Assembly (NCBI RefSeq): GCF_030463535.1
Contig: NC_132879.1
Span: 32,607,925 to 32,671,924 of the forward strand
Direction of reading: 5' to 3'
From: Salminus brasiliensis
Lineage: Eukaryota; Chordata; Actinopteri; Characiformes; Bryconidae
Length of the DNA stretch: 64,000 nt
Shown one piece after another: positions 1 to 64,000 of this stretch. The position numbers and the translations under genes are program-made. Each line of letters starts with the position of its first letter. Within the stretch, counting starts at the first letter, position 1. The notes under the pieces were generated by a model. That model did not search any database. It had not been told where the DNA came from and saw nothing but the letters and a program-made list of their open reading frames with translations.

Positions 1-1889
1 AAGCTTTCAATTATGGCAGTAACAATGGCAACATGCGCAGCAATTAGTGGCCTTGAGTACATCGCTAACATACTTAGCCTGCATTGCAATGACCTCTGCT
101 AGGGCTAAGTTGGTTACTGAGAGCCACGCTCTCCTCTCCAGCATCATTAGCGCGTTTGTGTTGACCCCTGTGAGGAAAATTTCAGTCTAATTAAGCCATT
201 TTAATTGTGCCGCCTCCATTGTTCTTCTTGGTTTTAATCCTCGCCGCCTAATCCTCAGACAGCCTGTGTTATTTCCCCTGACGACAGAGTGGCGGGTTTA
301 ACAGCATCTCTCGCTCGCCTCCATGTCAGAGTAACTTTTGGGGATTTGATAAGTGATGGCCTCTCCTCGCTAAGTGAGCAAACACTGTGAAAACACTGTC
401 AGTTTTGCAGAAAGCCTTTAAGACAAAGACAACACAGAGGACTCAAGTGGCAGGAGCAATCTCCCTCCTGTGTCTCCCTCTCTTTCTCTCTCTCGCTCAC
501 TCTGTCTCTATGTTTCTGTCCCCTTTCTGTCCTGTGTGGCATATGTGATTTGTGAGACAGTGAGATGTGGCAGTGCATGTGTAATTACGTAGATTCCAGC
601 GCTCTTAATTAAAAAGCAGACCGATAAGCTCTCCTCAGTGGCCCTCCACACCGGTCATAATTAAAGCAGCTCTCTGACAGTGAAGTGATTAAAACTGCAT
701 GATATGAAACCCGACCTCAATGAAAAGCTGAAGTGGTCACTAGGTACACTAGTTATACTTACAAAATATACCATATACATTTTGGTGTATGTTTGTTTGT
801 TTGTTTTTTAGCACACAAATGTCATGTCTTGAAACAAAGTCTTAGTAAAGTTTAATTTCATTTCCATTATGTAAGATGTAAGATTTTACCTTAACTGAAG
901 TTTTAGAATCATTGATTGCTCCACTGGAGTATAACAAGAAAAACAACATCTTTATCATTGTTATTCCAGGCTTTTCACACTGGCTCCTGCATGTAACTTT
1001 GGGAAAGTGGGTAGGAGAACGCTCGGTAGAAATCCCACATGCTTGTCCAGAAATGCATGTTTAATTCATGTCCTTTAGGAGTGGCTCTAAGCGTGAATTA
1101 TGATACTGTTGACGTCCTGAGCAAGATTTACCAATTCATGTATATTTGCACTTGAGGTAAAGAACAACAGTAAATAAGCTAAATGTACCAAATATATAAA
1201 AAGGACTCCCTGAGTATCTCCAAGCTATCAAGCATGATAGGTCAATTATGGAGTTCCGAAAGAACCTGGACAGCAACAGTCTTTATAAACAGTCTTAATA
1301 AACAGCCACATACCTTTGTAGCAGCCTAATATGTGTTATTACTGATGGGTTTAATTGGGGGATTATTTTTCACCACCTATTCTATTGTGTCTTTTTTGCT
1401 GTATATCTCATTTAGTAAAGCTATATTAAATGTTAAATACTGTAATAAAGAACTTATATATGAAAACTAATTATGTACTACAGGAAACTTCATAGCAAAC
1501 ATAAACAGAAAAAGGATAGCAACAGACCACCAGACAAAGAGACTGAGCAACATGAGGGCTATGTAGCTCGAAAACAATGTTCATTTTACTCAGATTCAGA
1601 CTTAAAAAAAGAAAAAACACTAAAACACTGCATAAAAACTTTTGAAAATTTTCTGATCAACAAAACAAAGTTTCATAAAACCACATTCTTTTTGTAAGTG
1701 TTCATTTTGTGTTTTCTTTACATAACCCCAGTCAGAGCTTTGTTGGAAAGGCATGTGATGGTTTTAAATGGATAAACAGGTTACCTGAATCACTGCTGGT
1801 ATTCAAAATTGTCTCCGCTCAAGCCCAGTGCTGAGCAAAGCAGAAATGTTCTTATAGATTACCAGTGATTACTATGTAAGTAATGGCTT
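1..1889. other. Single-copy left flank, no gene recognised
   Basis: This stretch precedes the tandem array and is not repeated elsewhere in the window. I see no convincing exon; the only open frame of note (about 1,473-1,697) is short, lysine-rich and has no recognisable domain. Bases 170-720 contain several TAATTA/TTAATTAA-type homeodomain core sites, so an enhancer-like element is possible. The first six bases are a HindIII site (AAGCTT). Confidence 0.5.
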
Positions 1890-2632
1890 CTTCCTGAAAG
1901 ACTAGTCTTTTACCCCATGTTGATACAGTACTCGTTTCACTGTGGATATTGACACACTCTTTCCAGCTTCAGCCAGCATCTTCACAAGGTCTTTGGCTTT
2001 TGTTCTTGGGTTGATTTGGGCACATTTCGGTCCAAAGAATTTTCAACTCTGGGACATAGAACCTGTCTCCTTCCTGAGCGCTATGATGGCTAGACATTCC
2101 TATCTTGTTTGTACTTGCGTATAATTGTTTGTACAGATGAACGAGGCACCTTCAGGCATCTAGAAATTGCACCCAAGGATAAGCCAGACATGTGAAAGTC
2201 CTTAATTCTCTTCCTGATATAATGGCTGATTTCTTTTGACTTTCCCATGATGTTACACAAAAAAGCAGTGTGTTTCAGGTGTGCCTTAAAATACATCCAC
2301 AGGTGTCTCTCTAATTAACTCAGATGTTGCCAATAAACCTATGAGAAGCTTCCAAGTACATGATGTCATCATATAGGCTACCCCAAATTGTTTAAAGGCA
2401 TAGTAATCTTAGTGTATTTAAACTTTTGATTTTAAAGAAAGTAATAAAAATTGCCTTAAAAATTCCCTTTCTCATTATTCTGGCATTTAGCAAATAGAAA
2501 TAATTTTGGTCGTCCTATTTAACCTTAAATTGAAATAGTTTATTCTAAATTCTTGTCAGACAGTAAGAAACAAATGCATATGTGTCTTTTGATAAGGTGT
2601 ATGTAAACTTCTAGTTTCAGCTGTACCCCCTT
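1890..2632 (-). mobile_element. Tc1/mariner DNA transposon remnant (transposase N-terminal part)
   Basis: Read on the minus strand, 2,090-2,296 encodes a start typical of fish Tc1 transposases: MGKSKEISHYIRKRI followed by LSLGAISRCLKVPRSSVQTI, the first helix-turn-helix (paired-like) domain. Further left, 1,935-2,040 encodes a second conserved piece in another frame (QINPRTKAKDLVKMLAEAGK, then SVSISTVKRVLYQ). The right end at about 2,598-2,632 (GTGTATGTAAACTTCT) resembles a Tc1 terminal inverted repeat. The catalytic DDE part and the left terminal repeat were not found, so the element is broken and cannot move itself. Confidence 0.85.
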
Positions 2633-2721
2633 ACATACCAGACCATGACCGGACTGCATCACCATCACGTCTGCTGAGGAAAAACAAGCAGAAAACCCAA
2701 AAGGAAGAAGACAAAACAAAA

Positions 2722-2850
2722 AGAACTCAAACATGAGTAAGAAAGCACAGAGAACCTAAACATGAATAAGAGACAGCCCAGAGAACCCAAACATGAGTAA
2801 GAAAGAGCACAGATAACACATACATGAATAAGACAGAACACAAACATAAG
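2722..2850. repeat. Minisatellite, about four copies of a ~30-bp unit
   Basis: The phrase ACATGAGTAAGAAAG or a close variant recurs at about 2,731, 2,760, 2,791 and 2,822, each followed by CACAGAGAAC-like sequence. A related stretch lies just before genes 2, 4 and 6 (about 15,890, 36,310 and 56,090). This block therefore marks roughly where the kinase array begins. Confidence 0.7.
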
Positions 2851-2879
2851 AACAAATGTGGAAATACATAATAAATAAA

Positions 2880-3339
2880 TGTATAAATAAATAAATGTGA
2901 AATTGTGGAAATACCAAAGTAAAGACGTGGGAATATGTGACTGATTTTACTGACTGCAGTGATTCATGTCCTAAAGTAACTAGACACCCTTTCTTCTGAA
3001 TAAATTCAGCTGCTTTACGGCATCTGACACAGCTGCATTATTTCCATATAAACGCACTGACCAATAGAACAGGACTCTCTACAGAAACTTTGTGGCGACA
3101 GACCCGGTTTCTAAATCTAGTCTCAGATCATACAGATCTGACGCTAAACTTTAGTATGAGTGAGGCCTTCATTCATCAGGCCTGGCTGTATTCAATCAGC
3201 TCAGTCTCATCACTGCAATTTGCTCCATGTGTTGCTAAGGTAACTAAAGGGGCATGGCACTGTACACAGCACTGTGTGTACATACAGTCCTATACAGCCA
3301 ATGAAGAGACTGACCTCAGTGACCCGAGTCCTCCTCCAT
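2880..3339 (+). promoter_or_regulatory. Conserved upstream block of kinase gene 1
   Basis: About 450 bases before the core promoter are shared by all six genes, beginning near GTGGAAATACCAAAG. The block includes two CCAAT motifs (GACCAATAGAAC at about 3,059 and GCCAATGAAGAG at about 3,297). In genes 3 and 5 the left part is replaced by a truncated LINE, so only the part from about GTGGAAATATGTGAC onward is common to every copy. No open reading frame of note. Confidence 0.55.
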
Positions 3340-3405
3340 TGTGAGGTCATGTCGATGACATCACAGAGCCTATAAAAAGGCAGGTTCCCCCTCACTGGCT
3401 CAGTT
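3340..3405 (+). promoter_or_regulatory. Core promoter of kinase gene 1: CRE-like site, TATA box, initiator
   Basis: TGACATCA at 3,356-3,363 differs by one base from the palindromic CRE (TGACGTCA) and lies in a small inverted repeat (GTCAT..ATGAC). TATAAAAA at 3,371-3,378 is followed about 31 bases later by an initiator-like CTCAGTTT (A at 3,402). The first ATG after that is 3,603, the start of the kinase. All six copies keep this arrangement. CRE sites near TATA boxes are typical of CREM-driven spermatid genes; testis use here is inferred. Confidence 0.7.
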
Positions 3406-3481
3406 TGGATTCAGCAGCTTGAGAGACGCTTGATTCCTGCGTTGACACTGACACCATTTAGCTGATTTAGCTGATTTTGTC

Positions 3482-3517
3482 TAGAACCATCTTATCTAGA
3501 ACCATAAAGAGGTTCTA
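3482..3517 (+). other. 5' leader hairpin motif (TAGAACC .. GGTTCTA)
   Basis: TAGAACC occurs at 3,482-3,488 and 3,497-3,503, and its exact reverse complement GGTTCTA lies at 3,511-3,517. The RNA could fold into a 7-bp stem with a 7-base loop, with the upstream TAGAACC as a competing arm. It is kept in both leader types across the six genes. Function unknown. Confidence 0.45.
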
Positions 3518-3602
3518 CATTTGCTTGGAATATACAGGGAACAGTCCTTACAACCTTCTTAACCTTCTGACTTTTATTTCCTCTTTCCATCTACAGGGGA
3601 AA

Positions 3603-5374
3603 ATGCAAACCAAAGAAGTCCTGAGGAGTTTGGGCTACGAGGTGGTGGATTTCATTGGTAAAGGGAGTTACGGTGAGGTTAAGCTGGCCACATCTCAAAG
3701 GCACTCCAACCATGTGGCCATCAAAATAATGCACCGCAGGCTGGCATCACATATTTTTGTATCTAAACTTCTGCCCCGGGAACTGGCCATTCTGAAAAGA
3801 GTAAAGCACCCTCATATTGTTCAGGTGCATGAAATCTTTGAGATGCCAAACGGACAGGTGTTTATTGTGATGGAGGCTGCCGCAATGGATCTTCAACAGA
3901 AGATCTGGGAGCTCGGCCGCATTCCCATTGGCCAAGCAAAAATGTGGTTCTCACAGCTGCTCAGCGCTGTGGCCTATCTACATCAGCAGGACATTGTCCA
4001 TCGTGACCTTAAATGTAAAAACGTTCTGCTGACTGCTAACGACCAAGTCAAATTAACCGACTTTGGTTTAGGCCGTTTTTCAAGGGGCTTTCCTGACTTA
4101 AGCAAGACCTATTATTGCACTCCCGAGTATGGTGCACCTGAGGTGCTTTTGGAAAAACCCTATGATCCAAAAAAAAGTGACGTGTGGAGTCTAGGTATTA
4201 TCTTTTACTCCATGGTCACCGGATCCACACCCTTCAAAGTTAACAGTTTGAAGAGTCTCCTACGTGTCCAGCGAGAACCCTTGGTGTTCCCACGTAGGAT
4301 CACAGTGGAGGAGCCCTGTCGGGCCTTCATATCTTATATGCTGCAGTACGACCCCTCCACTCGGCCATCTGTGACAGAGGTGGCACAGCACCCTTGGCTG
4401 CAGCCGAGGCAGGAACGGTAAGTAAACCACTGTGCAGGTATACATATATGAAGAACATTTTGAATGGGTCACTCAAAGTAAAGAGCTGTTTTGCAAATAG
4501 GTAACATACAATATTAGTTCACTAACGATAAGTACACTAACACATTGCTTCTGTACTGTCTCCAGGGTTGTTGGCAGGTTTGTGGTGGTGCCCGTTGAGG
4601 ATCTGTGTCCAGACGTCAACCCACTTGAAACGTCAGAGGAAGAGTCTCAGTCTTCCTTCTCTTTGAGCAGTAACATAGACAGTATTTCCTCTTCTGCCTC
4701 TAAAAATGGGCTGGTGTTCAGCACTCCTCAGTCGACAGAGGAAGAGCCTCCGTCTTCTTCTTTAAGCAGAGACGTAGACGTTCTCTCATCTCATGGTGTC
4801 AGATGCGAAACTCTGATGCCTGAGCAGAAAGACAACAGCAGTGGAGCTGGTGCAAGTCTAACTTGCCAAAGGGTAGAGGCTGTGGAGGAGCACTATGGCT
4901 GCGTTAGCTGTAGTCCTCTTTGTGCTGCTATTAAAAGGGCAGCTAATGCTTATGTCAAGGCACCAATTCTCAGAGCCTCCCGGTCACTCCGACGGAGGAT
5001 GAGGAAGTTATTCAGACTTAACTCTGTGGTCCATGACACCACCTCTATTTCCCAGCAGAGTGCTCCTCATTCTGCTTCCCCTTCAGAAGCTCCTGCTTGT
5101 TTGTGTTCTGAGCAGAGACTCAAGGATGTGACTGTAGATGTCCCTCTCCATGGGCTAGTGGTGGAGACAACACCTGTTCTCCCACAGCCCACAGTACTGA
5201 AAGGAACCAGGAGTCTGAGGTTCCCTAAATTTAAGGTATGTTAGGCAAATGTTGAGCGATCGTCACAGCCTCAGATTTTATACTTTAAATATTTGCTAGA
5301 AATGTTTCAGTTGATTCATATATGTCATTTTGTCTCGCCAACAGATCCTGAAAAAGACTATTCATCCATTGTAG
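3603..5374 (+). CDS. TSSK-like serine/threonine kinase, copy 1 (three coding exons, 504 aa)
   Basis: Coding exons are 3,603-4,417, 4,566-5,235 and 5,345-5,374, with GTAAGT..CAG and GTATGT..CAG introns. ATG 3,603 is the first AUG after the TATA box and has A at -3; an in-frame stop lies at 3,468. The kinase domain (residues about 12-266) is complete: GKGSYGEV glycine loop (19-26), VAIK lysine K41, helix-C E60, HRDLKCKN (D135, N140), DFG D153, activation-loop T169 in SKTYY, GAPE E180 and DVWSLG D193. FVSKLLPRELAIL and HRDLKC point to the TSSK family, whose members phosphorylate proteins in developing sperm. Residues 273-504 form a tail I cannot match to a known domain: acidic Ser-rich repeats (294-347), a Cys cluster (372-391) and a strongly basic stretch (394-422). 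Known TSSKs are about 270-370 residues, so this tail is unusual. Copy 1 lacks one Phe of the FF found in the other tails and ends ILKKTIHPL. Confidence 0.85.
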
Positions 5375-5389
5375 ACATCTAGCACGGCC

Positions 5390-5650
5390 CTGGTGATGAC
5401 ATACTACCTTTACACAATTTTTGGTCATTTATACGTTGTTCTGACCAGAGGAGGATGGGTCCCCCTAGTGAGTCTTGGTTCCTCCCAAGGTTTCTTCCTC
5501 CAGCTCTGAGGGAGTTTTTCCTTGCCACTGTCGCCTTTGGCTTGCTCACTTGGGGTTCATGTTGTATTTATTTATTTATATTTGTTCTATTTTCCGATTT
5601 CTGTAAAGCTGCGTTGCACCATCAGGTTGTAAAAAGCGACATACACATCA
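5390..5650 (+). mobile_element. L2-type LINE 3' tail downstream of gene 1
   Basis: The block contains GACCAGAGGAGGATGGGTCC, GGTTCCTCCCAAGGTTTCTT, GAGTTTTTCCTTGCCACTGT and, near its end, TGTAAAGCTGCGTTGCACC. I recognise these as the 3' end of a LINE family very common in fish. It starts about 20 bases after the kinase stop codon, so the messenger's 3' UTR probably runs into it. All six genes have it. I saw no AATAAA signal before about 6,788. Confidence 0.65.
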
Positions 5651-5784
5651 TTTGGAGTTGTTATGTAAGGGGTAGGAAGGACACTGTCTAAACTGTGTCC
5701 ATTAAGGGCAGTATAGCTCTGCACTCAGCTGAGGATATTGTTGGGTGGCTGATAGAACACTTTCTCTAGACATTAGGGATTGAG

Positions 5785-6350
5785 ATGCCTCTGTAATGTT
5801 GCATGGACCTCGGGAACAGTGCCTCTGGACTGGCAATCCAAGGTTGTGGTCCTCATTAAGAAAGCGAACCAGAGAGTGTGTGGAAACGTTTGAAGCTTCA
5901 CACCTCGGTTTCCCTCTAGAAAGTTTATGCCAGGGTAGTGCAAAGACGAGACTCAGGAGGAGAAATGCAGATTCTGTCCTGACCATGAAATGTTGGACCA
6001 GCTCTTCACTCTCTTTTGGATAGTTGCATGGGAGGCATGGGAGTTCAGCAGTCCTGTCTACATGTTTTGTGGACTTGAAGGCTCATGACCATGTTCTCTG
6101 AGACATCTTGTGAGAAGTGCTCTAGGTGCATGGGATGCAAGGGTCGGTGATGCGAGCTGTGCAGTCCTTGTACTCACTGAGTCAGAGCTGTGTCCATATT
6201 TTCAGCACTAAGTCAAGCTTGTTAAGTGTTGTCGTTGGTCTTTGTCAGGGCTGTGCCATGTGTCTGCTCCTGTTTGTGATATTCATAGACAGGATAGCAA
6301 GGCGTAGCCAGGGGCAGGATGGTCTACAGGGGCCTCCAATGCACACTTGA
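5785..6350 (+). mobile_element. Degenerate non-LTR reverse transcriptase fragment, unit 1
   Basis: Several frames together spell a decayed fish LINE reverse transcriptase. KVYARVVQRR with an upstream stop (about 5,920-5,950) corresponds to the usual LLSLPGKVYARVLERR block. RAVQSLYSLSQSCVHIFSTK followed by VGLCQGCAMCLLLFVIFIDR (6,150-6,300) corresponds to the QGCPLSPxLF block. Frameshifts and stops make it non-functional. The same fragment follows every kinase copy. Confidence 0.7.
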
Positions 6351-6487
6351 CTAGTTTGTAGCTAAGTGTATAGTGGTTGGTATGAGAATCAGCACCTTCA
6401 AGTCTGAGGCCACAGTGGTATCCCACTCACTTTTCACGACCCAGGACTTGTTAGAGGGATTGTATCTTATAGAATCTTATCTTAAGA

Positions 6488-6640
6488 ATTAAATAGGGGT
6501 GTGAATCTCTCTGTGTCAGGCGATTTGATTCAATTCTGATTTTTGAGGTCACGATTCAATTCAAAAACAATTTTCGATTCAGGAACCATTTTTCAATTCA
6601 AATGGTCTTTAAATTTGATTTAAATTAAGTGATTGACGAA
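6488..6640. repeat. GATTCAATTC-rich repeat, unit 1
   Basis: The stretch has repeated GATTCAATTC, GATTCAATTCAAAAAC, TTCAATTCAAATGG and similar words after TAGGGGTGTGAATCTC. This style of sequence is seen in short non-autonomous hAT-like elements of fish; the assignment is tentative. Copies follow all six genes. Confidence 0.4.
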
Positions 6641-6644
6641 GATG

Positions 6645-7185
6645 AAATGACACTGTTGTCATGGTGGGTCAGGCCAGACACAGAGGCATGAACACTCGCA
6701 GAGATGGGTGCAATGCAAGTACTTTAATAACTCAATAGAAAATCATACAAAGAGCGAACTAAAGCAAACAAAGTAGCAACTAACGGGAATAAAAAGGAAA
6801 ACAATGTAAAGTCGACAAACTAGAGGGCGAACACAAAGCACAACTTTGTGGGCTCTGGGAGCTGAGCTAGATGAGCAGGGCAGGGAACAGGGGGAACCAG
6901 CCGCAGAACCAAAAACGGCTAGGCCGACCAAACCAAATCTGACAACGCAGCGTGGAAAAGGGTCGCCTAGCTGGAGCGAGGGTCGTGGGTATAAGGTGGG
7001 AGTGAGCGAGAGCATCTCACTAAACACATGAACATGAAACACGACACTGAACCGACACAATGAACCAAACATGAACCAAACACACATGAACGTAACTGAA
7101 CCAGAACCGAGTCACTGAATAGATACAAGAACAGAAACATAACAAAAAGTCCTTAAGTGGGCGGCGGCTCTGAATCGCCGCATTC
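6645..7185. mobile_element. Unclassified interspersed repeat, unit 1
   Basis: A block from about GTTGTCATGGTGGGTCAGG to GGCGGCTCTGAATCGCCGC contains AAACACATGAACATGAAACA and CAATGAACCAAACATGAACC runs. It recurs after every gene. It shares phrases such as GGCAGTGCCTGGGGAAAC (seen in the unit-3 copy) with the insertions inside the L2 elements at 24.6 and 45.2 kb, so all belong to one repeat class. No transposase or reverse transcriptase motif is visible. Confidence 0.45.
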
Positions 7186-7304
7186 TTACTAGTAGAAAAT
7201 GGAGCATTTTGCTTTCTTATTTTGAAGTTTACTTTAGTCTGTTTATGTTCAAAATGGAAAATAAAAAATGTAGTTAATTATGTATTTCAGTGTATTGTGG
7301 TTAT

Positions 7305-7306
<2 letters not shown>

Positions 7307-7337
<31 letters not shown>
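7307..7337. repeat. (GT)n microsatellite, unit 1
   Basis: About 30 bases of GT dinucleotides. Shorter or interrupted alleles lie at the same place in the other units (about 20,455, 30,627, 40,865, 51,085 and 60,668). The surrounding 7,186-7,556 shows no gene. Confidence 0.9.
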
Positions 7338-7339
<2 letters not shown>

Positions 7340-7556
7340 TATAGCAAGGATATGTTCTTTGTTTAAACTCTGTCATTGATAAAGTGGAGATATACTTTTT
7401 GCATTATATATACAAAATTATTTTATATATATCACATATATCAACATCGTGAACCTAACCATACAGCTGTAGCCTATATGATATGGCTATGTAAAAGTGC
7501 TCTGTGGTTTTGCAGAATTCATGTGTCAATGGCATTGGGGCCCAGAAAATATGGTT

Positions 7557-8287
7557 TCAGAATCAGAATCAGAAATACTTTATTAATACTAGTAGTGAAA
7601 CTGCAGTTGCCATAGTTGCAGCGGCTTGTGTAAGAATAAACACTCTATAAAGTTTAAAACAAAAACAGAAAAAAAGGTTTATAAATGATATGATTAAATG
7701 GTATTTAGAGTATGAATATAGTTTTATGAATAAGTGGCAAAGTGACAATAGCTGTGATAATAAATATGGAACAGACCATATGAAACATTTTGAATTATTG
7801 CACCTCTGAGTTATTTCACAGATATTAAAATGAATTGCATTACTATTATTATTGCATATATGAACAGTATAATCAGAGAACTGCACAGATGAACCATAGT
7901 GTCACACATTGAGGGAGGAGTTATAGAGTTTGATGAGCACAGGTAAGAATGACCCCCTGTGGCGCTCTGTGGCGCATTTTGGTGGACTGAGTTTTGCACT
8001 GAATGTGCTCCTGTGTCTCAACACCGTGTTGTAAAGTGGGTGGGAGCCATCAGTGTTCTTAGCCCAGTGAAGTTTATTATCAGGACGACCTCCCAGATAT
8101 TTGTAGTTCTCCACAGTGTCCACACTGACCCCACTGACGGACACAAGGGTGCCTTGTCTCTTCTCAGGTCCACCAACAGTTCTTTGGTCTTTGTCACATT
8201 GAGATTCAGATGGTTTAGCTCACACCATGTGACAAAGTTCTTCATCCTCACCATATCCTCATCCTTATCACTCCTGTGAACGAGTGT

Positions 8288-8329
<42 letters not shown>

Positions 8330-8392
8330 AGGTCCCTGCAAGGCTCCAATGTTGCGGACCACTCTGTCCAACACACAGTGATGCAGTCTTTT
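7557..8392 (-). mobile_element. Rex1/CR1-like LINE remnant, 3' part, unit 1
   Basis: On the minus strand 8,050-8,270 encodes FVTWCELNHLNLNVTKTKEL and then VDTVENYKYLG, the C-terminal reverse transcriptase region of Rex1/CR1-type fish LINEs. The element ends at 7,557-7,575 in a GATTCTGATTCT-type tail, as expected for the 3' end of such an element. Frameshifts and a (GA)n insertion interrupt it, and no endonuclease or RT core is left. Units 3 and 5 carry the same piece. Confidence 0.75.
8289..8327. repeat. (GA)n microsatellite, unit 1
   Basis: About 36 bases of GA. The matching tract is longer in unit 3 (about 31,529-31,590) and short in unit 5 (about 52,031-52,050), so it is a length-variable marker between dimers. 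Confidence 0.9.
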
Positions 8393-8819
8393 TTTTAAGG
8401 GGCTACACTTGTCTTTGTTGGTTTCTTCAATAAAGGCAGGTTCTTTGGCAGTTGGGTTCTTTGCGTTCTTTCTCATTCAGTGGGTGAGAAACTAGTAACT
8501 TGGTGTTGAGTTGTTTTTAAATTTTTGCCCATAGTTACAATCACATTTTATTCTCAAAGGTTTCTTGCTTTGTGGTAGTAAGATTTCTGTAATGCATCCA
8601 GATTTTGTCGTCCATCGAAACACCGCCTTCAAAATGCAAAAATACCCATAATGCCTTTTTCTTTTGCTGTTCACAACATGCCATGGCTTTTAAGTGCTTC
8701 ACATTTTACTAATTGTGTTTTCTTGCTGCTATTTTCTTAGAGTGTTCTTGTACAATAATAGTATGTTGGTATAACATTTTTGAAAATAATTCAGAAATTA
8801 ATTGCAAATATAAATATAT

Positions 8820-9400
8820 TACCCGGCGAGGCCTGTGCCCCCTCGACACGCAGTACTTCAACAAGTTCAAACCAGGCCTCATCCACTTGGACTGAAACTG
8901 AAACTTCAGGTATGACTGATGAAGAAATCAAGTCAGATATCCTAGCCTCACTGAGGGAAGATATATCCAAAATAATAAGGCAAGAATTGGAGTGTGTGTT
9001 TACTGAAAATTTTAATGCTCTACAAAGTGAGTTGATGTGGTGGGAGGTCTGTTGACATGGTCTGACGAAGTGATTACTGACTGCTGAAACTTGCCTTAAA
9101 AGCCAAGTTGAAACCCTTAAAGAAAAGAATGATGATTAGAGGGCAGAATGAGAAGGGGGAATGTTTGAATAGTTGGCGGGGGGTCTTAACTGTGTCTTGT
9201 CACAGCACATGGACAGACAACCTGAATCGAAAGCCCCCCTCCCTAAAATGAGTAAGATGCTTAGACATCAATCTTTTGAACTGGGTCTTGTTGATTTGTT
9301 GAGAAGTAAATTCACAAGACACAGAGACTTTACACACTATTCATGTACAACTGCATCCTATTCCAGGATTGACTATTTTTGAACCCCCAAATTAGAGTTA
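8820..9400 (+). mobile_element. L1-like LINE fragment (ORF1 piece joined to endonuclease piece), unit 1
   Basis: At 8,910-9,040 the frame reads SDILASLREDISKIIRQELE, a coiled-coil-like ORF1 piece resembling fish L1. At 9,270-9,380 it reads FELGLVDLLRSKFTRHRDFT and then SYSRIDYF, the end of an L1-type apurinic endonuclease domain. The middle is deleted. The fragment interrupts a U4 satellite unit at the same place in all three blocks, so it was present before the dimers multiplied. Confidence 0.65.
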
Positions 9401-9732
9401 CATGGGGTAATAGACATTATGATACCTCTTATACTCTTTATTTAACTCACTTTTTTTTCTATTTCCTAATGCAAACTGGAAAAAGGAAAAAAATGCTATG
9501 TATGGAAACATTCTGTCTTATGACTTTAAAAAACTGAAAAAAAAGTAAGCTTCAATCTTTTGGTTTCTTCTGTATTTTTATCACAGATGTTTTGGCAGTT
9601 TGGTTTTAGGTTGTGTGGGCTTTCTGTTTAGGTTCAGCTTTTGAGCTTTGCGTTCTGTCTCATGCAGTGGGTGAGAAACTAGTAACTTGGTGGTGATTTG
9701 TTTTAAGGGTTCCTTGCTTTGCCGCCTTCACA

Positions 9733-9928
9733 ATGCAAAAATACCCATAATGCCTTTTCCTTTTGCTGTTTAAAACATGCCATGGCATTTAAGTGCTTCA
9801 TATTTGGATAATTGTGTTTTCTTGCATGTATTTGCTTAGAATGTTCTAGTACAATAATAGTATGTTTGTATAATGCAATTCATAATTCAGAAAGTAATTG
9901 TGATAAACTGGTTACCATTGTTGAAATC
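9733..9928 (+). promoter_or_regulatory. snRNA-type promoter elements of U4-like copy 1a
   Basis: ATGCAAAA (9,733-9,740) resembles the octamer and is followed directly by TACCCATAATGC, which fits the SPH/Staf (ZNF143) consensus. TTACCATTGTTGAAATC (9,912-9,928) sits 58 bases before the U4-like start, the usual place for a PSE. The octamer-SPH pair is the normal distal enhancer of vertebrate snRNA genes, about 240 bases upstream. Confidence 0.55.
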
Positions 9929-9969
9929 TGAAGTAAAGTAGGTGTACATATATACTTCTGAAAAGGGTC

Positions 9970-10130
9970 AGCGTTGTTTTTTTTTGTTTGTTTTTTTTGC
10001 AAAAGCATTATCAAAGCTGTTGAGTTTAATTCTGTGTGTGTTCATTACTGGTGAAAAGATCTACCCAATACCCCACTGTGATGATTTGAAATATAATCAA
10101 CCATGGCATTGATTTGTTTTTATACAGAAT
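9970..10130 (+). pseudogene. U4 snRNA-like copy 1a
   Basis: Blocks in U4 order: GCATTATCAAAGC (U4 has GCAGTATCGTAGC), GAGTTTAATTCTG, CTACCCAATACCCCAC, GATTTGAAATATAATC and CATGGCATT. A long T run expands the first 20 positions. TTTTAAGAATAAGCTTG after it resembles a 3' box. Confidence 0.6.
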
Positions 10131-10631
10131 TAAAAGTTTGTTTTAAGAATAAGCTTGAATTTTTTTTTCAGTATTTTCTGTGGCAGTCAAAGCAGTTTTT
10201 TTTGGCAGTTTGGTTTTAGATTGTGTGGCTAATGTGTTTAGTTTCAGCTTTTGAGCTTTGCTTTTCATCTTATCCAGTGGGATTAGAAACTTGGTGGAGA
10301 GTTATTTTAAGACTGGTTGAATTATTTTTACATTTTTCTGACCATAGTTACAATCACAGTCAAGGCACTTTTTGGCAGTTTGTTTTTAGGTTGTGTGTGC
10401 ATTATATTTATGTTCAGGTTTTGAGCTTTGTGTTTCATCTCATCAAGTGGGTAAGAAACTATTAACTTGGTGGTGAGTTGTTTTAAGACTGGTTTTATTG
10501 TTGGTTTTTTTTTTGTTTTTTTTAGCCCATGGTTACAAACACATTTTTTCCTCAAGGGACCCTTGCTTTGTTGTGGTAAGATTTACGTAATGTGTCCGGA
10601 TTTTGTTATCAATTGTAACGCCACCTTCACA

Positions 10632-10833
10632 ATGCAAAAATACCCATAATGCTTTTTTCTTTTGCTGTTTGCAACATCCCATGCCTTTCTTGTGCTTCAT
10701 ATCTTATTTATTGCTGCTATTTTCTTAGAATGTTCTTGAACAATAGTAGTATGTTGGTATAATGTAATTCAGAAAGTAATTCAGAAAGTAATTCAGAAAG
10801 TAATTGCAATAAACTGGTTCCATTCTTGAAATC
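10632..10833 (+). promoter_or_regulatory. snRNA-type promoter elements of U4-like copy 1b
   Basis: Octamer-like ATGCAAAA at 10,632-10,639 is followed by SPH-like TACCCATAATGC at 10,641-10,652. A PSE-like TTCCATTCTTGAAATC lies at 10,818-10,833. Relative to the U4-like start at 10,875 these are near -243 and -57, the spacing of a working vertebrate snRNA promoter. Confidence 0.6.
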
Positions 10834-10874
10834 CTCTGTAAAGTAGGTGTACATGTATAGTTCTAAGAAGGGTC

Positions 10875-11015
10875 AGCTTTCTTTTGCAGAGGCTGTGTGT
10901 AGTCTGTGAGGGTAATCTGAGGTATGGTAATACCTTGTTCAAAACTGTACCCAAAACTTTCCCAATCTTAATTAAAATATATAGTGCCATAGCAAATTGT
11001 GTTAGTTTTTTAATT
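10875..11015 (+). pseudogene. U4 snRNA-like copy 1b
   Basis: It begins AGCTTTCTTTTGCAGAGGC, close to the U4 5' end, and keeps TAATCTGAGG and CAAAACTGTACCCAAAAC. The 3' half is strongly diverged (the TTGAAATATAGTC block reads TTAAAATATATAGTG). Confidence 0.55.
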
Positions 11016-11413
11016 AATCTTGTTTTTTGGGGGGGGTTCTCAGGCTCTTTTTGCTGCAAGGCAGATTTTGTTGGTGGACTGGTTATAGATTGTGTAGGCA
11101 TTCTGTTTAGGTTCAGCTTTTGAGCTTTGTGTTTTATCTTATCCAGTGGGTAAGAAACTAGTAACTTGGTGGTGAGTTATTTGAAGACTGTTTTAATTGA
11201 TTTTTACATTTTTTTAAATTATCCATAAATGCAAAAATACCCATAATGTAAGTGCTTCATAATAAACTAATTGTGTTTTCTTATAATAATAATTATAAAA
11301 TAATAGTATGTTGGCAATTTGGAAAGTAATTCAGAAAGTAATTGTGATAAATTGGTTACCATTCTTGAAATCCTCAGTAAAGTAGGTATACATTTTTTGG
11401 GTTTTTTTTTTTT

Positions 11414-11548
11414 TTTTGCTTGTTTCTGTAGAGGCAATGTAATAGTTTGTGAGTTTAATCCAGTGTATGATCATTACTGTTTAAAATATTTACTCAATAC
11501 CCCAGCATGATGGTTTGAAATATAGTCAATCATGGCAATTGTATTTTA
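11414..11548 (+). pseudogene. U4 snRNA-like copy 1c
   Basis: It keeps GAGGCAATGTAATAG, GAGTTTAATCCAGTG, GATCATTACTG, CTCAATACCCCAGCATGATG, GTTTGAAATATAGTCAATC and CATGGCAATT. The octamer-SPH (11,229) and PSE-like (11,356) elements precede it, the former closer than usual because the spacer is shortened. Confidence 0.65.
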
Positions 11549-12210
11549 AATTTTATGTTAAGAATAACCTGGAATTATTTTTCAGTATTTTCTGTTGCAG
11601 TCAAAACAGTTTCTTTTTTTGGCAGTTTGGTTTTAGATTGTGTGGCCAATGTGCTTAGTTTCAGGTTTTGAGCTTTGCTTTTCATCTTATCCAGTGGGTA
11701 AGAAACTTGGTGGAGAGTTATTTTAAGACTGATTTAATTATTTTTTTAAATGTTTGTGCCCATAGTTACAATCACAGTCAAGGCAGTTTTTTGGCAGTTT
11801 GTTTTTAGGTTGTGTGTGCATTATATTTATGTTCAGGTTTTGAGCTTTGTGTTTTGTCTCATCTAGTGAGTAAGAAACTAGCAACTTGGTTGTGAGTTGT
11901 TTTAAGACTGGTTTCATTGTTTTATTATTATTATTATTATTATTTTTGCCCATAGTTACAAACATATTTTTTCCTCAAAGGTCCCTTGCTTTGTTGTGGT
12001 TTTCCTTTTGCTTTCTACGACATGCCATGGCTTTTTATTGCTTCATATTTTTCTAATTGTATTTTTTTGCTGCTAATTACTTAGAATTTTTCATATACAA
12101 CAATAGTAAGTTGGAACAACACACTTTGGAAAGTAGTTGAGAAAGTAATTGCTGTGTATATATATAGTGTGTATATATACATATATAGCTATATTAAGAA
12201 AACTCTGAGA

Positions 12211-12340
12211 AGGTGTTTATATAGAACCAATGTCATGGTTTATGAGATTACTTCAAGCCGTTGCTGTTTGTGGTTGAAAACCTTTGTTTTTTTGATTTGG
12301 AAATATATTCAGCCATGGAAATTTTTGTTGTTCTGTAATG
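12211..12340 (+). pseudogene. U4 snRNA-like copy 1d
   Basis: Recognisable blocks are CAATGTCATGGTTTATGAG, CGTTGCTGTTTGTGGTTGAA followed by AACC, GATTTGGAAATATATTCAGC and CCATGGAAATTTTTG. The CCCAATACCCC block is lost. Confidence 0.5.
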
Positions 12341-12600
12341 AGTCTTGAGTCTTTTGGTTTCGTCTCTCTTTTTTCTCACAGTCAAGGCAGTTTCTTGGCA
12401 ATTTGTTTTTAGGTTGTGTGGGTATTATGTTTAGGTTCAGCTTTTGAGCTTTGTGTTTTGTCTCATCCAGTGGGTGAGAAAATAGTAACTTGGTGGTGAG
12501 TTGTTTTAAGACAGGTTTTATTGTTTGTTTGTTTTTTTGTTTGTTTGTTTTTTTTACATGTGTAGTTCTACTACAGAGTCTGTTTTTTTTTTGTTTTGTT

Positions 12601-12732
12601 TTTTTTTGCAGAGGCTGTGTGTAGTTTGTAAAGATAAATTGAGACATGAAAATTTGTGGGGAAAACTTTGTCCAAAACTTTTTCAAAGTTAATTGAGATA
12701 TAGCATGCCATGGCACATTGTGTTAGTTTTTA
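12601..12732 (+). pseudogene. U4 snRNA-like copy 1e
   Basis: TTTTGCAGAGGCTGTGTGTAG opens the copy and GGAAAACTTTGTCCAAAAC lies mid-copy, followed by TTGAGATATAGCATGCCATG. It belongs to the same diverged subtype as copy 1b. Confidence 0.45.
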
Positions 12733-13192
12733 AACAGACTAGAATGATTGTGTTTAAATTAAGCTTGAGTTTTCGGGTTTCTTAGGCTCTTTTTGCTACG
12801 AGGTAGATTTTATTGGTGGATTGGTTATAGATCGTGTAGGCAAGTTCTGTTTAGGTTCAGCTTTTGAGCTTTGCATTTTATCTTATCCAGTGGGTAAGAA
12901 ACTAGTAACTTGGTGGTGAGTTATTTTAATTTTAATTTTGTTTTAATTGATTTTTACATTTTTAAAAATTACCCAGAAATGCAAAAATACCCATATTGAT
13001 TTTTCCTTTTGCCATGTCTTTAAAGTGCTACATAATAAAGTAATTGTGTTTTCTTATAATAATAATTATAAAATAATAGTATGTTGGTATAAGGCAATTT
13101 GGAAAATAATTCAGAAAGTAATTGTGATAAACTGGTTACCATTCTTGAAATCCTCAGAAAAGTAGGTGTACATGTTTGGTGTTTTTTTTTTT

Positions 13193-13345
13193 TTTGGTTG
13201 TTTCTGTAGAGACAATGTCATAGTTTGGGAGTTTAATCCAGTGCATGGTCATTACTGTTTAAAATATTTACTTAATACTCCACCATAACGGTTTGAAATA
13301 TAGTCCATCATGGCAATTTTTGTTTTTATAGAGACTCAAAAATTT
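13193..13345 (+). pseudogene. U4 snRNA-like copy 1f, Sm site retained
   Basis: One of the better copies: GAGACAATGTCATAG, GAGTTTAATCCAGTG, TACTTAATACTCCACCATAA, GTTTGAAATATAGTCCATC and GGCAATTTTTG (13,312-13,322), identical to the U4 Sm-binding region. A PSE-like TTACCATTCTTGAAATC starts at 13,136, 57 bases upstream. GTTAAGAATAAG follows as a 3'-box-like motif. Confidence 0.65.
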
Positions 13346-13702
13346 TTGTTAAGAATAAGTTTGAATTATTTTTTTTTTCAGTATTTTCTGTTGCAGTCAG
13401 TTTTCGTTGGTAGTTTGGTTTTAGATTGTGGGGCTAATGTGTTTAGTTTCAGCTTTTGAGCTTTGCTTTTCATTTTATCCAGTGGGTAAGAAACTTGGTG
13501 GAGAGTTATTTTAAGACTGGTTGAATTATTTTTAAAAAGTTTTGACCATAGTTACAATCACAGTCAACACAGTTTTTTGGCAGTTTGATTTTAGGTTGTG
13601 TGTGCATTATATTTATGTTCAGGATTTGAGTTTTGTGTTTTGTCTCATCCAGTGAGTAATAACTTTGTTTTGAGTTGTTTTAAGACTGGTTTTATTGTTG
13701 TT

Positions 13703-13733
<31 letters not shown>

Positions 13734-14175
13734 TAATTATTTTTTGTTTTTTTATTAAGCTTGTGTTTTTGGGTTTCTCAGGCTCTTTTTGCTTCAAGGC
13801 AGATTTTTTTGGTGGTTTGGTTATAGATTGTGTAGGCATTCTGTTTAGGTTCAGCTTTTGAGCTTTGCGTTTTATCTTATCCAGTGGGTAAAAAACTAGT
13901 AACTTGGTGGTGAGTTATTTTTAGACTGTTTTAATTGATTTTTACATTTTTTAAAATTACCCATAAATGCAAAAATACCCATAATGATTTTTCCGTTTGC
14001 CTTTTAAGTGCTTCATAATTTACTAATTGTGTTTTCTTATAATAATAATTATAAAATAATAGTATGTTGGTATAAGGCAATTTGGAAAGTAATTCAGAAA
14101 GTAATTGTGATAAACTGGTTACCATTCTTGAAATCTTCAGTAAAGTAGGTGTACAGTTTTGGTGCTTTTTTTCTT

Positions 14176-14318
14176 TGTTTTTCTCTGCAGAGGTAATGTC
14201 ATAGTTTGTGAGTTTATTCCAGTGTAGAATCATTATTGTTTAAATTATTTACTCAATACCCCACCATGAAGGTTTGAAATATAGTAAATCATGGCAATGT
14301 TTGTTTTTAAAAAGATTA
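14176..14318 (+). pseudogene. U4 snRNA-like copy 1g
   Basis: It keeps CTGCAGAGGTAATGTCATAG, GAGTTTATTCCAGTG, ACTCAATACCCCACCATGAA, GTTTGAAATATAGTAAATC and CATGGCAATG. The PSE-like block starts at 14,119. Confidence 0.6.
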
Positions 14319-14829
14319 AAATATTATGTTAAAAATAAGCTTGATGTTTTATTTCAATGTTTTCCGTTGCAGTCAAGGAAGTTTGGTTTTAGATTGTGTG
14401 GCCAATGTGTTTAGTTTCAGCTTCTGAGCTTTGCTTTTCTTCTTATCCAGTGACTAAGAAACTTGGTGGAGAGTTGTTTTAAGACTGGTTGAATTTATTT
14501 TTTTTTTTTCCCATAGTTGCAAACATATTTTTTCCTCAAAGGTCCCTTGCTTTGTTGTGGTAAGATTCCCGTAATTCATATAGATTTTGTTGTCAATTGT
14601 ATCCCCACCTTCACAATGCAAAAATACCCATAATGCTTTTTCCTTTTGCTTTCTACGACATGCCATGGCTTTTTATTGCTTCATATTTTCCTAATTGTAT
14701 TTTTTTGCTGCTAATTTCTTAGTTTTTCATATACAAAAATAGTAAGTTGGAATAACACAATTTGGAAAGTAGTTCAGAAAGTAATTGCAATAAACTGGTT
14801 ACCATTCTTGAAATCCTCAGTAAAGCAGG

Positions 14830-14876
14830 TATATATATATATTTATATATTTATATATATATATATATATATTTAT
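14830..14876. repeat. (AT)n tract in satellite block 1
   Basis: TATATA repeats with TTTATA interruptions replace the 5' half of a U4-like unit. Confidence 0.85.
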
Positions 14877-14945
14877 AGTTGAAAACCTTTGTATTTTTTT
14901 TACTTGGAAGTGTAATCAGCTGTGGTCATTCTTGTTATTCTGTAA
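14876..14945 (+). pseudogene. U4 snRNA-like fragment 1h (3' half)
   Basis: Only AGTTGAAAACCTTTG, ACTTGGAAGTGTAATCAGC and TGTGGTCATTC remain; the 5' half was lost next to an AT dinucleotide tract. Confidence 0.45.
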
Positions 14946-15487
14946 TGAGACTTGAGACTTTTGGTTTCTTCTCTCTTTTTTCTCACAGTCAAGGCAGTTT
15001 CTTTGCAATTTATTTTTAGGTTGTGTGGGCTTTCTGTTTAGGTTCAGCTTTTGAGCTTTGCGTTCTGTCTCATCCAGTGGGTGAGAAAATAGTAACTTGG
15101 TGGTGATTTGACTGGTTTTATTGATTTTTAAATTTTTGGCCCATAGTAACAAACACATTTTTCTCAAGGGTCCCTTGCTTTGTTGTGTTAAGATTCCGGC
15201 AATGCTTTTGGATTTATTTGTCAATCGTAACAGCAACTTAACAATGCAAAAATACCCACAATGCTTTTCCCTTTTGCTTTCTACGACATACCATGGGGTT
15301 TCAATGCTTCATATTTTACTAATTGTGTTTTCTTACTGCTCTTTTCTTATAATACAATATAGTACAGTACAATAGTAGTATGTTGGTATAATGCAATTCA
15401 GAAAGTAATTCAGAAAGTAATTGCAATAACCTGGTTACCATTCTTAAAATCCTCTGTAAAGTAGGTGTACATATATAGTTCTAAGTA

Positions 15488-15625
15488 GATTCTGTATTTT
15501 TGGCAATATTGTACAGTGTGAGTTTAATATGAGGTGTGATCGTTGCTGGTTAAAAATATTACACAATACCTTGCCAGAATGTTTTAAAATATAATCAGCC
15601 AAGACATATTTTACATAGTTTTTGC
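15488..15625 (+). pseudogene. U4 snRNA-like copy 1i
   Basis: It keeps TTGGCAATATTGTACAG, GAGTTTAATATGAGGTGTGA, CGTTGCTGGTTAAAAATATT, ACACAATACCTTGCCAG and AAAATATAATCAGCC. It is the last copy before kinase gene 2. Confidence 0.5.
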
Positions 15626-15885
15626 AGGGAATTGAATGTTTATGTGAAATGAAGTTTGTATGTTTGGTTTCTTCAGGCTATTTGTGCTGTTTTAGATTGT
15701 GTGGGCATTCTGTTTGGTGGTGAGTTGTTTTAAGACTGCTTTTATTCATTTCTTAATATTTTTGCCTATAGATACAATGAGATTTTTCTCATGGGGCCTT
15801 TGCTTTGTTATGATAAGATTCTCGCCTGGATGTTCTTGTCAATCGCAACACTGCCTTGACATTGCAAAAATAACCATACTTTTTC

Positions 15886-16135
15886 CTTTTGTTGAGCACG
15901 GAGAACACAAAGAACACAAATATGACTAAGAAAGAGCACAAAGAACACACACATAAACCCATACATGAGTACAAATATGGAAATACATTAATAAATAAAT
16001 GTAGACATACCGAAAAAGATAAATGCCAAAATGTGGCGAAATACATAAATACACTAAAAAATATAAAAAAAAATATAAAAAAAAAATAGAGAAATTAATG
16101 TGAAATTGTGGAAATACCAAAGTAAAGATGTGGAA
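15886..16135. repeat. AC/A-rich low-complexity spacer before gene 2
   Basis: GAGAACACAAAGAACACAAA and ACTAAGAAAGAGCACAAAG repeats are followed by A-rich runs. It matches the minisatellite before gene 1 and the spacers before genes 4 and 6 (about 36,310-36,530 and 56,085-56,280). No gene seen. Confidence 0.6.
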
Positions 16136-16540
16136 ATATGTGACTGATTTTACTGACTGCAGTGATTCATGTCCTAAAGTAACTAGACACCCTTTCTTCT
16201 GAATAAATTCAGCTGCTTTACGGCATCTGACACAGCTGCATTATTTCCATAGAAACGCACTGACCAATAGAACAGGACTCTCTACAGAAACTTTGTGGTG
16301 ACAGACCCGGTTTCTAAATCTAGTCTCAGATCATACAGATCTGACGCTAAACTTTAGTATGAGTGAGGCCTTCATTCATCAGGCCTGGCTGTATTCAATC
16401 AGCTAAGTCTGATCACTGCAATTTGCTTTATGTGTTGCTGAGGTAATTAAAAGGGCATAGCACTGTACACAGCACTGTGTGTCCATACAGTCCTATACAG
16501 CCAATGAAGAGACTGACCTCAGTGACCCGAGTCCTCCTCC

Positions 16541-16608
16541 ATTGTGAGGTCATGTCGATGACATCACAGAGCCTATAAAAAGGCAGGTTCCCCCTCACTG
16601 GCTCAGTT
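16541..16608 (+). promoter_or_regulatory. Core promoter of kinase gene 2
   Basis: CRE-like TGACATCA at 16,559-16,566, TATAAAAA at 16,574-16,581 and an initiator-like A at about 16,605, in the same spacing as gene 1. Confidence 0.7.
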
Positions 16609-16757
16609 CTGATTTAACAGCTTGAGAGACGCTTGATTCCTGCGTTCACACTGACACTGACGCCATTTAGCTGACGCTCTTGTCTAGAACCATCTTATCT
16701 AGAACCAGAAAGAGGTTCTACTTTGGTTTCTCCTTTCAAATAGGGCAGTGTAGAAAA

Positions 16758-18529
16758 ATGCAAACCAAAGAAGTCCTGAGGAGTTTGGGCTACGAGGTGG
16801 TGGATTTCATTGGTAAAGGGAGTTACGGTGAGGTTAAGCTGGCCACATCTCAAAGGCACTCCAACCATGTGGCCATCAAAATAATGCACCGCAGGCTGGC
16901 ATCACATATTTTTGTATCTAAACTTCTGCCCCGGGAACTGGCCATTCTGAAAAGAGTAAAGCACCCTCATATTGTTCAGGTGCATGAAATCTTTGAGATG
17001 CCAAACGGACAGGTGTTTATTGTGATGGAGGCTGCCGCAATGGATCTTCAACAGAAGATCTGGGAGCTCGGCCGCATTCCCATTGGCCAAGCAAAAATGT
17101 GGTTCTCACAGCTGCTCAGCGCTGTGGCCTATCTACATCAGCAGGACATTGTCCATCGTGACCTTAAATGTAAAAACGTTCTGCTGACTGCTAACAACCA
17201 AGTCAAATTAACCGACTTTGGTTTAGGCCGTTTTTTAAGGGGCTTTCCTGACTTAAGCAAGACCTATTATTGCACTCCCGAGTATGGTGCACCTGAGGTG
17301 CTTTTGGAAAAACCCTATGATCCAAAAAAAAGTGACGTGTGGAGTCTAGGTATTATCTTTTACTCCATGGTCACCGGATCCACACCCTTCAAAGTTAACA
17401 GTTTGAAGAGTCTCCTACGTGTCCAGCGAGAACCCTTGGTGTTCCCACGTAGGATCACAGTGGAGGAGCCCTGTCGGGCCTTCATATCTTATATGCTGCA
17501 GTACGACCCCTCCACTCGGCCGTCTGTGACAGAGGTGGCACAGCACCCTTGGCTGCAGCCGAGGCAGGAACGGTAAGTAAACCACTGTGCAGGTATACAT
17601 ATATGAAGAACATTTTGAATGGGTCACTCAAAGTAAAGAGCTGTTTTGCAAATAGGTAACATACAGTATTAGTTCACTAACGATAAGTACACTAACACAT
17701 TGCTTCTGTACTGTCTCCAGGGTTATTGGCAGGTTTGTGGTGGTGCCCGTTGAGGATCTGTGTCCAGACGTCAACCCACTTGAAACGTCAGAGGAAGAGT
17801 CTCAGTCTTCCTTCTCTTTGAACAGTAACATAGACAGTATATCCTCTTCTGCCTCTGAAAATGGGCTGGTGTTTTTCAGCACTCATCAGTCGACAGAGGA
17901 AGAGTCTCCGTCTTCTTCTTTAAGCAGAGACGTAGACGTTCTCTCAACTCTTGGTGTCAGATGCGAAACTCTGAAGCCTGAGCAGAAAGACAACAGCAGT
18001 GGAGCTGGTGCAAGTCTAACTTGCCAAAGGGTAGAGGCTGTGGAGGAGCACTATGGCTGCATTAGCTGTAGTCCTGTTTGTGCTGCTATTAAAAGGGCAG
18101 CTAATGCTTATGTCAAGGCACCAATTCTCAGAGCCTCCCGGTCACTCCGACGGAGGATGAGGAAGTTATTCAGAGTTAACTCTGTGGTCCATGACACCAC
18201 CTCTATTTCCCAGCAGAGTGCTCCTCATTCTTCCCCTTCAGAAGCTCCTGCTTGTTTGTGTTCTGAGCAGAGACTCAAGGATGTGACTGTAGATGTCCCT
18301 CTCCATGGGCTAGTGGTGGAGACAACACCTGTTCTCCCACAGCCCACAGTACTGAAAGGAACCAGGAGGCTGAGGTTCCCTAAATTTAAGGTATGTTAGG
18401 CAAATGTTGAGCGATCGTCACAGCCTCAGATTTTATACTTTAAATATTTGCTAGAAATGTTTCAGTTGATTCATATATGTCATTTTGTCTCGCCAACAGA
18501 TCCTGAAAAAGACTATTCATCCATTGTAG
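16758..18529 (+). CDS. TSSK-like serine/threonine kinase, copy 2 (three coding exons, 504 aa)
   Basis: Coding exons are 16,758-17,572, 17,721-18,390 and 18,500-18,529. All catalytic residues match copy 1 (K41, E60, D135, D153, E180). Distinctive changes are D147N and S160L, the latter in the activation segment just after DFG (RFLRGF instead of RFSRGF). The tail has the FF form and lacks one Ala (HSSPS), so its length equals copy 1 by chance of two in-frame indels. The last exon is the short type (ILKKTIHPL). The 5' leader is type B: the pyrimidine-rich stretch that precedes the start in genes 1, 3, 5 and 6 is replaced by a shorter leader ending TGTAGAAAAATG. Its promoter follows U4 satellite block 1. 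Confidence 0.85.
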
Positions 18530-18544
18530 ACATCTAGCACGGCC

Positions 18545-18795
18545 CTGGTGATGACATACTACCTTTACACAATTTATTGGTCATTTATACGTTGTTCTGA
18601 CCAGAGGAGGATGGGTCCCCCTAGTGAGTCTTGGTTCCTCCCAAGGTTTCTTCCTCCAGCTCTGAGGGAGTTTTTCCTTGCCACTGTCGCCTTTGGCTTG
18701 CTCACTTGGGGTTCATGTTGTATTTATTTAGTTATATTTGTTCTATTTCCCGATTTCTGTAAAGCTGCGCCATCAGGTTGTAAAAAGCGACATAC
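18545..18795 (+). mobile_element. L2-type LINE 3' tail downstream of gene 2
   Basis: Same tail as after gene 1 (GAGTTTTTCCTTGCCACTGT). Here GCTGCGCCATCAGG replaces GCTGCGTTGCACCATCAGG, a five-base deletion (TTGCA) shared only with gene 4. Confidence 0.65.
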
Positions 18796-18936
18796 ACATC
18801 ATTTGGAGTTGTTATGTAAGGGGTAGGAAGGACACTGTCTAAACTGTGTCCATTAAGGGCAGTATAGCTCTGCACTCAGCTGAGGATATTGTTGGGTGGC
18901 TGATAGAACACTTTCTCTAGACATTAGGGATTGAGA

Positions 18937-19500
18937 TGCCTCTGTAATGTTGCATGGACCTCGGGGACAGTGCCTCTGGACTGGCAATCCAAGGTTGTGG
19001 TCCTCATTAAGAAAGCGAACCAGAGAGTGTGTGGAAACGTTTGAAGCTTCACACCTCGGTTTCCCTCTAGAAAGTTTATGCCAGGGTAGTGCAAAGACGA
19101 GACTCAGGAGGAGAAATGCAGATTCTGTCCTGACCATGAAATGTTGGACCAGCTCTTCACTCTCTTTTGGATAGTTGAGGAGGCATGGGAGTTCAGCAAT
19201 CCTGTCTACATGTTTTGTGGACTTGAAGGCTCATGACCATGTTCTCTGAGACATCTTGTGAGAAGTGCTCTAGGTGCATGGGATGCAAGGGTCGGTGATG
19301 CGAGCTGTGCAGTCCTTGTACTCACTGAGTCAGAGCTGTGTCCATATTTTCAGCACTAAGTCAAGCTTGTTAAGTGTTGCCGTTGGTCTTTGTCAGGGCT
19401 GTGCCATGTGTCTGCTCCTGTTTGTGATATTCATAGACGGGACAGCAAGGCGTAGCCAGGGGCAGGATGGTCTACGGGGGCCTCCAACGCACACTTGACT
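18937..19500 (+). mobile_element. Degenerate non-LTR reverse transcriptase fragment, unit 2
   Basis: Same decayed fragment as in unit 1, with the SLYSLSQSCVHIFSTK and VGLCQGC blocks at about 19,310-19,420. Confidence 0.7.
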
Positions 19501-19629
19501 AGTTTGTAGCTAAGTGTATAGCGGTTGGTATGAGAATCAGCACCTTCAAGTCTGAGGCCACAGTGGTATCCCACTCACTTTTCACGACCCAGGACTTGCT
19601 AGAGGGATTGTATTTTATAGTATCTTATC

Positions 19630-20698
19630 TTAAGAATTAAATAGGGGTGCGAATCTCTCTGTGTCATGTGATTTGATTCAATTCTGATTTTTGAGGTCAC
19701 GATTCAATTCAAAAACTATTTTCGATTCAGGAACCATTTTTCAATTCAAATGGTCTTTAAATTTGATTTAAATTAAGTGATTGACGAAGATGAAATGACA
19801 CTGTTGTCATGGTGGGTCAGGCCAGACACAGAGGGATGAACACTCGCAGAGATGGGTGCAATGCAAGTACTTTAATAACACAATAGAAAATCATACAAAG
19901 AGCAAACTAAAGCAAACAAAGCAGCAACTAACGGGAATAAACAGGAAAACAACGTAAACTCGACAAACTAGAGGGCGAACACAAAGCACACCTTTGTGGG
20001 CTCTGGGAGCTGAGCTAGATGAGCAGGGCAGGGAACAGGGGGAACCAGCCGCAGAACCAAAAACGGCTAGGCCGACCAAACCAAACCTGACAACGCAGCG
20101 TGGAAAAGGGTCGCCTAGCTGGAGCGAGGGTCGTGGGTATAAGGTGGGAGTGAGCGAGAGCATCTCACTAAACACATGAACATGAAACACGACACTGAAC
20201 CGACACAATGAACCAAACATGAACCAAACACACATGAACGTAACTGAACCAGAACCGAGTCACTGAATAGATACAAGAACAGAAACATAACAAAAAGTCC
20301 TTAAGTGGTTGGCGGCTCCGAATCGCTGCATTCTTGCTAGTAGAAAATGGAGCATTTTGCTTTCTTATTTTGAAGTTTACTTTAGTCTGTTTATGTTCAA
20401 AATGGAAAATAAAAAATGTAGTTAATTATGTATTTCAGTGTATTGTGGTTATTCGTGTGTGTGTGTGTGTGTGTGTTTGTATAGCAAGGATATGTTCTTT
20501 GTTTAAACTCTGTCATTGATAAAGTGGAGATATACATTTTTTGCATTATATATACAAAATTATTTTATATATATCACATATATCAACATCGTGAACCTAA
20601 CCATACAGCTGTAGCCTATATGATATGGCTATGTAAAAGTGCTCTGTGGTTTTGCAGAATTCATGTGTCAATGGCATTGGGGCCCAGAAAATATGGTT
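19630..20698. repeat. Interspersed repeat block, unit 2
   Basis: In order: the GATTCAATTC-rich repeat (19,640-19,790), the unclassified ACATGAACATG-type repeat (19,798-20,335), a (GT)n tract (20,455-20,477) and about 200 bases of unassigned AT-rich sequence shared by all units. No gene seen. Confidence 0.5.
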
Positions 20699-21478
20699 TC
20701 AGAATCAGAATCAGAAATACTTTATTAATACTAGTAGTGAAACTGCAGTTGCTATAGTTGCAGCGGCTTGTGTAAGAATAAACACTCTATAAAGTTTAAA
20801 ACAAAAACAGAAAAAAAAGGTTTATAAATGATATGATTAAATGGTATTTAGGGTATGAATATAGTTTTATGAACTAAGTGGCAAAGTGACAATAGCTGTG
20901 ATAATAAATATGGAACAGACCATATGAAACATTTTGAATTATTGCACCTCTGAGTTATTTCACAGATATTAAAATGAATTGCATTACTATTATTATTGCA
21001 CATATGAACAGTATAATCAGAGAACTGCACAGATGAACCATAGTGTCACACATTGAGGGAGGAGTTATAGAGTTTGATGAGCACAGGTAAGAATGACCCC
21101 CTGTGGCGCTCTGTGGCGCATTTTGGTGGACTGAGTTTTGCACTGAATGTGCTCCTGTGTCTCAACACCGTGTTGTAGAGTCATCAGAGTCAATGCCAAT
21201 TCATCAGAAAACTTCTGAATGTGGCAGGTCTCTGTGCAATAGCTGAAGTCCGTGGTGTAAAGAGTGAAGAAGAAGAGAGAGAGGATAGGTCCCTGCGAGG
21301 CTCCAATGTTGCGGACCACTCTGTCCGACACACAGTGCACACAGTGCATCTTCTGGACAGAAACAATGCAGTACGTTTTCCACATCCACAGGACATAGTG
21401 CAGTACTCCGCAAAGCTGTGTGGCACAGGCCTAGCATAAGGCTTTGGCACAGGCCCCTGGGATGGACCCCATCTGGGA
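20699..21478 (-). mobile_element. Rex1/CR1-like LINE remnant, unit 2
   Basis: Minus strand. It keeps the 3' tail, then an RT piece with TLYTTDFSYCTETCHIQKFS. About 300 bases of RT core present in unit 4 are missing here: the sequence jumps from the CVSDRVVRN region directly to the VQKM region near 21,340. Stops and frameshifts make it dead. Confidence 0.7.
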
Positions 21479-22545
21479 GAACAGAGAACACAAACATGAG
21501 TAAGAGAGTAAGCTAATCCAGAGTCTCATGGAGAAGCCTTAATATCCTAATTTTGAATGTGAGGCATTAACGAACTTACATTCTCAAATGACTCACCTAA
21601 ATACATTTGAACATGCAATGATAGATTCTCAACTTCACACAGAGCTTACGTTTACTTGCTATGTTCTTTTGTATTATTCACTGAGATTGGGTAATGAATA
21701 TATGGTCTCTTATTACTGAAAGGAAAGGAAACTTTTCTTTTCTTGACAAAAGAACAGACGTCTTGAATTTTACTAATTGTGTTTTCTTGCTGCTTCTTTC
21801 TTAAAATGTACAATAATAGTATGTTCCTTCCAAAAAGGAAAACACATTCAACCCTAAATCAAAGCCTTATGCTAGGTAGCCTGTATAACTCATTTAAAGC
21901 TGGTGAGGAATCTCAAGAGTGAGTATTAGAGCTAGAAGTCCTGATTCTGAAGTAGGAAACACTCCTGAACACCTGCACAGTTTAAACACTAACTATCAGA
22001 CTGAAAGTTAGGATGGTTACTCAAACATACTCTGCTAAATCTGTTAGTAAACAGCATTAAAAGATCTAACAGACACTTCTTGTAAGTAATAACAGTGTAT
22101 TTTACTCCAGAATCCTCAGAGCAAAACTATTTTCCTGCTGTACTTCTGCTGTTTTTCAGCCCTCTCTCCCTGGAGCCCCGCCCCTCTCTCTCAGGAACCA
22201 ATTGAATACACTGAAAGCGCGGGATCCTGCTAAACTATCCAATTAGAAAGAAGATACAGGAAAACTGACAGATCCACATAACGTTGTAGTGCACTGAGCA
22301 CATGTTCACCCTGTTCGTTTCAACCAAACTCTGGACCTTCTTTTTTCTCCTTTTTTCAATGATAGACTTCCTTTAACCATTACATGAACGTACAGACTAT
22401 TAAAACATTAGTTTCCTCACCTTTGCCAACTATATTTTACAAAAGAACCACAAAGATTTTAACACTATTGCTGAATGAAACAAAAAATAATAATTTAATT
22501 CATTTTTCATAGTTATTTTTATTTACCTTTTTTCCCTTTTTTCTT
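21479..22545. other. Unassigned module sequence, unit 2
   Basis: Shared with units 4 and 6. A short piece of U4-satellite spacer (about 21,768-21,826, ATTTTACTAATTGTG to AATAATAGTATGTT) is embedded, showing older rearrangement. I see no gene or structured RNA in the rest. Confidence 0.45.
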
Positions 22546-23010
22546 TGTGCTGTTTACAACATGCCACGGCTTTTAAGTGCTTCATATTTTACTAATTGTG
22601 TTTTCTTGCTGCAATTTTCTTAAAATGTCCTTGTACAATAGTAGTATGTGGGTATAACGCAATTCGGAAAGTAATTCAGAAAGTAATTGTGATAAACTGG
22701 TTACGACTCTTGAAATCTTCAGTAAAGTCGATGTACATATATAGTTCTGAGAAGGTCTGTATTATTTTGCAGAGGCAGTATCATAGCTTGTGAGTTTAAT
22801 CTGAGGTGTGATCATTGCTTGTTGAAAACTTTACCCACTATCCGACCAGGATGATTTGAAATATAGTCAACAATGGCCATTTTTTTGTTAGTGTTAGTTA
22901 AGAATAAGCTTGAATGTTTTTTCAGTGCTTTTTGTTGTAGTCAGGGTTTTTTGGCAGTTTGGTTTTAGATTGTGTGGGTATTAAGTTTACGTTCAGCTTT
23001 TTTCCACTTT
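22546..23010 (+). repeat. Isolated U4-satellite unit, unit 2
   Basis: One satellite unit truncated at its left, lacking the octamer-SPH element, and running from TGCTGTTTACAACATGCC through a PSE-like block (TTACGACTCTTGAAATC, 22,701-22,717), the U4-like body and the start of the next unit (TTGGCAGTTTGGTTTTAG). Confidence 0.65.
22761..22895 (+). ncRNA. U4 snRNA-like sequence, unit 2 (best-preserved type)
   Basis: The closest match to U4 in the window, in the correct order: GCAGAGGCAGTATCATAGC (U4: GCAGTGGCAGTATCGTAGC), TGAGTTTAATCTGAGG with GTGATCATTGCT (the 5' stem-loop), TTGAAAACTTTACCC (U6-pairing stem I region), TTGAAATATAGTC (exact) and TGGCCATTTTTTTG (Sm-like). GTTAAGAATAAGCTTG follows as a 3'-box-like motif. 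The PSE-like block is 60 bases upstream but there is no distal octamer-SPH. Differences from U4 are many; it could be a diverged variant or a pseudogene. Confidence 0.6.
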
Positions 23011-23049
23011 CTAGCACTTATTTTTATATCTGTTTAGTCATTTACTGCA

Positions 23050-26000
23050 TCATATGCTTACTAACTGCTTTTCCATTGTGTTTACAGTCTATTCCCACAG
23101 GTATATCAACAAACTAAACAAAAAGCCCAGTAGCAGTTTACCCCTACAACCAGCTTTATTTCAGTGCCCAAATCAACTGCAAGCGGGAAGTCCCTGCTTT
23201 TTATGGCTGCTGCTGCTTTTTGACTGTATGAAGTGTGGCATGTTTAGTCTAGAGCCTTTTTCCACCGCTAGTGATAATGATCGTGTTTGTACTGAATGTG
23301 AGCTAGTTCACTCTTTGGTGGTTAAAGTGGAGCAGTTAGAGGTGAGCATCACAGGTTTACGCTAAGACCAAAGCTAGCCCACCAGAACACCAAACAGGTT
23401 TACCCCTCAGTGAAACACCCGCTGAGGAGCCTGTTCAGCGTACTCTGGTCAGAGGAGACTCCACAACCGGACATTAGCGCCAACCTTAAGCAGGTAGCAA
23501 ACAGGAGATATTCGAGGGTAGTTATTCATGTAGGGGCAACGATATTCATCTGCGGCAGTCAGAAGTAAGTAAGGATAACATTAAAGAGGTGGTTAAACTG
23601 GTCCAGACAATGTCTGATGTGGTCATTTGCTCTGGCCTTATCCCAATGAGGCGCGGCTCTGAGTCTTACAGCTGACTCACAGCGCTAAATCACTGGATGT
23701 TCAAGTGGTGTTCGGAAAATCATGTGGGCTTCATAGATAACTGGTTAAAGTTCGAGGACAAGTCTGTTTTTTTAGGTAGGGATGGCGTTCACCCCACACG
23801 GGAGGGTGCTGCCCTACTTTCGTGCAGCATAGCTCATAGTCTGCTAGTTAGTCGCTAGAGTCGTGTAAAAGGCTGCTGACAATCCAGAGCCTGGACCAGG
23901 CCACAGACAGACTGGCTAAACCGACTGCTTTAAGGCGTCACCCAGGTTTTACCACATTGAGACTGTGTCTGTGTCCCGAATTAAACCCAAACATAGAATA
24001 TCTAAATCAGCTCGTTTTAATAATTTAATTAGTGTTAAATTCTCACATTCAAACAATAACAGCACCACCTCAAACCTAAAGCTCGGTCTACTTAATATTA
24101 GATCATTAACCCCGTTGTAAATGAAATTATATTTGATCAGAAATTAGATATTTTCTGCCTTACTGAATCCTGGATTAGACCTGATCAATATTTAGCACTA
24201 AATGAAGCCACCACCGCAGGTTATAAACATGTACATAGCCCTAGATTATCAGGCAGAGGAGGTGAAGTATGCATACACTTGATATTATTCAAAAACACTG
24301 TATCACCTTCACTTCTTTTGAGATCCTCTATATTAATATAGAGGCGTTTATAATAAGGCGTTTGCATGGATCATAGATTCTGTCTGCATGATACAAGACG
24401 TGACTGAACCCACACATTACTGTAATCATACCCTAGATTTAGTCCTGACCCTGGGTGTTAGCACTGATCATCTAAATATTCTACCTTAAAGCTCAGTAAT
24501 ATCAGACAATTATCTAATCTCCTATGATCTACACCTTATGTAATATGTTAATTAGTCCCCTTGCCTGTCATGACTGGCTAGGTCTTGACTATGAGGGTAA
24601 AAACTTACAGGGGATGGCTCGATGCGAGAGTGTTATATTAACAAATAAACACAAGTAGTAAACAAGGGTAAACACAAGAAGAAGCAGCAATATTACAGGG
24701 ACAAAGCATAAACTGAAATATAACCATGACAAAGAAACTTGGGCAAAGCAAAGACGCACACCCGAGGCTGGCGAGTATCCTGGAGCTAGAATAGTGTGCG
24801 GGGAATGAGTAGGAAGAGTTACGCTAACCAATACCTATAGGCAGTGCCTGGGGAAACTAGGAATAACCAAAACTGCGCTCGTCAGGCGCTACTTACGTGA
24901 CTTGAGAGCTGAGAGAACCCAAAAGGCAAGGCAAAACTGACTTGGTAACAAGGCTCGCCCATGAACGGTACAACTAACGTGAACCTGGATAGAGAGGGAG
25001 CCTCTCTGACGACCTCGTGGATAATAGGACCGTGAACTTGAACCTTGACGCCCTTGGTTAGTTCGGCTACGTCTATGCAAACAGCAACATGAATACATTC
25101 GCTACCTTGACTGTGTTCAGTAAGTTCAATGAGTTCACAACGCTAACTAAGCTAAATTCTCGGCAAAGGGCAGCTAGCGCTAGCCCCTTAAATACCTCAG
25201 CCCCAGGTGAAACGTATTAACCAAACAATGAACATGAATAAAACACACGTGACAATAACCAAACCGTGAAATTAGACATGAACATGAATATCAACATAAG
25301 AGTGCGTGAAACGTGATGGGCACGGCGACGCAGGCCTGACATCGCCACTGTCTAAAACATGCAATAACCCAAATGGCTGCTGTACAGTTTACTGAAAACC
25401 CTGACCTTAGCTTACACTCCATCAGACCAAACAGAGCTAGATAGATTAACAAACGGTCTAGAAAACACCCTTTGATCAACCTTAGACAAAAGTGGTACTG
25501 CTTCAGTCTAAAATGACTAGGTAAAAAAGGCTCGCACCGTGGTACAGTGATCAAACTCATACCTTAAAACAAACAGTATGGAAACTAGAGCGTAAATGGT
25601 GGACGACCACTAGAGGTGTTCCACTCTGACTAAGGACAGCTTTAGTCAATATAGAAAAGTACTCATTAAAGCTCGCTCAGCATGTTTGGCCTCGCTGATC
25701 GAGAATAACAAAAACAATCCCAGAGTACTTTTTAGTGAGATCTCTAAACTTACTCAAAGCCAGGCAGATCCTCAACCCCAGATTCTAATTTCTTTAACCA
25801 GTAATGTTTTATGGACTATTTTACCCAAAACGCTTAAATTAGCAGCCACAAAACTTATAATCAAGAAACCAAATCTTGATCTTAGTGTATTGTCTAATTA
25901 CAGACCCATCTCCAACTTAACATTTATATCCAAGATATTAGAAAAAGCTGTGGCCCAACAACTCTGCTTATACCCGAGTAAAAATTACATGTATGAGAAA

Positions 26001-26136
26001 TTCTGGACTCAGACCCAATCATAGCACAGAGACAGCCTTAGTGACGATTACAAACAATCTCCTTCTTGCCTCTGATCGAGGCTACGTATCTTTATTAGCC
26101 TTACTCGACCTCAGTGCAGCCTTCGGTACAATAGTA
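23050..26136 (+). mobile_element. L2-like LINE, internally interrupted and 3'-truncated, unit 2
   Basis: At 23,280-23,365 the frame reads VCTECELVHSLVVKVEQLEV (ORF1-like). At 24,150-24,290 DIFCLTESWIRPDQY and SGRGGE mark the endonuclease. At 24,430-24,530 HTLDLVLTLGVSTDHLNILP is the end of that domain. At 25,686-26,130 [20 protein letters not shown] and [11 protein letters not shown] are reverse transcriptase up to motif A. A foreign repeat (24,570-25,335) splits it, stops are present, and it ends abruptly inside the RT where the kinase gene 3 upstream block begins. Confidence 0.75.
24570..25335. mobile_element. Repeat inserted in the L2-like LINE, unit 2
   Basis: Begins near CTGTCATGACTGGCTAGGTC and ends near GCAGGCCTGACATCGCC. 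It contains GGCAGTGCCTGGGGAAAC and ACATGAACATGAATATCAAC, linking it to the unclassified repeat downstream of each kinase. No coding domain recognised. Confidence 0.45.
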
Positions 26137-26547
26137 AAGACATGTGGAAATATGTGACTGATTTTACTGACTGCAGTGATTCATGTCCTAAAGTAACTAG
26201 ACACCCTTTCTTCTGAATAAATTCAGCTGCTTTACGGCATCTGACACGGTATTATCTCCATAGAAACGCACTGACCAATAGAACAGGACATTCTACAGAA
26301 ACTTTGTGGTGACAGACCCGGTTTCTAAATCTAGTCTCAGATCAAACAGATCTTACACTAAACTTTAGTATGAGTGAGGCCTTCATTCATCAGACCTGGC
26401 TGTATTCAATCAGCTCAGTCTCATCACTGCAATTTGCTCCATGTGTTGCTGAGGTAACTGAAGGGGCATAGCACTGTACGCAGCACTGTGTCCATACAGT
26501 CCTATACAGCCAATGAAGAGACTGACCTCAGTGACCCGAGTCCTCCT

Positions 26548-26618
26548 CCATTGTGAGGTCATGTCGATGACATCACAGAGCCTATAAAAAGGCAGGTTCC
26601 CCCTCACTGGCTCAGTTC
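26548..26618 (+). promoter_or_regulatory. Core promoter of kinase gene 3
   Basis: CRE-like TGACATCA at 26,568-26,575, TATAAAAA at 26,583-26,590 and an initiator-like A at about 26,614. The shared upstream block starts at 26,137, directly at the LINE junction. Confidence 0.7.
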
Positions 26619-26805
26619 AGATTCAGCAGCTCGAGAGATGCTTCATTCCTGCGTTCACACTGACACCATTTAGCTGATTTTGTCTAGAACCATCTTATCT
26701 AGAACCATACAGAGGTTCTACATTTGCTTGGAATATACAGGGAACAGTCCTTACAACCTTCTTAACCTTCTGACTTTTATTTCCTCTTTCCATCTACAGG
26801 GGAAA

Positions 26806-28586
26806 ATGCAAACCAAAGAAGTCCTGAGGAGTTTGGGCTACGAGGTGGTGGATTTCATTGGTAAAGGGAGTTACGGTGAGGTTAAGCTGGCCACATCTCA
26901 AAGGCACTCCAACCATGTGGCCATCAAAATAATGCACCGCAGGCTGGCATCACATATTTTTGTCTCTAAACTTCTGCCCCGGGAACTGGCCATTCTGAAA
27001 AGAGTAAAGCACCCTCACATTGTTCAGGTGCATGAAATCTTTGAGATGCCAAACGGACAGGTGTTTATTGTGATGGAGGCTGCCGCAATGGATCTTCAAC
27101 AGAAGATCTGGGAGCTCGGCCGCATTCCCATTGGCCAAGCAAAAATGTGGTTCTCACAGCTGCTCAGCGCTGTGGCCTATCTACATCAGCAGAACATTGT
27201 CCATCGTGATCTTAAATGTAAAAACGTTCTGCTGACTGCTAACGACCAAGTCAAATTAACCGACTTTGGTTTAGGCCGTTTTTCAAGGGGCTTTCCTGAC
27301 TTAAGCAAGACCTATTATTGCACTCCCGAGTATGGTGCACCTGAGGTGCTTTTGGAAAAACCCTATGATCCAAAAAAAAGTGACGTGTGGAGTTTAGGTA
27401 TTATCTTTTACTCCATGGTCACCGGATCCACACCCTTCAAAGTTAACAGTTTGAAGAGTCTCCTACGTGTCCAGCGAGAACCCTGGGTGTTCCCACGTAG
27501 GATCACAGTGGAGGAGCCCTGTCGGGCCTTCATATCTTATATGCTGCAGTACGACCCCTCCACTCGGCCGTCTGTGACAGAGGTGGCACAGCACCCTTGG
27601 CTGCAGCCAAGGCAGGAACGGTAAGTAAACCACTGTGCAGGTATACATACATGAAGAACATTTTGAATGGGTCACTCAAAGTAAAGAGCTGTTTTGCAAA
27701 TAGGTAACATACAGTATTAGTTCACTAACGATAAGTACACTAACACATTGCTTCTGTACTGTCTCCAGGGTTATTGGCAGGTTTGTGGTGGTGCCCGTTG
27801 AGGATCTGTGTCCAGACGTCAACCCACTTGAAACGTCAGAGGAAGAGTCTCAGTCTTCCTTCTCTTTGAACAGTAACATAGACAGTATATCCTCTTCTGC
27901 CTCTGAAAATGGGCTGGTGTTTTTCAGCACTCCTCAGTCGACAGAGGAAGAGTCTCCGTCTTCTTCTTTAAGCAGTGACGTAGACGTTCTCTCAACTCAT
28001 GGTGTCAGATGCGAAACTCTGAAGCCTGAGCAGAAAGACAACTGCAGTGGAGCTGGTGCAAGTCTAACTTGCCAAAGGGTAGAGGCTGTGGAGGAGCACT
28101 ATGGCTGCGTTAGCTGTAGTCCTGTTTGTGCTGCTATTAAAAGGGCAGCTAATGCTTATGTCAAGGCACCAATTCTCAGAGCCTCCCGGTCACTCCGACG
28201 GAGGATGAGGAAGTTATTCAGAGTTAACTCTGTGGTCCATGACACCACCTTTATTTCCCAGCAGAGTGCTCCTCATTCTGCTTCCCCTTCAGAAGCTCCT
28301 GCTTGTTTGTGTTCTGAGCAGAGACTCAAGGATGTGACTGTAGATGTCCCTCTCCATGGGCTAGTGCTGGAGACAGCATCTGTTCTCCCACAGCCCACAG
28401 TACGGAAAGGAACCAGGAGGCTGAGGTTCCCTAAATTTAAGGTATGTTAGGCAAGTGTTGAGCGATCGTCACAGCCTCAGATTTTATACTTTAAATATTT
28501 GCTAGAAATGTTTCAGTTGATTCATAAATGTCATTTTGTCTCGCCAACAGATCCTGAAAAAGACAGAGATGATTCACCCATTGTAG
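26806..28586 (+). CDS. TSSK-like serine/threonine kinase, copy 3 (three coding exons, 507 aa)
   Basis: Coding exons are 26,806-27,620, 27,769-28,441 and 28,551-28,586. Leader type A. Catalytic motifs are intact. Copy-specific changes are D130N just before HRD (QQNIVHRD) and L227W in the C-lobe (REPWVFP). In the tail an Arg near residue 341 is Ser (SSDVDV) and an extra Cys appears in KDNCSG. The last exon is the long type, ending ILKKTEMIHPL, with two residues more than genes 1, 2 and 4. Neighbours are the truncated L2 LINE upstream and U4 satellite block 2 downstream. Confidence 0.85.
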
Positions 28587-28604
28587 ACATCTAGCACGGC
28601 CCTG

Positions 28605-28860
28605 GTGATGACATACTACCTTTACACAATTTATTGGTCATTTATACGTTGTTTTGACCAGAGGAGGATGGGTCCCCCTAGTGAGTCTTGGTTCCTCCCA
28701 AGGTTTCTTCCTCCAGCTCTGAGGGAGTTTTTCCTTGCCACTGTCGCCTTTGGCTTGCTCACTTGGGGTTCATGTTGTATTTATTTATTTATATTTGTTC
28801 TATTTCCCGATTTCTGTAAAGCTGCGTTGCACCATCAGGTTGTAAAAAGCGACATACACA
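28605..28860 (+). mobile_element. L2-type LINE 3' tail downstream of gene 3
   Basis: Same tail as after gene 1, with the full GCTGCGTTGCACC form. Confidence 0.65.
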
Positions 28861-28999
28861 TCATTTGGAGTTGTTATGTAAGGGGTAGGAAGGACACTGT
28901 CTAAACTGTGTCCATTAAGGGCAGTATAGCTCTGCACTCAGCTGAGGATATTGTTGGGTGGCTGATAGAACACTTTCTCTAGACATTAGGGATTGAGAT

Positions 29000-29562
29000 G
29001 CCTCTGTAATGTTGCATGGACCTCGGGAACAGTGCCTCTGGACTGGCAATCCAAGGTTGTGGTCCTCATTAAGAAAGCGAACCAGAGAGTGTGTGGAAAC
29101 GTTTGAAGCTTCACACCTCGGTTTCCCTCTAGAAAGTTTATGCCAGGGTAGTGCAAAGATGAGACTCAGGAGGAGAAATGCAGATTCTGTCCTGACCATG
29201 AAATGTTGGACCAGCTCTTCACTCTCTTTTGGATAGTTGAGGAGGCATGGGAGTTCAGCAGTCCTGTCTACATGTTTTGTGGACTTGAAGGCTCATGACC
29301 ATGTTCTCTGAGACATCTTGTGAGAAGTGCTCTAGGTGCATGGGATGCAAGGGTCGGTGATGCGAGCTGTGCAGTCCTTGTACTCACTGAGTCAGAGCTG
29401 TGTCCATATTTTCAGCACTAAGTCAAGCTTGTTAAGTGTTGCCGTTGGTCTTTGTCAGGGCTGTGCCATGTGTCTGCTCCTGTTTGTGATATTCATAGAT
29501 GGGATAGCAAGGCGTAGCCAGGGGCAGGATGGTCTACGGGGGCCTCCAACGCACACTTGACT
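29000..29562 (+). mobile_element. Degenerate non-LTR reverse transcriptase fragment, unit 3
   Basis: Same fragment as in units 1 and 2; the VGLCQGCAMCLLLFVIFIDG block lies at about 29,440-29,500. Confidence 0.7.
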
Positions 29563-29699
29563 AGTTTGTAGCTAAGTGTATAGCGGTTGGTATGAGAATC
29601 AGCACCTTCAAGTCTGAGGCCACAGTGGTATCCCACTCACCTTTCATGACCCAGGACTTGCTAGAAGGATTGTATCTTATAGTATCTTATCTTAAGAAT

Positions 29700-30873
29700 G
29701 AAATAGGAGTGCAAATCTCTTTGTGTCAGGTGATTTGATTCAATTCTGATTCTTGAGGTCACGATTCAATTCAAAAACAATTTTCGACTCAGGAACCATT
29801 TTTCAATTCAAATGGTCTTTAAATTTGATTTAAATTAAGTGATTGACGAAGATGAAACTACATTGTTGTCATGATGGGTCAGGCCAGACACAGAGGGATG
29901 AACACTCACAGAGATGGGTGCAATGCAAGTACTTTAATAACACAATAGAAAATCATGCAAAGAGCAAACCAAAGCAAACAAAGCAGCAACTAACGGTAAT
30001 AAACAGGAAAATAACGTAAACTCGACAAACTAGAGGGCGAACACAAAGCACACCTAAGACCGGGGGACTCTAGGAGCTGAGCTAGGTGAGCAGGGCAGGG
30101 AACAGGGGGAATGCTAACAACACCAACCTACAGGCAGTGCCTGGGGAAACAAGGGGGGAACTAAGGACTCATGAGAACCGTGCTGAGACCGCTGAAAAAG
30201 GGGAGAAGAGAGCTGGGGAACCAGCCGCAGAACCAAAAACGGCTAGGCCGACCAAACCTGGCAACGCAGCATGGAAAAGGGTCGCCTAACTAGAGCGAGA
30301 GTCGTGGGTATAAGGTGGCAGTGAGCGAAAGCATCTCGCTAAACACATGAACATGAAACACGACACTGAACCGACACAATGAACCAAATATGAACCAAAC
30401 ACATATGAACGTAACTGAACCAGAACCGAGTCACTGAATAGATACAAGAACAGAAACATAACAAAAAGTCTTTAAGTGGGCGGCGGCTCGGAATCGCCGC
30501 ATTCTTACTAGTAGAAAATGGAGCATTTTGCTTTCTTATTTTGAAGTTTACTTTAGTCTGTTTATGTTCAAAATGGAAAATAAAAAATGTAGTTAATTAT
30601 GTATTTCAGTGTATTGTGGTTATTCGTGTGTGTGCGTGTGTGTGTGTGTGTTTGTATAGCAAGGATTTGTTTTTTGTTTAAACTCTGTCATTGATAAAGT
30701 GGAGATATACATTTTTTGCATTATATATACAAAATTATTTTATATATATCACATATATCAACATCGTGAACCTAACCATACAGCTGTAGCCTATATGATA
30801 TGGCTATGTAAAAGTGCTCTGTGGTTTTGCAGAATTCATGTGTCAATGGCATTGGGGCCCAGAAAATATGGTT
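29700..30873. repeat. Interspersed repeat block, unit 3
   Basis: GATTCAATTC-rich repeat (29,715-29,860), the unclassified repeat in its longest form (29,872-30,505, with about 100 bases around 30,110-30,215 that other units lack), an interrupted (GT)n tract (30,627-30,652) and unassigned AT-rich sequence. No gene seen. Confidence 0.5.
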
Positions 30874-31528
30874 TCAGAATCAGAATCAGAAATACTTTAT
30901 TAATACTAGTAGTGAAACTGCAGTTGCCATAGTTGCAACTATTGTGTAAGAATAAACACTCTATAAAGTTTAAAACAAAAACAGAAAAAAAAAGCTGTGA
31001 TAATAAATATGGAACAGACCATATGAAACATTTTGAATTATTGCACCTCTTAGTTATTTCACAGATATTAAAATGAATTGCATTACTATTATTATTGCAC
31101 ATATGAACAGTATAATTAGAGAACTGCACAGATGAACCATAGTGTCACACATTGAGGGAGGAGTTATAGAGTTTGATGACCACAGGTAAGAATGACCCCC
31201 TGTGGCGCTCTGTGGCGCATTTTGGTGGACTGAGTTTTGCACCGAATGTGCTCCTGTGTCTCAACACCGTGTTGTAAAGTGGGTGGGAGCCATCAGTGTT
31301 CTTAGCCCAGTGAAGTTTATTATCAGGACGACAGATATTTGTAGTTCTCCACAGTGTCCACACTGACCCCACTGACGGACACAAGGGTGCCTTGTCTCTT
31401 CTCAGGTCCACCAACAGTTCTTTGGTCTTTGTCACATTGAGATTCAGATGGTTTAGCTCACACCATGTGACAAAGTTCTTCATCCTCACCATATCCTCGT
31501 CCTTATCACTCCTGTGAACGAGTGTAGA

Positions 31529-31590
<62 letters not shown>

Positions 31591-31650
31591 ACAGGTCCCT
31601 GCAAGGCTCCAATGTTGCGGACCACTCTGTCCGACACACAGTGCTGCAGT
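30874..31650 (-). mobile_element. Rex1/CR1-like LINE remnant with long (GA)n, unit 3
   Basis: Minus strand, same piece as unit 1: FVTWCELNHLNLNVTKTKEL at about 31,420-31,480. A (GA)n tract of roughly 60 bases (31,529-31,590) interrupts it. Confidence 0.72.
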
Positions 31651-32082
31651 CTTTTTTTTAAGGGGCTACACTTGTCTTTGTTGGTTTCTTCAATAAAGGC
31701 AGGTTCTTTGGCAGTTGGGTTCTTTGCGTTCTTTCTCATTCAGTGGGTGAGAAACTAGTAACTTGGTGTTGAGTTGTTTTTAAATTTTTGCCCATAGTTA
31801 CAATCACATTTTATTCTCAAAGGTTTCTTGCTTTGTGGTAGTAAGATTTCTGTAATGCATCCAGATTTTGTCGTCCATCGAAACACCGCCTTCAAAATGC
31901 AAAAATACCCATAATGCCTTTTTCTTTTGCTGTTCACAACATGCCATGGCTTTTAAGTGCTTCACATTTTACTAATTGTGTTTTCTTGCTGCTATTTTCT
32001 TAGAATGTTCTTGTACAATAATAGTATGTTGGTATAACATTTTTGAAAATAATTCAGAAATTAATTGCAAATATAAATATAT

Positions 32083-32665
32083 TACCCGGCGAGGCCTGTG
32101 CCCCCTCGACACGCAGTACTTCAACAAGTTCAAACCAGGCCTCATCCACTTGGACTGAAACTAAAACTTCAGGTATGACTGATGAAGCAATCAAGTCAGA
32201 TATCCTAGCCTCACTGAGGGAAGATATATCCAAAATAATAAGGCAAGAATTGGAGTGTGTGTTTACTGACAATTTTAATGCTCTACAAAGTGAGTTGATG
32301 TGGCGGGAGGTCTGTTGACATGGTCTGACGAAGTGATTACTGACTGCTGAAACTTGCCTTAAAAGCCAAGTTGAAACCCTTAAAGAAAAGAATGATGATT
32401 AGAGGGCAGAATGAGAAGGGGGAATGTTTGAATAGTTGGCGGGGGGTCTTAACTGTGTCTTGTCACAGCACAAGGACAGACGACCCGAATCGAAAGCCCC
32501 CCTCCCTAAAATGAGTAAGATGCTTAGACATCAATCTTTTGAACTGGGTCTTGTTGATTTGTTGAGAAGTAAATTCACAAGACACAGAGACTTTACACAC
32601 TATTCATGTACAACTGCATCCTATTCCAGGATTGACTATTTTTGAACCCCCAAATTAGAGTTACA
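32083..32665 (+). mobile_element. L1-like LINE fragment, unit 3
   Basis: Same ORF1-endonuclease join as in block 1 (SDILASLREDISKIIRQELE at about 32,190; SYSRIDYF at about 32,625). Confidence 0.65.
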
Positions 32666-33188
32666 TGGGGTAATAAACATTATGATACCTCTTATACTCT
32701 TTATTTAACACACTTTTTTTTTTATTTCCTAATGCAAACTGGAAGAAGGAAAAAATGCTATGTATGGAAACATTCTGTCTCATGACTTCTGTATTTTTAT
32801 CACAGATTTTTTGGCAGTTTGGTTTTAGGTTGTGTGGGCTTTCTGTTTAGGTTCAGCTTTTGAGTTTTGCGTTCTGTCTCATGCAGTGGGTGAGAAACTA
32901 GTAACTTGGTGGTGATTTGTTTTAAGGGTTCCTTGCTTTGCCGCCTTCACAATGCAAAAATACCCATAATGCCGTTTCCTTTTGCTGTTTAAAACATGCC
33001 ATGGCATTTAAGTGCTTCATATTTGGATAACTGTGTTTTCTTGCATGTATTTGCTTTGAATGTTCTAGTACAATAATAGTATGTTTGTATAACGCAGTTC
33101 ATAATTCAGAAAGTAATTGTGATAAACTGGTTACCATTGTTGAAATCCGAAGTAAAGTAGGTTTACATATATACTTCTGAAAAGGGTC

Positions 33189-33350
33189 AGCGTTGTTTTT
33201 TTTTGTTTGTTTTGCAAAAGCATTATCAAAGCTGTTGAGTTTAATTCTGTGAGTGTTCATTACTGGCAAAAAGATCTACCCAATACCCCACCATGATGAT
33301 TTGAAATATAATAAACCATGGCATTGATTTGTTTTTATACAGAATTAAAA
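33189..33350 (+). pseudogene. U4 snRNA-like copy 2a
   Basis: Counterpart of 1a: GCATTATCAAAGC, CTACCCAATACCCCACCATG, GATTTGAAATATAATAAACC. The PSE-like block is about 58 bases upstream, and TTTTAAGAATAAGCTTG follows. Confidence 0.6.
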
Positions 33351-33869
33351 GATTGTTTTAAGAATAAGCTTGAATTTTTTTTCAGTATTTTCTGTTGCAG
33401 TCAAGACAATTTGTTTGGCAGTAGGTTCAGCTTTGTGTTTCATCTCATCCAGTGGGTAAGAAACTAGTAACTCGGTGGTGAGTTGTTTTAAGACTGGTTT
33501 TATTGTTTTTTTTTATTTTTGCCCATATTACAAACACATTTTTTCCTCAAGGGACCCTTGCTTTGTTGTGTTAAGATTCACGTAATGTGTCCGGATTTTG
33601 TTATCAATTGTAACGCCACCTTCACAATGCAAAAATACCCATAATGCTTTTTCCTTTTGCTGTTTGCAACATCCCATGCCTTTCTTGTGCTTCATATTTT
33701 ACTAATTGTGTTTTATTGCTGCTATTTTCTTAGAATGTTCTGAATACATTTTATAATGTAATTCAGAATGTAATTCAGAAAGTAATTCAGAAAGTAATTG
33801 CGATAAATTTGTTACCATTCTTGAAATCCTCTGTAAAGTAGGTGTACATGTATAGTTCTAAGAAAGGTA

Positions 33870-33995
33870 AGCTTTCTTTTGCAGAGGCTTTATATAATCT
33901 GTGAGAGTAATCTGAGGTATGGTAATACCTTGTTCAAAACCTTCCCACCCTTAATTGAAATATATTCTGTCATGGCAAATTGTGTTCGTTTTTTG
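33870..33995 (+). pseudogene. U4 snRNA-like copy 2b
   Basis: Counterpart of 1b: AGCTTTCTTTTGCAGAGGC, TAATCTGAGG, then a deletion in the middle; the Sm region is unrecognisable. Confidence 0.5.
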
Positions 33996-34399
33996 GGGGG
34001 TTTTTCAGGCTCTTTTTGCTGCAAGGTAGATTTTATTGGTGGTTTGGTTATAGATTGTGTAGGCATTTTGTTTAGGTTCAGCTTTTGAGCTTTGCGTTTT
34101 ATCTTATCCAGTGGGTAAAAAACTAGTAACTTGGTGGTGAGTTACTTGAAGACTGTTTTAATTGAATTTTACATTTTTTAAAATGATCCATAAATGCAAA
34201 AATACCCATAATGATTTTTTTCCTTCTGCCATGCCTTTTAAGTGCTTCATAATAAACTAATTGTGTTTTCTTATAATAATAATTATAAAATAATAGTATG
34301 TTGGTACAAGGCAATTTGGAAAGTAATTCAGAAAGTAAATGTGATAAATTGGTTACCGTTCTTGAAATCCTGAGTAAAGTAGGTGAACATTTTTTGTGG

Positions 34400-34545
34400 G
34401 TTTTTTTTTCTGCAAAGGCAATGTCATAGTTTTTGAGTTTAATCCAGTGCATGGTCATTACTGTTTAAAATATTTACTCAATACCCCATCATGATGGTTT
34501 GAAATATAGTCCATCATGGCAATTTGTGTTTTTATAGAGACTCAA
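34400..34545 (+). pseudogene. U4 snRNA-like copy 2c
   Basis: CTGCAAAGGCAATGTCATAG, GAGTTTAATCCAGTG, CTCAATACCCCATCATGATG, GTTTGAAATATAGTCCATC and CATGGCAATTTG. Confidence 0.6.
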
Positions 34546-35202
34546 AAATCTTTTCGTTTTTTTGGCAGTTTGGTTTTAGATTGTGTGGCCAACGTGTTTA
34601 GTTTCAGGTTTTGAGCTTTGCTTTTCATCTTATCCAGTGGGTAAGAAACTTGGTGAAGAGTTATTTTAAGACTGATTTTATTATTTTTTAAATGTTTGTG
34701 CCCATAGTTACAATCACAGTCAACACAGTCTTTTGGCAGTTTGTTTTTAGGTTGTGTGTGCATTATATTTATGTTCAGGTTTTGAGCTTTGTGTTTTGTC
34801 TCATCTAGTGAGTAAGAAACTAGTAACTTGGTTGTGAGTTGTTTTAAGACTGGTTTTATTGTTGTTGTTTTATTGGTGTTGCCCACAGTTATAAACATTT
34901 TTTTCCTCAAGGGTCCCTTGCTTTGTTGTGGTAAGATTCACGTAATGCGTATAGATTTTGTTGTCAATTGTATCCCCGCCTTCACAATGCAAAAATACCC
35001 AAAATGCTTTTTCCTTTTGCGTTCTACGACATGCCATGTCTTTGTATTGCTTCATATTTTCCTAATTGTATTTTTTTGCTGCTAATTACTTAGAATCTTT
35101 CATGTACAACAATAGTAAGTTGGAACAACACAATTTGGAAAGTAGTTGAGAAAGTAATTGCTATAAACTGGTTACCATTCTTGAAATCCTCAGTACATTA
35201 GG

Positions 35203-35226
35203 TGTGTATATATCTATATATATATC

Positions 35227-35257
<31 letters not shown>

Positions 35258-35260
35258 TTC
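35203..35260. repeat. (AT)n tract in satellite block 2
   Basis: TATATA and TATCTATA repeats lie just before U4-like copy 2d and replace its normal 5' flank. Confidence 0.85.
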
Positions 35261-35284
35261 TTTTTAAGAAGATTTAGTCTTTTT

Positions 35285-35400
35285 TTACTTAGAACCAATG
35301 TCATGGTTTATGAGATTAATTCAAGGCGTTGCTATTTGTGGTTGAAAACTTTTGGTTTTTTGACTTGGAAATATAATCAGCCATGGCAATTTTTGTTATT
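35285..35400 (+). pseudogene. U4 snRNA-like copy 2d
   Basis: CCAATGTCATGGTTTATGAG, CGTTGCTATTTGTGGTTGAA then AACT, GACTTGGAAATATAATCAGC and GGCAATTTTTG, an intact Sm-like site. Confidence 0.55.
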
Positions 35401-35874
35401 CTGTAATGAGACTTGAGTCTTTTGGTTTCGTCTCTCTTTTTTCTCACAGTCAAGGCAGTTTCTTGGCAATTTGTTTTTAGCTTGTGTGGGTATTATGTTT
35501 AGGTTCAGCTTTTGAGCTTTGCGTTCTGTCTCATCCAGTGGGTGAGAAAATAGTAACTTGGTGGTGATTTGGCTGGTTTTATTGATTTTAAATTTTTGGC
35601 CCATAGTAACAAACACATTTTTCTCAAGGGTCCCGTGCTTTGTTGTGTTAAGATTCCGGTAACGCTTTTGGATTTTTTTGTCAATCGGAACAGCGACTTC
35701 ACAATGCAAAAATACCCACAATGCTTTTCCCTTTTGCTTTCTACGACATGCCATGGCTTTTAAGTGCTTCATATTTTACTAACTGTTTTCTTGCTGCAAT
35801 TGTCTTAAAATGTTCTTGTACAATAGTAGTATGTTGGTATAACGCAATTCCTAAAAAGTCTAAGTAGATATAAG

Positions 35875-36005
35875 TTCTGTATTTTTGGCAATATTGTAGA
35901 GTGTAAATTTAATATGAGGTGTGATCATTGCTGGTTAAAAATATTACACAATACTTTGCCAGCATGTTTGGAAATATAGTCAGCCAAGACGTATTTTACA
36001 TAGTT
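35875..36005 (+). pseudogene. U4 snRNA-like copy 2e
   Basis: Counterpart of 1i: TTGGCAATATTGTAGAG, AATATGAGGTGTGATCATTG, ACACAATACTTTGCCAGC and TGGAAATATAGTCAGCC. Confidence 0.5.
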
Positions 36006-36945
36006 TTTGCAGGGAATTGAATGTTTATGTGAAAATGAAGTTTGTATCTTTGGTTTCTTCAGGCTATTTGTGCTGCAATCAAGGCAGTATTATAGCAGTT
36101 TGGTTTTAGATTGTGTGGGCATTCTGTTTGGTGGGTTGTTTTAAGACTGCTTTTATTCATTTCTTAATATTTTTGCCTATAGATACAATGACATTTGTCT
36201 CAAGGGTCCTTTCCTTTGTTATGTTAAGATTCTCGTGATGTGTTTGGATGTTCTTGTCAATCGCAACACCGCCTTGACATTGCAAAAATAACCATACTTT
36301 TTCCTTTTGTTGAGCACGGAGAACACAAAGAACACAAATATGACTAAGAAAGAGCACAAAGAACACACACATAAACCCATACATGAGTACAAATATGGAA
36401 ATACATTAATAAATAAATATAGACATACAGAAACAGATGAATGCCAAAATGTGGCGAAATACATAAATAAAATAAAATAATAATAATTAAAAAAAAAATA
36501 GAGAAATTAATGTGAAATTGTGGAAATACCAAAGTAAAGATGTGGAAATATGTGACTGATTTTACTGACTGCAGTGATTCATGTCCTAAAGTAACTAGAC
36601 ATCCTTTCTTCTGAATAAATTCAGCTGCTTTACGGCATCTGACACGGATGTTTCCATAGAAACGCACTGACCAATAGAACAGGACTCTCTAAAGAAACTT
36701 TGTGGTGACAGACCCGGTTTCTAAATCTAGTCTCAGATCATACAGATCTGATGCTAAACTTTAGTATAAGTGAGGCCTTAATTCATCAGGCCTGGATGTA
36801 TTTAATCAGCTCAGTCTGATCACTGCAATTTGCTTCATGTGTTGCTGAGGTAAATGAAGGGGCATAGCACTGTACACAGCACTGTATGTCCATACAGTCC
36901 TATACAGCCAATGAAGAGACTGACCTCAGTGACCCGAGTCCTCCT

Positions 36946-37016
36946 CCATTGTGAGGTCATGTCGATGACATCACAGAGCCTATAAAAAGGCAGGTTCCCC
37001 CTCACTGGCTCAGTTC
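36946..37016 (+). promoter_or_regulatory. Core promoter of kinase gene 4
   Basis: CRE-like TGACATCA at 36,966-36,973, TATAAAAA at 36,981-36,988 and an initiator-like A at about 37,012. Confidence 0.7.
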
Positions 37017-37164
37017 GGATTCAGCAGCTCGAGAGACGCTTCATTCCTGCGTTCACACTGACACTGACGCCATTTAGCTGACGCTCTTGTCTAGAACCAT
37101 CTTATCTAGAACCAGAAAGAGGTTCTACTTTTGCTTCTCCTTTAAAATAGGACAGAGTAGAAAA

Positions 37165-38938
37165 ATGCAAACCAAAGAAGTCCTGAGGAGTTTGGGCTAC
37201 GAGGTGGTGGATTTCATTGGTAAAGGGAGTTACGGTGAGGTTAAGCTGGCCACATCTCAAAGGCACTCCAACCATGTGGCCATCAAAATAATGCACCGCA
37301 GGCTGGCATCACATATTTTTGTCTCTAAACTTCTGCCCCGGGAACTGGCCATTCTGAAAAGAGTAAAGCACCCTCACATTGTTCAGGTGCATGAAATCTT
37401 TGAGATGCCAAACGGACAGGTGTTTATTGTGATGGAGGCTGCCGCAATGGATCTTCAACAGAAGATCTGGGAGCTCGGCCACATTCCCACTGGCCAAGCA
37501 AAAATGTGGTTCTCACAGCTGCTCAGCGCTGTGGCCTATCTACATCAGCAGGACATTGTCCATCGTGACCTTAAATGTAAAAACGTTCTGCTGACTGCTA
37601 ACAACCAAGTCAAATTAACCGACTTTGGTTTAGGCCGTTTTTCAAGGGGCTTTCCTGACTTAAGCAAGACCTATTATTGCACTCCCGAGTATGGTGCACC
37701 TGAGGTACTTTTGGAAAAACCCTATGATCCAAAAAAAAGTGACGTGTGGAGTCTAGGTATTATCTTTTACTCCATGGTCACCGGATCCACACCCTTCAAA
37801 GTTAACAGTTTGAAGAGTCTCCTACGTGTCCAGCGAGAACCCTTGGTGTTCCCACGTAGGATCGCGGTGGAGGAGCCCTGTCGGGCTTTCATATCTTATA
37901 TGCTGCAGTATGACCCTTCCACTCGGCCATCTGTGACAGAGGTGGCACAGCACCCTTGGCTGCAGCCGAGGCAGGAACGGTAAGTAACCACTGTGCAGGT
38001 ATACATATATGAAGAACATTTTGAATGGGTCACTCAAAGTAAAGAGCTGTTTTGCAAATAGGTAACATACAGTATTAGTTCACTAACGATAAGTACACTA
38101 ACACATTGCTTCTGTACTGTCTCCAGGGTTATTGGCAGGTTTGTGGTGGTGCCCGTTGAGGATCTGTGTCCAGACGTCAACCCACTTGAAACGTCAGAGG
38201 AAGAGTCTCAGTCTTCCTTCTCTTTGAACAGTAACATAGACAGTATATCCTCTTCTGCCTCTGAAAATGGGCTGGTGTTTTTCAGCACTCATCAGTCGAC
38301 AGGGGAAGAGTCTCCGTCTTCTTCTTTAAGCAGAGACGTAGACGTTCTCTCAACTCATGGTGTCAGATGCGAAACTCTGAAGCCTGAGCAGAAAGACAAC
38401 AGCAGTGGAGCTGGTGCAAGTCTAACTTGCCAAAGGGTAGAGGCTGTGGAGGAGCACTATGGCTGCGTTAGCTGTAGTCCTGTTTGTGCTGCTATTAAAA
38501 GGGCAGCTAATGCTTATGTCAAGGCACCAATTCTCAGAGCCTCCCAGTCACTCCGACGGAGGATGAGGAAGTTATTCAGAGTTAACTCTGTGGTCCATGA
38601 CACCACCTCTATTTCCCAGCAGAGTGCTCCTCATTCTGCTTCCCCTTCAGATGCTCATGCTTGTTTGTGTTCTGAGCAGAGACTCAAGGATGTGACTGTA
38701 GATGTCCCTCTCCATGGGCTAGTGGTGGAGACAACATCTGTTCTCCCACAGCCCACAGTACTGAAAGGAACCAGGAGGCTGAGGTTCCCTAAATTTAAGG
38801 TATGTTAGGCAAATGTTGAGCGATCGTCACAGCCTCAGATTTTATACTTTAAATATTTGCTAGAAATGTTTCAGCTGATTCATATATGTCATTTTGTCTC
38901 GCCAACAGATCCTGAAAAAGACTATTCATCCATTGTAG
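37165..38938 (+). CDS. TSSK-like serine/threonine kinase, copy 4 (three coding exons, 505 aa)
   Basis: Coding exons are 37,165-37,979, 38,127-38,799 and 38,909-38,938. Leader type B and last exon short (ILKKTIHPL), as in gene 2, fitting the view that genes 2 and 4 are corresponding members of two dimers. Kinase motifs intact. Copy-specific changes are R106H and I109T (ELGHIPTGQ), D147N and T234A (RRIAVEE). The tail has STGEES where other copies read STEEES, an Arg-to-Gln change next to the basic patch (RASQSLRRR), and DAHACLC for EAPACLC, the last shared with gene 5. Confidence 0.85.
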
Positions 38939-38954
38939 ACATCTAGCACGGCCC

Positions 38955-39205
38955 TGGTGATGACATACTACCTTTACACAATTTATTGGTCATTTATACG
39001 TTGTTCTGACCAGAGGAGGATGGGTCCCCCTAGTGAGTCTTGGTTCCTCCCAAGGTTTCTTCCTCCAGCTCTGAGGGAGTTTTTCCTTGCCACTGTCGCC
39101 TTTGGCTTGCTCACTTGGGGTTCATGTTGTATTTATTTAGTTATATTTGTTCTATTTCCCGATTTCTGTAAAGCTGCGCCATCAGGTTGTAAAAAGCGAC
39201 ATACA
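38955..39205 (+). mobile_element. L2-type LINE 3' tail downstream of gene 4
   Basis: Same tail; shares with gene 2 the shortened GCTGCGCCATCAGG. Confidence 0.65.
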
Positions 39206-39349
39206 CATCATTTGGAGTTGTTATGTAAGGGGTAGGAAGGACACTGTCTAAACTGTGTCCATTAAGGGCAGTATAGCTCTGCACTCAGCTGAGGATATTG
39301 TTGGGTGGCTGATAGAACACTTTCTCTAGACATTAGGGATTGAGATGCC

Positions 39350-39910
39350 TCTGTAAAGTTGCATGGACCTCGGGAACAGTGCCTCTGGACTGGCAATCCA
39401 AGGTTGTGGTCCTCATTAAGAAAGCGAACCAGAGGGTGTGTGGAAACGTTTGAAGCTTCACACCTCGGTTTCCCTCTAGAAAGTTTATGCCAGGGTAGTG
39501 CAAAGACGAGACTCAGGAGGAGAAATGCAGATTCTGTCCTGACCATGAAATGTTGGACCAGCTCTTCACTCTCTTTTGGATAGTTGAGGAGGCATGGGAG
39601 TTCAGCAGTCCTGTCTACATGTTTTGTGGACTTGAAGGCTCATGACCATGTTCTCTGAGACATCTTGTGAGAAGTGCTCTAGGTGCATGGGATGCAAGGG
39701 TCGGTGATGCGAGCTGTGCAGTCCTTGTACTCACTGAGTCAGAGCTGTGTCCATATTTTCAGCACTAAGTCAAGCTTGTTAAGTGTTGCCGTTGGTCTTT
39801 GTCAGGGCTGTGCCATGTGTCTGCTCCTGTTTGTGATATTCATAGACGGGACAGCAAGGCGTAGCCAGGGGCAGGATGTTCTACGGGGGCCTCCAACGCA
39901 CAGTTGACTA
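39350..39910 (+). mobile_element. Degenerate non-LTR reverse transcriptase fragment, unit 4
   Basis: Same fragment as in the other units, with frameshifts. Confidence 0.7.
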
Positions 39911-40039
39911 GTTTGTAGCTAAGTGTATAGCGGTTGGTATGAGAATCAGCACCTTCAAGTCTGAGGCCACAGTGGTATCCCACTCACTTTTCACGACCCA
40001 GGACTTGCTAGAAGGATTGTATCTTATAGTATCTTATCT

Positions 40040-41108
40040 TAAGAATTAAATAGGGGTGCGAATCTCTCTGTGTCAGGTGATTTGATTCAATTCTGATTTT
40101 TGAGGTCACGATTCAATTCAAAAACAATTTTCGATTCAGGAACCATTTTTCAATTCAAATGGTCTTTAAATTTGATTTAAATTAAGTGATTGACGAAGAT
40201 GAAATGACACTGTTGTCATGGTGGGTCAGGCCAGACACAGAGGGATGAACACTCGCAGAGATGGGTGCAATGCAAGTACTTTAATAACACAATAGAAAAT
40301 CATACAAAGAGAAAAACAAAGCAAACAAAGCAGCAACTAACGGGAATAAACAGGAAAACAACGTAAACTCGACAAACTAGAGGGCGAACACAAAGCACAA
40401 CTTTGTGGGCTCTGGGAGCTGAGCTAGATGAGCAGGGCAGGGAACAGGGGGAACCAGCCGCAGAACCAAAAACGGCTAGGCCGACCAAACCAAATCTGAC
40501 AACGCAGCGTGGAAAAGGGTCGCCTAGCTGGAGCGAGGGTCGTGGGTATAAGGTGGGAGTGAGCGAGAGCATCTCACTAAACACATGAACATGAAACACG
40601 ACACTGAACCGACACAATGAACCAAACATGAACCAAACACACATGAACGTAACTGAACCAGAACCGAGTCACTGAATAGATACAAGAACAGAAACATAAC
40701 AAAAAGTCCTTAAGTGGGCGGCGGCTCTGAATCGCCGCATTCTTACTAGTAGAAAATGGAGCATTTTGCTTTCTTATTTTGAAGTTTACTTTAGTCTGTT
40801 TATGTTCAAAATGGAAAATAAAAAATGTAGTTAATTATGTATTTCAGTGTATTGTGGTTATTCGTGTGTGTGTGTGTGTGTGTGTTTGTATAGCAAGGAT
40901 ATGTTCTTTGTTTAAACTCTGTCATTGATAAAGTGGAGATATACATTTTTTGCATTATATATACAAAATTATTTTATATATATCACATATATCAACATCG
41001 TGAACCTAACCATACAGCTGTAGCCTATGTGATATGGCTATGTAAAAGTGCTCTGTGGTTTTGCAGAATTCATGTGTCAATGGCATTGGGGCCCAGAAAA
41101 TATGGTTT
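40040..41108. repeat. Interspersed repeat block, unit 4
   Basis: GATTCAATTC-rich repeat (40,050-40,195), unclassified repeat (40,205-40,745), (GT)n (40,865-40,886) and unassigned AT-rich sequence. No gene seen. Confidence 0.5.
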
Positions 41109-42172
41109 CAGAATCAGAATCAGAAATACTTTATTAATACTAGTAGTGAAACTGCAGTTGCTATAGTTGCAGCGGCTTGTGTAAGAATAAACACTCTATA
41201 AAGTTTAAAACAAAAACAGAAAAAAAAGGTTTATAAATGATATGATTAAATGGTATTTAGGGTATGAATATAGTTTTATGAACTAAGTGGCAAAGTGACA
41301 ATAGCTGTGATAATAAATATGGAACAGACCATATGAAACATTTTGAATTATTGCACCTCTGAGTTATTTCACAGATATTAAAATGAATTGCATTACTATT
41401 ATTATTGCACATATGAACAGTATAATCAGAGAACTGCACAGATGAACCATAGTGTCACACATTGAGGGAGGAGTTATAGAGTTTGATGAGCACAGGTAAG
41501 AATGACCCCCTGTGGCGCTCTGTGGCGCATTTTGGTGGACTGAGTTTTGCACTGAATGTGCTCCTGTGTCTCAACACCATGTTGTAGAGTCATCAGAGTC
41601 AATGCCAATTCATCAGAAAACTTCTGAATGTGGCAGGTCTCTGTGCAATAGCTGAAGTCCGTGGTGTAAAGAGTGAAGAAGAAGAGAGAGAGGATAGGTC
41701 CCTGCGAGGCTCCAATGTTGCGGACCACTCTGTCCGACACACAGTGCTGCAGGCGTACATACTGTGGTCTGCCAGTCAGGTAGTGAACAATCCAGGACAC
41801 GAGGGGGCCATCTACTTGCATCATTGTCAGCTTGTCACCCAGAGCATTAGGCCAAATGGTGTTAAATGCACTGGAGAAATCAAAAAACATGATCCTTACA
41901 GTGCTGGCTGGATTATAGCATCCTCAACTCCCAGACAGGACTGTGCCGGAGCTCATCCAGGACTAGCTTCTCCATGGTCTTCATGATGTGTGACGTCAGT
42001 GCCCCTGGCCTGTACTCCTAATGTCACTGGGTCGCGGCATCTTCTGGACAGGAACAATGCAGTACGTTTTCCACATCCACAGGACATAGTGCAGTACTCC
42101 GCAAAGCTGTGTGGCACAGGCCTAGCATAAGGCTTTGGCACAGGCCCCTGGGATGGACCCCATCTGGGAGAA
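41109..42172 (-). mobile_element. Rex1/CR1-like LINE remnant, longest copy, unit 4
   Basis: Minus strand. The RT core is readable: MFFDFSSAFNTIWPNALGDK (motif A region), WIVHYLTGRPQYVRLQHCVS, VRNIGASQGPILS and QKFSDELALTL (the degenerate catalytic aspartate motif), then the 3' region and a GATTCTGATTCT tail at about 41,109. Two frameshifts separate the parts. This copy shows what units 2 and 6 have lost. Confidence 0.8.
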
Positions 42173-43240
42173 CAGAGAACACAAACATGAGTAAGAGAGT
42201 AAGATAATCCAGAGTCTCGTGGAGAAGCCTTAATATCCTAATTTCGAATGTGAGGCATTAACGAACTTACATTCTCAAATGACTCACCTAAATACATTTG
42301 AACATGCAATGATAGATTCTCAACTTCACACAGAGCTTACGTTTACTTGCTATGTTCTTTTGTATTATTCACTGAGATTGGGTAATGAATATATGGTCTC
42401 TTATTACTGAAAGGAAAGGAAACTTTTCTTTTCTTGACAAAAGAACAGACGTCTTGAATTTTACTAATTGTGTTTTCTTGCTGCTTCTTTCTTAAAATGT
42501 ACAATAATAGTATGTTCCTTCCAAAAAGGAAAACACATTCAACCCTAAATCAAAGCCTTATGCTAGGTAGCCTGTATAACTCATTTAAAGCTGGTGAGGA
42601 ATCTCAAGAGTGAGTATTAGAGCTAGAAGTCCTGATTCTGAAGTAGGAAACATTCCTGAACACCTGCACAGTTTAAACACTAACTATCAGACTGAAAGTT
42701 AGGATGGTTACTCAAACATACTCTGCTAAATCTGTTAGTAAACAGCATTAAAAGATCTAACAGACACTTCTTGTAAGTAATAACAGTGTATTTTACTCCA
42801 GAATCCTCAGAGCAAAACTATTTTCCTGCTGTACTTCTGCTGTTTTTCAGCCCTCTCTCCCTGGAGCCCCGCCCCTCTCTCTCAGGAACCAATTGAATAC
42901 ACTGAAAGCGTGGGATCCTGCTAAACTATCCAATTAGAAAGAAGATACAGGAAAACTGACAGATCCACATAAAGTTGTAGTGCACTGAGCACATGTTCAC
43001 CCTGTTCATTTCAACCAAACTCTGGACCTTCTTTTTTCTCCTTTTTTCAATGATAGACTTCCTTTAACCATTACATGAACGTACAGACTATTAAAACATT
43101 AGTTTCCTCACCTTTGCCAACTATATTTTACAAAAGAACCACAAAGATTTTAACACTATTGCTGAATGAAACAAAAAATAATAATTTAATTCATTTTTCA
43201 TAGTTATTTTTATTTACCTTTTTCCCCTTTTTTCTTTGTG
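42173..43240. other. Unassigned module sequence, unit 4
   Basis: Almost identical to 21,479-22,545. No gene or structured RNA recognised apart from the short U4-spacer piece near 42,460-42,515. Confidence 0.45.
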
Positions 43241-43700
43241 CTGTTTACAACATGCCACGGCTTTTAAGTGCTTCATATTTTACTAATAGTGTTTTCTTGC
43301 TGCAATTTTCTTAAAATGTCCTTGTACAATAGTAGTATGTTGGTATAACGCAATTCGGAAAGTAATTCAGAAAGTAATTGTGATAAACTGGTTACGACTC
43401 TTGAAATCTTCAGTAAAGTCGATGTACATATATAGTTCTGAGAAGGTCTGTATTATTTTGCAGAGGCAGTATCATAGCTTGTGAGTTTAATCTGAGGTGT
43501 GATCATTGCTTGTTGAAAACTTTACCCACTATCCGACCAGGATGATTTGAAATATAGTCAACTATGGCCATTTTTTTGTTAGTGTTAGTTAAGAATAAGC
43601 TTGAATGTTTTTTTCAGTGCTTTTTGTTGTAGTCAGTTTGGTTTTAGATTGTGTGGGTATTAAGTTTACGTTCAGCTTTTTTCCACTTTCTAGCACTTAT
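43241..43700 (+). repeat. Isolated U4-satellite unit, unit 4
   Basis: Counterpart of 22,546-23,010, with a PSE-like block at 43,392-43,408. Confidence 0.65.
43452..43586 (+). ncRNA. U4 snRNA-like sequence, unit 4
   Basis: Same well-preserved type as at 22,761: GCAGAGGCAGTATCATAGC, TTGAAAACTTTACCC and TTGAAATATAGTC. It has CAACTATGGCC where unit 2 has CAACAATGGCC. No distal octamer-SPH element. Confidence 0.6.
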
Positions 43701-43734
43701 TTTTATATCTGTTTAGTCATTTACTGCATCATAT

Positions 43735-46700
43735 GCTTACTAACTGCTTTTCCATTGTGTTTACAGTCTATTCCCACAGGTATAACAACAAACTAAACAA
43801 AAAGCTGAGTAGCAGTTTACCCCTACAACCAGCTTTATTTCAGTGCCCAAATCAACTGCAAGCGGGAAGTCCCTGCTTTTTATGGCTGCTGCTGCTTTTT
43901 GACTGTTTGAAGTGTGGCATGTTTAGTCTAGAGCCTTTTTCCACCGCTAGTGATAATGATAGTGTTTGTACTGAATGTGAGCTAGTTCACTCTTTGGTGG
44001 TTAAAGTGGAGCAGTTAGAGGTGAGCATCACAGGTTTACGCTAAGACCAAAGCTAGCCCACCAGAACACCAAACAGGTTTGTCCCCCTCAGTGAAACACC
44101 CGCTGAGGAGCCTGTTCAGCGTACTCTGGTCAGAGGAGACTCCACAACCAGACATTAGCGCCAACCTTAAGCAGGTAGCAAACAGGAGATATTCGAGGGT
44201 AGTTATTCATGTAGGGGCAACGATATTCATCTGCGGCAGTCAGAAGTAAGTAAGGATAACATTAAAGAGGTGGTTAAACTGGTCCAGACAATGTCTGATG
44301 TGGTCATTTACAGCTGACTCACAGCGCTAAATCACTGGATGTTCAAGTGGTGTTCGGAAAATCATGTGGGCTTCATAGATAACTGGTTAAAGTTCGAGGA
44401 CAAGTCTGTTTTTTTAGGTAGGGATGGCGTTCACCCCACACGGGAGGGTGCTGCCCTACTTTCGTGCAGCATAGCTCATAGTCTGCTAGTTAGTCGCTAG
44501 AGTCGTGTAAAAGGCTGCTGACAATCCAGAGCCTGGACCAGGCCACAGACAGACTGGCTAAACCGACTGCTTTAAGGCGTCACCCAGGTTTTACCACATT
44601 GAGACTGTGTCTGTGTCCCGAATTAAACCCAAACATAGAATATCTAAATCAGCTCGTTTTAATAATTTAATTAGTGTTAAATTCTTACATTCAAACAATA
44701 ACAGCACCACCTCAAACCTAAAGCTCGGTCTACTTAATATTAGATCATTAACCTCGTTGTAAATGAAATTATATTTGATCAGAAATTAGATATTTTCTGC
44801 CTTACTGAATCCTGGATTAGACTTGATCAATATTTAGCACTAAATGAAGCCACCACCGCAGGTTATAAACATGTACATAGCCCTAGATTATCAGGCAGAG
44901 GAGGTGAAGTATGCATACACTTGATATTATTCAAAAACACTGTATCACCTTCACTTCTTTTCAGATCCTCTATATTAATATAGAGGCCTTTATAATAAGG
45001 CGTTTGCATGGATCATAGATTCTGTCTGCATGATACAAGACGTGACTGAACCCACACATTACTGTAATCATACCCTAGATTTAGTCCTGACCCTGGGTGT
45101 TAGCACTGATCATCTAAATATTCTACCTCAAAGCTTAGTAATATCAGACAATTATCTAATCTCCTATGATCTACACCTTATGTAATATGTTAATTAGTCC
45201 CCTTGCCTGTCATGACTGGCTAGGTCTTGACTATGAGGGTAAAAACTTACAGGGGATGGCTCGATGCGAGAGTGTTATATTAACAAATAAACACAAGTAG
45301 TAAACAAGGGTAAACACAAGAAGAAGCAGCAATATTACAGGGACAAAGCATAAACTGAAATATAACCATGACAAAGAAACTTGGGCAAAGCAAAGACGCA
45401 CACCCGAGGCTGGCGAGTATCCTGGAGCTAGGATAGTGTGCGGGGAATGAGTAGGAAGAGTTACGCTAACCAATACCTATAGGCAGTGCCTGGGGAAACT
45501 AGGAATAACCAAAACTGCGCTCGTCAGGCGCTACTTACGTGACTTGAGAGCTGAGAGAACCCAAAAGGCAAGGCAAAACTGACTTGGTAACGAGGCTCGC
45601 CCATGAACGGTACAACTAACGTGAACCTGGATAGAGAGGGAGCCTCTCTGACGACCTCGTGGATAATAGGACCGTGAACTTGAACCTTGACGCCCTTGGT
45701 TAGTTCGGCTACGTCTATGCAAACAGCAACATGAATACATTCGCTACCTTGACTGTGTTCAGTAAGTTCAATGAGTTCACAACGCTAACTAAGCTAAATT
45801 CTCGGCAAAGGGCAGCTAGCGCTAGCCCCTTAAATACCTCAGCCCCAGGTGAAACGTATTAACCAAACAATGAACATGAATAAAACACATGTGACAATAA
45901 CCAAACCGTGAAATTAGACATGAACATGAATATCAACATAAGAGTGCGTGAAACGTGACGGGCACGGCGACGCAGGCCTGACATCGCCACTGTCTAAAAC
46001 ATGCAATAACCCAAATGGCTGCTGTACAGTTTACTGAAAACCCTGACCTTAGCTTACACTCCATCAGACCAAACAGAGCTAGATAGATTAACAAACGGTC
46101 TAGAAAACACCCTTTGATCAACCTTAGACAAAGTGGTACTGCTTCAGTCTAAAATGACTAGGTAAAAAAGGCTCGCACCGTGGTACAGTGATCAAACTCA
46201 TACCTTAAAACAAACAGTATGGAAACTAGAGCGTAAATGGTGGACGACCACTAGAGGTGTTCCACTCTGACTAAGGACAGCTTTAGTCAATATAGAAAAG
46301 TACTCATTAAAGCTCGCTCAGCATGTTTGGCCTCGCTGATCGAGAATAACAAAAACAATCCCAGAGTACTTTTTAGTGAGATCTCTAAACTTACTCAAAG
46401 CCAGGCAGATCCTCAACCCCAGATTCTAATTTCTTTAACCAGTAATGTTTTATGGACTATTTTACCCAAAACGCTTAAATTAGCAGCCACAAAACTTATA
46501 ATCAAGAAACCAAATCTTGATCTTAGTGTATTGTCTAATTACAGACCCATCTCCAACTTAACATTTATATCCAAGATATTAGAAAAAGCTGTGGCCCAAC
46601 AACTCTGCTTATACCCGAGTAAAAATGACATGTATGAGAAAATCCAATCTGGACTCAGACCCAATCATAGCACAGAGACAGCCTTAGTGACGATTACAAA

Positions 46701-46781
46701 CAATCTCCTTCTTGCCTCTGATCGAGGCTACGTATCTTTATTAGCCTTACTCGACCTCAGTGCAGCCTTCGGTACAATAGT
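43735..46781 (+). mobile_element. L2-like LINE, interrupted and 3'-truncated, unit 4
   Basis: Same element and same right junction as in unit 2. The RT part 46,327-46,790 is uninterrupted here ([51 protein letters not shown]), whereas unit 2 has a small frame-breaking change near 26,000. It ends at RT motif A where the gene 5 upstream block starts. Confidence 0.75.
45205..45975. mobile_element. Repeat inserted in the L2-like LINE, unit 4
   Basis: Counterpart of 24,570-25,335 at the identical position, so the insertion predates the dimer duplication. Confidence 0.45.
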
Positions 46782-47192
46782 AAAGACATGTGGAAATATG
46801 TGACTGATTTTACTGACTGCAGTGATTCATGTCCTAAAGTAACTAGACACCCTTTCTTCGGAATAAATTCAGCTGCTTTACGGCATCTGACACGGTATTA
46901 TCTCCATAGAAATGACTGACCAATAGAACAGGACATTCTACAGAAACTTTGTGGTGACAGACCCGGTTTCTAAATCTAGTCTCAGATCAAACAGATCTGA
47001 CACTAAACTTTAGTATGAGTGAGGCCTTCATTCATCAGACCTGGCTGTATTCAATCAGCTCAGTCTCATCACTGCAATTTGCTCCATGGGTTGCTGAGGT
47101 AACTGAAGGGGCATAGCACTGTACGCAGCACTGTGTCCATACAGTCCTATACAGCCAATGAAGAGACTGACCTCAGTGACCCGAGTCCTCCT

Positions 47193-47263
47193 CCATTGTG
47201 AGGTCATGTCGATGACATCACAGAGCCTATAAAAAGGCAGGTTCCCCTTCACTGGCTCAGTTC
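47193..47263 (+). promoter_or_regulatory. Core promoter of kinase gene 5
   Basis: CRE-like TGACATCA at 47,213-47,220, TATAAAAA at 47,228-47,235 and an initiator-like A at about 47,259. Confidence 0.7.
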
Positions 47264-47450
47264 GGATTCAGCAGCTCGAGAGATGCTTCATTCCTGCGTT
47301 CACACTGACACCATTTAGCTGATTTTGTCTAGAACCATCTTATCTAGAACCATACAGAGGTTCTACATTTGCTTGGAATACACAGGGAACAGTCCTTACA
47401 ACCTTCTTAACCTTCTGACTTTTATTTCCTCTTTCCATCTACAGGGGAAA

Positions 47451-49231
47451 ATGCAAACCAAAGAAGTCCTGAGGAGTTTGGGCTACGAGGTGGTGGATTT
47501 CATTGGTAAAGGGAGTTACGGTGAGGTTAAGCTGGCCACATCTCAAAGGCACTCCAACCATGTGGCCATCAAAATAATGCACCGCAGGCTGGCATCACAT
47601 ATTTTTGTCTCTAAACTTCTGCCCCTGGAACTGGCCATTCTGAAAAGAGTAAAGCACCCTCACATTGTTCAGGTGCATGAAATCTTTGAGATGCCAAACG
47701 GACAGGTGTTTATTGTGATGGAGGCTGCCGCAATGGATCTTCAACAGAAGATCTGGGAGCTCGGCCGCATTCCCATTGGCCAAGCAAAAATGTGGTTCTC
47801 ACAGCTGCTCAGTGCAGTGGCCTATCTACATCAGCAGGACATTGTCCATCGTGATCTTAAATGTAAAAACGTTCTGCTGACTGCTAACAACCAAGTCAAA
47901 TTAACCGACTTTGGTTTAGGCCGTTTTTCAAGGGGCTTTCCTGACTTAAGCAAGACCTATTATTGCACTCCCGAGTATGGTGCACCTGAGGTGCTTTTGG
48001 AAAAACCCTATGATCCAAAAAAAAGTGACGTGTGGAGTCTAGGTATTATCTTTTACTCCATGGTCACCGGATCCACACCCTTCAAAGTTAACAGTTTGAA
48101 GAGTCTCCTACGTGTCCAGCGAGAACCCTTGGTGTTCCCACGTAGGATCACAGTGGAGGAGCCCTGTCGGGCCTTCATATCTTATATGCTGCAGTACGAC
48201 CCCTCCACTCGGCCGTCTGTGACAGAGGTGGCACAGCACCCTTGGCTACAGCTGAGGCAGGAACGGTAAGTAATCCACTGTGCAGGTATACATACATGAA
48301 GAACATTTTGAATGGGTCACTCAAAGTAAAGAGCTGTTTTGCAAATAGGTAACATACAGTATTAGTTCACTAACGATAAGTACACTAACACATTGCTTCT
48401 GTACTGTCTCCAGGGTTATTGGCAGGTTTGTGGTGGTGCCCGTTGAGGATCTGTGTCCAGACGTCAACCCACTTGAAACGTCAGAGGAAGAGTCTCAGTC
48501 TTCCTTCTCTTTGAACAGTAACATAGACAGTATATCATCTTCTGCCTCTGAAAATGGGCTGGTGTTTTTCAGCACTCCTCAGTCGACAGAGGAAGAGTCT
48601 CCGTCTTCTTCTTTAAGCAGAGACGTAGACGTTCTCTCATCTCATGGTGTCAGATGCGAGACTCTGATGCCTGAGCAGAAAGGCGACAGCAATGGAGCTG
48701 GTGCAAGTCTGACTTGCCAAAGGGTAGAGGCTGTGGAGGAGCACTATGGTTGCGTTAGCTGTAGTCCTGTTTGTGCTGCTATTAAAAGGGCAGCTAATGC
48801 TTATGTCAAGGCACCAATTCTCAGAGCCTCCCGGTCACTCCGACGGAGGATGAGGAAGTTATTCAGAGTTAACTCTGTGGTCCATGACACCACCTCTATT
48901 TCCCAGCAGAGTGCTCCTCATTCTGCTTCCCCTTCAGATGCTCATGCTTGTTTGTGTTCTGAGCAGAGACTCAAGGATGTGACTGTAGATGTCCCTCTCC
49001 ATGGGCTAGTGGTGGAGACAGCATCTGTTCTCCCACAGCCCACAGTATGGAAAGGAACCAGGAGGCTGAGGTTCCCTAAATTTAAGGTATGTTAGGCAAG
49101 TGTTGAGCGATCGTCACAGCCTCAGATTTTATACTTTAAATATTTGCTAGAAATGTTTCAGTTGATTCATATGTGTCATTTTGTCTCGCCAACAGATCCT
49201 GAAGAAGACGAAGATGATTCACCCATTGTAG
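47451..49231 (+). CDS. TSSK-like serine/threonine kinase, copy 5 (three coding exons, 507 aa)
   Basis: Coding exons are 47,451-48,265, 48,414-49,086 and 49,196-49,231. Leader type A, last exon long type (ILKKTKMIHPL). Catalytic K41, E60, D135 and D153 are kept, but R59 beside the helix-C glutamate is Leu (LPLELAIL), which might alter regulation; D147N and P268L also occur. The tail carries KGDSNGAG where most copies have KDNSSGAG, and DAHACLC as in gene 4. Genes 3 and 5 are corresponding members of successive dimers. Confidence 0.85.
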
Positions 49232-49249
49232 ACATCTAGCACGGCCCTG

Positions 49250-49505
49250 GTGATAACATACTACCTTTACACAATTTATTGGTCATTTATACGTTGTTTT
49301 GACCAGAGGAGGATGGGTCCCCCTAGTGAGTCTTGGTTCCTCCCAAGGTTTCTTCCTCCAGCTCTGAGGGAGTTTTTCCTTGCCACTGTCGCCTTTGGCT
49401 TGCTCACTTGGGGTTCATGTTGTATTTATTTATTTTTATTTGTCCTATTTCCGGATTTTTGTAAAGCTGCGTTGCACCATGAGGTTGTAAAAAGCGACAT
49501 ACACA
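49250..49505 (+). mobile_element. L2-type LINE 3' tail downstream of gene 5
   Basis: Same tail. Just after it, near 49,557, about 85 bases present in the other units are deleted (AAACTGATTGAGATGCC). Confidence 0.65.
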
Positions 49506-49559
49506 TCATTTGGAGTTGACTTGTTATGTAAGGGGTAGGAGGGACACTGTCTAAACTGA

Positions 49560-50130
49560 TTGAGATGCCTCTGTAATGTTGCATGGACCTCAGGAACAGT
49601 GCCTCTGGACTGGCAATCCAAGGTTGTGGTCCTCATTAAGAAAGTGAACCAGAGAGTGTGTGGAAACTTTTGAAGCATCACACCTCGGTTTCCCTCTAGA
49701 AAGTTTATGCCAGGGTAGTGCAAAGATGAGACTCAGGAGGAGAAATGCAGATTCTGTCCTGACCATGAAATTTTGGACCAGCTCTTCACTCTCTTTTGGA
49801 TAGTTGAGGAGACATGGGAGTTCAGCAGTCCTGTCTACATGTTTTGTGGACTTGAAGGCTCATGACCATGTTCTCTGAGACATCTTGTGAGAAGTGCTCT
49901 AGGTGCATGGGATGCAAGGGTCGGTGATGCGAGCTGTGCAGTCCTTGTACTCACTGAGTCAGAGCTGTGTCCATATTTTCAGCACTAAGTCAAGCTTGTT
50001 GAGTGTTGCCGTTGGTCTTTGTCAGGGCTGTGCCATGTGTCTGCTCCTGTTTGTGATATTCATAGACGGGACAGCAAGGCGTAGCCAGGGGCAGGATGGT
50101 CTACGGGGGCCTTCAACGCACACTTGACTA
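49560..50130 (+). mobile_element. Degenerate non-LTR reverse transcriptase fragment, unit 5
   Basis: Same fragment as in other units. Confidence 0.7.
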
Positions 50131-50259
50131 GTTTGTAGCTAAGTGTATAGCGGTTGGTATGAGAATCAGCACCTTCAAGTCTGAGGCCACAGTGGTATCC
50201 CACTCACCTTTCATGACCCAGGACTTGCTAGAGGGATTGTATCTTATAGTATCTTATCT

Positions 50260-51306
50260 TAAGAATTAAATAGGGGTGTGAATCTCTCTGTGTCAGGCGA
50301 TTTGATTCAATTCTGATTTTTGAGGTCACGATTCAATTCAGAAACAATTTTTGATTCAGGAACCATTTTTCAATTTAAATGGTCTTTAAATTTGATTTAA
50401 ATTAAGTGATTGACGAAGAAGAAATGACATTGTTGTCATGGTGGGTCAGGCCAGACACAGAGGGATGAACACTCCCAGACATGGGTGCAATGCAAGTACT
50501 TTAATAACACAATAGAAAATCATACAAAGAGCAAACTAAAGCAAACAAAGCAGCAACTAACGAGAATAAACAGGAAAACAACGTAAACTCGACAAACTAG
50601 AGGGCGAACACAAAGCACACCTGAGACCGGGGGGCTCTAGGAGCTGAGCTAGATGAGCAGGGCAGGGAACAGGGGGAACCAGCCGCAGAACCAAAAACGG
50701 CTAGGCCGACCAAACCTGGCAACGCAGTGTGGAAAAGGGTCGCCTAGCTGGAGCGAGGGTCGTGGGTATAAGGTGGGAGTGAGCGAAAGCATCTCGCTAA
50801 ACACATGAACATGAAACACGACACTGAACCGACACAATAAACCAAACATGAACCAAACACACATGAACGCAACTGAACCAGAACCGAGTCACTGAATAGA
50901 TACAAGAACAGAAACATAACAAAAAGTCCTTAAGTGGGCGGCGGCTCGGAATCGCTGCATTCTTGCAAGTAGAAAATGGAGCATTTTACTTTCTTATTTT
51001 GAAGTTTACTTTAGTCTGTTTATGTTCAAAACGGAAAATAAAAAATGTAGTTAATTATGTATTTCAGTGTATTGTGGTTATTCGTGTGTGTGTGTGTGTG
51101 TGTGTGTAAATGTGTATAGCTATGTTCTTTGTTTAAACTCTGTCACTGATAAAGTGGAGATATACATTTTTTGCATTATAAATATAAAATTATTTTATAT
51201 ATATCACATATATCAACAATGTGAACCATACAGCTGTAGCCTATAAGTGCTGTGTGGTTTTGCAGAATTCATGTGTCAATGGCATTGGGGGCCAGAAAAT
51301 ATGGTT
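50260..51306. repeat. Interspersed repeat block, unit 5
   Basis: GATTCAATTC-rich repeat (50,270-50,415), unclassified repeat (50,425-50,955), (GT)n (51,085-51,109) and unassigned sequence with several small deletions relative to units 1-4. No gene seen. Confidence 0.5.
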
Positions 51307-52110
51307 TCAGAATCAGAAATACTTTATTAATCCTAGTAGTGAAACTGCAGTTGCCATAGTTGCAGCGGTTTGTGTAAGAATAAACACTCTATAAAGTTTA
51401 AAACAAAAACAGAAAAATAAGGTTTATAATATATATTATATGATATGACATATATTATGATATGATTAAATGGTATTTATAGTATGAATATAGTTTTATG
51501 AATAAAAGCAAAGTGACAATAACTGTGATAATAAATATGGAACAGACCATATGAAACATTTTGAATTACTGCACCTCTGAGTTATTTCACAGATATTAAA
51601 ATGAATTGCATTACTATTATTATTGCACATATGAACAGTATAATTAGAGAACTGCACAGATGATCCATAGTGTCACACATTGAGGGAGGAGTTATAGAGT
51701 TTGATGAGCACAGGTAAGAATGACCCCCTGTGGCGCTCTGTGGTGCATTTTGGTGGACTGAGTTTTGCACTGACTGTGCTCCAGTGTCTCAACACCGTGT
51801 TGTAAAGTGGGTGGGAGCCATCAGTGTTCTTAGCCCTGTTTGTAGTTCTCCACAGTGTCCACACTGACCCCACTGACGGACACAGGGGTCATCGGTGCCT
51901 TGTCTCTTCTCAGGTCCACCAATAGTTCTTTGGTCACATTGAGATGCAGATGGTTTAGCTCACACCATGTGACAAAGTTCTTCATCGTCACCAAATCCTC
52001 ATCCTCATCACTTCTGTAAAAGAGTGTAGAAGAAGAGAGAGAGAGAGAGGATAGGTCCCTACGAGGCTCCAATGTTGCTGACCACTCTGTCCGACACACA
52101 GTTCTGCAGT
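51307..52110 (-). mobile_element. Rex1/CR1-like LINE remnant, unit 5
   Basis: Minus strand: FVTWCELNHLHLNVTKELLV at about 51,930-51,985. It has an extra AT-rich insertion near 51,425-51,465, and the (GA)n tract is short. Confidence 0.72.
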
Positions 52111-52542
52111 CTTTTTTTTAAGGGGCTACACTTGTCTTTGTTGGTTTCTTTAATCAAGGCAGGTTTTTTGGCAGTTGGGTTCTTTGCGTTCTTTCTCATT
52201 CAGTGGGTGAGAAACTAGTAACTTGGTGTTGAGTTGTTTTTAAATTTTTGCCCATAGTTACAATCACATTTTATTCTCAAAGGTTTCTTGCTTTGTGGTA
52301 GTAAGATTTTCGTAATGCGTCCAGATTTTGTCGTCCATCGAAACACCGCCTTCAAAATGCAAAAATACCCATAATGCCTTTTTCTTTTGCTGTTTACAAC
52401 ATGCCATGGCTTTTAAGTGCTTCACATTTTACTAATTGTGTTTTCTTGCTGCTATTTTCTTAGAATGTTCTTGTACAATAATAGTATGTTGGTATAATAT
52501 TTTTGTAAATAATTTAGAAATTAATTGCAAATATAAATATAT

Positions 52543-53125
52543 TACCCGGCGAGGCCTGTGCCCCCTCGACACGCAGTACTTCAACAAGTTCAAACCAGGC
52601 CTCATCCACTTGGACTGAAACTGAAACTTCAGGTATGACTGATGAAGAAATCAAGTCAGATATCCTAGCCTCACTGAGGGAAGATATATCCAAAATAATA
52701 AGGCAAGAATTGGAGTGTGTGTTTACTGACAATTTTAATGCTCTACAAAGTGAGTTGATGTGGCGGGAGGTCTGTTGACATGGTCTGACGAAGTGATTAC
52801 TGACTGCTGAAACTTGCCTTAAAAGCCAAGTTGAAACCCTTAAAGAAAAGAATGATGATTAGAGGGCAGAATGAGAAGGGGGAATGTTTGAATAGTTGGC
52901 GGGGGGTCTTAACTGTGTCTTGTCACAGCACATGGACAGACAACCCGAATCGAAAGCCCCCCTCCCTAAAATGAGTAAGATGCTTAGACATCAATCTTTT
53001 GAACTGGGTCTTGTTGATGTGTTGAGAAGTAAATTCACAAGACACAGAGACTTTACACACTATTCATGTACAACTGCATCCTATTCCAGGATTGACTATT
53101 TTTGAACCCCCAAATTAGAGTTACA
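52543..53125 (+). mobile_element. L1-like LINE fragment, unit 5
   Basis: Same ORF1-endonuclease join as in blocks 1 and 2 (SYSRIDYF at about 53,085). Confidence 0.65.
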
Positions 53126-53657
53126 TGGGGTAATAGACATTATGATACCTCTTATACTCTTTATTTAACTCACTTTTTTTATTTCCTAATGCAAACTGGA
53201 AGAAGGAAAAAATGCTATGTATGGAAACATTCTGTCTTATGACTTTAAAAAAATCTTCTGTATTTTTATCACAGATTTTTTGGCAGTTTGGTTTTAGGTT
53301 GTGTGGGCTTTCTGTTTAGATTCAGCTTTTGAGCTTTGCGTTCTGTCTCATGCAGTGGGTGAGAAACTAGTAACTTGGTGGTGATTTGTTTTAAGGCTTC
53401 CTTGCTTTGCCGCCTTCACAATGCAAAAATACCCATAATGCCTTTTCCTTTTGCTGTTTAAAACATGCCATGGCATTTAAGTGCTTCATATTTGGATAAT
53501 TGTGTTTTCTTGCATGTATTTGCTTTGAATGTTCTAGTACAATAATAGTATGTTTGTATAACGCAGTTCATAATTCAGAAAGTAAGTGTGATAAACTGGT
53601 TACCATTGTTGAAATCTGAAGTAAAGTAGGTGTACATATATACTTCTGAAAAGGGTC

Positions 53658-53815
53658 AGCATTGTTTTGTTTTTTTTTGTTTTTTTTGTAAAAGCATTAT
53701 CAAAGCTGTTGAGTTTAATTCTGTGTGTGTTCATTACTGGTAAAAAGATCTACCCAATACCCCACCATGCTGATTTGAAATATAATCAACCATGGCATTG
53801 TTTTCTTTTTATACA
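53658..53815 (+). pseudogene. U4 snRNA-like copy 3a
   Basis: Counterpart of 1a and 2a: GCATTATCAAAGC, CTACCCAATACCCCACCATG, GATTTGAAATATAATCAACC. Confidence 0.6.
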
Positions 53816-54308
53816 GAATTAAAAGATTGTTTTAAGAATAAGCTTGAATTTTGTTTCAGTATTATCTGTTGCAGTCAAGACAATTTGTTTGGCAGTAGGT
53901 TCAGCTTTGTGTTTCATCTCATCAAGTGGGTAAGAGACTATTAACTTGGTGGTGAGTTGTTTTAAGACTGTTTTTATTGTTTTTTTTTAATTTTTGCCCA
54001 TAGTTACAAACACATTTTTTCCTCAAGGGACCCTTGCTTTGTTGTGTTAAGATTCACGTAATGTGTCCGGATTTTGTTATCATTTGTAACGCCACCTTCA
54101 CAATGCAAAAATACCCATAATGCTTTTTCCTTTTGCTGTTTGCAACATCCCATGCCTTTCTTGTGCTTCATATTTTACTAATTGTGTTTTATTGCTGTTA
54201 TTTTCTTAAAATGTTCTTGTACAATAGTAGTATGTTGGTATAATGCAATTATACCATTCTTGAAATCCTCTGTAAAGTAGGTGTACATGTATAGTTCTAA
54301 GAAAAGCA

Positions 54309-54435
54309 AGCTTTCTTTTGCAGCGGCTTTATATAATCTGTGAGAGTAATCTGAGGTATGGTAATACCTTGTTCAAAACTTTACCCAAAACCTTCCCACC
54401 CTTAATTGAAATATATTGTGTCATGGCAAATTGTG
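54309..54435 (+). pseudogene. U4 snRNA-like copy 3b
   Basis: Counterpart of 1b and 2b: AGCTTTCTTTTGCAGCGGC, TAATCTGAGG, CAAAACTTTACCCAAAACC. Confidence 0.5.
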
Positions 54436-54849
54436 TTAGTTTTTTGAGGGGTTTCTCAGGCTCTTTTTGCTGCAAGGTAGATTTTATTGGTGGTTTGGTT
54501 ATAGATTGTGTAGGCATTTTGTTTAGGTTCAGCTTTTGAGCTTTGCGTTTTATCTTATCCAGTGGGTAAGAAACCAGTAACTTGGTGGTGAGTTACTTGA
54601 AGACTGTTTTAATTGAATTTTACATTTTTTAAAATGATCCATGAATGCAAAAATACCCATAATGATTTTCCTCTTCGGCCATGCCTTTTAAGTGCTTCAT
54701 AATAAACTAATTGTGTTTTCTTATAATAATAATTATAAAATAATAGTATGTTGGTACAAGGCAATTTGGAAAGTAATTCAGAAAGTAATTGTGATAAATT
54801 GGTTACCATTCTTGAAATCCTGAGTAAAGTAGGTGAACATTTTTTGTGG

Positions 54850-54990
54850 GTTTTTTTTCTGCAAAGGCAATGTCATAGTTTTTGAGTTTAATCCAGTGCA
54901 TGGTCATTACTGTTTAAAATATTTACTCAATACCCCACCATGATGGTTTGAAATATAGTCCATCATGGCAATTTGTGTTTTTATAGAGAC
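54850..54990 (+). pseudogene. U4 snRNA-like copy 3c
   Basis: CTGCAAAGGCAATGTCATAG, CTCAATACCCCACCATGATG, GTTTGAAATATAGTCCATC; AATCTATGTTAAGAATAAGC follows as a 3'-box-like motif. Confidence 0.6.
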
Positions 54991-55132
54991 TCAAAAATCT
55001 ATGTTAAGAATAAGCTTGAATTTTTTTTTTTTTTATAGTGTTTTCTGTTCCTGTCAAAACAGGGTTTTTTTGGCAGTTTGGTTTTAGATTGTGTGGCCAA
55101 CGTGTTTAGTTTCAGGTTTTGAGCTTTGCTTT

Positions 55133-55182
55133 TGTTTTTTGACTTGGAAATATAATCAGCCATGGCAATTTTTGTTGTTCTG
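55133..55182 (+). pseudogene. U4 snRNA-like fragment 3d (3' end only)
   Basis: Only GACTTGGAAATATAATCAGC and CATGGCAATTTTTG remain, fused to the upstream GAGCTTTGC spacer by a deletion. Confidence 0.45.
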
Positions 55183-55714
55183 TAATGAGACTTGAGTCTT
55201 TTGGTTTCGTCTCTCTTTTTTCTCACAGTCAAGGCAGTTTCTTGGCAATTAGTTTTTAGCTTGTGTGGGTATTATGTTTAGGTTCAGCTTTTGAGCTTTG
55301 CGTTCTGTCTCATCCAGTGGGTGAGAAAATAGTAACTTGGTGGTGATTTGGCTGGTTTTATTGATTTTTAATTTTTGGCCCATAGTAACAAACACATTTT
55401 TCTCAAGGGTCCCGTGCTTTGTTGTGTTAAGATTCCGGTAATGCTTTTGGATTTTTTTGTCAATCGGAACAGCGACTTCACAATGCAAAAATACCCACAA
55501 TGCTTTTCCCTTTTGCTTTCTACGACATGCCATGGCTTTTAAGTGCTTCATATTTTACTAACTGTGTTTTCTTGCTGCAATTGTCTTAAAATGTATGTTG
55601 GTATAACGCAATTCGGAAAGTAATTCAGAAAGTAATTGAAATAACCTGGTTACCATTCTTGAAATCCTCTGTAAAGTAGGTGTACATATATAGAGTTCTA
55701 AGTAGATATAACTT

Positions 55715-55785
55715 CTGTATTTTTGGCAATATTGTAGAGTGTAAATTTAATATGAGGTGTGATCATTGCTGGTTAAAAATACTGA
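55715..55785 (+). pseudogene. U4 snRNA-like fragment 3e (5' half)
   Basis: TTGGCAATATTGTAGAG and AATATGAGGTGTGATCATTG remain; the 3' half is deleted. Confidence 0.4.
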
Positions 55786-56708
55786 AAGTTGCTGGTTGAA
55801 AATGGAGTTTGTATCTTTGGTTTCTTCAGGCTATTTGTGCTGCAATCAAGGCAGTTTTATAGCAGTCTGGTTTTAGATTGTGTGGGCATTCTGTTTGGTG
55901 GGTTGTTTTAAGACTGCTTTTATTCATTTCTTAATGTTTTTGCCTATAGATATAATGAGATTTTTCTCAAGGGTCCTTTCCTTTGTTATGTTAAGATTCT
56001 CGTGATGTGTTTGGATGTTCTTGTCAATCACAACACCGCCTTGACATTGCAAAAATAACCATACTTTTTCCTTTTGTTGAGCACGGAGAACACAAAGAGC
56101 ACAAATATGACTAAGAAAGAGCACAAAGAACACACACATGAACCCATACATGAGTACAAATATGGAAATACATTAATAAATAAGTGTAGACATATGGAAA
56201 CAGATAAATGCCAAAATGTGGCGAAACAAATAAATACACTAAAACAAACAAAAAAATAGAGAAATTAATGTGAAATTGTGAAAATACCAAAGTAAAGATG
56301 TGGAAGTATGTGACTGATTTTACTGACTGCAGTGATTCATGTCCTAAAGTAACTAGACACCCTTTCTTCTGATTAAATTCAGCTGCTTTACGGCATCTGA
56401 CACAGCTGTATTATTTCCATAGAAAAACACTGACCAATAGAACAGGACTTTCTACAGAAACTTTGTGGTGACAGACCCGGTTTCTAAATCTAGTCTCAGA
56501 TCAAACAGATCTGACACTAAACTTTAGTATGAGTGAGGCCTTCATTCATCAGACCTGGCTGTATTCAGTCAGCTCAGTCTCATCACTGCAATGTGCTTCA
56601 TGTGTTGCTAAGGTAACTGAAGGGGCATAGCACTGTACACAGCACTGTGTGTCCATACAGTCCTATACAGCCAATGAAGAGACTGACCTCAGTGACCCGA
56701 GTCCTCCT

Positions 56709-56779
56709 CCATTGTGAGGTCATGTCGATGACATCACAGAGCCTATAAAAAGGCAGGTTCCCCCTCATTGGCTCAGTTC
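56709..56779 (+). promoter_or_regulatory. Core promoter of kinase gene 6
   Basis: CRE-like TGACATCA at 56,729-56,736, TATAAAAA at 56,744-56,751 and an initiator-like A at about 56,775. Confidence 0.7.
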
Positions 56780-56975
56780 GGATTCAGCAGCTCGGGAGAC
56801 GCTTGATTCCTGCGTTCACACTGACGCCATTTAGCTGATTTAGCTGATTTTGCCTAGAACCATCTTATCTAGAACCATAAAGAGGTTCTACATTTGCTTG
56901 GGATATACAGGGAACAGTCCTTACAGCCTTCTTAACCTTCTGACTTTTATTTCCTCTTTCCATCTACAAGGGAAA

Positions 56976-58756
56976 ATGCAAACCAAAGAAGTCCTGAGGA
57001 GTTTGGGCTACGAGGTGGTGGATTTCATTGGTAAAGGGAGTTACGGTGAGGTTAAGCTGGCCACATCTCAAAGGCACTCCAACCATGTGGCTATCAAAAT
57101 AATGCACCGCAGGCTGGCATCACATATTTTTGTCTCTAAACTTCTGCCCCGGGAACTGGCCATTCTGAAAAGAGTAAAGCACCCTCACATTGTTCAGGTG
57201 CATGAAATCTTTGAGATGCCAAATGGACAGGTGTTTATTGTGATGGAGGCTGCCGCAATGGATCTTCAACAGAAGATCTGGGAGCTCGGCCGCATTCCCA
57301 TTGGCCAAGCAAAAATGTGGTTCTCACAGCTGCTCAGTGCAGTGGCCTATCTACATCAGCAGAACATTGTCCATCGTGATCTTAAATGTAAAAACGTTCT
57401 GCTGACTGCTAACGACCAAGTCAAATTAACCGACTTTGGTTTAGGCCGTTTTTCAAGGGGCTTTCCTGACTTAAGCAAGACCTATTATTGCACTCCCGAG
57501 TATGGTGCACCTGAGGTGCTTTTGGAAAAACCCTATGATCCAAAAAAAAGTGACGTGTGGAGTCTAGGTATTATCTTTTACTCCATGGTCACCGGATCCA
57601 CACCCTTCAAAGTTAACAGTTTGAAGAGTCTCCTACGTGTCCAGCGAGAACCCTTGGTGTTCCCACGTAGGATCACAGTGGAGGAGCCCTGTCGGGCCTT
57701 CATATCTTATATGCTGCAGTACGACCCCTCCACTCGGCCGTCTGTGACAGAGGTGGCACAGCACCCTTGGCTGCAGCCGAGGCAGGAACGGTAAGTAAAC
57801 CACTGTGCAGGTATACATACATGAAGAACATTTTGAATGGGTCACTCAAAGTAAAGAGCTGTTTTGCAAATAGGTAACATACAGTATTAGTTCACTAACG
57901 ATAAGTACACTAACACATTGCTTCTGTACTGTCTCCAGGGTTATTGGCAGGTTTGTGGTGGTGCCCGTTGAGGATCTGTGTCCAGACGTCAACCCACTTG
58001 AAACGTCAGAGGAAGAGTCTCAGTCTTCCTTCTCTTTCAGCAGTAACATAGACAGTATTTCCTCTTCTGCCTCTGAAAATGGGCTGGTGTTTTTCAGCAC
58101 TCATCAGTCGACAGAGGAAGAGTCTCCGTCTTCTTCTTTAAGCAGAGACGTAGACGTTCTCTCATCTCATGGTGTCAGATGCGAAACTCTGATGCCTGAG
58201 CAGAAAGACAACAGCAGTGGAGCTGGTGCAAGTCTAACTTGCCAAAGGGTAGAGGCTGTGGAGGAGCACTATGGCTGCGTTAGCTGTAGTCCTGTTTGTG
58301 CTGCTATTAAAAGGGCAGCTAATGCTTATGTCAAGGCACCAATTCTCAGAGCCTCCCGGTCACTCCGACGGAGGATGAGGAAGTTATTCAGAGTTAACTC
58401 TGTGGTCCATGACACCACCTCTATTTCCCAGCAGAGTGCTCCTCATTCTGCTTCCCCTTCAGAAGCTCCTGCTTGTCTGTGTTCTGAGCAGAGACTCAAG
58501 GATGTGACTGTAGATGTCCCTCTCCATGGGCTAGTGGTGGAGACAGCACCTGTTCTCCCACAGCCCACAGTACAGAAAGGAACCAGGAGGCTGAGGTTCC
58601 CAAAATTTAAGGTATGTTAGGCAAATGTTGAGCGATCGTCACAGCCTCAGATTTTATACTTTAAATATTTGCTAGAAATGTTTCAGTTGATTCATATGTA
58701 TCATTTTGTCTCGCCAACAGATCCTGAAGAAGACAGAGATTATTCACCCATTGTAG
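56976..58756 (+). CDS. TSSK-like serine/threonine kinase, copy 6 (three coding exons, 507 aa)
   Basis: Coding exons are 56,976-57,790, 57,939-58,611 and 58,721-58,756. Leader is type A although its position in the dimer matches genes 2 and 4 (type B), so it looks like a hybrid produced by exchange. In the leader the CTACAG before the start reads CTACAAG. Kinase residues equal copy 1 except D130N, as in gene 3. The tail has SFSFSSN and ends with the long last exon (ILKKTEIIHPL). Followed by an L2-type module as in genes 2 and 4. Confidence 0.85.
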
Positions 58757-58774
58757 ACATCTATTACGGCCCTG

Positions 58775-59030
58775 GTGATGACATACTACCGTTACACAAT
58801 TTATTGGTCATTTATACGTTGTTCTGACCAGAGGAGGATGAGTCCCCCTAGTGAGTCTTGGTTCCTCCCAAGGTTTCTTCCTCCAGCTCTGAGGGAGTTT
58901 TTCCTTGCCACTGTCGCCTTTGGCTTGCTCACTTGGGGTTCATGTTGTATTTATTTATTTTTATTTGTCCTGTTTCCCGATTTCTGTAAAGCTGCGTTGC
59001 ACCATCAGGTTGTAAAAAGCGTCATACACA
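58775..59030 (+). mobile_element. L2-type LINE 3' tail downstream of gene 6
   Basis: Same tail as after the other genes, long GCTGCGTTGCACC form. Confidence 0.65.
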
Positions 59031-59169
59031 TCATTTGGACTTGTTATGTGAGGGGTAGGAGGGACACTGTCTAAACTGTGTCCATTAAGGGCAGTATAGC
59101 TCTGCACTCAGCTGAGGATATTGTTGGGTGGCTGATAGAACACTTTCTCTAGACATTAGGGATTGAGAT

Positions 59170-59735
59170 GCCTCTGTAATGTTGCATGGACCTCGGGAAC
59201 AGTGCCTCTGGACTGGCAATCCAAGGTTGTGGTCCTCATTAGGAAAGCGAACCAGAGAGTGTGTGGAAACGTTTGAATCATCACACCTCGGTTTCCCTCT
59301 AGAAAGTTTATGCCAGGGTAGTGCAAAGACGAGACTCAGAAGGAGAAATGCAGATTCTGTCCTGACCATGAAATGTTGGACCAGCTCTTCACTCTCTTTT
59401 GGATAGTTGAGGAGGCATGGGAGTTCAGCAGTTCTGTCTACATGTTTTGTGGACTTGAAGGCTTATGACCATGTTCTCTGAGACATCTTGTGAGAAGTGC
59501 TCTAGGTGCATGGGATGCAAGGGTCGGTGATGCGAGCTGTGCAGTCCTTGTACTCACTGAGTCAGAGCTGTGTCCATATTTTCAGCACTAAGTCAAGCTT
59601 GTTAAGTGTTGCCGTTGGTCTTTGTCAGGGCTGTGCCATGTGTCTGCTCCTGTTTGTGATATTTATAGACGGGATAGCAAGGCGTAGCCAGGGGCAGGAT
59701 GGTCTGGGGGGCCTCCAACGCACACTTGACTAGTT
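59170..59735 (+). mobile_element. Degenerate non-LTR reverse transcriptase fragment, unit 6
   Basis: Same fragment as in other units, with a small deletion near 59,740. Confidence 0.7.
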
Positions 59736-59869
59736 TGTGTATAGTGGTTGGTATGAGAATCAGCACCTTCAAGTCTGAGGCCACAGTGGTATCCCACTCA
59801 CCTTTCACGACCCAGGACTTGCTAGAGGGATTGTATCTTATAGTATCTTATCTTAAGAATGAAATAGGG

Positions 59870-60908
59870 GTGCGAATCTCTCTGTGTCAGGTGATTTGAT
59901 TCAATTCTGATTTTTGAGGTCACGATTCAATTCAGAAACAATCTTTGATTCAGGAACCATTTTTCAATTCAAATGGTCTTTAAATTTGATTTAAATTAAG
60001 TGACTGATGAAGATGAAACGACATTGTTGTCATGGTGGGTCAGGCCAGACACAGGGGGATGAACACTCGCAGAGATGGGTGCAATGCAAGTCCTTTAATA
60101 ACACAATAGAAAATCATACAAAGAGCAAACCAAAGCAAACAAAGCAGCAACTAACGGGAATAAACAGGAAAACAACGTAAACTCGACAAACTAGAGGGCG
60201 AACACAAAGCACACCTGAGACCGGGGGACTCTGGGAGCTGAGCTAGATGAGCAGGGCAGGGAACAGAGGGAACCAGCCGCAGAACCAAAAACGGCTAGGC
60301 CAACCAAACCTGGCAACGCAGTGTGGAAAAGGGTCGCCTAGCTGGAGCGAGGGTCGTGGGTATAAGGTGGCAGTGAGTGAAAGCATCTCGCTAAACACAT
60401 GAACATGAAACACGACACTGAACCGACACAATGAACCAAACACACATGAACGCAACTGAACCAGAACCGAGTCACTGAATAGATACAAGAACAGAAACAT
60501 AACAAAAAGTCCTTAAGTGGGCAGCGGCTCGGAATCGCCGCATTCTTGCTAGTAGAAAATGGAGCATTTTGCTTTCATATTTTGAAGTTTACTTTAGTCT
60601 GTTTATGTTCAAAACGGAAAATAAAAAATGTAGTTAATTATGTATTTCAGTGTATTGTGGTTATTCATGTGTGTGTGTGTGTGTGTGTGTATATAGCAAG
60701 AATATGTTCTTTGTTCTTCTGTCACTGATAAAGTGGATATATACATTTTTTGCATTATAAATACAAAATTATTTTATATATATCACATATATCAACACCG
60801 TGAACCTAACCATACAGCTGTAGCCTATATGATATGGCTATGTAAAAGTGCTGTGTGGTTTTGCAGAATTCATGTGTCAATGGAATTGGGGGCCAGAAAA
60901 TATGGTTT
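59870..60908. repeat. Interspersed repeat block, unit 6
   Basis: GATTCAATTC-rich repeat (59,880-60,000), unclassified repeat (60,025-60,550), (GT)n (60,668-60,690) and unassigned sequence. No gene seen. Confidence 0.5.
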
Positions 60909-61464
60909 CAGAATCAGAATCAGAAATACTTTATTAATCCTAGTAGTGAAACTGCAGTTGCTATAGTTGCAGCGGTTTGTGTAAGAATAAACACTCTATA
61001 AAGTTTAAAACAAAAATAGAAAAAAGGTTTATAAATTATAAGATTAAATGGTATTTAGAGTATGAATATAGTTTTATGAATAAATGGCAAAGTGACAATA
61101 ACTGTGATAATAAATATGGAACAGACCGCCCAGAGCATTAGGCCAAATGGTGTTAAATGCACTGGAGAAATCAAAAAACATGATCCTTACAGTGCTGGCT
61201 GAATTATAGCATCCTCAACTCCCAGACAGGACTGTGCTGGAGCTCATCCAGGACTAGCTTCTCCATGGTCTTCATGATGTGTGACGTCAGTGCCACTGGC
61301 CTGTACTCCTAATGTCACTGGGTCACGGCATCTTCTGGACAGGAACAATGCAGTACGTTTTCCACATCCACGGGACATAGTGCAGTACTCCGCAAAGCTG
61401 TGTGGCACAGGCCTAGCATAAGGCTTTGGCACAGGCCCCTGGGATGGACCCCATCTGGGAGAAC
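60909..61464 (-). mobile_element. Rex1/CR1-like LINE remnant, unit 6
   Basis: Minus strand. The 3' tail (60,909-61,126) is joined directly to the upstream RT region (from about 61,127, GCCCAGAGCATTAGGCC). Comparison with unit 4 shows about 505 bases missing between 41,331 and 41,840. Confidence 0.7.
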
Positions 61465-61968
61465 AGAGAACACAAACATGAGTAAGAGAGTAAGATAATC
61501 CAGAGTCTCGTGGAGAAGCCTTAATATCCTAATTTCGAATGTGAGGCATTAACGAACTTACATTCTCAAATGACTCACCTAAATACATTTGAACATGCAA
61601 TGATAGATTCTCAACTTCACACAGAGCTTACGTTTACTTGCTATGTTCTTTTGTATTATTCACTGAGATTGGGTAATGAATATATGGTCTCTTATTACTG
61701 AAAGGAAAGGAAACTTTTCTTTTCTCGACAAAAGAACAGACGTCTTGAATTTTACTAATTGTGTTTTCTTGCTGCTTCTTTCTTAAAATGTACAATAATA
61801 GTATGTTCCTTCCAAAAAGGAAAACACATTCAACCCTAAATCAAAGCCTTATGCTAGGTAGCCTGTATAACTCATTTAAAGCTGGTGAGGAATCTCAAGA
61901 GTGAGTATTAGAGCTAGAAGTCCTGATTCTGAAGTAGGAAACACTCCTAAACACCTGCACAGTTTAAA
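61465..61968. other. Unassigned module sequence, unit 6 (left part)
   Basis: Counterpart of 21,479-21,980 and 42,173-42,675. No gene recognised. Confidence 0.45.
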
Positions 61969-62527
61969 CTCATGCAAATAACCAGAGCTGAATTCACTGA
62001 TATTTGGACTACACTCACTTCAACCAGAAATCAGCTCTGTGAGCAACACTTGTGAGATGAACAACTCATAGCAGGTACCCCCATCTTTTTAGTCTTTTCC
62101 CCCACCCACGCTGCAGGCCTGTTAGGATGCTTGTGAACGTTGGGGCCTTGAACCAGTAAACAGCACTGGCCGCTTCGCCCCGTGTGGAGCAAAATAAAAG
62201 AAAATAAAAGGGTAGCGCTAAAATAGCTTCATCAAATGTGAGGCTTGAGTCGTTTCTGGCTCCTTCTCATCCCCTGCCCACTCTTCCACTCTCTGTCTCT
62301 CTCTCTCTAGCCTCAGCTCCTGCTAACTGTGCTATGGGGTTGTGTATCCCACTCTCTCCAGGAGAAAGTCAAACTCTCAGTTCTAGCCACTCCGACTACA
62401 ACAGGTCATCCACAGTACAGCGACAGTCCCTTACTGGTAGCTGACAGTGAACCTGCACCCCAAGCTCATCTGGCTTCTCCAACCAAACTGAGACCCAGGC
62501 TAGCACGGCTGCTCTGCACTCTGAGCT
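61969..62527. other. 560-bp segment present only in unit 6
   Basis: Units 2 and 4 read GTTTAAACACTAACTATCAG without a break; unit 6 reads GTTTAAACTCATGCAAATAA and rejoins at CTCACTAACTATCAG. The segment starts with a perfect octamer (ATGCAAAT), contains an inverted repeat (AGAGCTGA near 61,985 and TCAGCTCT near 62,031) and a CT-rich tract at 62,285-62,310. A 90-residue open frame crosses its right end but shows no known domain. Either an insertion in unit 6 or ancestral sequence deleted in units 2 and 4. Confidence 0.5.
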
Positions 62528-63094
62528 CACTAACTATCAGACTGAAAGTTAGGATGGTTACTCAAACATACTCTGCTAAATCTGTTAGTAAACAGCATTA
62601 AAAGGTCTAACAGACACTTCTTGTAAGTAATAACAGTGTATTTTACTCCAGAATCCTCAGAGCAAAACTATTGTCCTGCTGTACTTCTGCTGTTTTTCAG
62701 CCCTCTCTCCCTGGAGCCCCGCCCCTCTCTCTCAGGAACCAATTGAATACACTGAAAGCGTGTGATCCTGCTAAACTATCCAATTAGAAAGAAGATACAG
62801 GAAAACTGACAGATCCACATAACCTTGTAGTGCACTGAGCACATGTTCACCCTGTTCATTTCAACCAAACTCTGGAGCTTCTTTTTTCTCCTTTTTTCAA
62901 TGATAGACTTCCTTTAACCATTACATGAACGTACAGACTATTAAAACATTAGTTTCCTCACCTTTGCCAACTATATTTTACAAAAGAACCACAAAGATTT
63001 TAACACTATTGCTGAATGAAACAAAAAATAATAATTTCATTCATTTTTCATAGTTATTTTTATTTACCTTTTTTCCCTTTTTTCTTTGTGCTGT
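62528..63094. other. Unassigned module sequence, unit 6 (right part)
   Basis: Counterpart of 21,985-22,545. No gene recognised. Confidence 0.45.
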
Positions 63095-63540
63095 TTACAA
63101 CATGCCACGGCTTTTAAGTGCTTCATATTTTACTAACTGTGTTTTCTTGCTGCAATTTTCTTAAAATGTCCTTGTACAATAGTAGTATGTTGGTATAACG
63201 CAATTCGGAAAGTAATTCAGAAAGTAATTGTGATAAACTGGTTACGACTCTTGAAATCTTCAGTAAAGTCGATGTACATATATAGTTCTGAGAAGGTCTG
63301 TATTATTTTGCAGAGGCAGTATCATAGCTTGTGAGTTTAATCTGAGGTGTGATCATTGCTTGTTGAAAACTTTACCCACTATCCGACCAGGATGATTTGA
63401 AATATAGTCAACTATGGCCATTTTTTTGTTAGTGTTAGTTAAGAATAAGCTTGAATGTTTTTTTCAGTGCTTTTTGTTGTAGTCAGTTTGGTTTTAGATT
63501 GTGTGGGTATTAAGTTTACGTTCAGCTTTTTTCCACTTTC
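63095..63540 (+). repeat. Isolated U4-satellite unit, unit 6
   Basis: Counterpart of 22,546-23,010, with a PSE-like block at 63,242-63,258. Confidence 0.65.
63302..63436 (+). ncRNA. U4 snRNA-like sequence, unit 6
   Basis: Same well-preserved type as at 22,761 and 43,452, with GCAGAGGCAGTATCATAGC, TTGAAAACTTTACCC and TTGAAATATAGTC. GTTAAGAATAAGCTTG follows. Confidence 0.6.
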
Positions 63541-63584
63541 TAGCACTTATTTTTATATCTGTTTAGTCATTTACTGCGTCATAT

Positions 63585-64000
63585 GCTTACTAACTGCTTT
63601 TCCATTGTGTTTACAGTCTATTCCCACAGGTATATCAACAAACTAAACAAAAAGCCCAGTAGCAGTTTACCCCTACAACCAGCTTTATTTCAGTGCCCAA
63701 ATCAACTGCAAGCGGGAAGTCCCTGCTTTTTATGGCTGCTGCTGCTTTTTGACTGTATGAAGTGTGGCATGTTTAGTCTAGAGCCTTTTTCCACCGCTAG
63801 TGATAATGATCGTGTTTGTACTGAATGTGAGCTAGTTCACTCTTTGGTGGTTAAAGTGGAGCAGTTAGAGGTGAGCATCACGGCTTTACTAAAGGATAGA
63901 GAGCCAGAGTCACTGACAGCAGCCCCGGATGCTTTAGGGAGAGCTAGCACCCCCCTCCACTCCGGAGTTAGCTAAGCTAAGGCTAATGCTAGCGCTAAGA
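63585..64000 (+). mobile_element. L2-like LINE, 5' part, cut by window end, unit 6
   Basis: The ORF1-like frame VCTECELVHSLVVKVEQLEV continues here through LLKDREPESLTAAPDALGRA. Units 2 and 4 have lost this continuation by a deletion of roughly 115 bases rejoining at CGCTAAGA. Unit 6 is thus closer to the original element. Confidence 0.7.

Follow-up and report, generated by a model that had tools for sequence, protein, structure and literature searches.

The window (the whole 64,000-nucleotide stretch of DNA analysed) lies within a higher-order repeat that combines TSSK6-like kinase genes with blocks of U4-like sequence (Table 1). This repeat holds 23 TSSK6-like copies over 262 kb, 21 of them without a stop, and the six copies in the window have a pooled pN/pS of 0.153. 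Three blocks, at 8.4-15.9, 31.7-36.3 and 52.1-56.1 kb, form a tandem array of irregular spacing, made up of whole U4 genes that are now mostly pseudogenes. They are regarded as whole genes rather than bare RNA copies because most units carry octamer-plus-SPH and PSE-like blocks upstream of the U4 body. The first-pass annotation had called the second and third blocks the same as the first; the likeness stands, with the qualification that these blocks were multiplied through a larger, kinase-bearing duplication.

Table 1. Kinase, promoter and U4-like features of the window (positions count from its first nucleotide).
Feature	Position	Strand	Support
TSSK6-like kinase ORF, copy 1 of 6 in window	3471..4418	+	
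Other TSSK6-like ORFs in window (starts)	16671, 26674, 37078, 47319, 56844		
Kinase-bearing unit (~5 kb) of higher-order repeat, copy 1 of 6	2838..8037	+	
DSE-like 21-mer (octamer with 1 mismatch + SPH/ZNF143 core)	9733..9753	+	
Further DSE-like blocks	8634, 10632, 11229, 12979, 13967, 14616, 15244, weakly 15862	+	
PSE-like 20-mer	13134..13153	+	scan allowing <=5 mismatches
Other PSE-like, main block	9910, 10815, 11354, 14117, 14797, 15433	+	
Other PSE-like, rest of window	22699, 33129, 33810, 34351, 35170, 43390, 53598, 54249, 54801, 55648, 63240	+	
U4-like body type A	9991..10126	+	Rfam 19.7 bits; nhmmer with L001
U4-like body type B	10878..11017	+	Rfam 30.6 bits; nhmmer with L001
U4-like body type C	11420..11560	+	nhmmer with L001
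U4-like body type D, weak	12213..12343	+	nhmmer with L001 alone, E 0.026
U4-like body type B, weak	12600..12738	+	nhmmer with L001 alone, E 0.042
U4-like body type C, exact Sm site	13196/13198..13334	+	Rfam 27.5 bits; nhmmer with L001
U4-like body type C	14179..14319	+	nhmmer with L001
U4-like body type E	15490/15496..15619	+	Rfam 24.4 bits; nhmmer with L001
U4-like body type F	22761..22903	+	above Rfam gathering score; DSE not found by scan
U4-like body type A	33206..33343	+	nhmmer with L001
U4-like body type B	33873..34010	+	Rfam U4; nhmmer with L001
U4-like body type C	34404..34540	+	Rfam 40.1 bits; nhmmer with L001
U4-like body type D, exact Sm site	35281..35411	+	Rfam U4; nhmmer with L001
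U4-like body type E	35873..35995	+	Rfam U4; nhmmer with L001
U4-like body type F	43452..43594	+	above Rfam gathering score; DSE not found by scan
U4-like body type A	53680..53818	+	Rfam U4; nhmmer with L001
U4-like body type B	54312..54451	+	Rfam U4; nhmmer with L001
U4-like body type C	54853..54989	+	Rfam 42.8 bits; nhmmer with L001
U4-like body type F	63302..63444	+	above Rfam gathering score; DSE not found by scan

With the genome's own U4 (L001) as sole query, an nhmmer search of the three blocks returned 19 matches (E<=10), every one of them on the + strand and 14 with E<1e-4, versus none when the same search was run on 20 dinucleotide-shuffled sets of the blocks. The tandem recurrence of U4-like words described earlier is borne out, and the origin of the array from a U4 gene is well supported. 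The similarity is far above the shuffled background, yet no block unit attains the gathering score of the Rfam U4 model RF00015 (46 bits), the best reaching 42.8 bits at 54853. Three type F copies outside the blocks do exceed it, at 59.8-61.4 bits. These copies, at 22.8, 43.5 and 63.3 kb, are better preserved and had been overlooked in the first reading.

The eight U4 bodies of the main block (8.4-15.9 kb) follow one another in tandem, as first described; the interval of up to about 0.65 kb does not hold, their starts being irregularly spaced, 387-1311 bases apart. The widest gap is occupied by a unit with a DSE (14616), a PSE (14797) and hardly any U4 (E 8.2 at 14906). Judged by eye, the region at ~8.82-9.55 kb is unlike the array unit. 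Tandem Repeats Finder (periods <=500) gave only short-period repeats in 8.4-15.9 kb. Window unit types are only 55-74% alike within the U4 body. The proposed satellite built from a U4 gene keeps its U4 origin, and an irregular array of complete U4 genes with promoters describes it better than a homogeneous satellite with long head-to-tail runs of near-identical monomers. Only ~140 bases of each unit are U4, the remainder being promoter and spacer.

The Pol II snRNA promoter of vertebrates comprises a DSE with octamer and ZNF143 site and a PSE bound by SNAPc, in the accessible part of PMC3499247; a U4B enhancer with octamer and SPH appears in the reference list of PMC3282657. Compared with what these partial sources describe, the array units have the same parts in the same order at nearly the same distances, and differ in an octamer with one mismatch and a decayed downstream RNA. 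DSE, PSE and U4 body keep one strand and one order in the units that retain them, and the DSE-like block is present in the other two blocks as well. The PSE-like 20-mer, scanned with up to 5 mismatches, gave 18 matches on the + strand and none on the − strand. Of the 13 real U2/U4 loci in the genome, 12 have ACCR between -59 and -61 (four of ~5 distinct promoters). Among 17 units, this PSE core lies at -58 to -62 in six, is displaced in three (-49, -53, -73) and was scored absent from -75..-45 in eight, one of these being a scoring artefact. F units have ACG instead of ACC, and units 12213, 12600 and 35873 lack a PSE. Two of the three real U4 loci have the SPH core, at -217 and -220; in the array units it sits at -232 to -248 in types A (3/3), B (2/3) and E (1) and in one c unit, and at -198 and -283 in other units. 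Scanning the distal region of the 17 units detected the octamer word (1 mismatch) in 12 and the SPH word in nine; C units have the former without the latter, and neither was found in F units. A PSE near -60, as in the genome's own snRNA genes, and a DSE (octamer + SPH/ZNF143) near -220 therefore characterize part of the units.

Real U4 genes form a separate array at C2:38.66-38.79 Mb, 6 Mb away, which is most likely the true U4 supply. U4 homology is common to both arrays. The working one differs in its steps of ~2578 bases (a 2.58-kb period) or multiples and in copies that score 121-128 bits; when shared flanks were sought, its L003 unit, the sole one tested, matched the window within the U4 body only. 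Unit DNA was located in the array at C2:32.6-32.87 Mb, at one small site 20 Mb away at C2:12.97 Mb and as a 39-base match on C6, in a genome search that scored the best candidates only and skipped very common words. The C2:12.97 Mb piece is somewhat less decayed.

The U4 bodies of the window are 58-72% identical to real U4 (types A-E 58-68%, F 71-72%), and those of the c locus 71-77%. Where real U4 has a CpG, 8 of 220 cells in the units are CG and 138 are TG or CA. Exact functional words are scarce among the 19 window copies (both k-turn GA words in 7, the stem I word in 4, the Sm word in 3), and no copy combines an exact Sm site, the k-turn and the U6-pairing stem I. If the Sm word is relaxed to A, then five to seven T, then G, the three F copies keep all of these together; one of four scorable terminal-stem pairs is formed in F copies. 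Because functional sites were lost, most bodies have probably lost U4 function. Conservation does not differ between U4 body and distal spacer (3497 of 20000 permutations reach the observed difference). Three of five measures place stem pairing above that of shuffles (3/500, 0/500, 0/500), so that past selection on the shape of the unit RNAs is possible, bearing in mind that related sequences may score above shuffles even when they share no structure; on the two stricter measures it is not clearly above shuffles (44/500, 68/500).

A surprise is the slow evolution of the promoter stretch, whose rate is about one third that of the RNA body. Over eight units, a set without the PSE-less 12213, 12600 and 35873, identity of the stretch -125..-30 is 0.864 (bootstrap 0.827-0.899), against 0.669 (0.628-0.714) for the U4 body and 0.702 for the distal spacer. 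The corresponding relative rates are 0.44, 1.35 and 1.18, with a log-likelihood gain of 28.8 for 2 parameters; the tree of the eight units has weak support (40-87) and its topology was not used. Promoter identity is higher in 27 of 27 unit pairs, which are not independent and 12 of which span loci 20 Mb apart. The excess is seen on A/T columns alone (0/20000 permutations) and on G/C columns (4/20000 versus U4, 59/20000 versus distal spacer). It also persists after masking columns with a CpG in any aligned unit, a mask that passes over sites once CpG and now CpG in no unit. The 21-bp DSE, picked by eye, has an identity of 0.905 over 10 copies, versus 0.52 and 0.51 in its flanks, whose values are lowered by an ungapped comparison. 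A further baseline is the 3' spacer, with 0.75 (16 copies) and 0.71 (6 copies). Between two real U4 genes, L001 and L003, the match covers U4 itself plus ~20 bases beyond its end (165 bases, 93%), and there is no significant match upstream of the U4 start. There, the RNA is kept and the promoter is free; the decayed array is the reverse.

Taken together, the locus is probably a decayed tandem array of a second U4 lineage that was multiplied with a kinase segment. U4 homology and the order and strand of the parts are observed, as is their position in part of the units. The ancestral unit would have been a whole Pol II snRNA gene of this second lineage, with a DSE (octamer-like + SPH/ZNF143) near -235, a PSE near -60, a ~140-base U4 body and a spacer. 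Most bodies would then have lost U4 function, as their lost sites suggest, and drifted with the observed C-to-T change and CpG loss, for which methylation may be responsible. A kinase-bearing segment of ~10-20 kb would have taken in the array and given rise to the present repeat structure, presumably by unequal exchange. The outcome is a series of repeated blocks between TSSK6-like genes over ~262 kb, with a small piece left at C2:12.97 Mb. The present-day blocks are most likely passengers. The promoter stretch is more conserved than expected of plain passengers (0.864 versus 0.669 and 0.702), and the array explanation has to accommodate F copies that pass the Rfam cut-off with k-turn, stem I and loosened Sm word, stem pairing stronger than in shuffles by three of five measures, and a PSE core exactly placed in only 6 of 17 units.

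Chance U4 words in an AT-rich tandem repeat with a different origin would fit the failure of every block unit to attain the Rfam gathering score, but deserve next to no credence: the 19 versus 0 result with real U4 as sole query rules them out, and the matches share a single strand, with many bodies near full length and snRNA promoter parts upstream. Retroposed copies derived from snRNAs are common in vertebrates, so reverse-transcribed U4 pseudogenes, or a U4-headed SINE turned tandem, might come to mind. This origin is very improbable, as the units include an upstream DSE and PSE, which a transcript does not carry, and occur at two main sites on one contig rather than as dispersed, transcript-only copies. 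A transposon or SINE was rejected on the same two observations; with regard to the match to a known transposon that the first-pass annotation named as a refutation, unit DNA shows no sign of being dispersed through the genome in a search that scored the best candidates only and skipped very common words. U4 variants that have diverged and still function, such as a germ-line set and most plausibly the F copies, would accord with the Rfam scores, k-turn, stem I and loosened Sm word of those copies and with the three of five measures on which stem pairing exceeds that of shuffles. They are nonetheless improbable given that the three exact words co-occur in none of the 19 window copies, nearly all CpG is gone and the body changes as fast as the spacer; the F copies themselves have no DSE, a changed PSE core and one of four scorable terminal-stem pairs. 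Zebrafish has maternal-specific U1 and U6 genes, while its two U4 sequences on the chromosome concerned are termed somatic, in the accessible part of PMC11075544.

It is conceivable, though unlikely, that the blocks are a promoter array, in which the U4 bodies are dead and DSE and PSE would still be used, either to start germ-cell transcription or as SNAPc/OCT1/ZNF143 sites separating or regulating adjacent TSSK6-like genes. The slow -125..-30 stretch argues for it through its identity, relative rate and likelihood gain, its consistency over all 27 (non-independent) pairs, including the 12 between loci 20 Mb apart, its persistence on A/T columns, on G/C columns and with CpG masked, and the DSE well above its flanks. 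The conserved stretch, however, exceeds the width of a PSE, and F units have no DSE and ACG in place of ACC; the DSE contrast involves ungapped flanks and a 21-mer selected by eye, the eight-unit set lies outside the PSE-less units, and once-CpG sites stayed unmasked. A retained function of the promoters is a possibility. Somewhat more doubtful is the proposal that a dead snRNA array became a set of kept snRNA promoters whose octamer/SPH and SNAPc sites would be held by selection, acting as repeated transcription or boundary elements within an amplified testis-type kinase cluster.

Tandem snRNA gene arrays of fish reportedly include those mapped with U2/U4 snDNA in Parodontidae. The Plectorhinchus U2-U5 cluster consists of snRNA genes in tandem that carry a PSE and a 3' box, for which concerted and birth-and-death evolution are discussed, and its clones are rather homogeneous, without variants or pseudogenes, in the accessible part of the report (PMC3464664). 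The decayed array shares the tandem arrangement and differs from that partial description in that its copies are for the most part decayed and lie inside a higher-order repeat with kinase genes. A satellite derived from rDNA in tomato, as far as the accessible text goes (PMC2679016), is likewise tandem and akin to an RNA-gene locus, there rDNA and here an snRNA gene. Among the matches listed in open-licence literature, none described decayed U4 genes arrayed next to clustered kinases; for TSSK6, the paper listed concerned abalone.

Since the F copies pass the Rfam cut-off, annotation pipelines may count them as U4 genes. The contrast between promoter and RNA is set beside a strongly amplified TSSK6-like family, and, if confirmed in relatives, it would mean that selection on an snRNA promoter is separable from selection on its RNA.

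When the genome's own U4 gene is used as the sole query, 19 matches at E<=10 are found in the three blocks, all on the + strand and 14 of them at E<1e-4, versus 0 matches in 20 dinucleotide-shuffled versions of these blocks. The U4-like words reported there by the first-pass annotation are thus borne out. In Rfam, a permissive threshold yields further U4 matches that span the full model, all on the + strand of the window, including some in the reported block, while none inside that block exceeds the gathering score. Three matches in the window do, and these are the single copies of unit type F, outside the blocks.

Coordinates of features in the window and elsewhere in the genome (C2 is the contig of the window)
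Feature	Position	Strand	Observation
Type F U4 copies	22761-22903, 43452-43594, 63302-63444		above Rfam gathering score, 59.8 to 61.4 bits
U4 matches in reported block, among others	9991, 10878, 13198, 15496	+	permissive Rfam, E 0.0044 to 3.5
U4 blocks	8.4-15.9, 31-36, 52-56 kb		
Doubled spacers	10199/10369, 11616/11788, 13404/13574		
Stretch within reported block	8820-9550		outside U4 unit; insertion-like, perhaps LINE (by eye)
Stretch beside F copy	about 23500-26100		LINE-like by eye
ORF in that stretch	25614-26021		
RVT_1 fragment	41474-41923	-	reverse transcriptase, E 7.7e-8
ORF after kinase ORF	4501-5241		247-248 aa; five matching ORFs
Stretch 3' of kinase	5443-5545 and copies		about 79% identical to L030:3489-3588 (100 bases)
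Window	C2:32607925-32671924		
TSSK6-like array	C2:32611395-32873890		23 entries, 21 without stop
Second site of unit DNA	C2:12.974-12.976 Mb	opposite	
Real U4 array	C2, 38.64-38.86 Mb		at least 42 copies, 121-130 bits
U2-like array	C29:8319754-8733232		about 130 bits

Homology among the aligned units (the surroundings of 19 U4 bodies in the window and of three at the second site, the c units) extends beyond the RNA. About 60 bases upstream of the U4 body, many units carry a PSE-like word such as GGTTACCATTCTTGAAATCC, for which a search with up to 5 mismatches gave 18 matches on the + strand and none on the - strand. Farther upstream, ATGCAAAAATACCCATAATGC gave 22 matches on + and one weak match on -; this word consists of an octamer, mismatched at one base, and an SPH/ZNF143 core after it. 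A 3′-box-like word, defined from copies in the window, turns up nine times, at body ends or behind them. Because these promoter parts and the 3′-box-like word accompany the bodies, the repeated entity is, on sequence grounds, a whole U4 gene. Two studies describe the DSE as composed of an octamer plus a ZNF143 site, and a conserved CCCA in SPH (PMC3282657, PMC3499247). Behind some units of types A and C, the spacer is doubled at 170-172 bases.

The in-genome comparison set consists of 10 U2 loci (of 46 scored) and three U4 loci, and these 13 represent only about five distinct promoters. Twelve of them carry ACCR at -59 to -61, L036 being the one real promoter without it. Among 17 units it lies at -58 to -62 in six, is displaced in three (-49, -53, -73) and was not found between -75 and -45 in eight, c9716 being among these by a scan artefact. 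For the other seven of these eight, the visible reasons are insertion of T-rich sequence (A9991, A53680), a single-base loss (B10878), ACG replacing ACC (the three F copies) and a TA repeat (D35281). Two of the three real U4 loci have SPH cores, at -217 and -220. In the units the core lies at -232 to -248 for type A, two of three B, E and one c, at -198 in B54312 and at -283 in D.

Identity of the bodies to the reference U4 (L001) is 71.4-77.1% at the c locus, 70.9-71.6% in F, 62-64% in A, 58-60% in B, 61-68% in C, 58-63% in D and 59-62% in E. G+C drops from 0.48 in real U4 to 0.28-0.39, and the 10 sites that are CpG in real U4, taken over 22 units (220 cells), now read CG in 8, TG in 74, CA in 64, TA in 14 and other in 41, with 19 gaps. 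Both k-turn GA words are kept in 7 of 19 window copies, the exact stem I word in four and the exact Sm word in three, with no copy holding all of them; with the Sm word relaxed to A, five to seven T, G, all three elements are present in the three F copies. Structure counts are mixed against 500 shuffles: 73.3% of cells are paired (reached by 3), 29 cells (0) and 14 pairs (44) are changed on both sides, 41 further pair types occur (68), and the score is 0.303 (0).

Conservation was compared over eight units, made up of one of each type and a further two of the second locus, units without a PSE being excluded. Identity is 0.864 (0.827-0.899) at -125 to -30 versus 0.669 (0.628-0.714) in the U4 body, 0.702 at -190 to -131 and 0.50 just downstream. 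A partitioned tree assigns relative rates of 0.44 to the promoter, 1.35 to U4 and 1.18 to the distal spacer, with a gain of 28.8 log units for two parameters when rates are separate. In column permutations, the promoter-U4 difference was reached by 0 of 20000, the promoter-distal difference by 1 and the distal-U4 difference by 3497. By these identity, rate and permutation results, the U4 body drifts like spacer and the promoter stretch does not. Over 10 copies the DSE 21-mer shows an identity of 0.905, versus 0.52 and 0.51 for the 40 bases on either side, in an ungapped comparison.

The promoter leads in A/T columns (0.916 versus 0.740 and 0.764; permutations 0 and 0 of 20000) and in G/C columns (0.761 versus 0.558 and 0.551; 4 and 59 of 20000), the CpG mask covering only columns where at least one aligned unit retains CpG. 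It is also the more conserved part in each of the 27 unit pairs, 12 of which compare one locus with the other. That the slow promoter reflects use is a possible but rather doubtful reading; a lower mutation rate or local gene conversion may account for it.

Self-comparison shows that the segment carrying the kinase, about 5 kb long, has six copies in the window, and that the U4 blocks alternate with the single F copies. The kinase belongs to the Pkinase family and its nearest solved structure is TSSK6 (E 1.2e-85); the six copies give pooled pS 0.0359, pN 0.0055 and a ratio of 0.153. A genome-wide search returned at least 126 TSSK6-like matches on many contigs, the local array included (126 scored from 1109 first-look candidates), with groups among those scored on C1, C2, C7, C8, C11, C12, C16, C18, C26 and others; such kinases are strongly amplified in this genome. 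GGTAAG near the kinase ORF end suggests a spliced C-terminal exon. An ORF of 247-248 aa follows every kinase ORF, and the one tested has no Pfam match.

Across the genome (1.07 Gb, 103 contigs), unit DNA matches its own array, the second site and a 39-base stretch of C6; a less decayed unit of the second site, used as query, again points to these two main sites, with 40 of 184 candidates scored. A tblastn search of 20 kb around the second site detected no kinase. Sequence from there (L030) resembles a stretch of the kinase-bearing unit, possibly owing to joint history or to a common repeat; at E 1e-5, nothing in the 9.9 kb that precede the window matches it. A piece related to the LINE-like stretch also adjoins the second-site units, and the only ORF tested in that stretch has no Pfam match.

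The real U4 copies, scored from 56551 first-look candidates, are mostly stepped at about 2578 bases or multiples. L003, the sole real-array unit compared, resembles the window only in the U4 body; its match to L001 begins at the U4 start and runs about 20 bases beyond the U4 end, with no significant match upstream. The U2-like array on C29 has many copies about 6.6 kb apart, scoring well below the best U2 loci (190-199 bits), and is possibly a similar diverging snRNA array.

The window carries a U4 gene array with promoters, its bodies mostly decayed, present at two main sites and repeated inside the kinase repeat. It would have started as a working second U4 locus, been relieved by the main U4 array, lost CpG under methylation and been carried along as the kinase segment underwent unequal exchange. 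In fishes, tandem snRNA genes are already known, as is birth-and-death of multigene copies (PMC3464664), and PMC11075544 places maternal U1 and U6 genes of zebrafish in a heterochromatic region. Among the papers listed by full-text searches of open-licence literature, none was found to describe a decayed U4 array whose promoters outlast the RNA and which sits in a TSSK6-like higher-order repeat.
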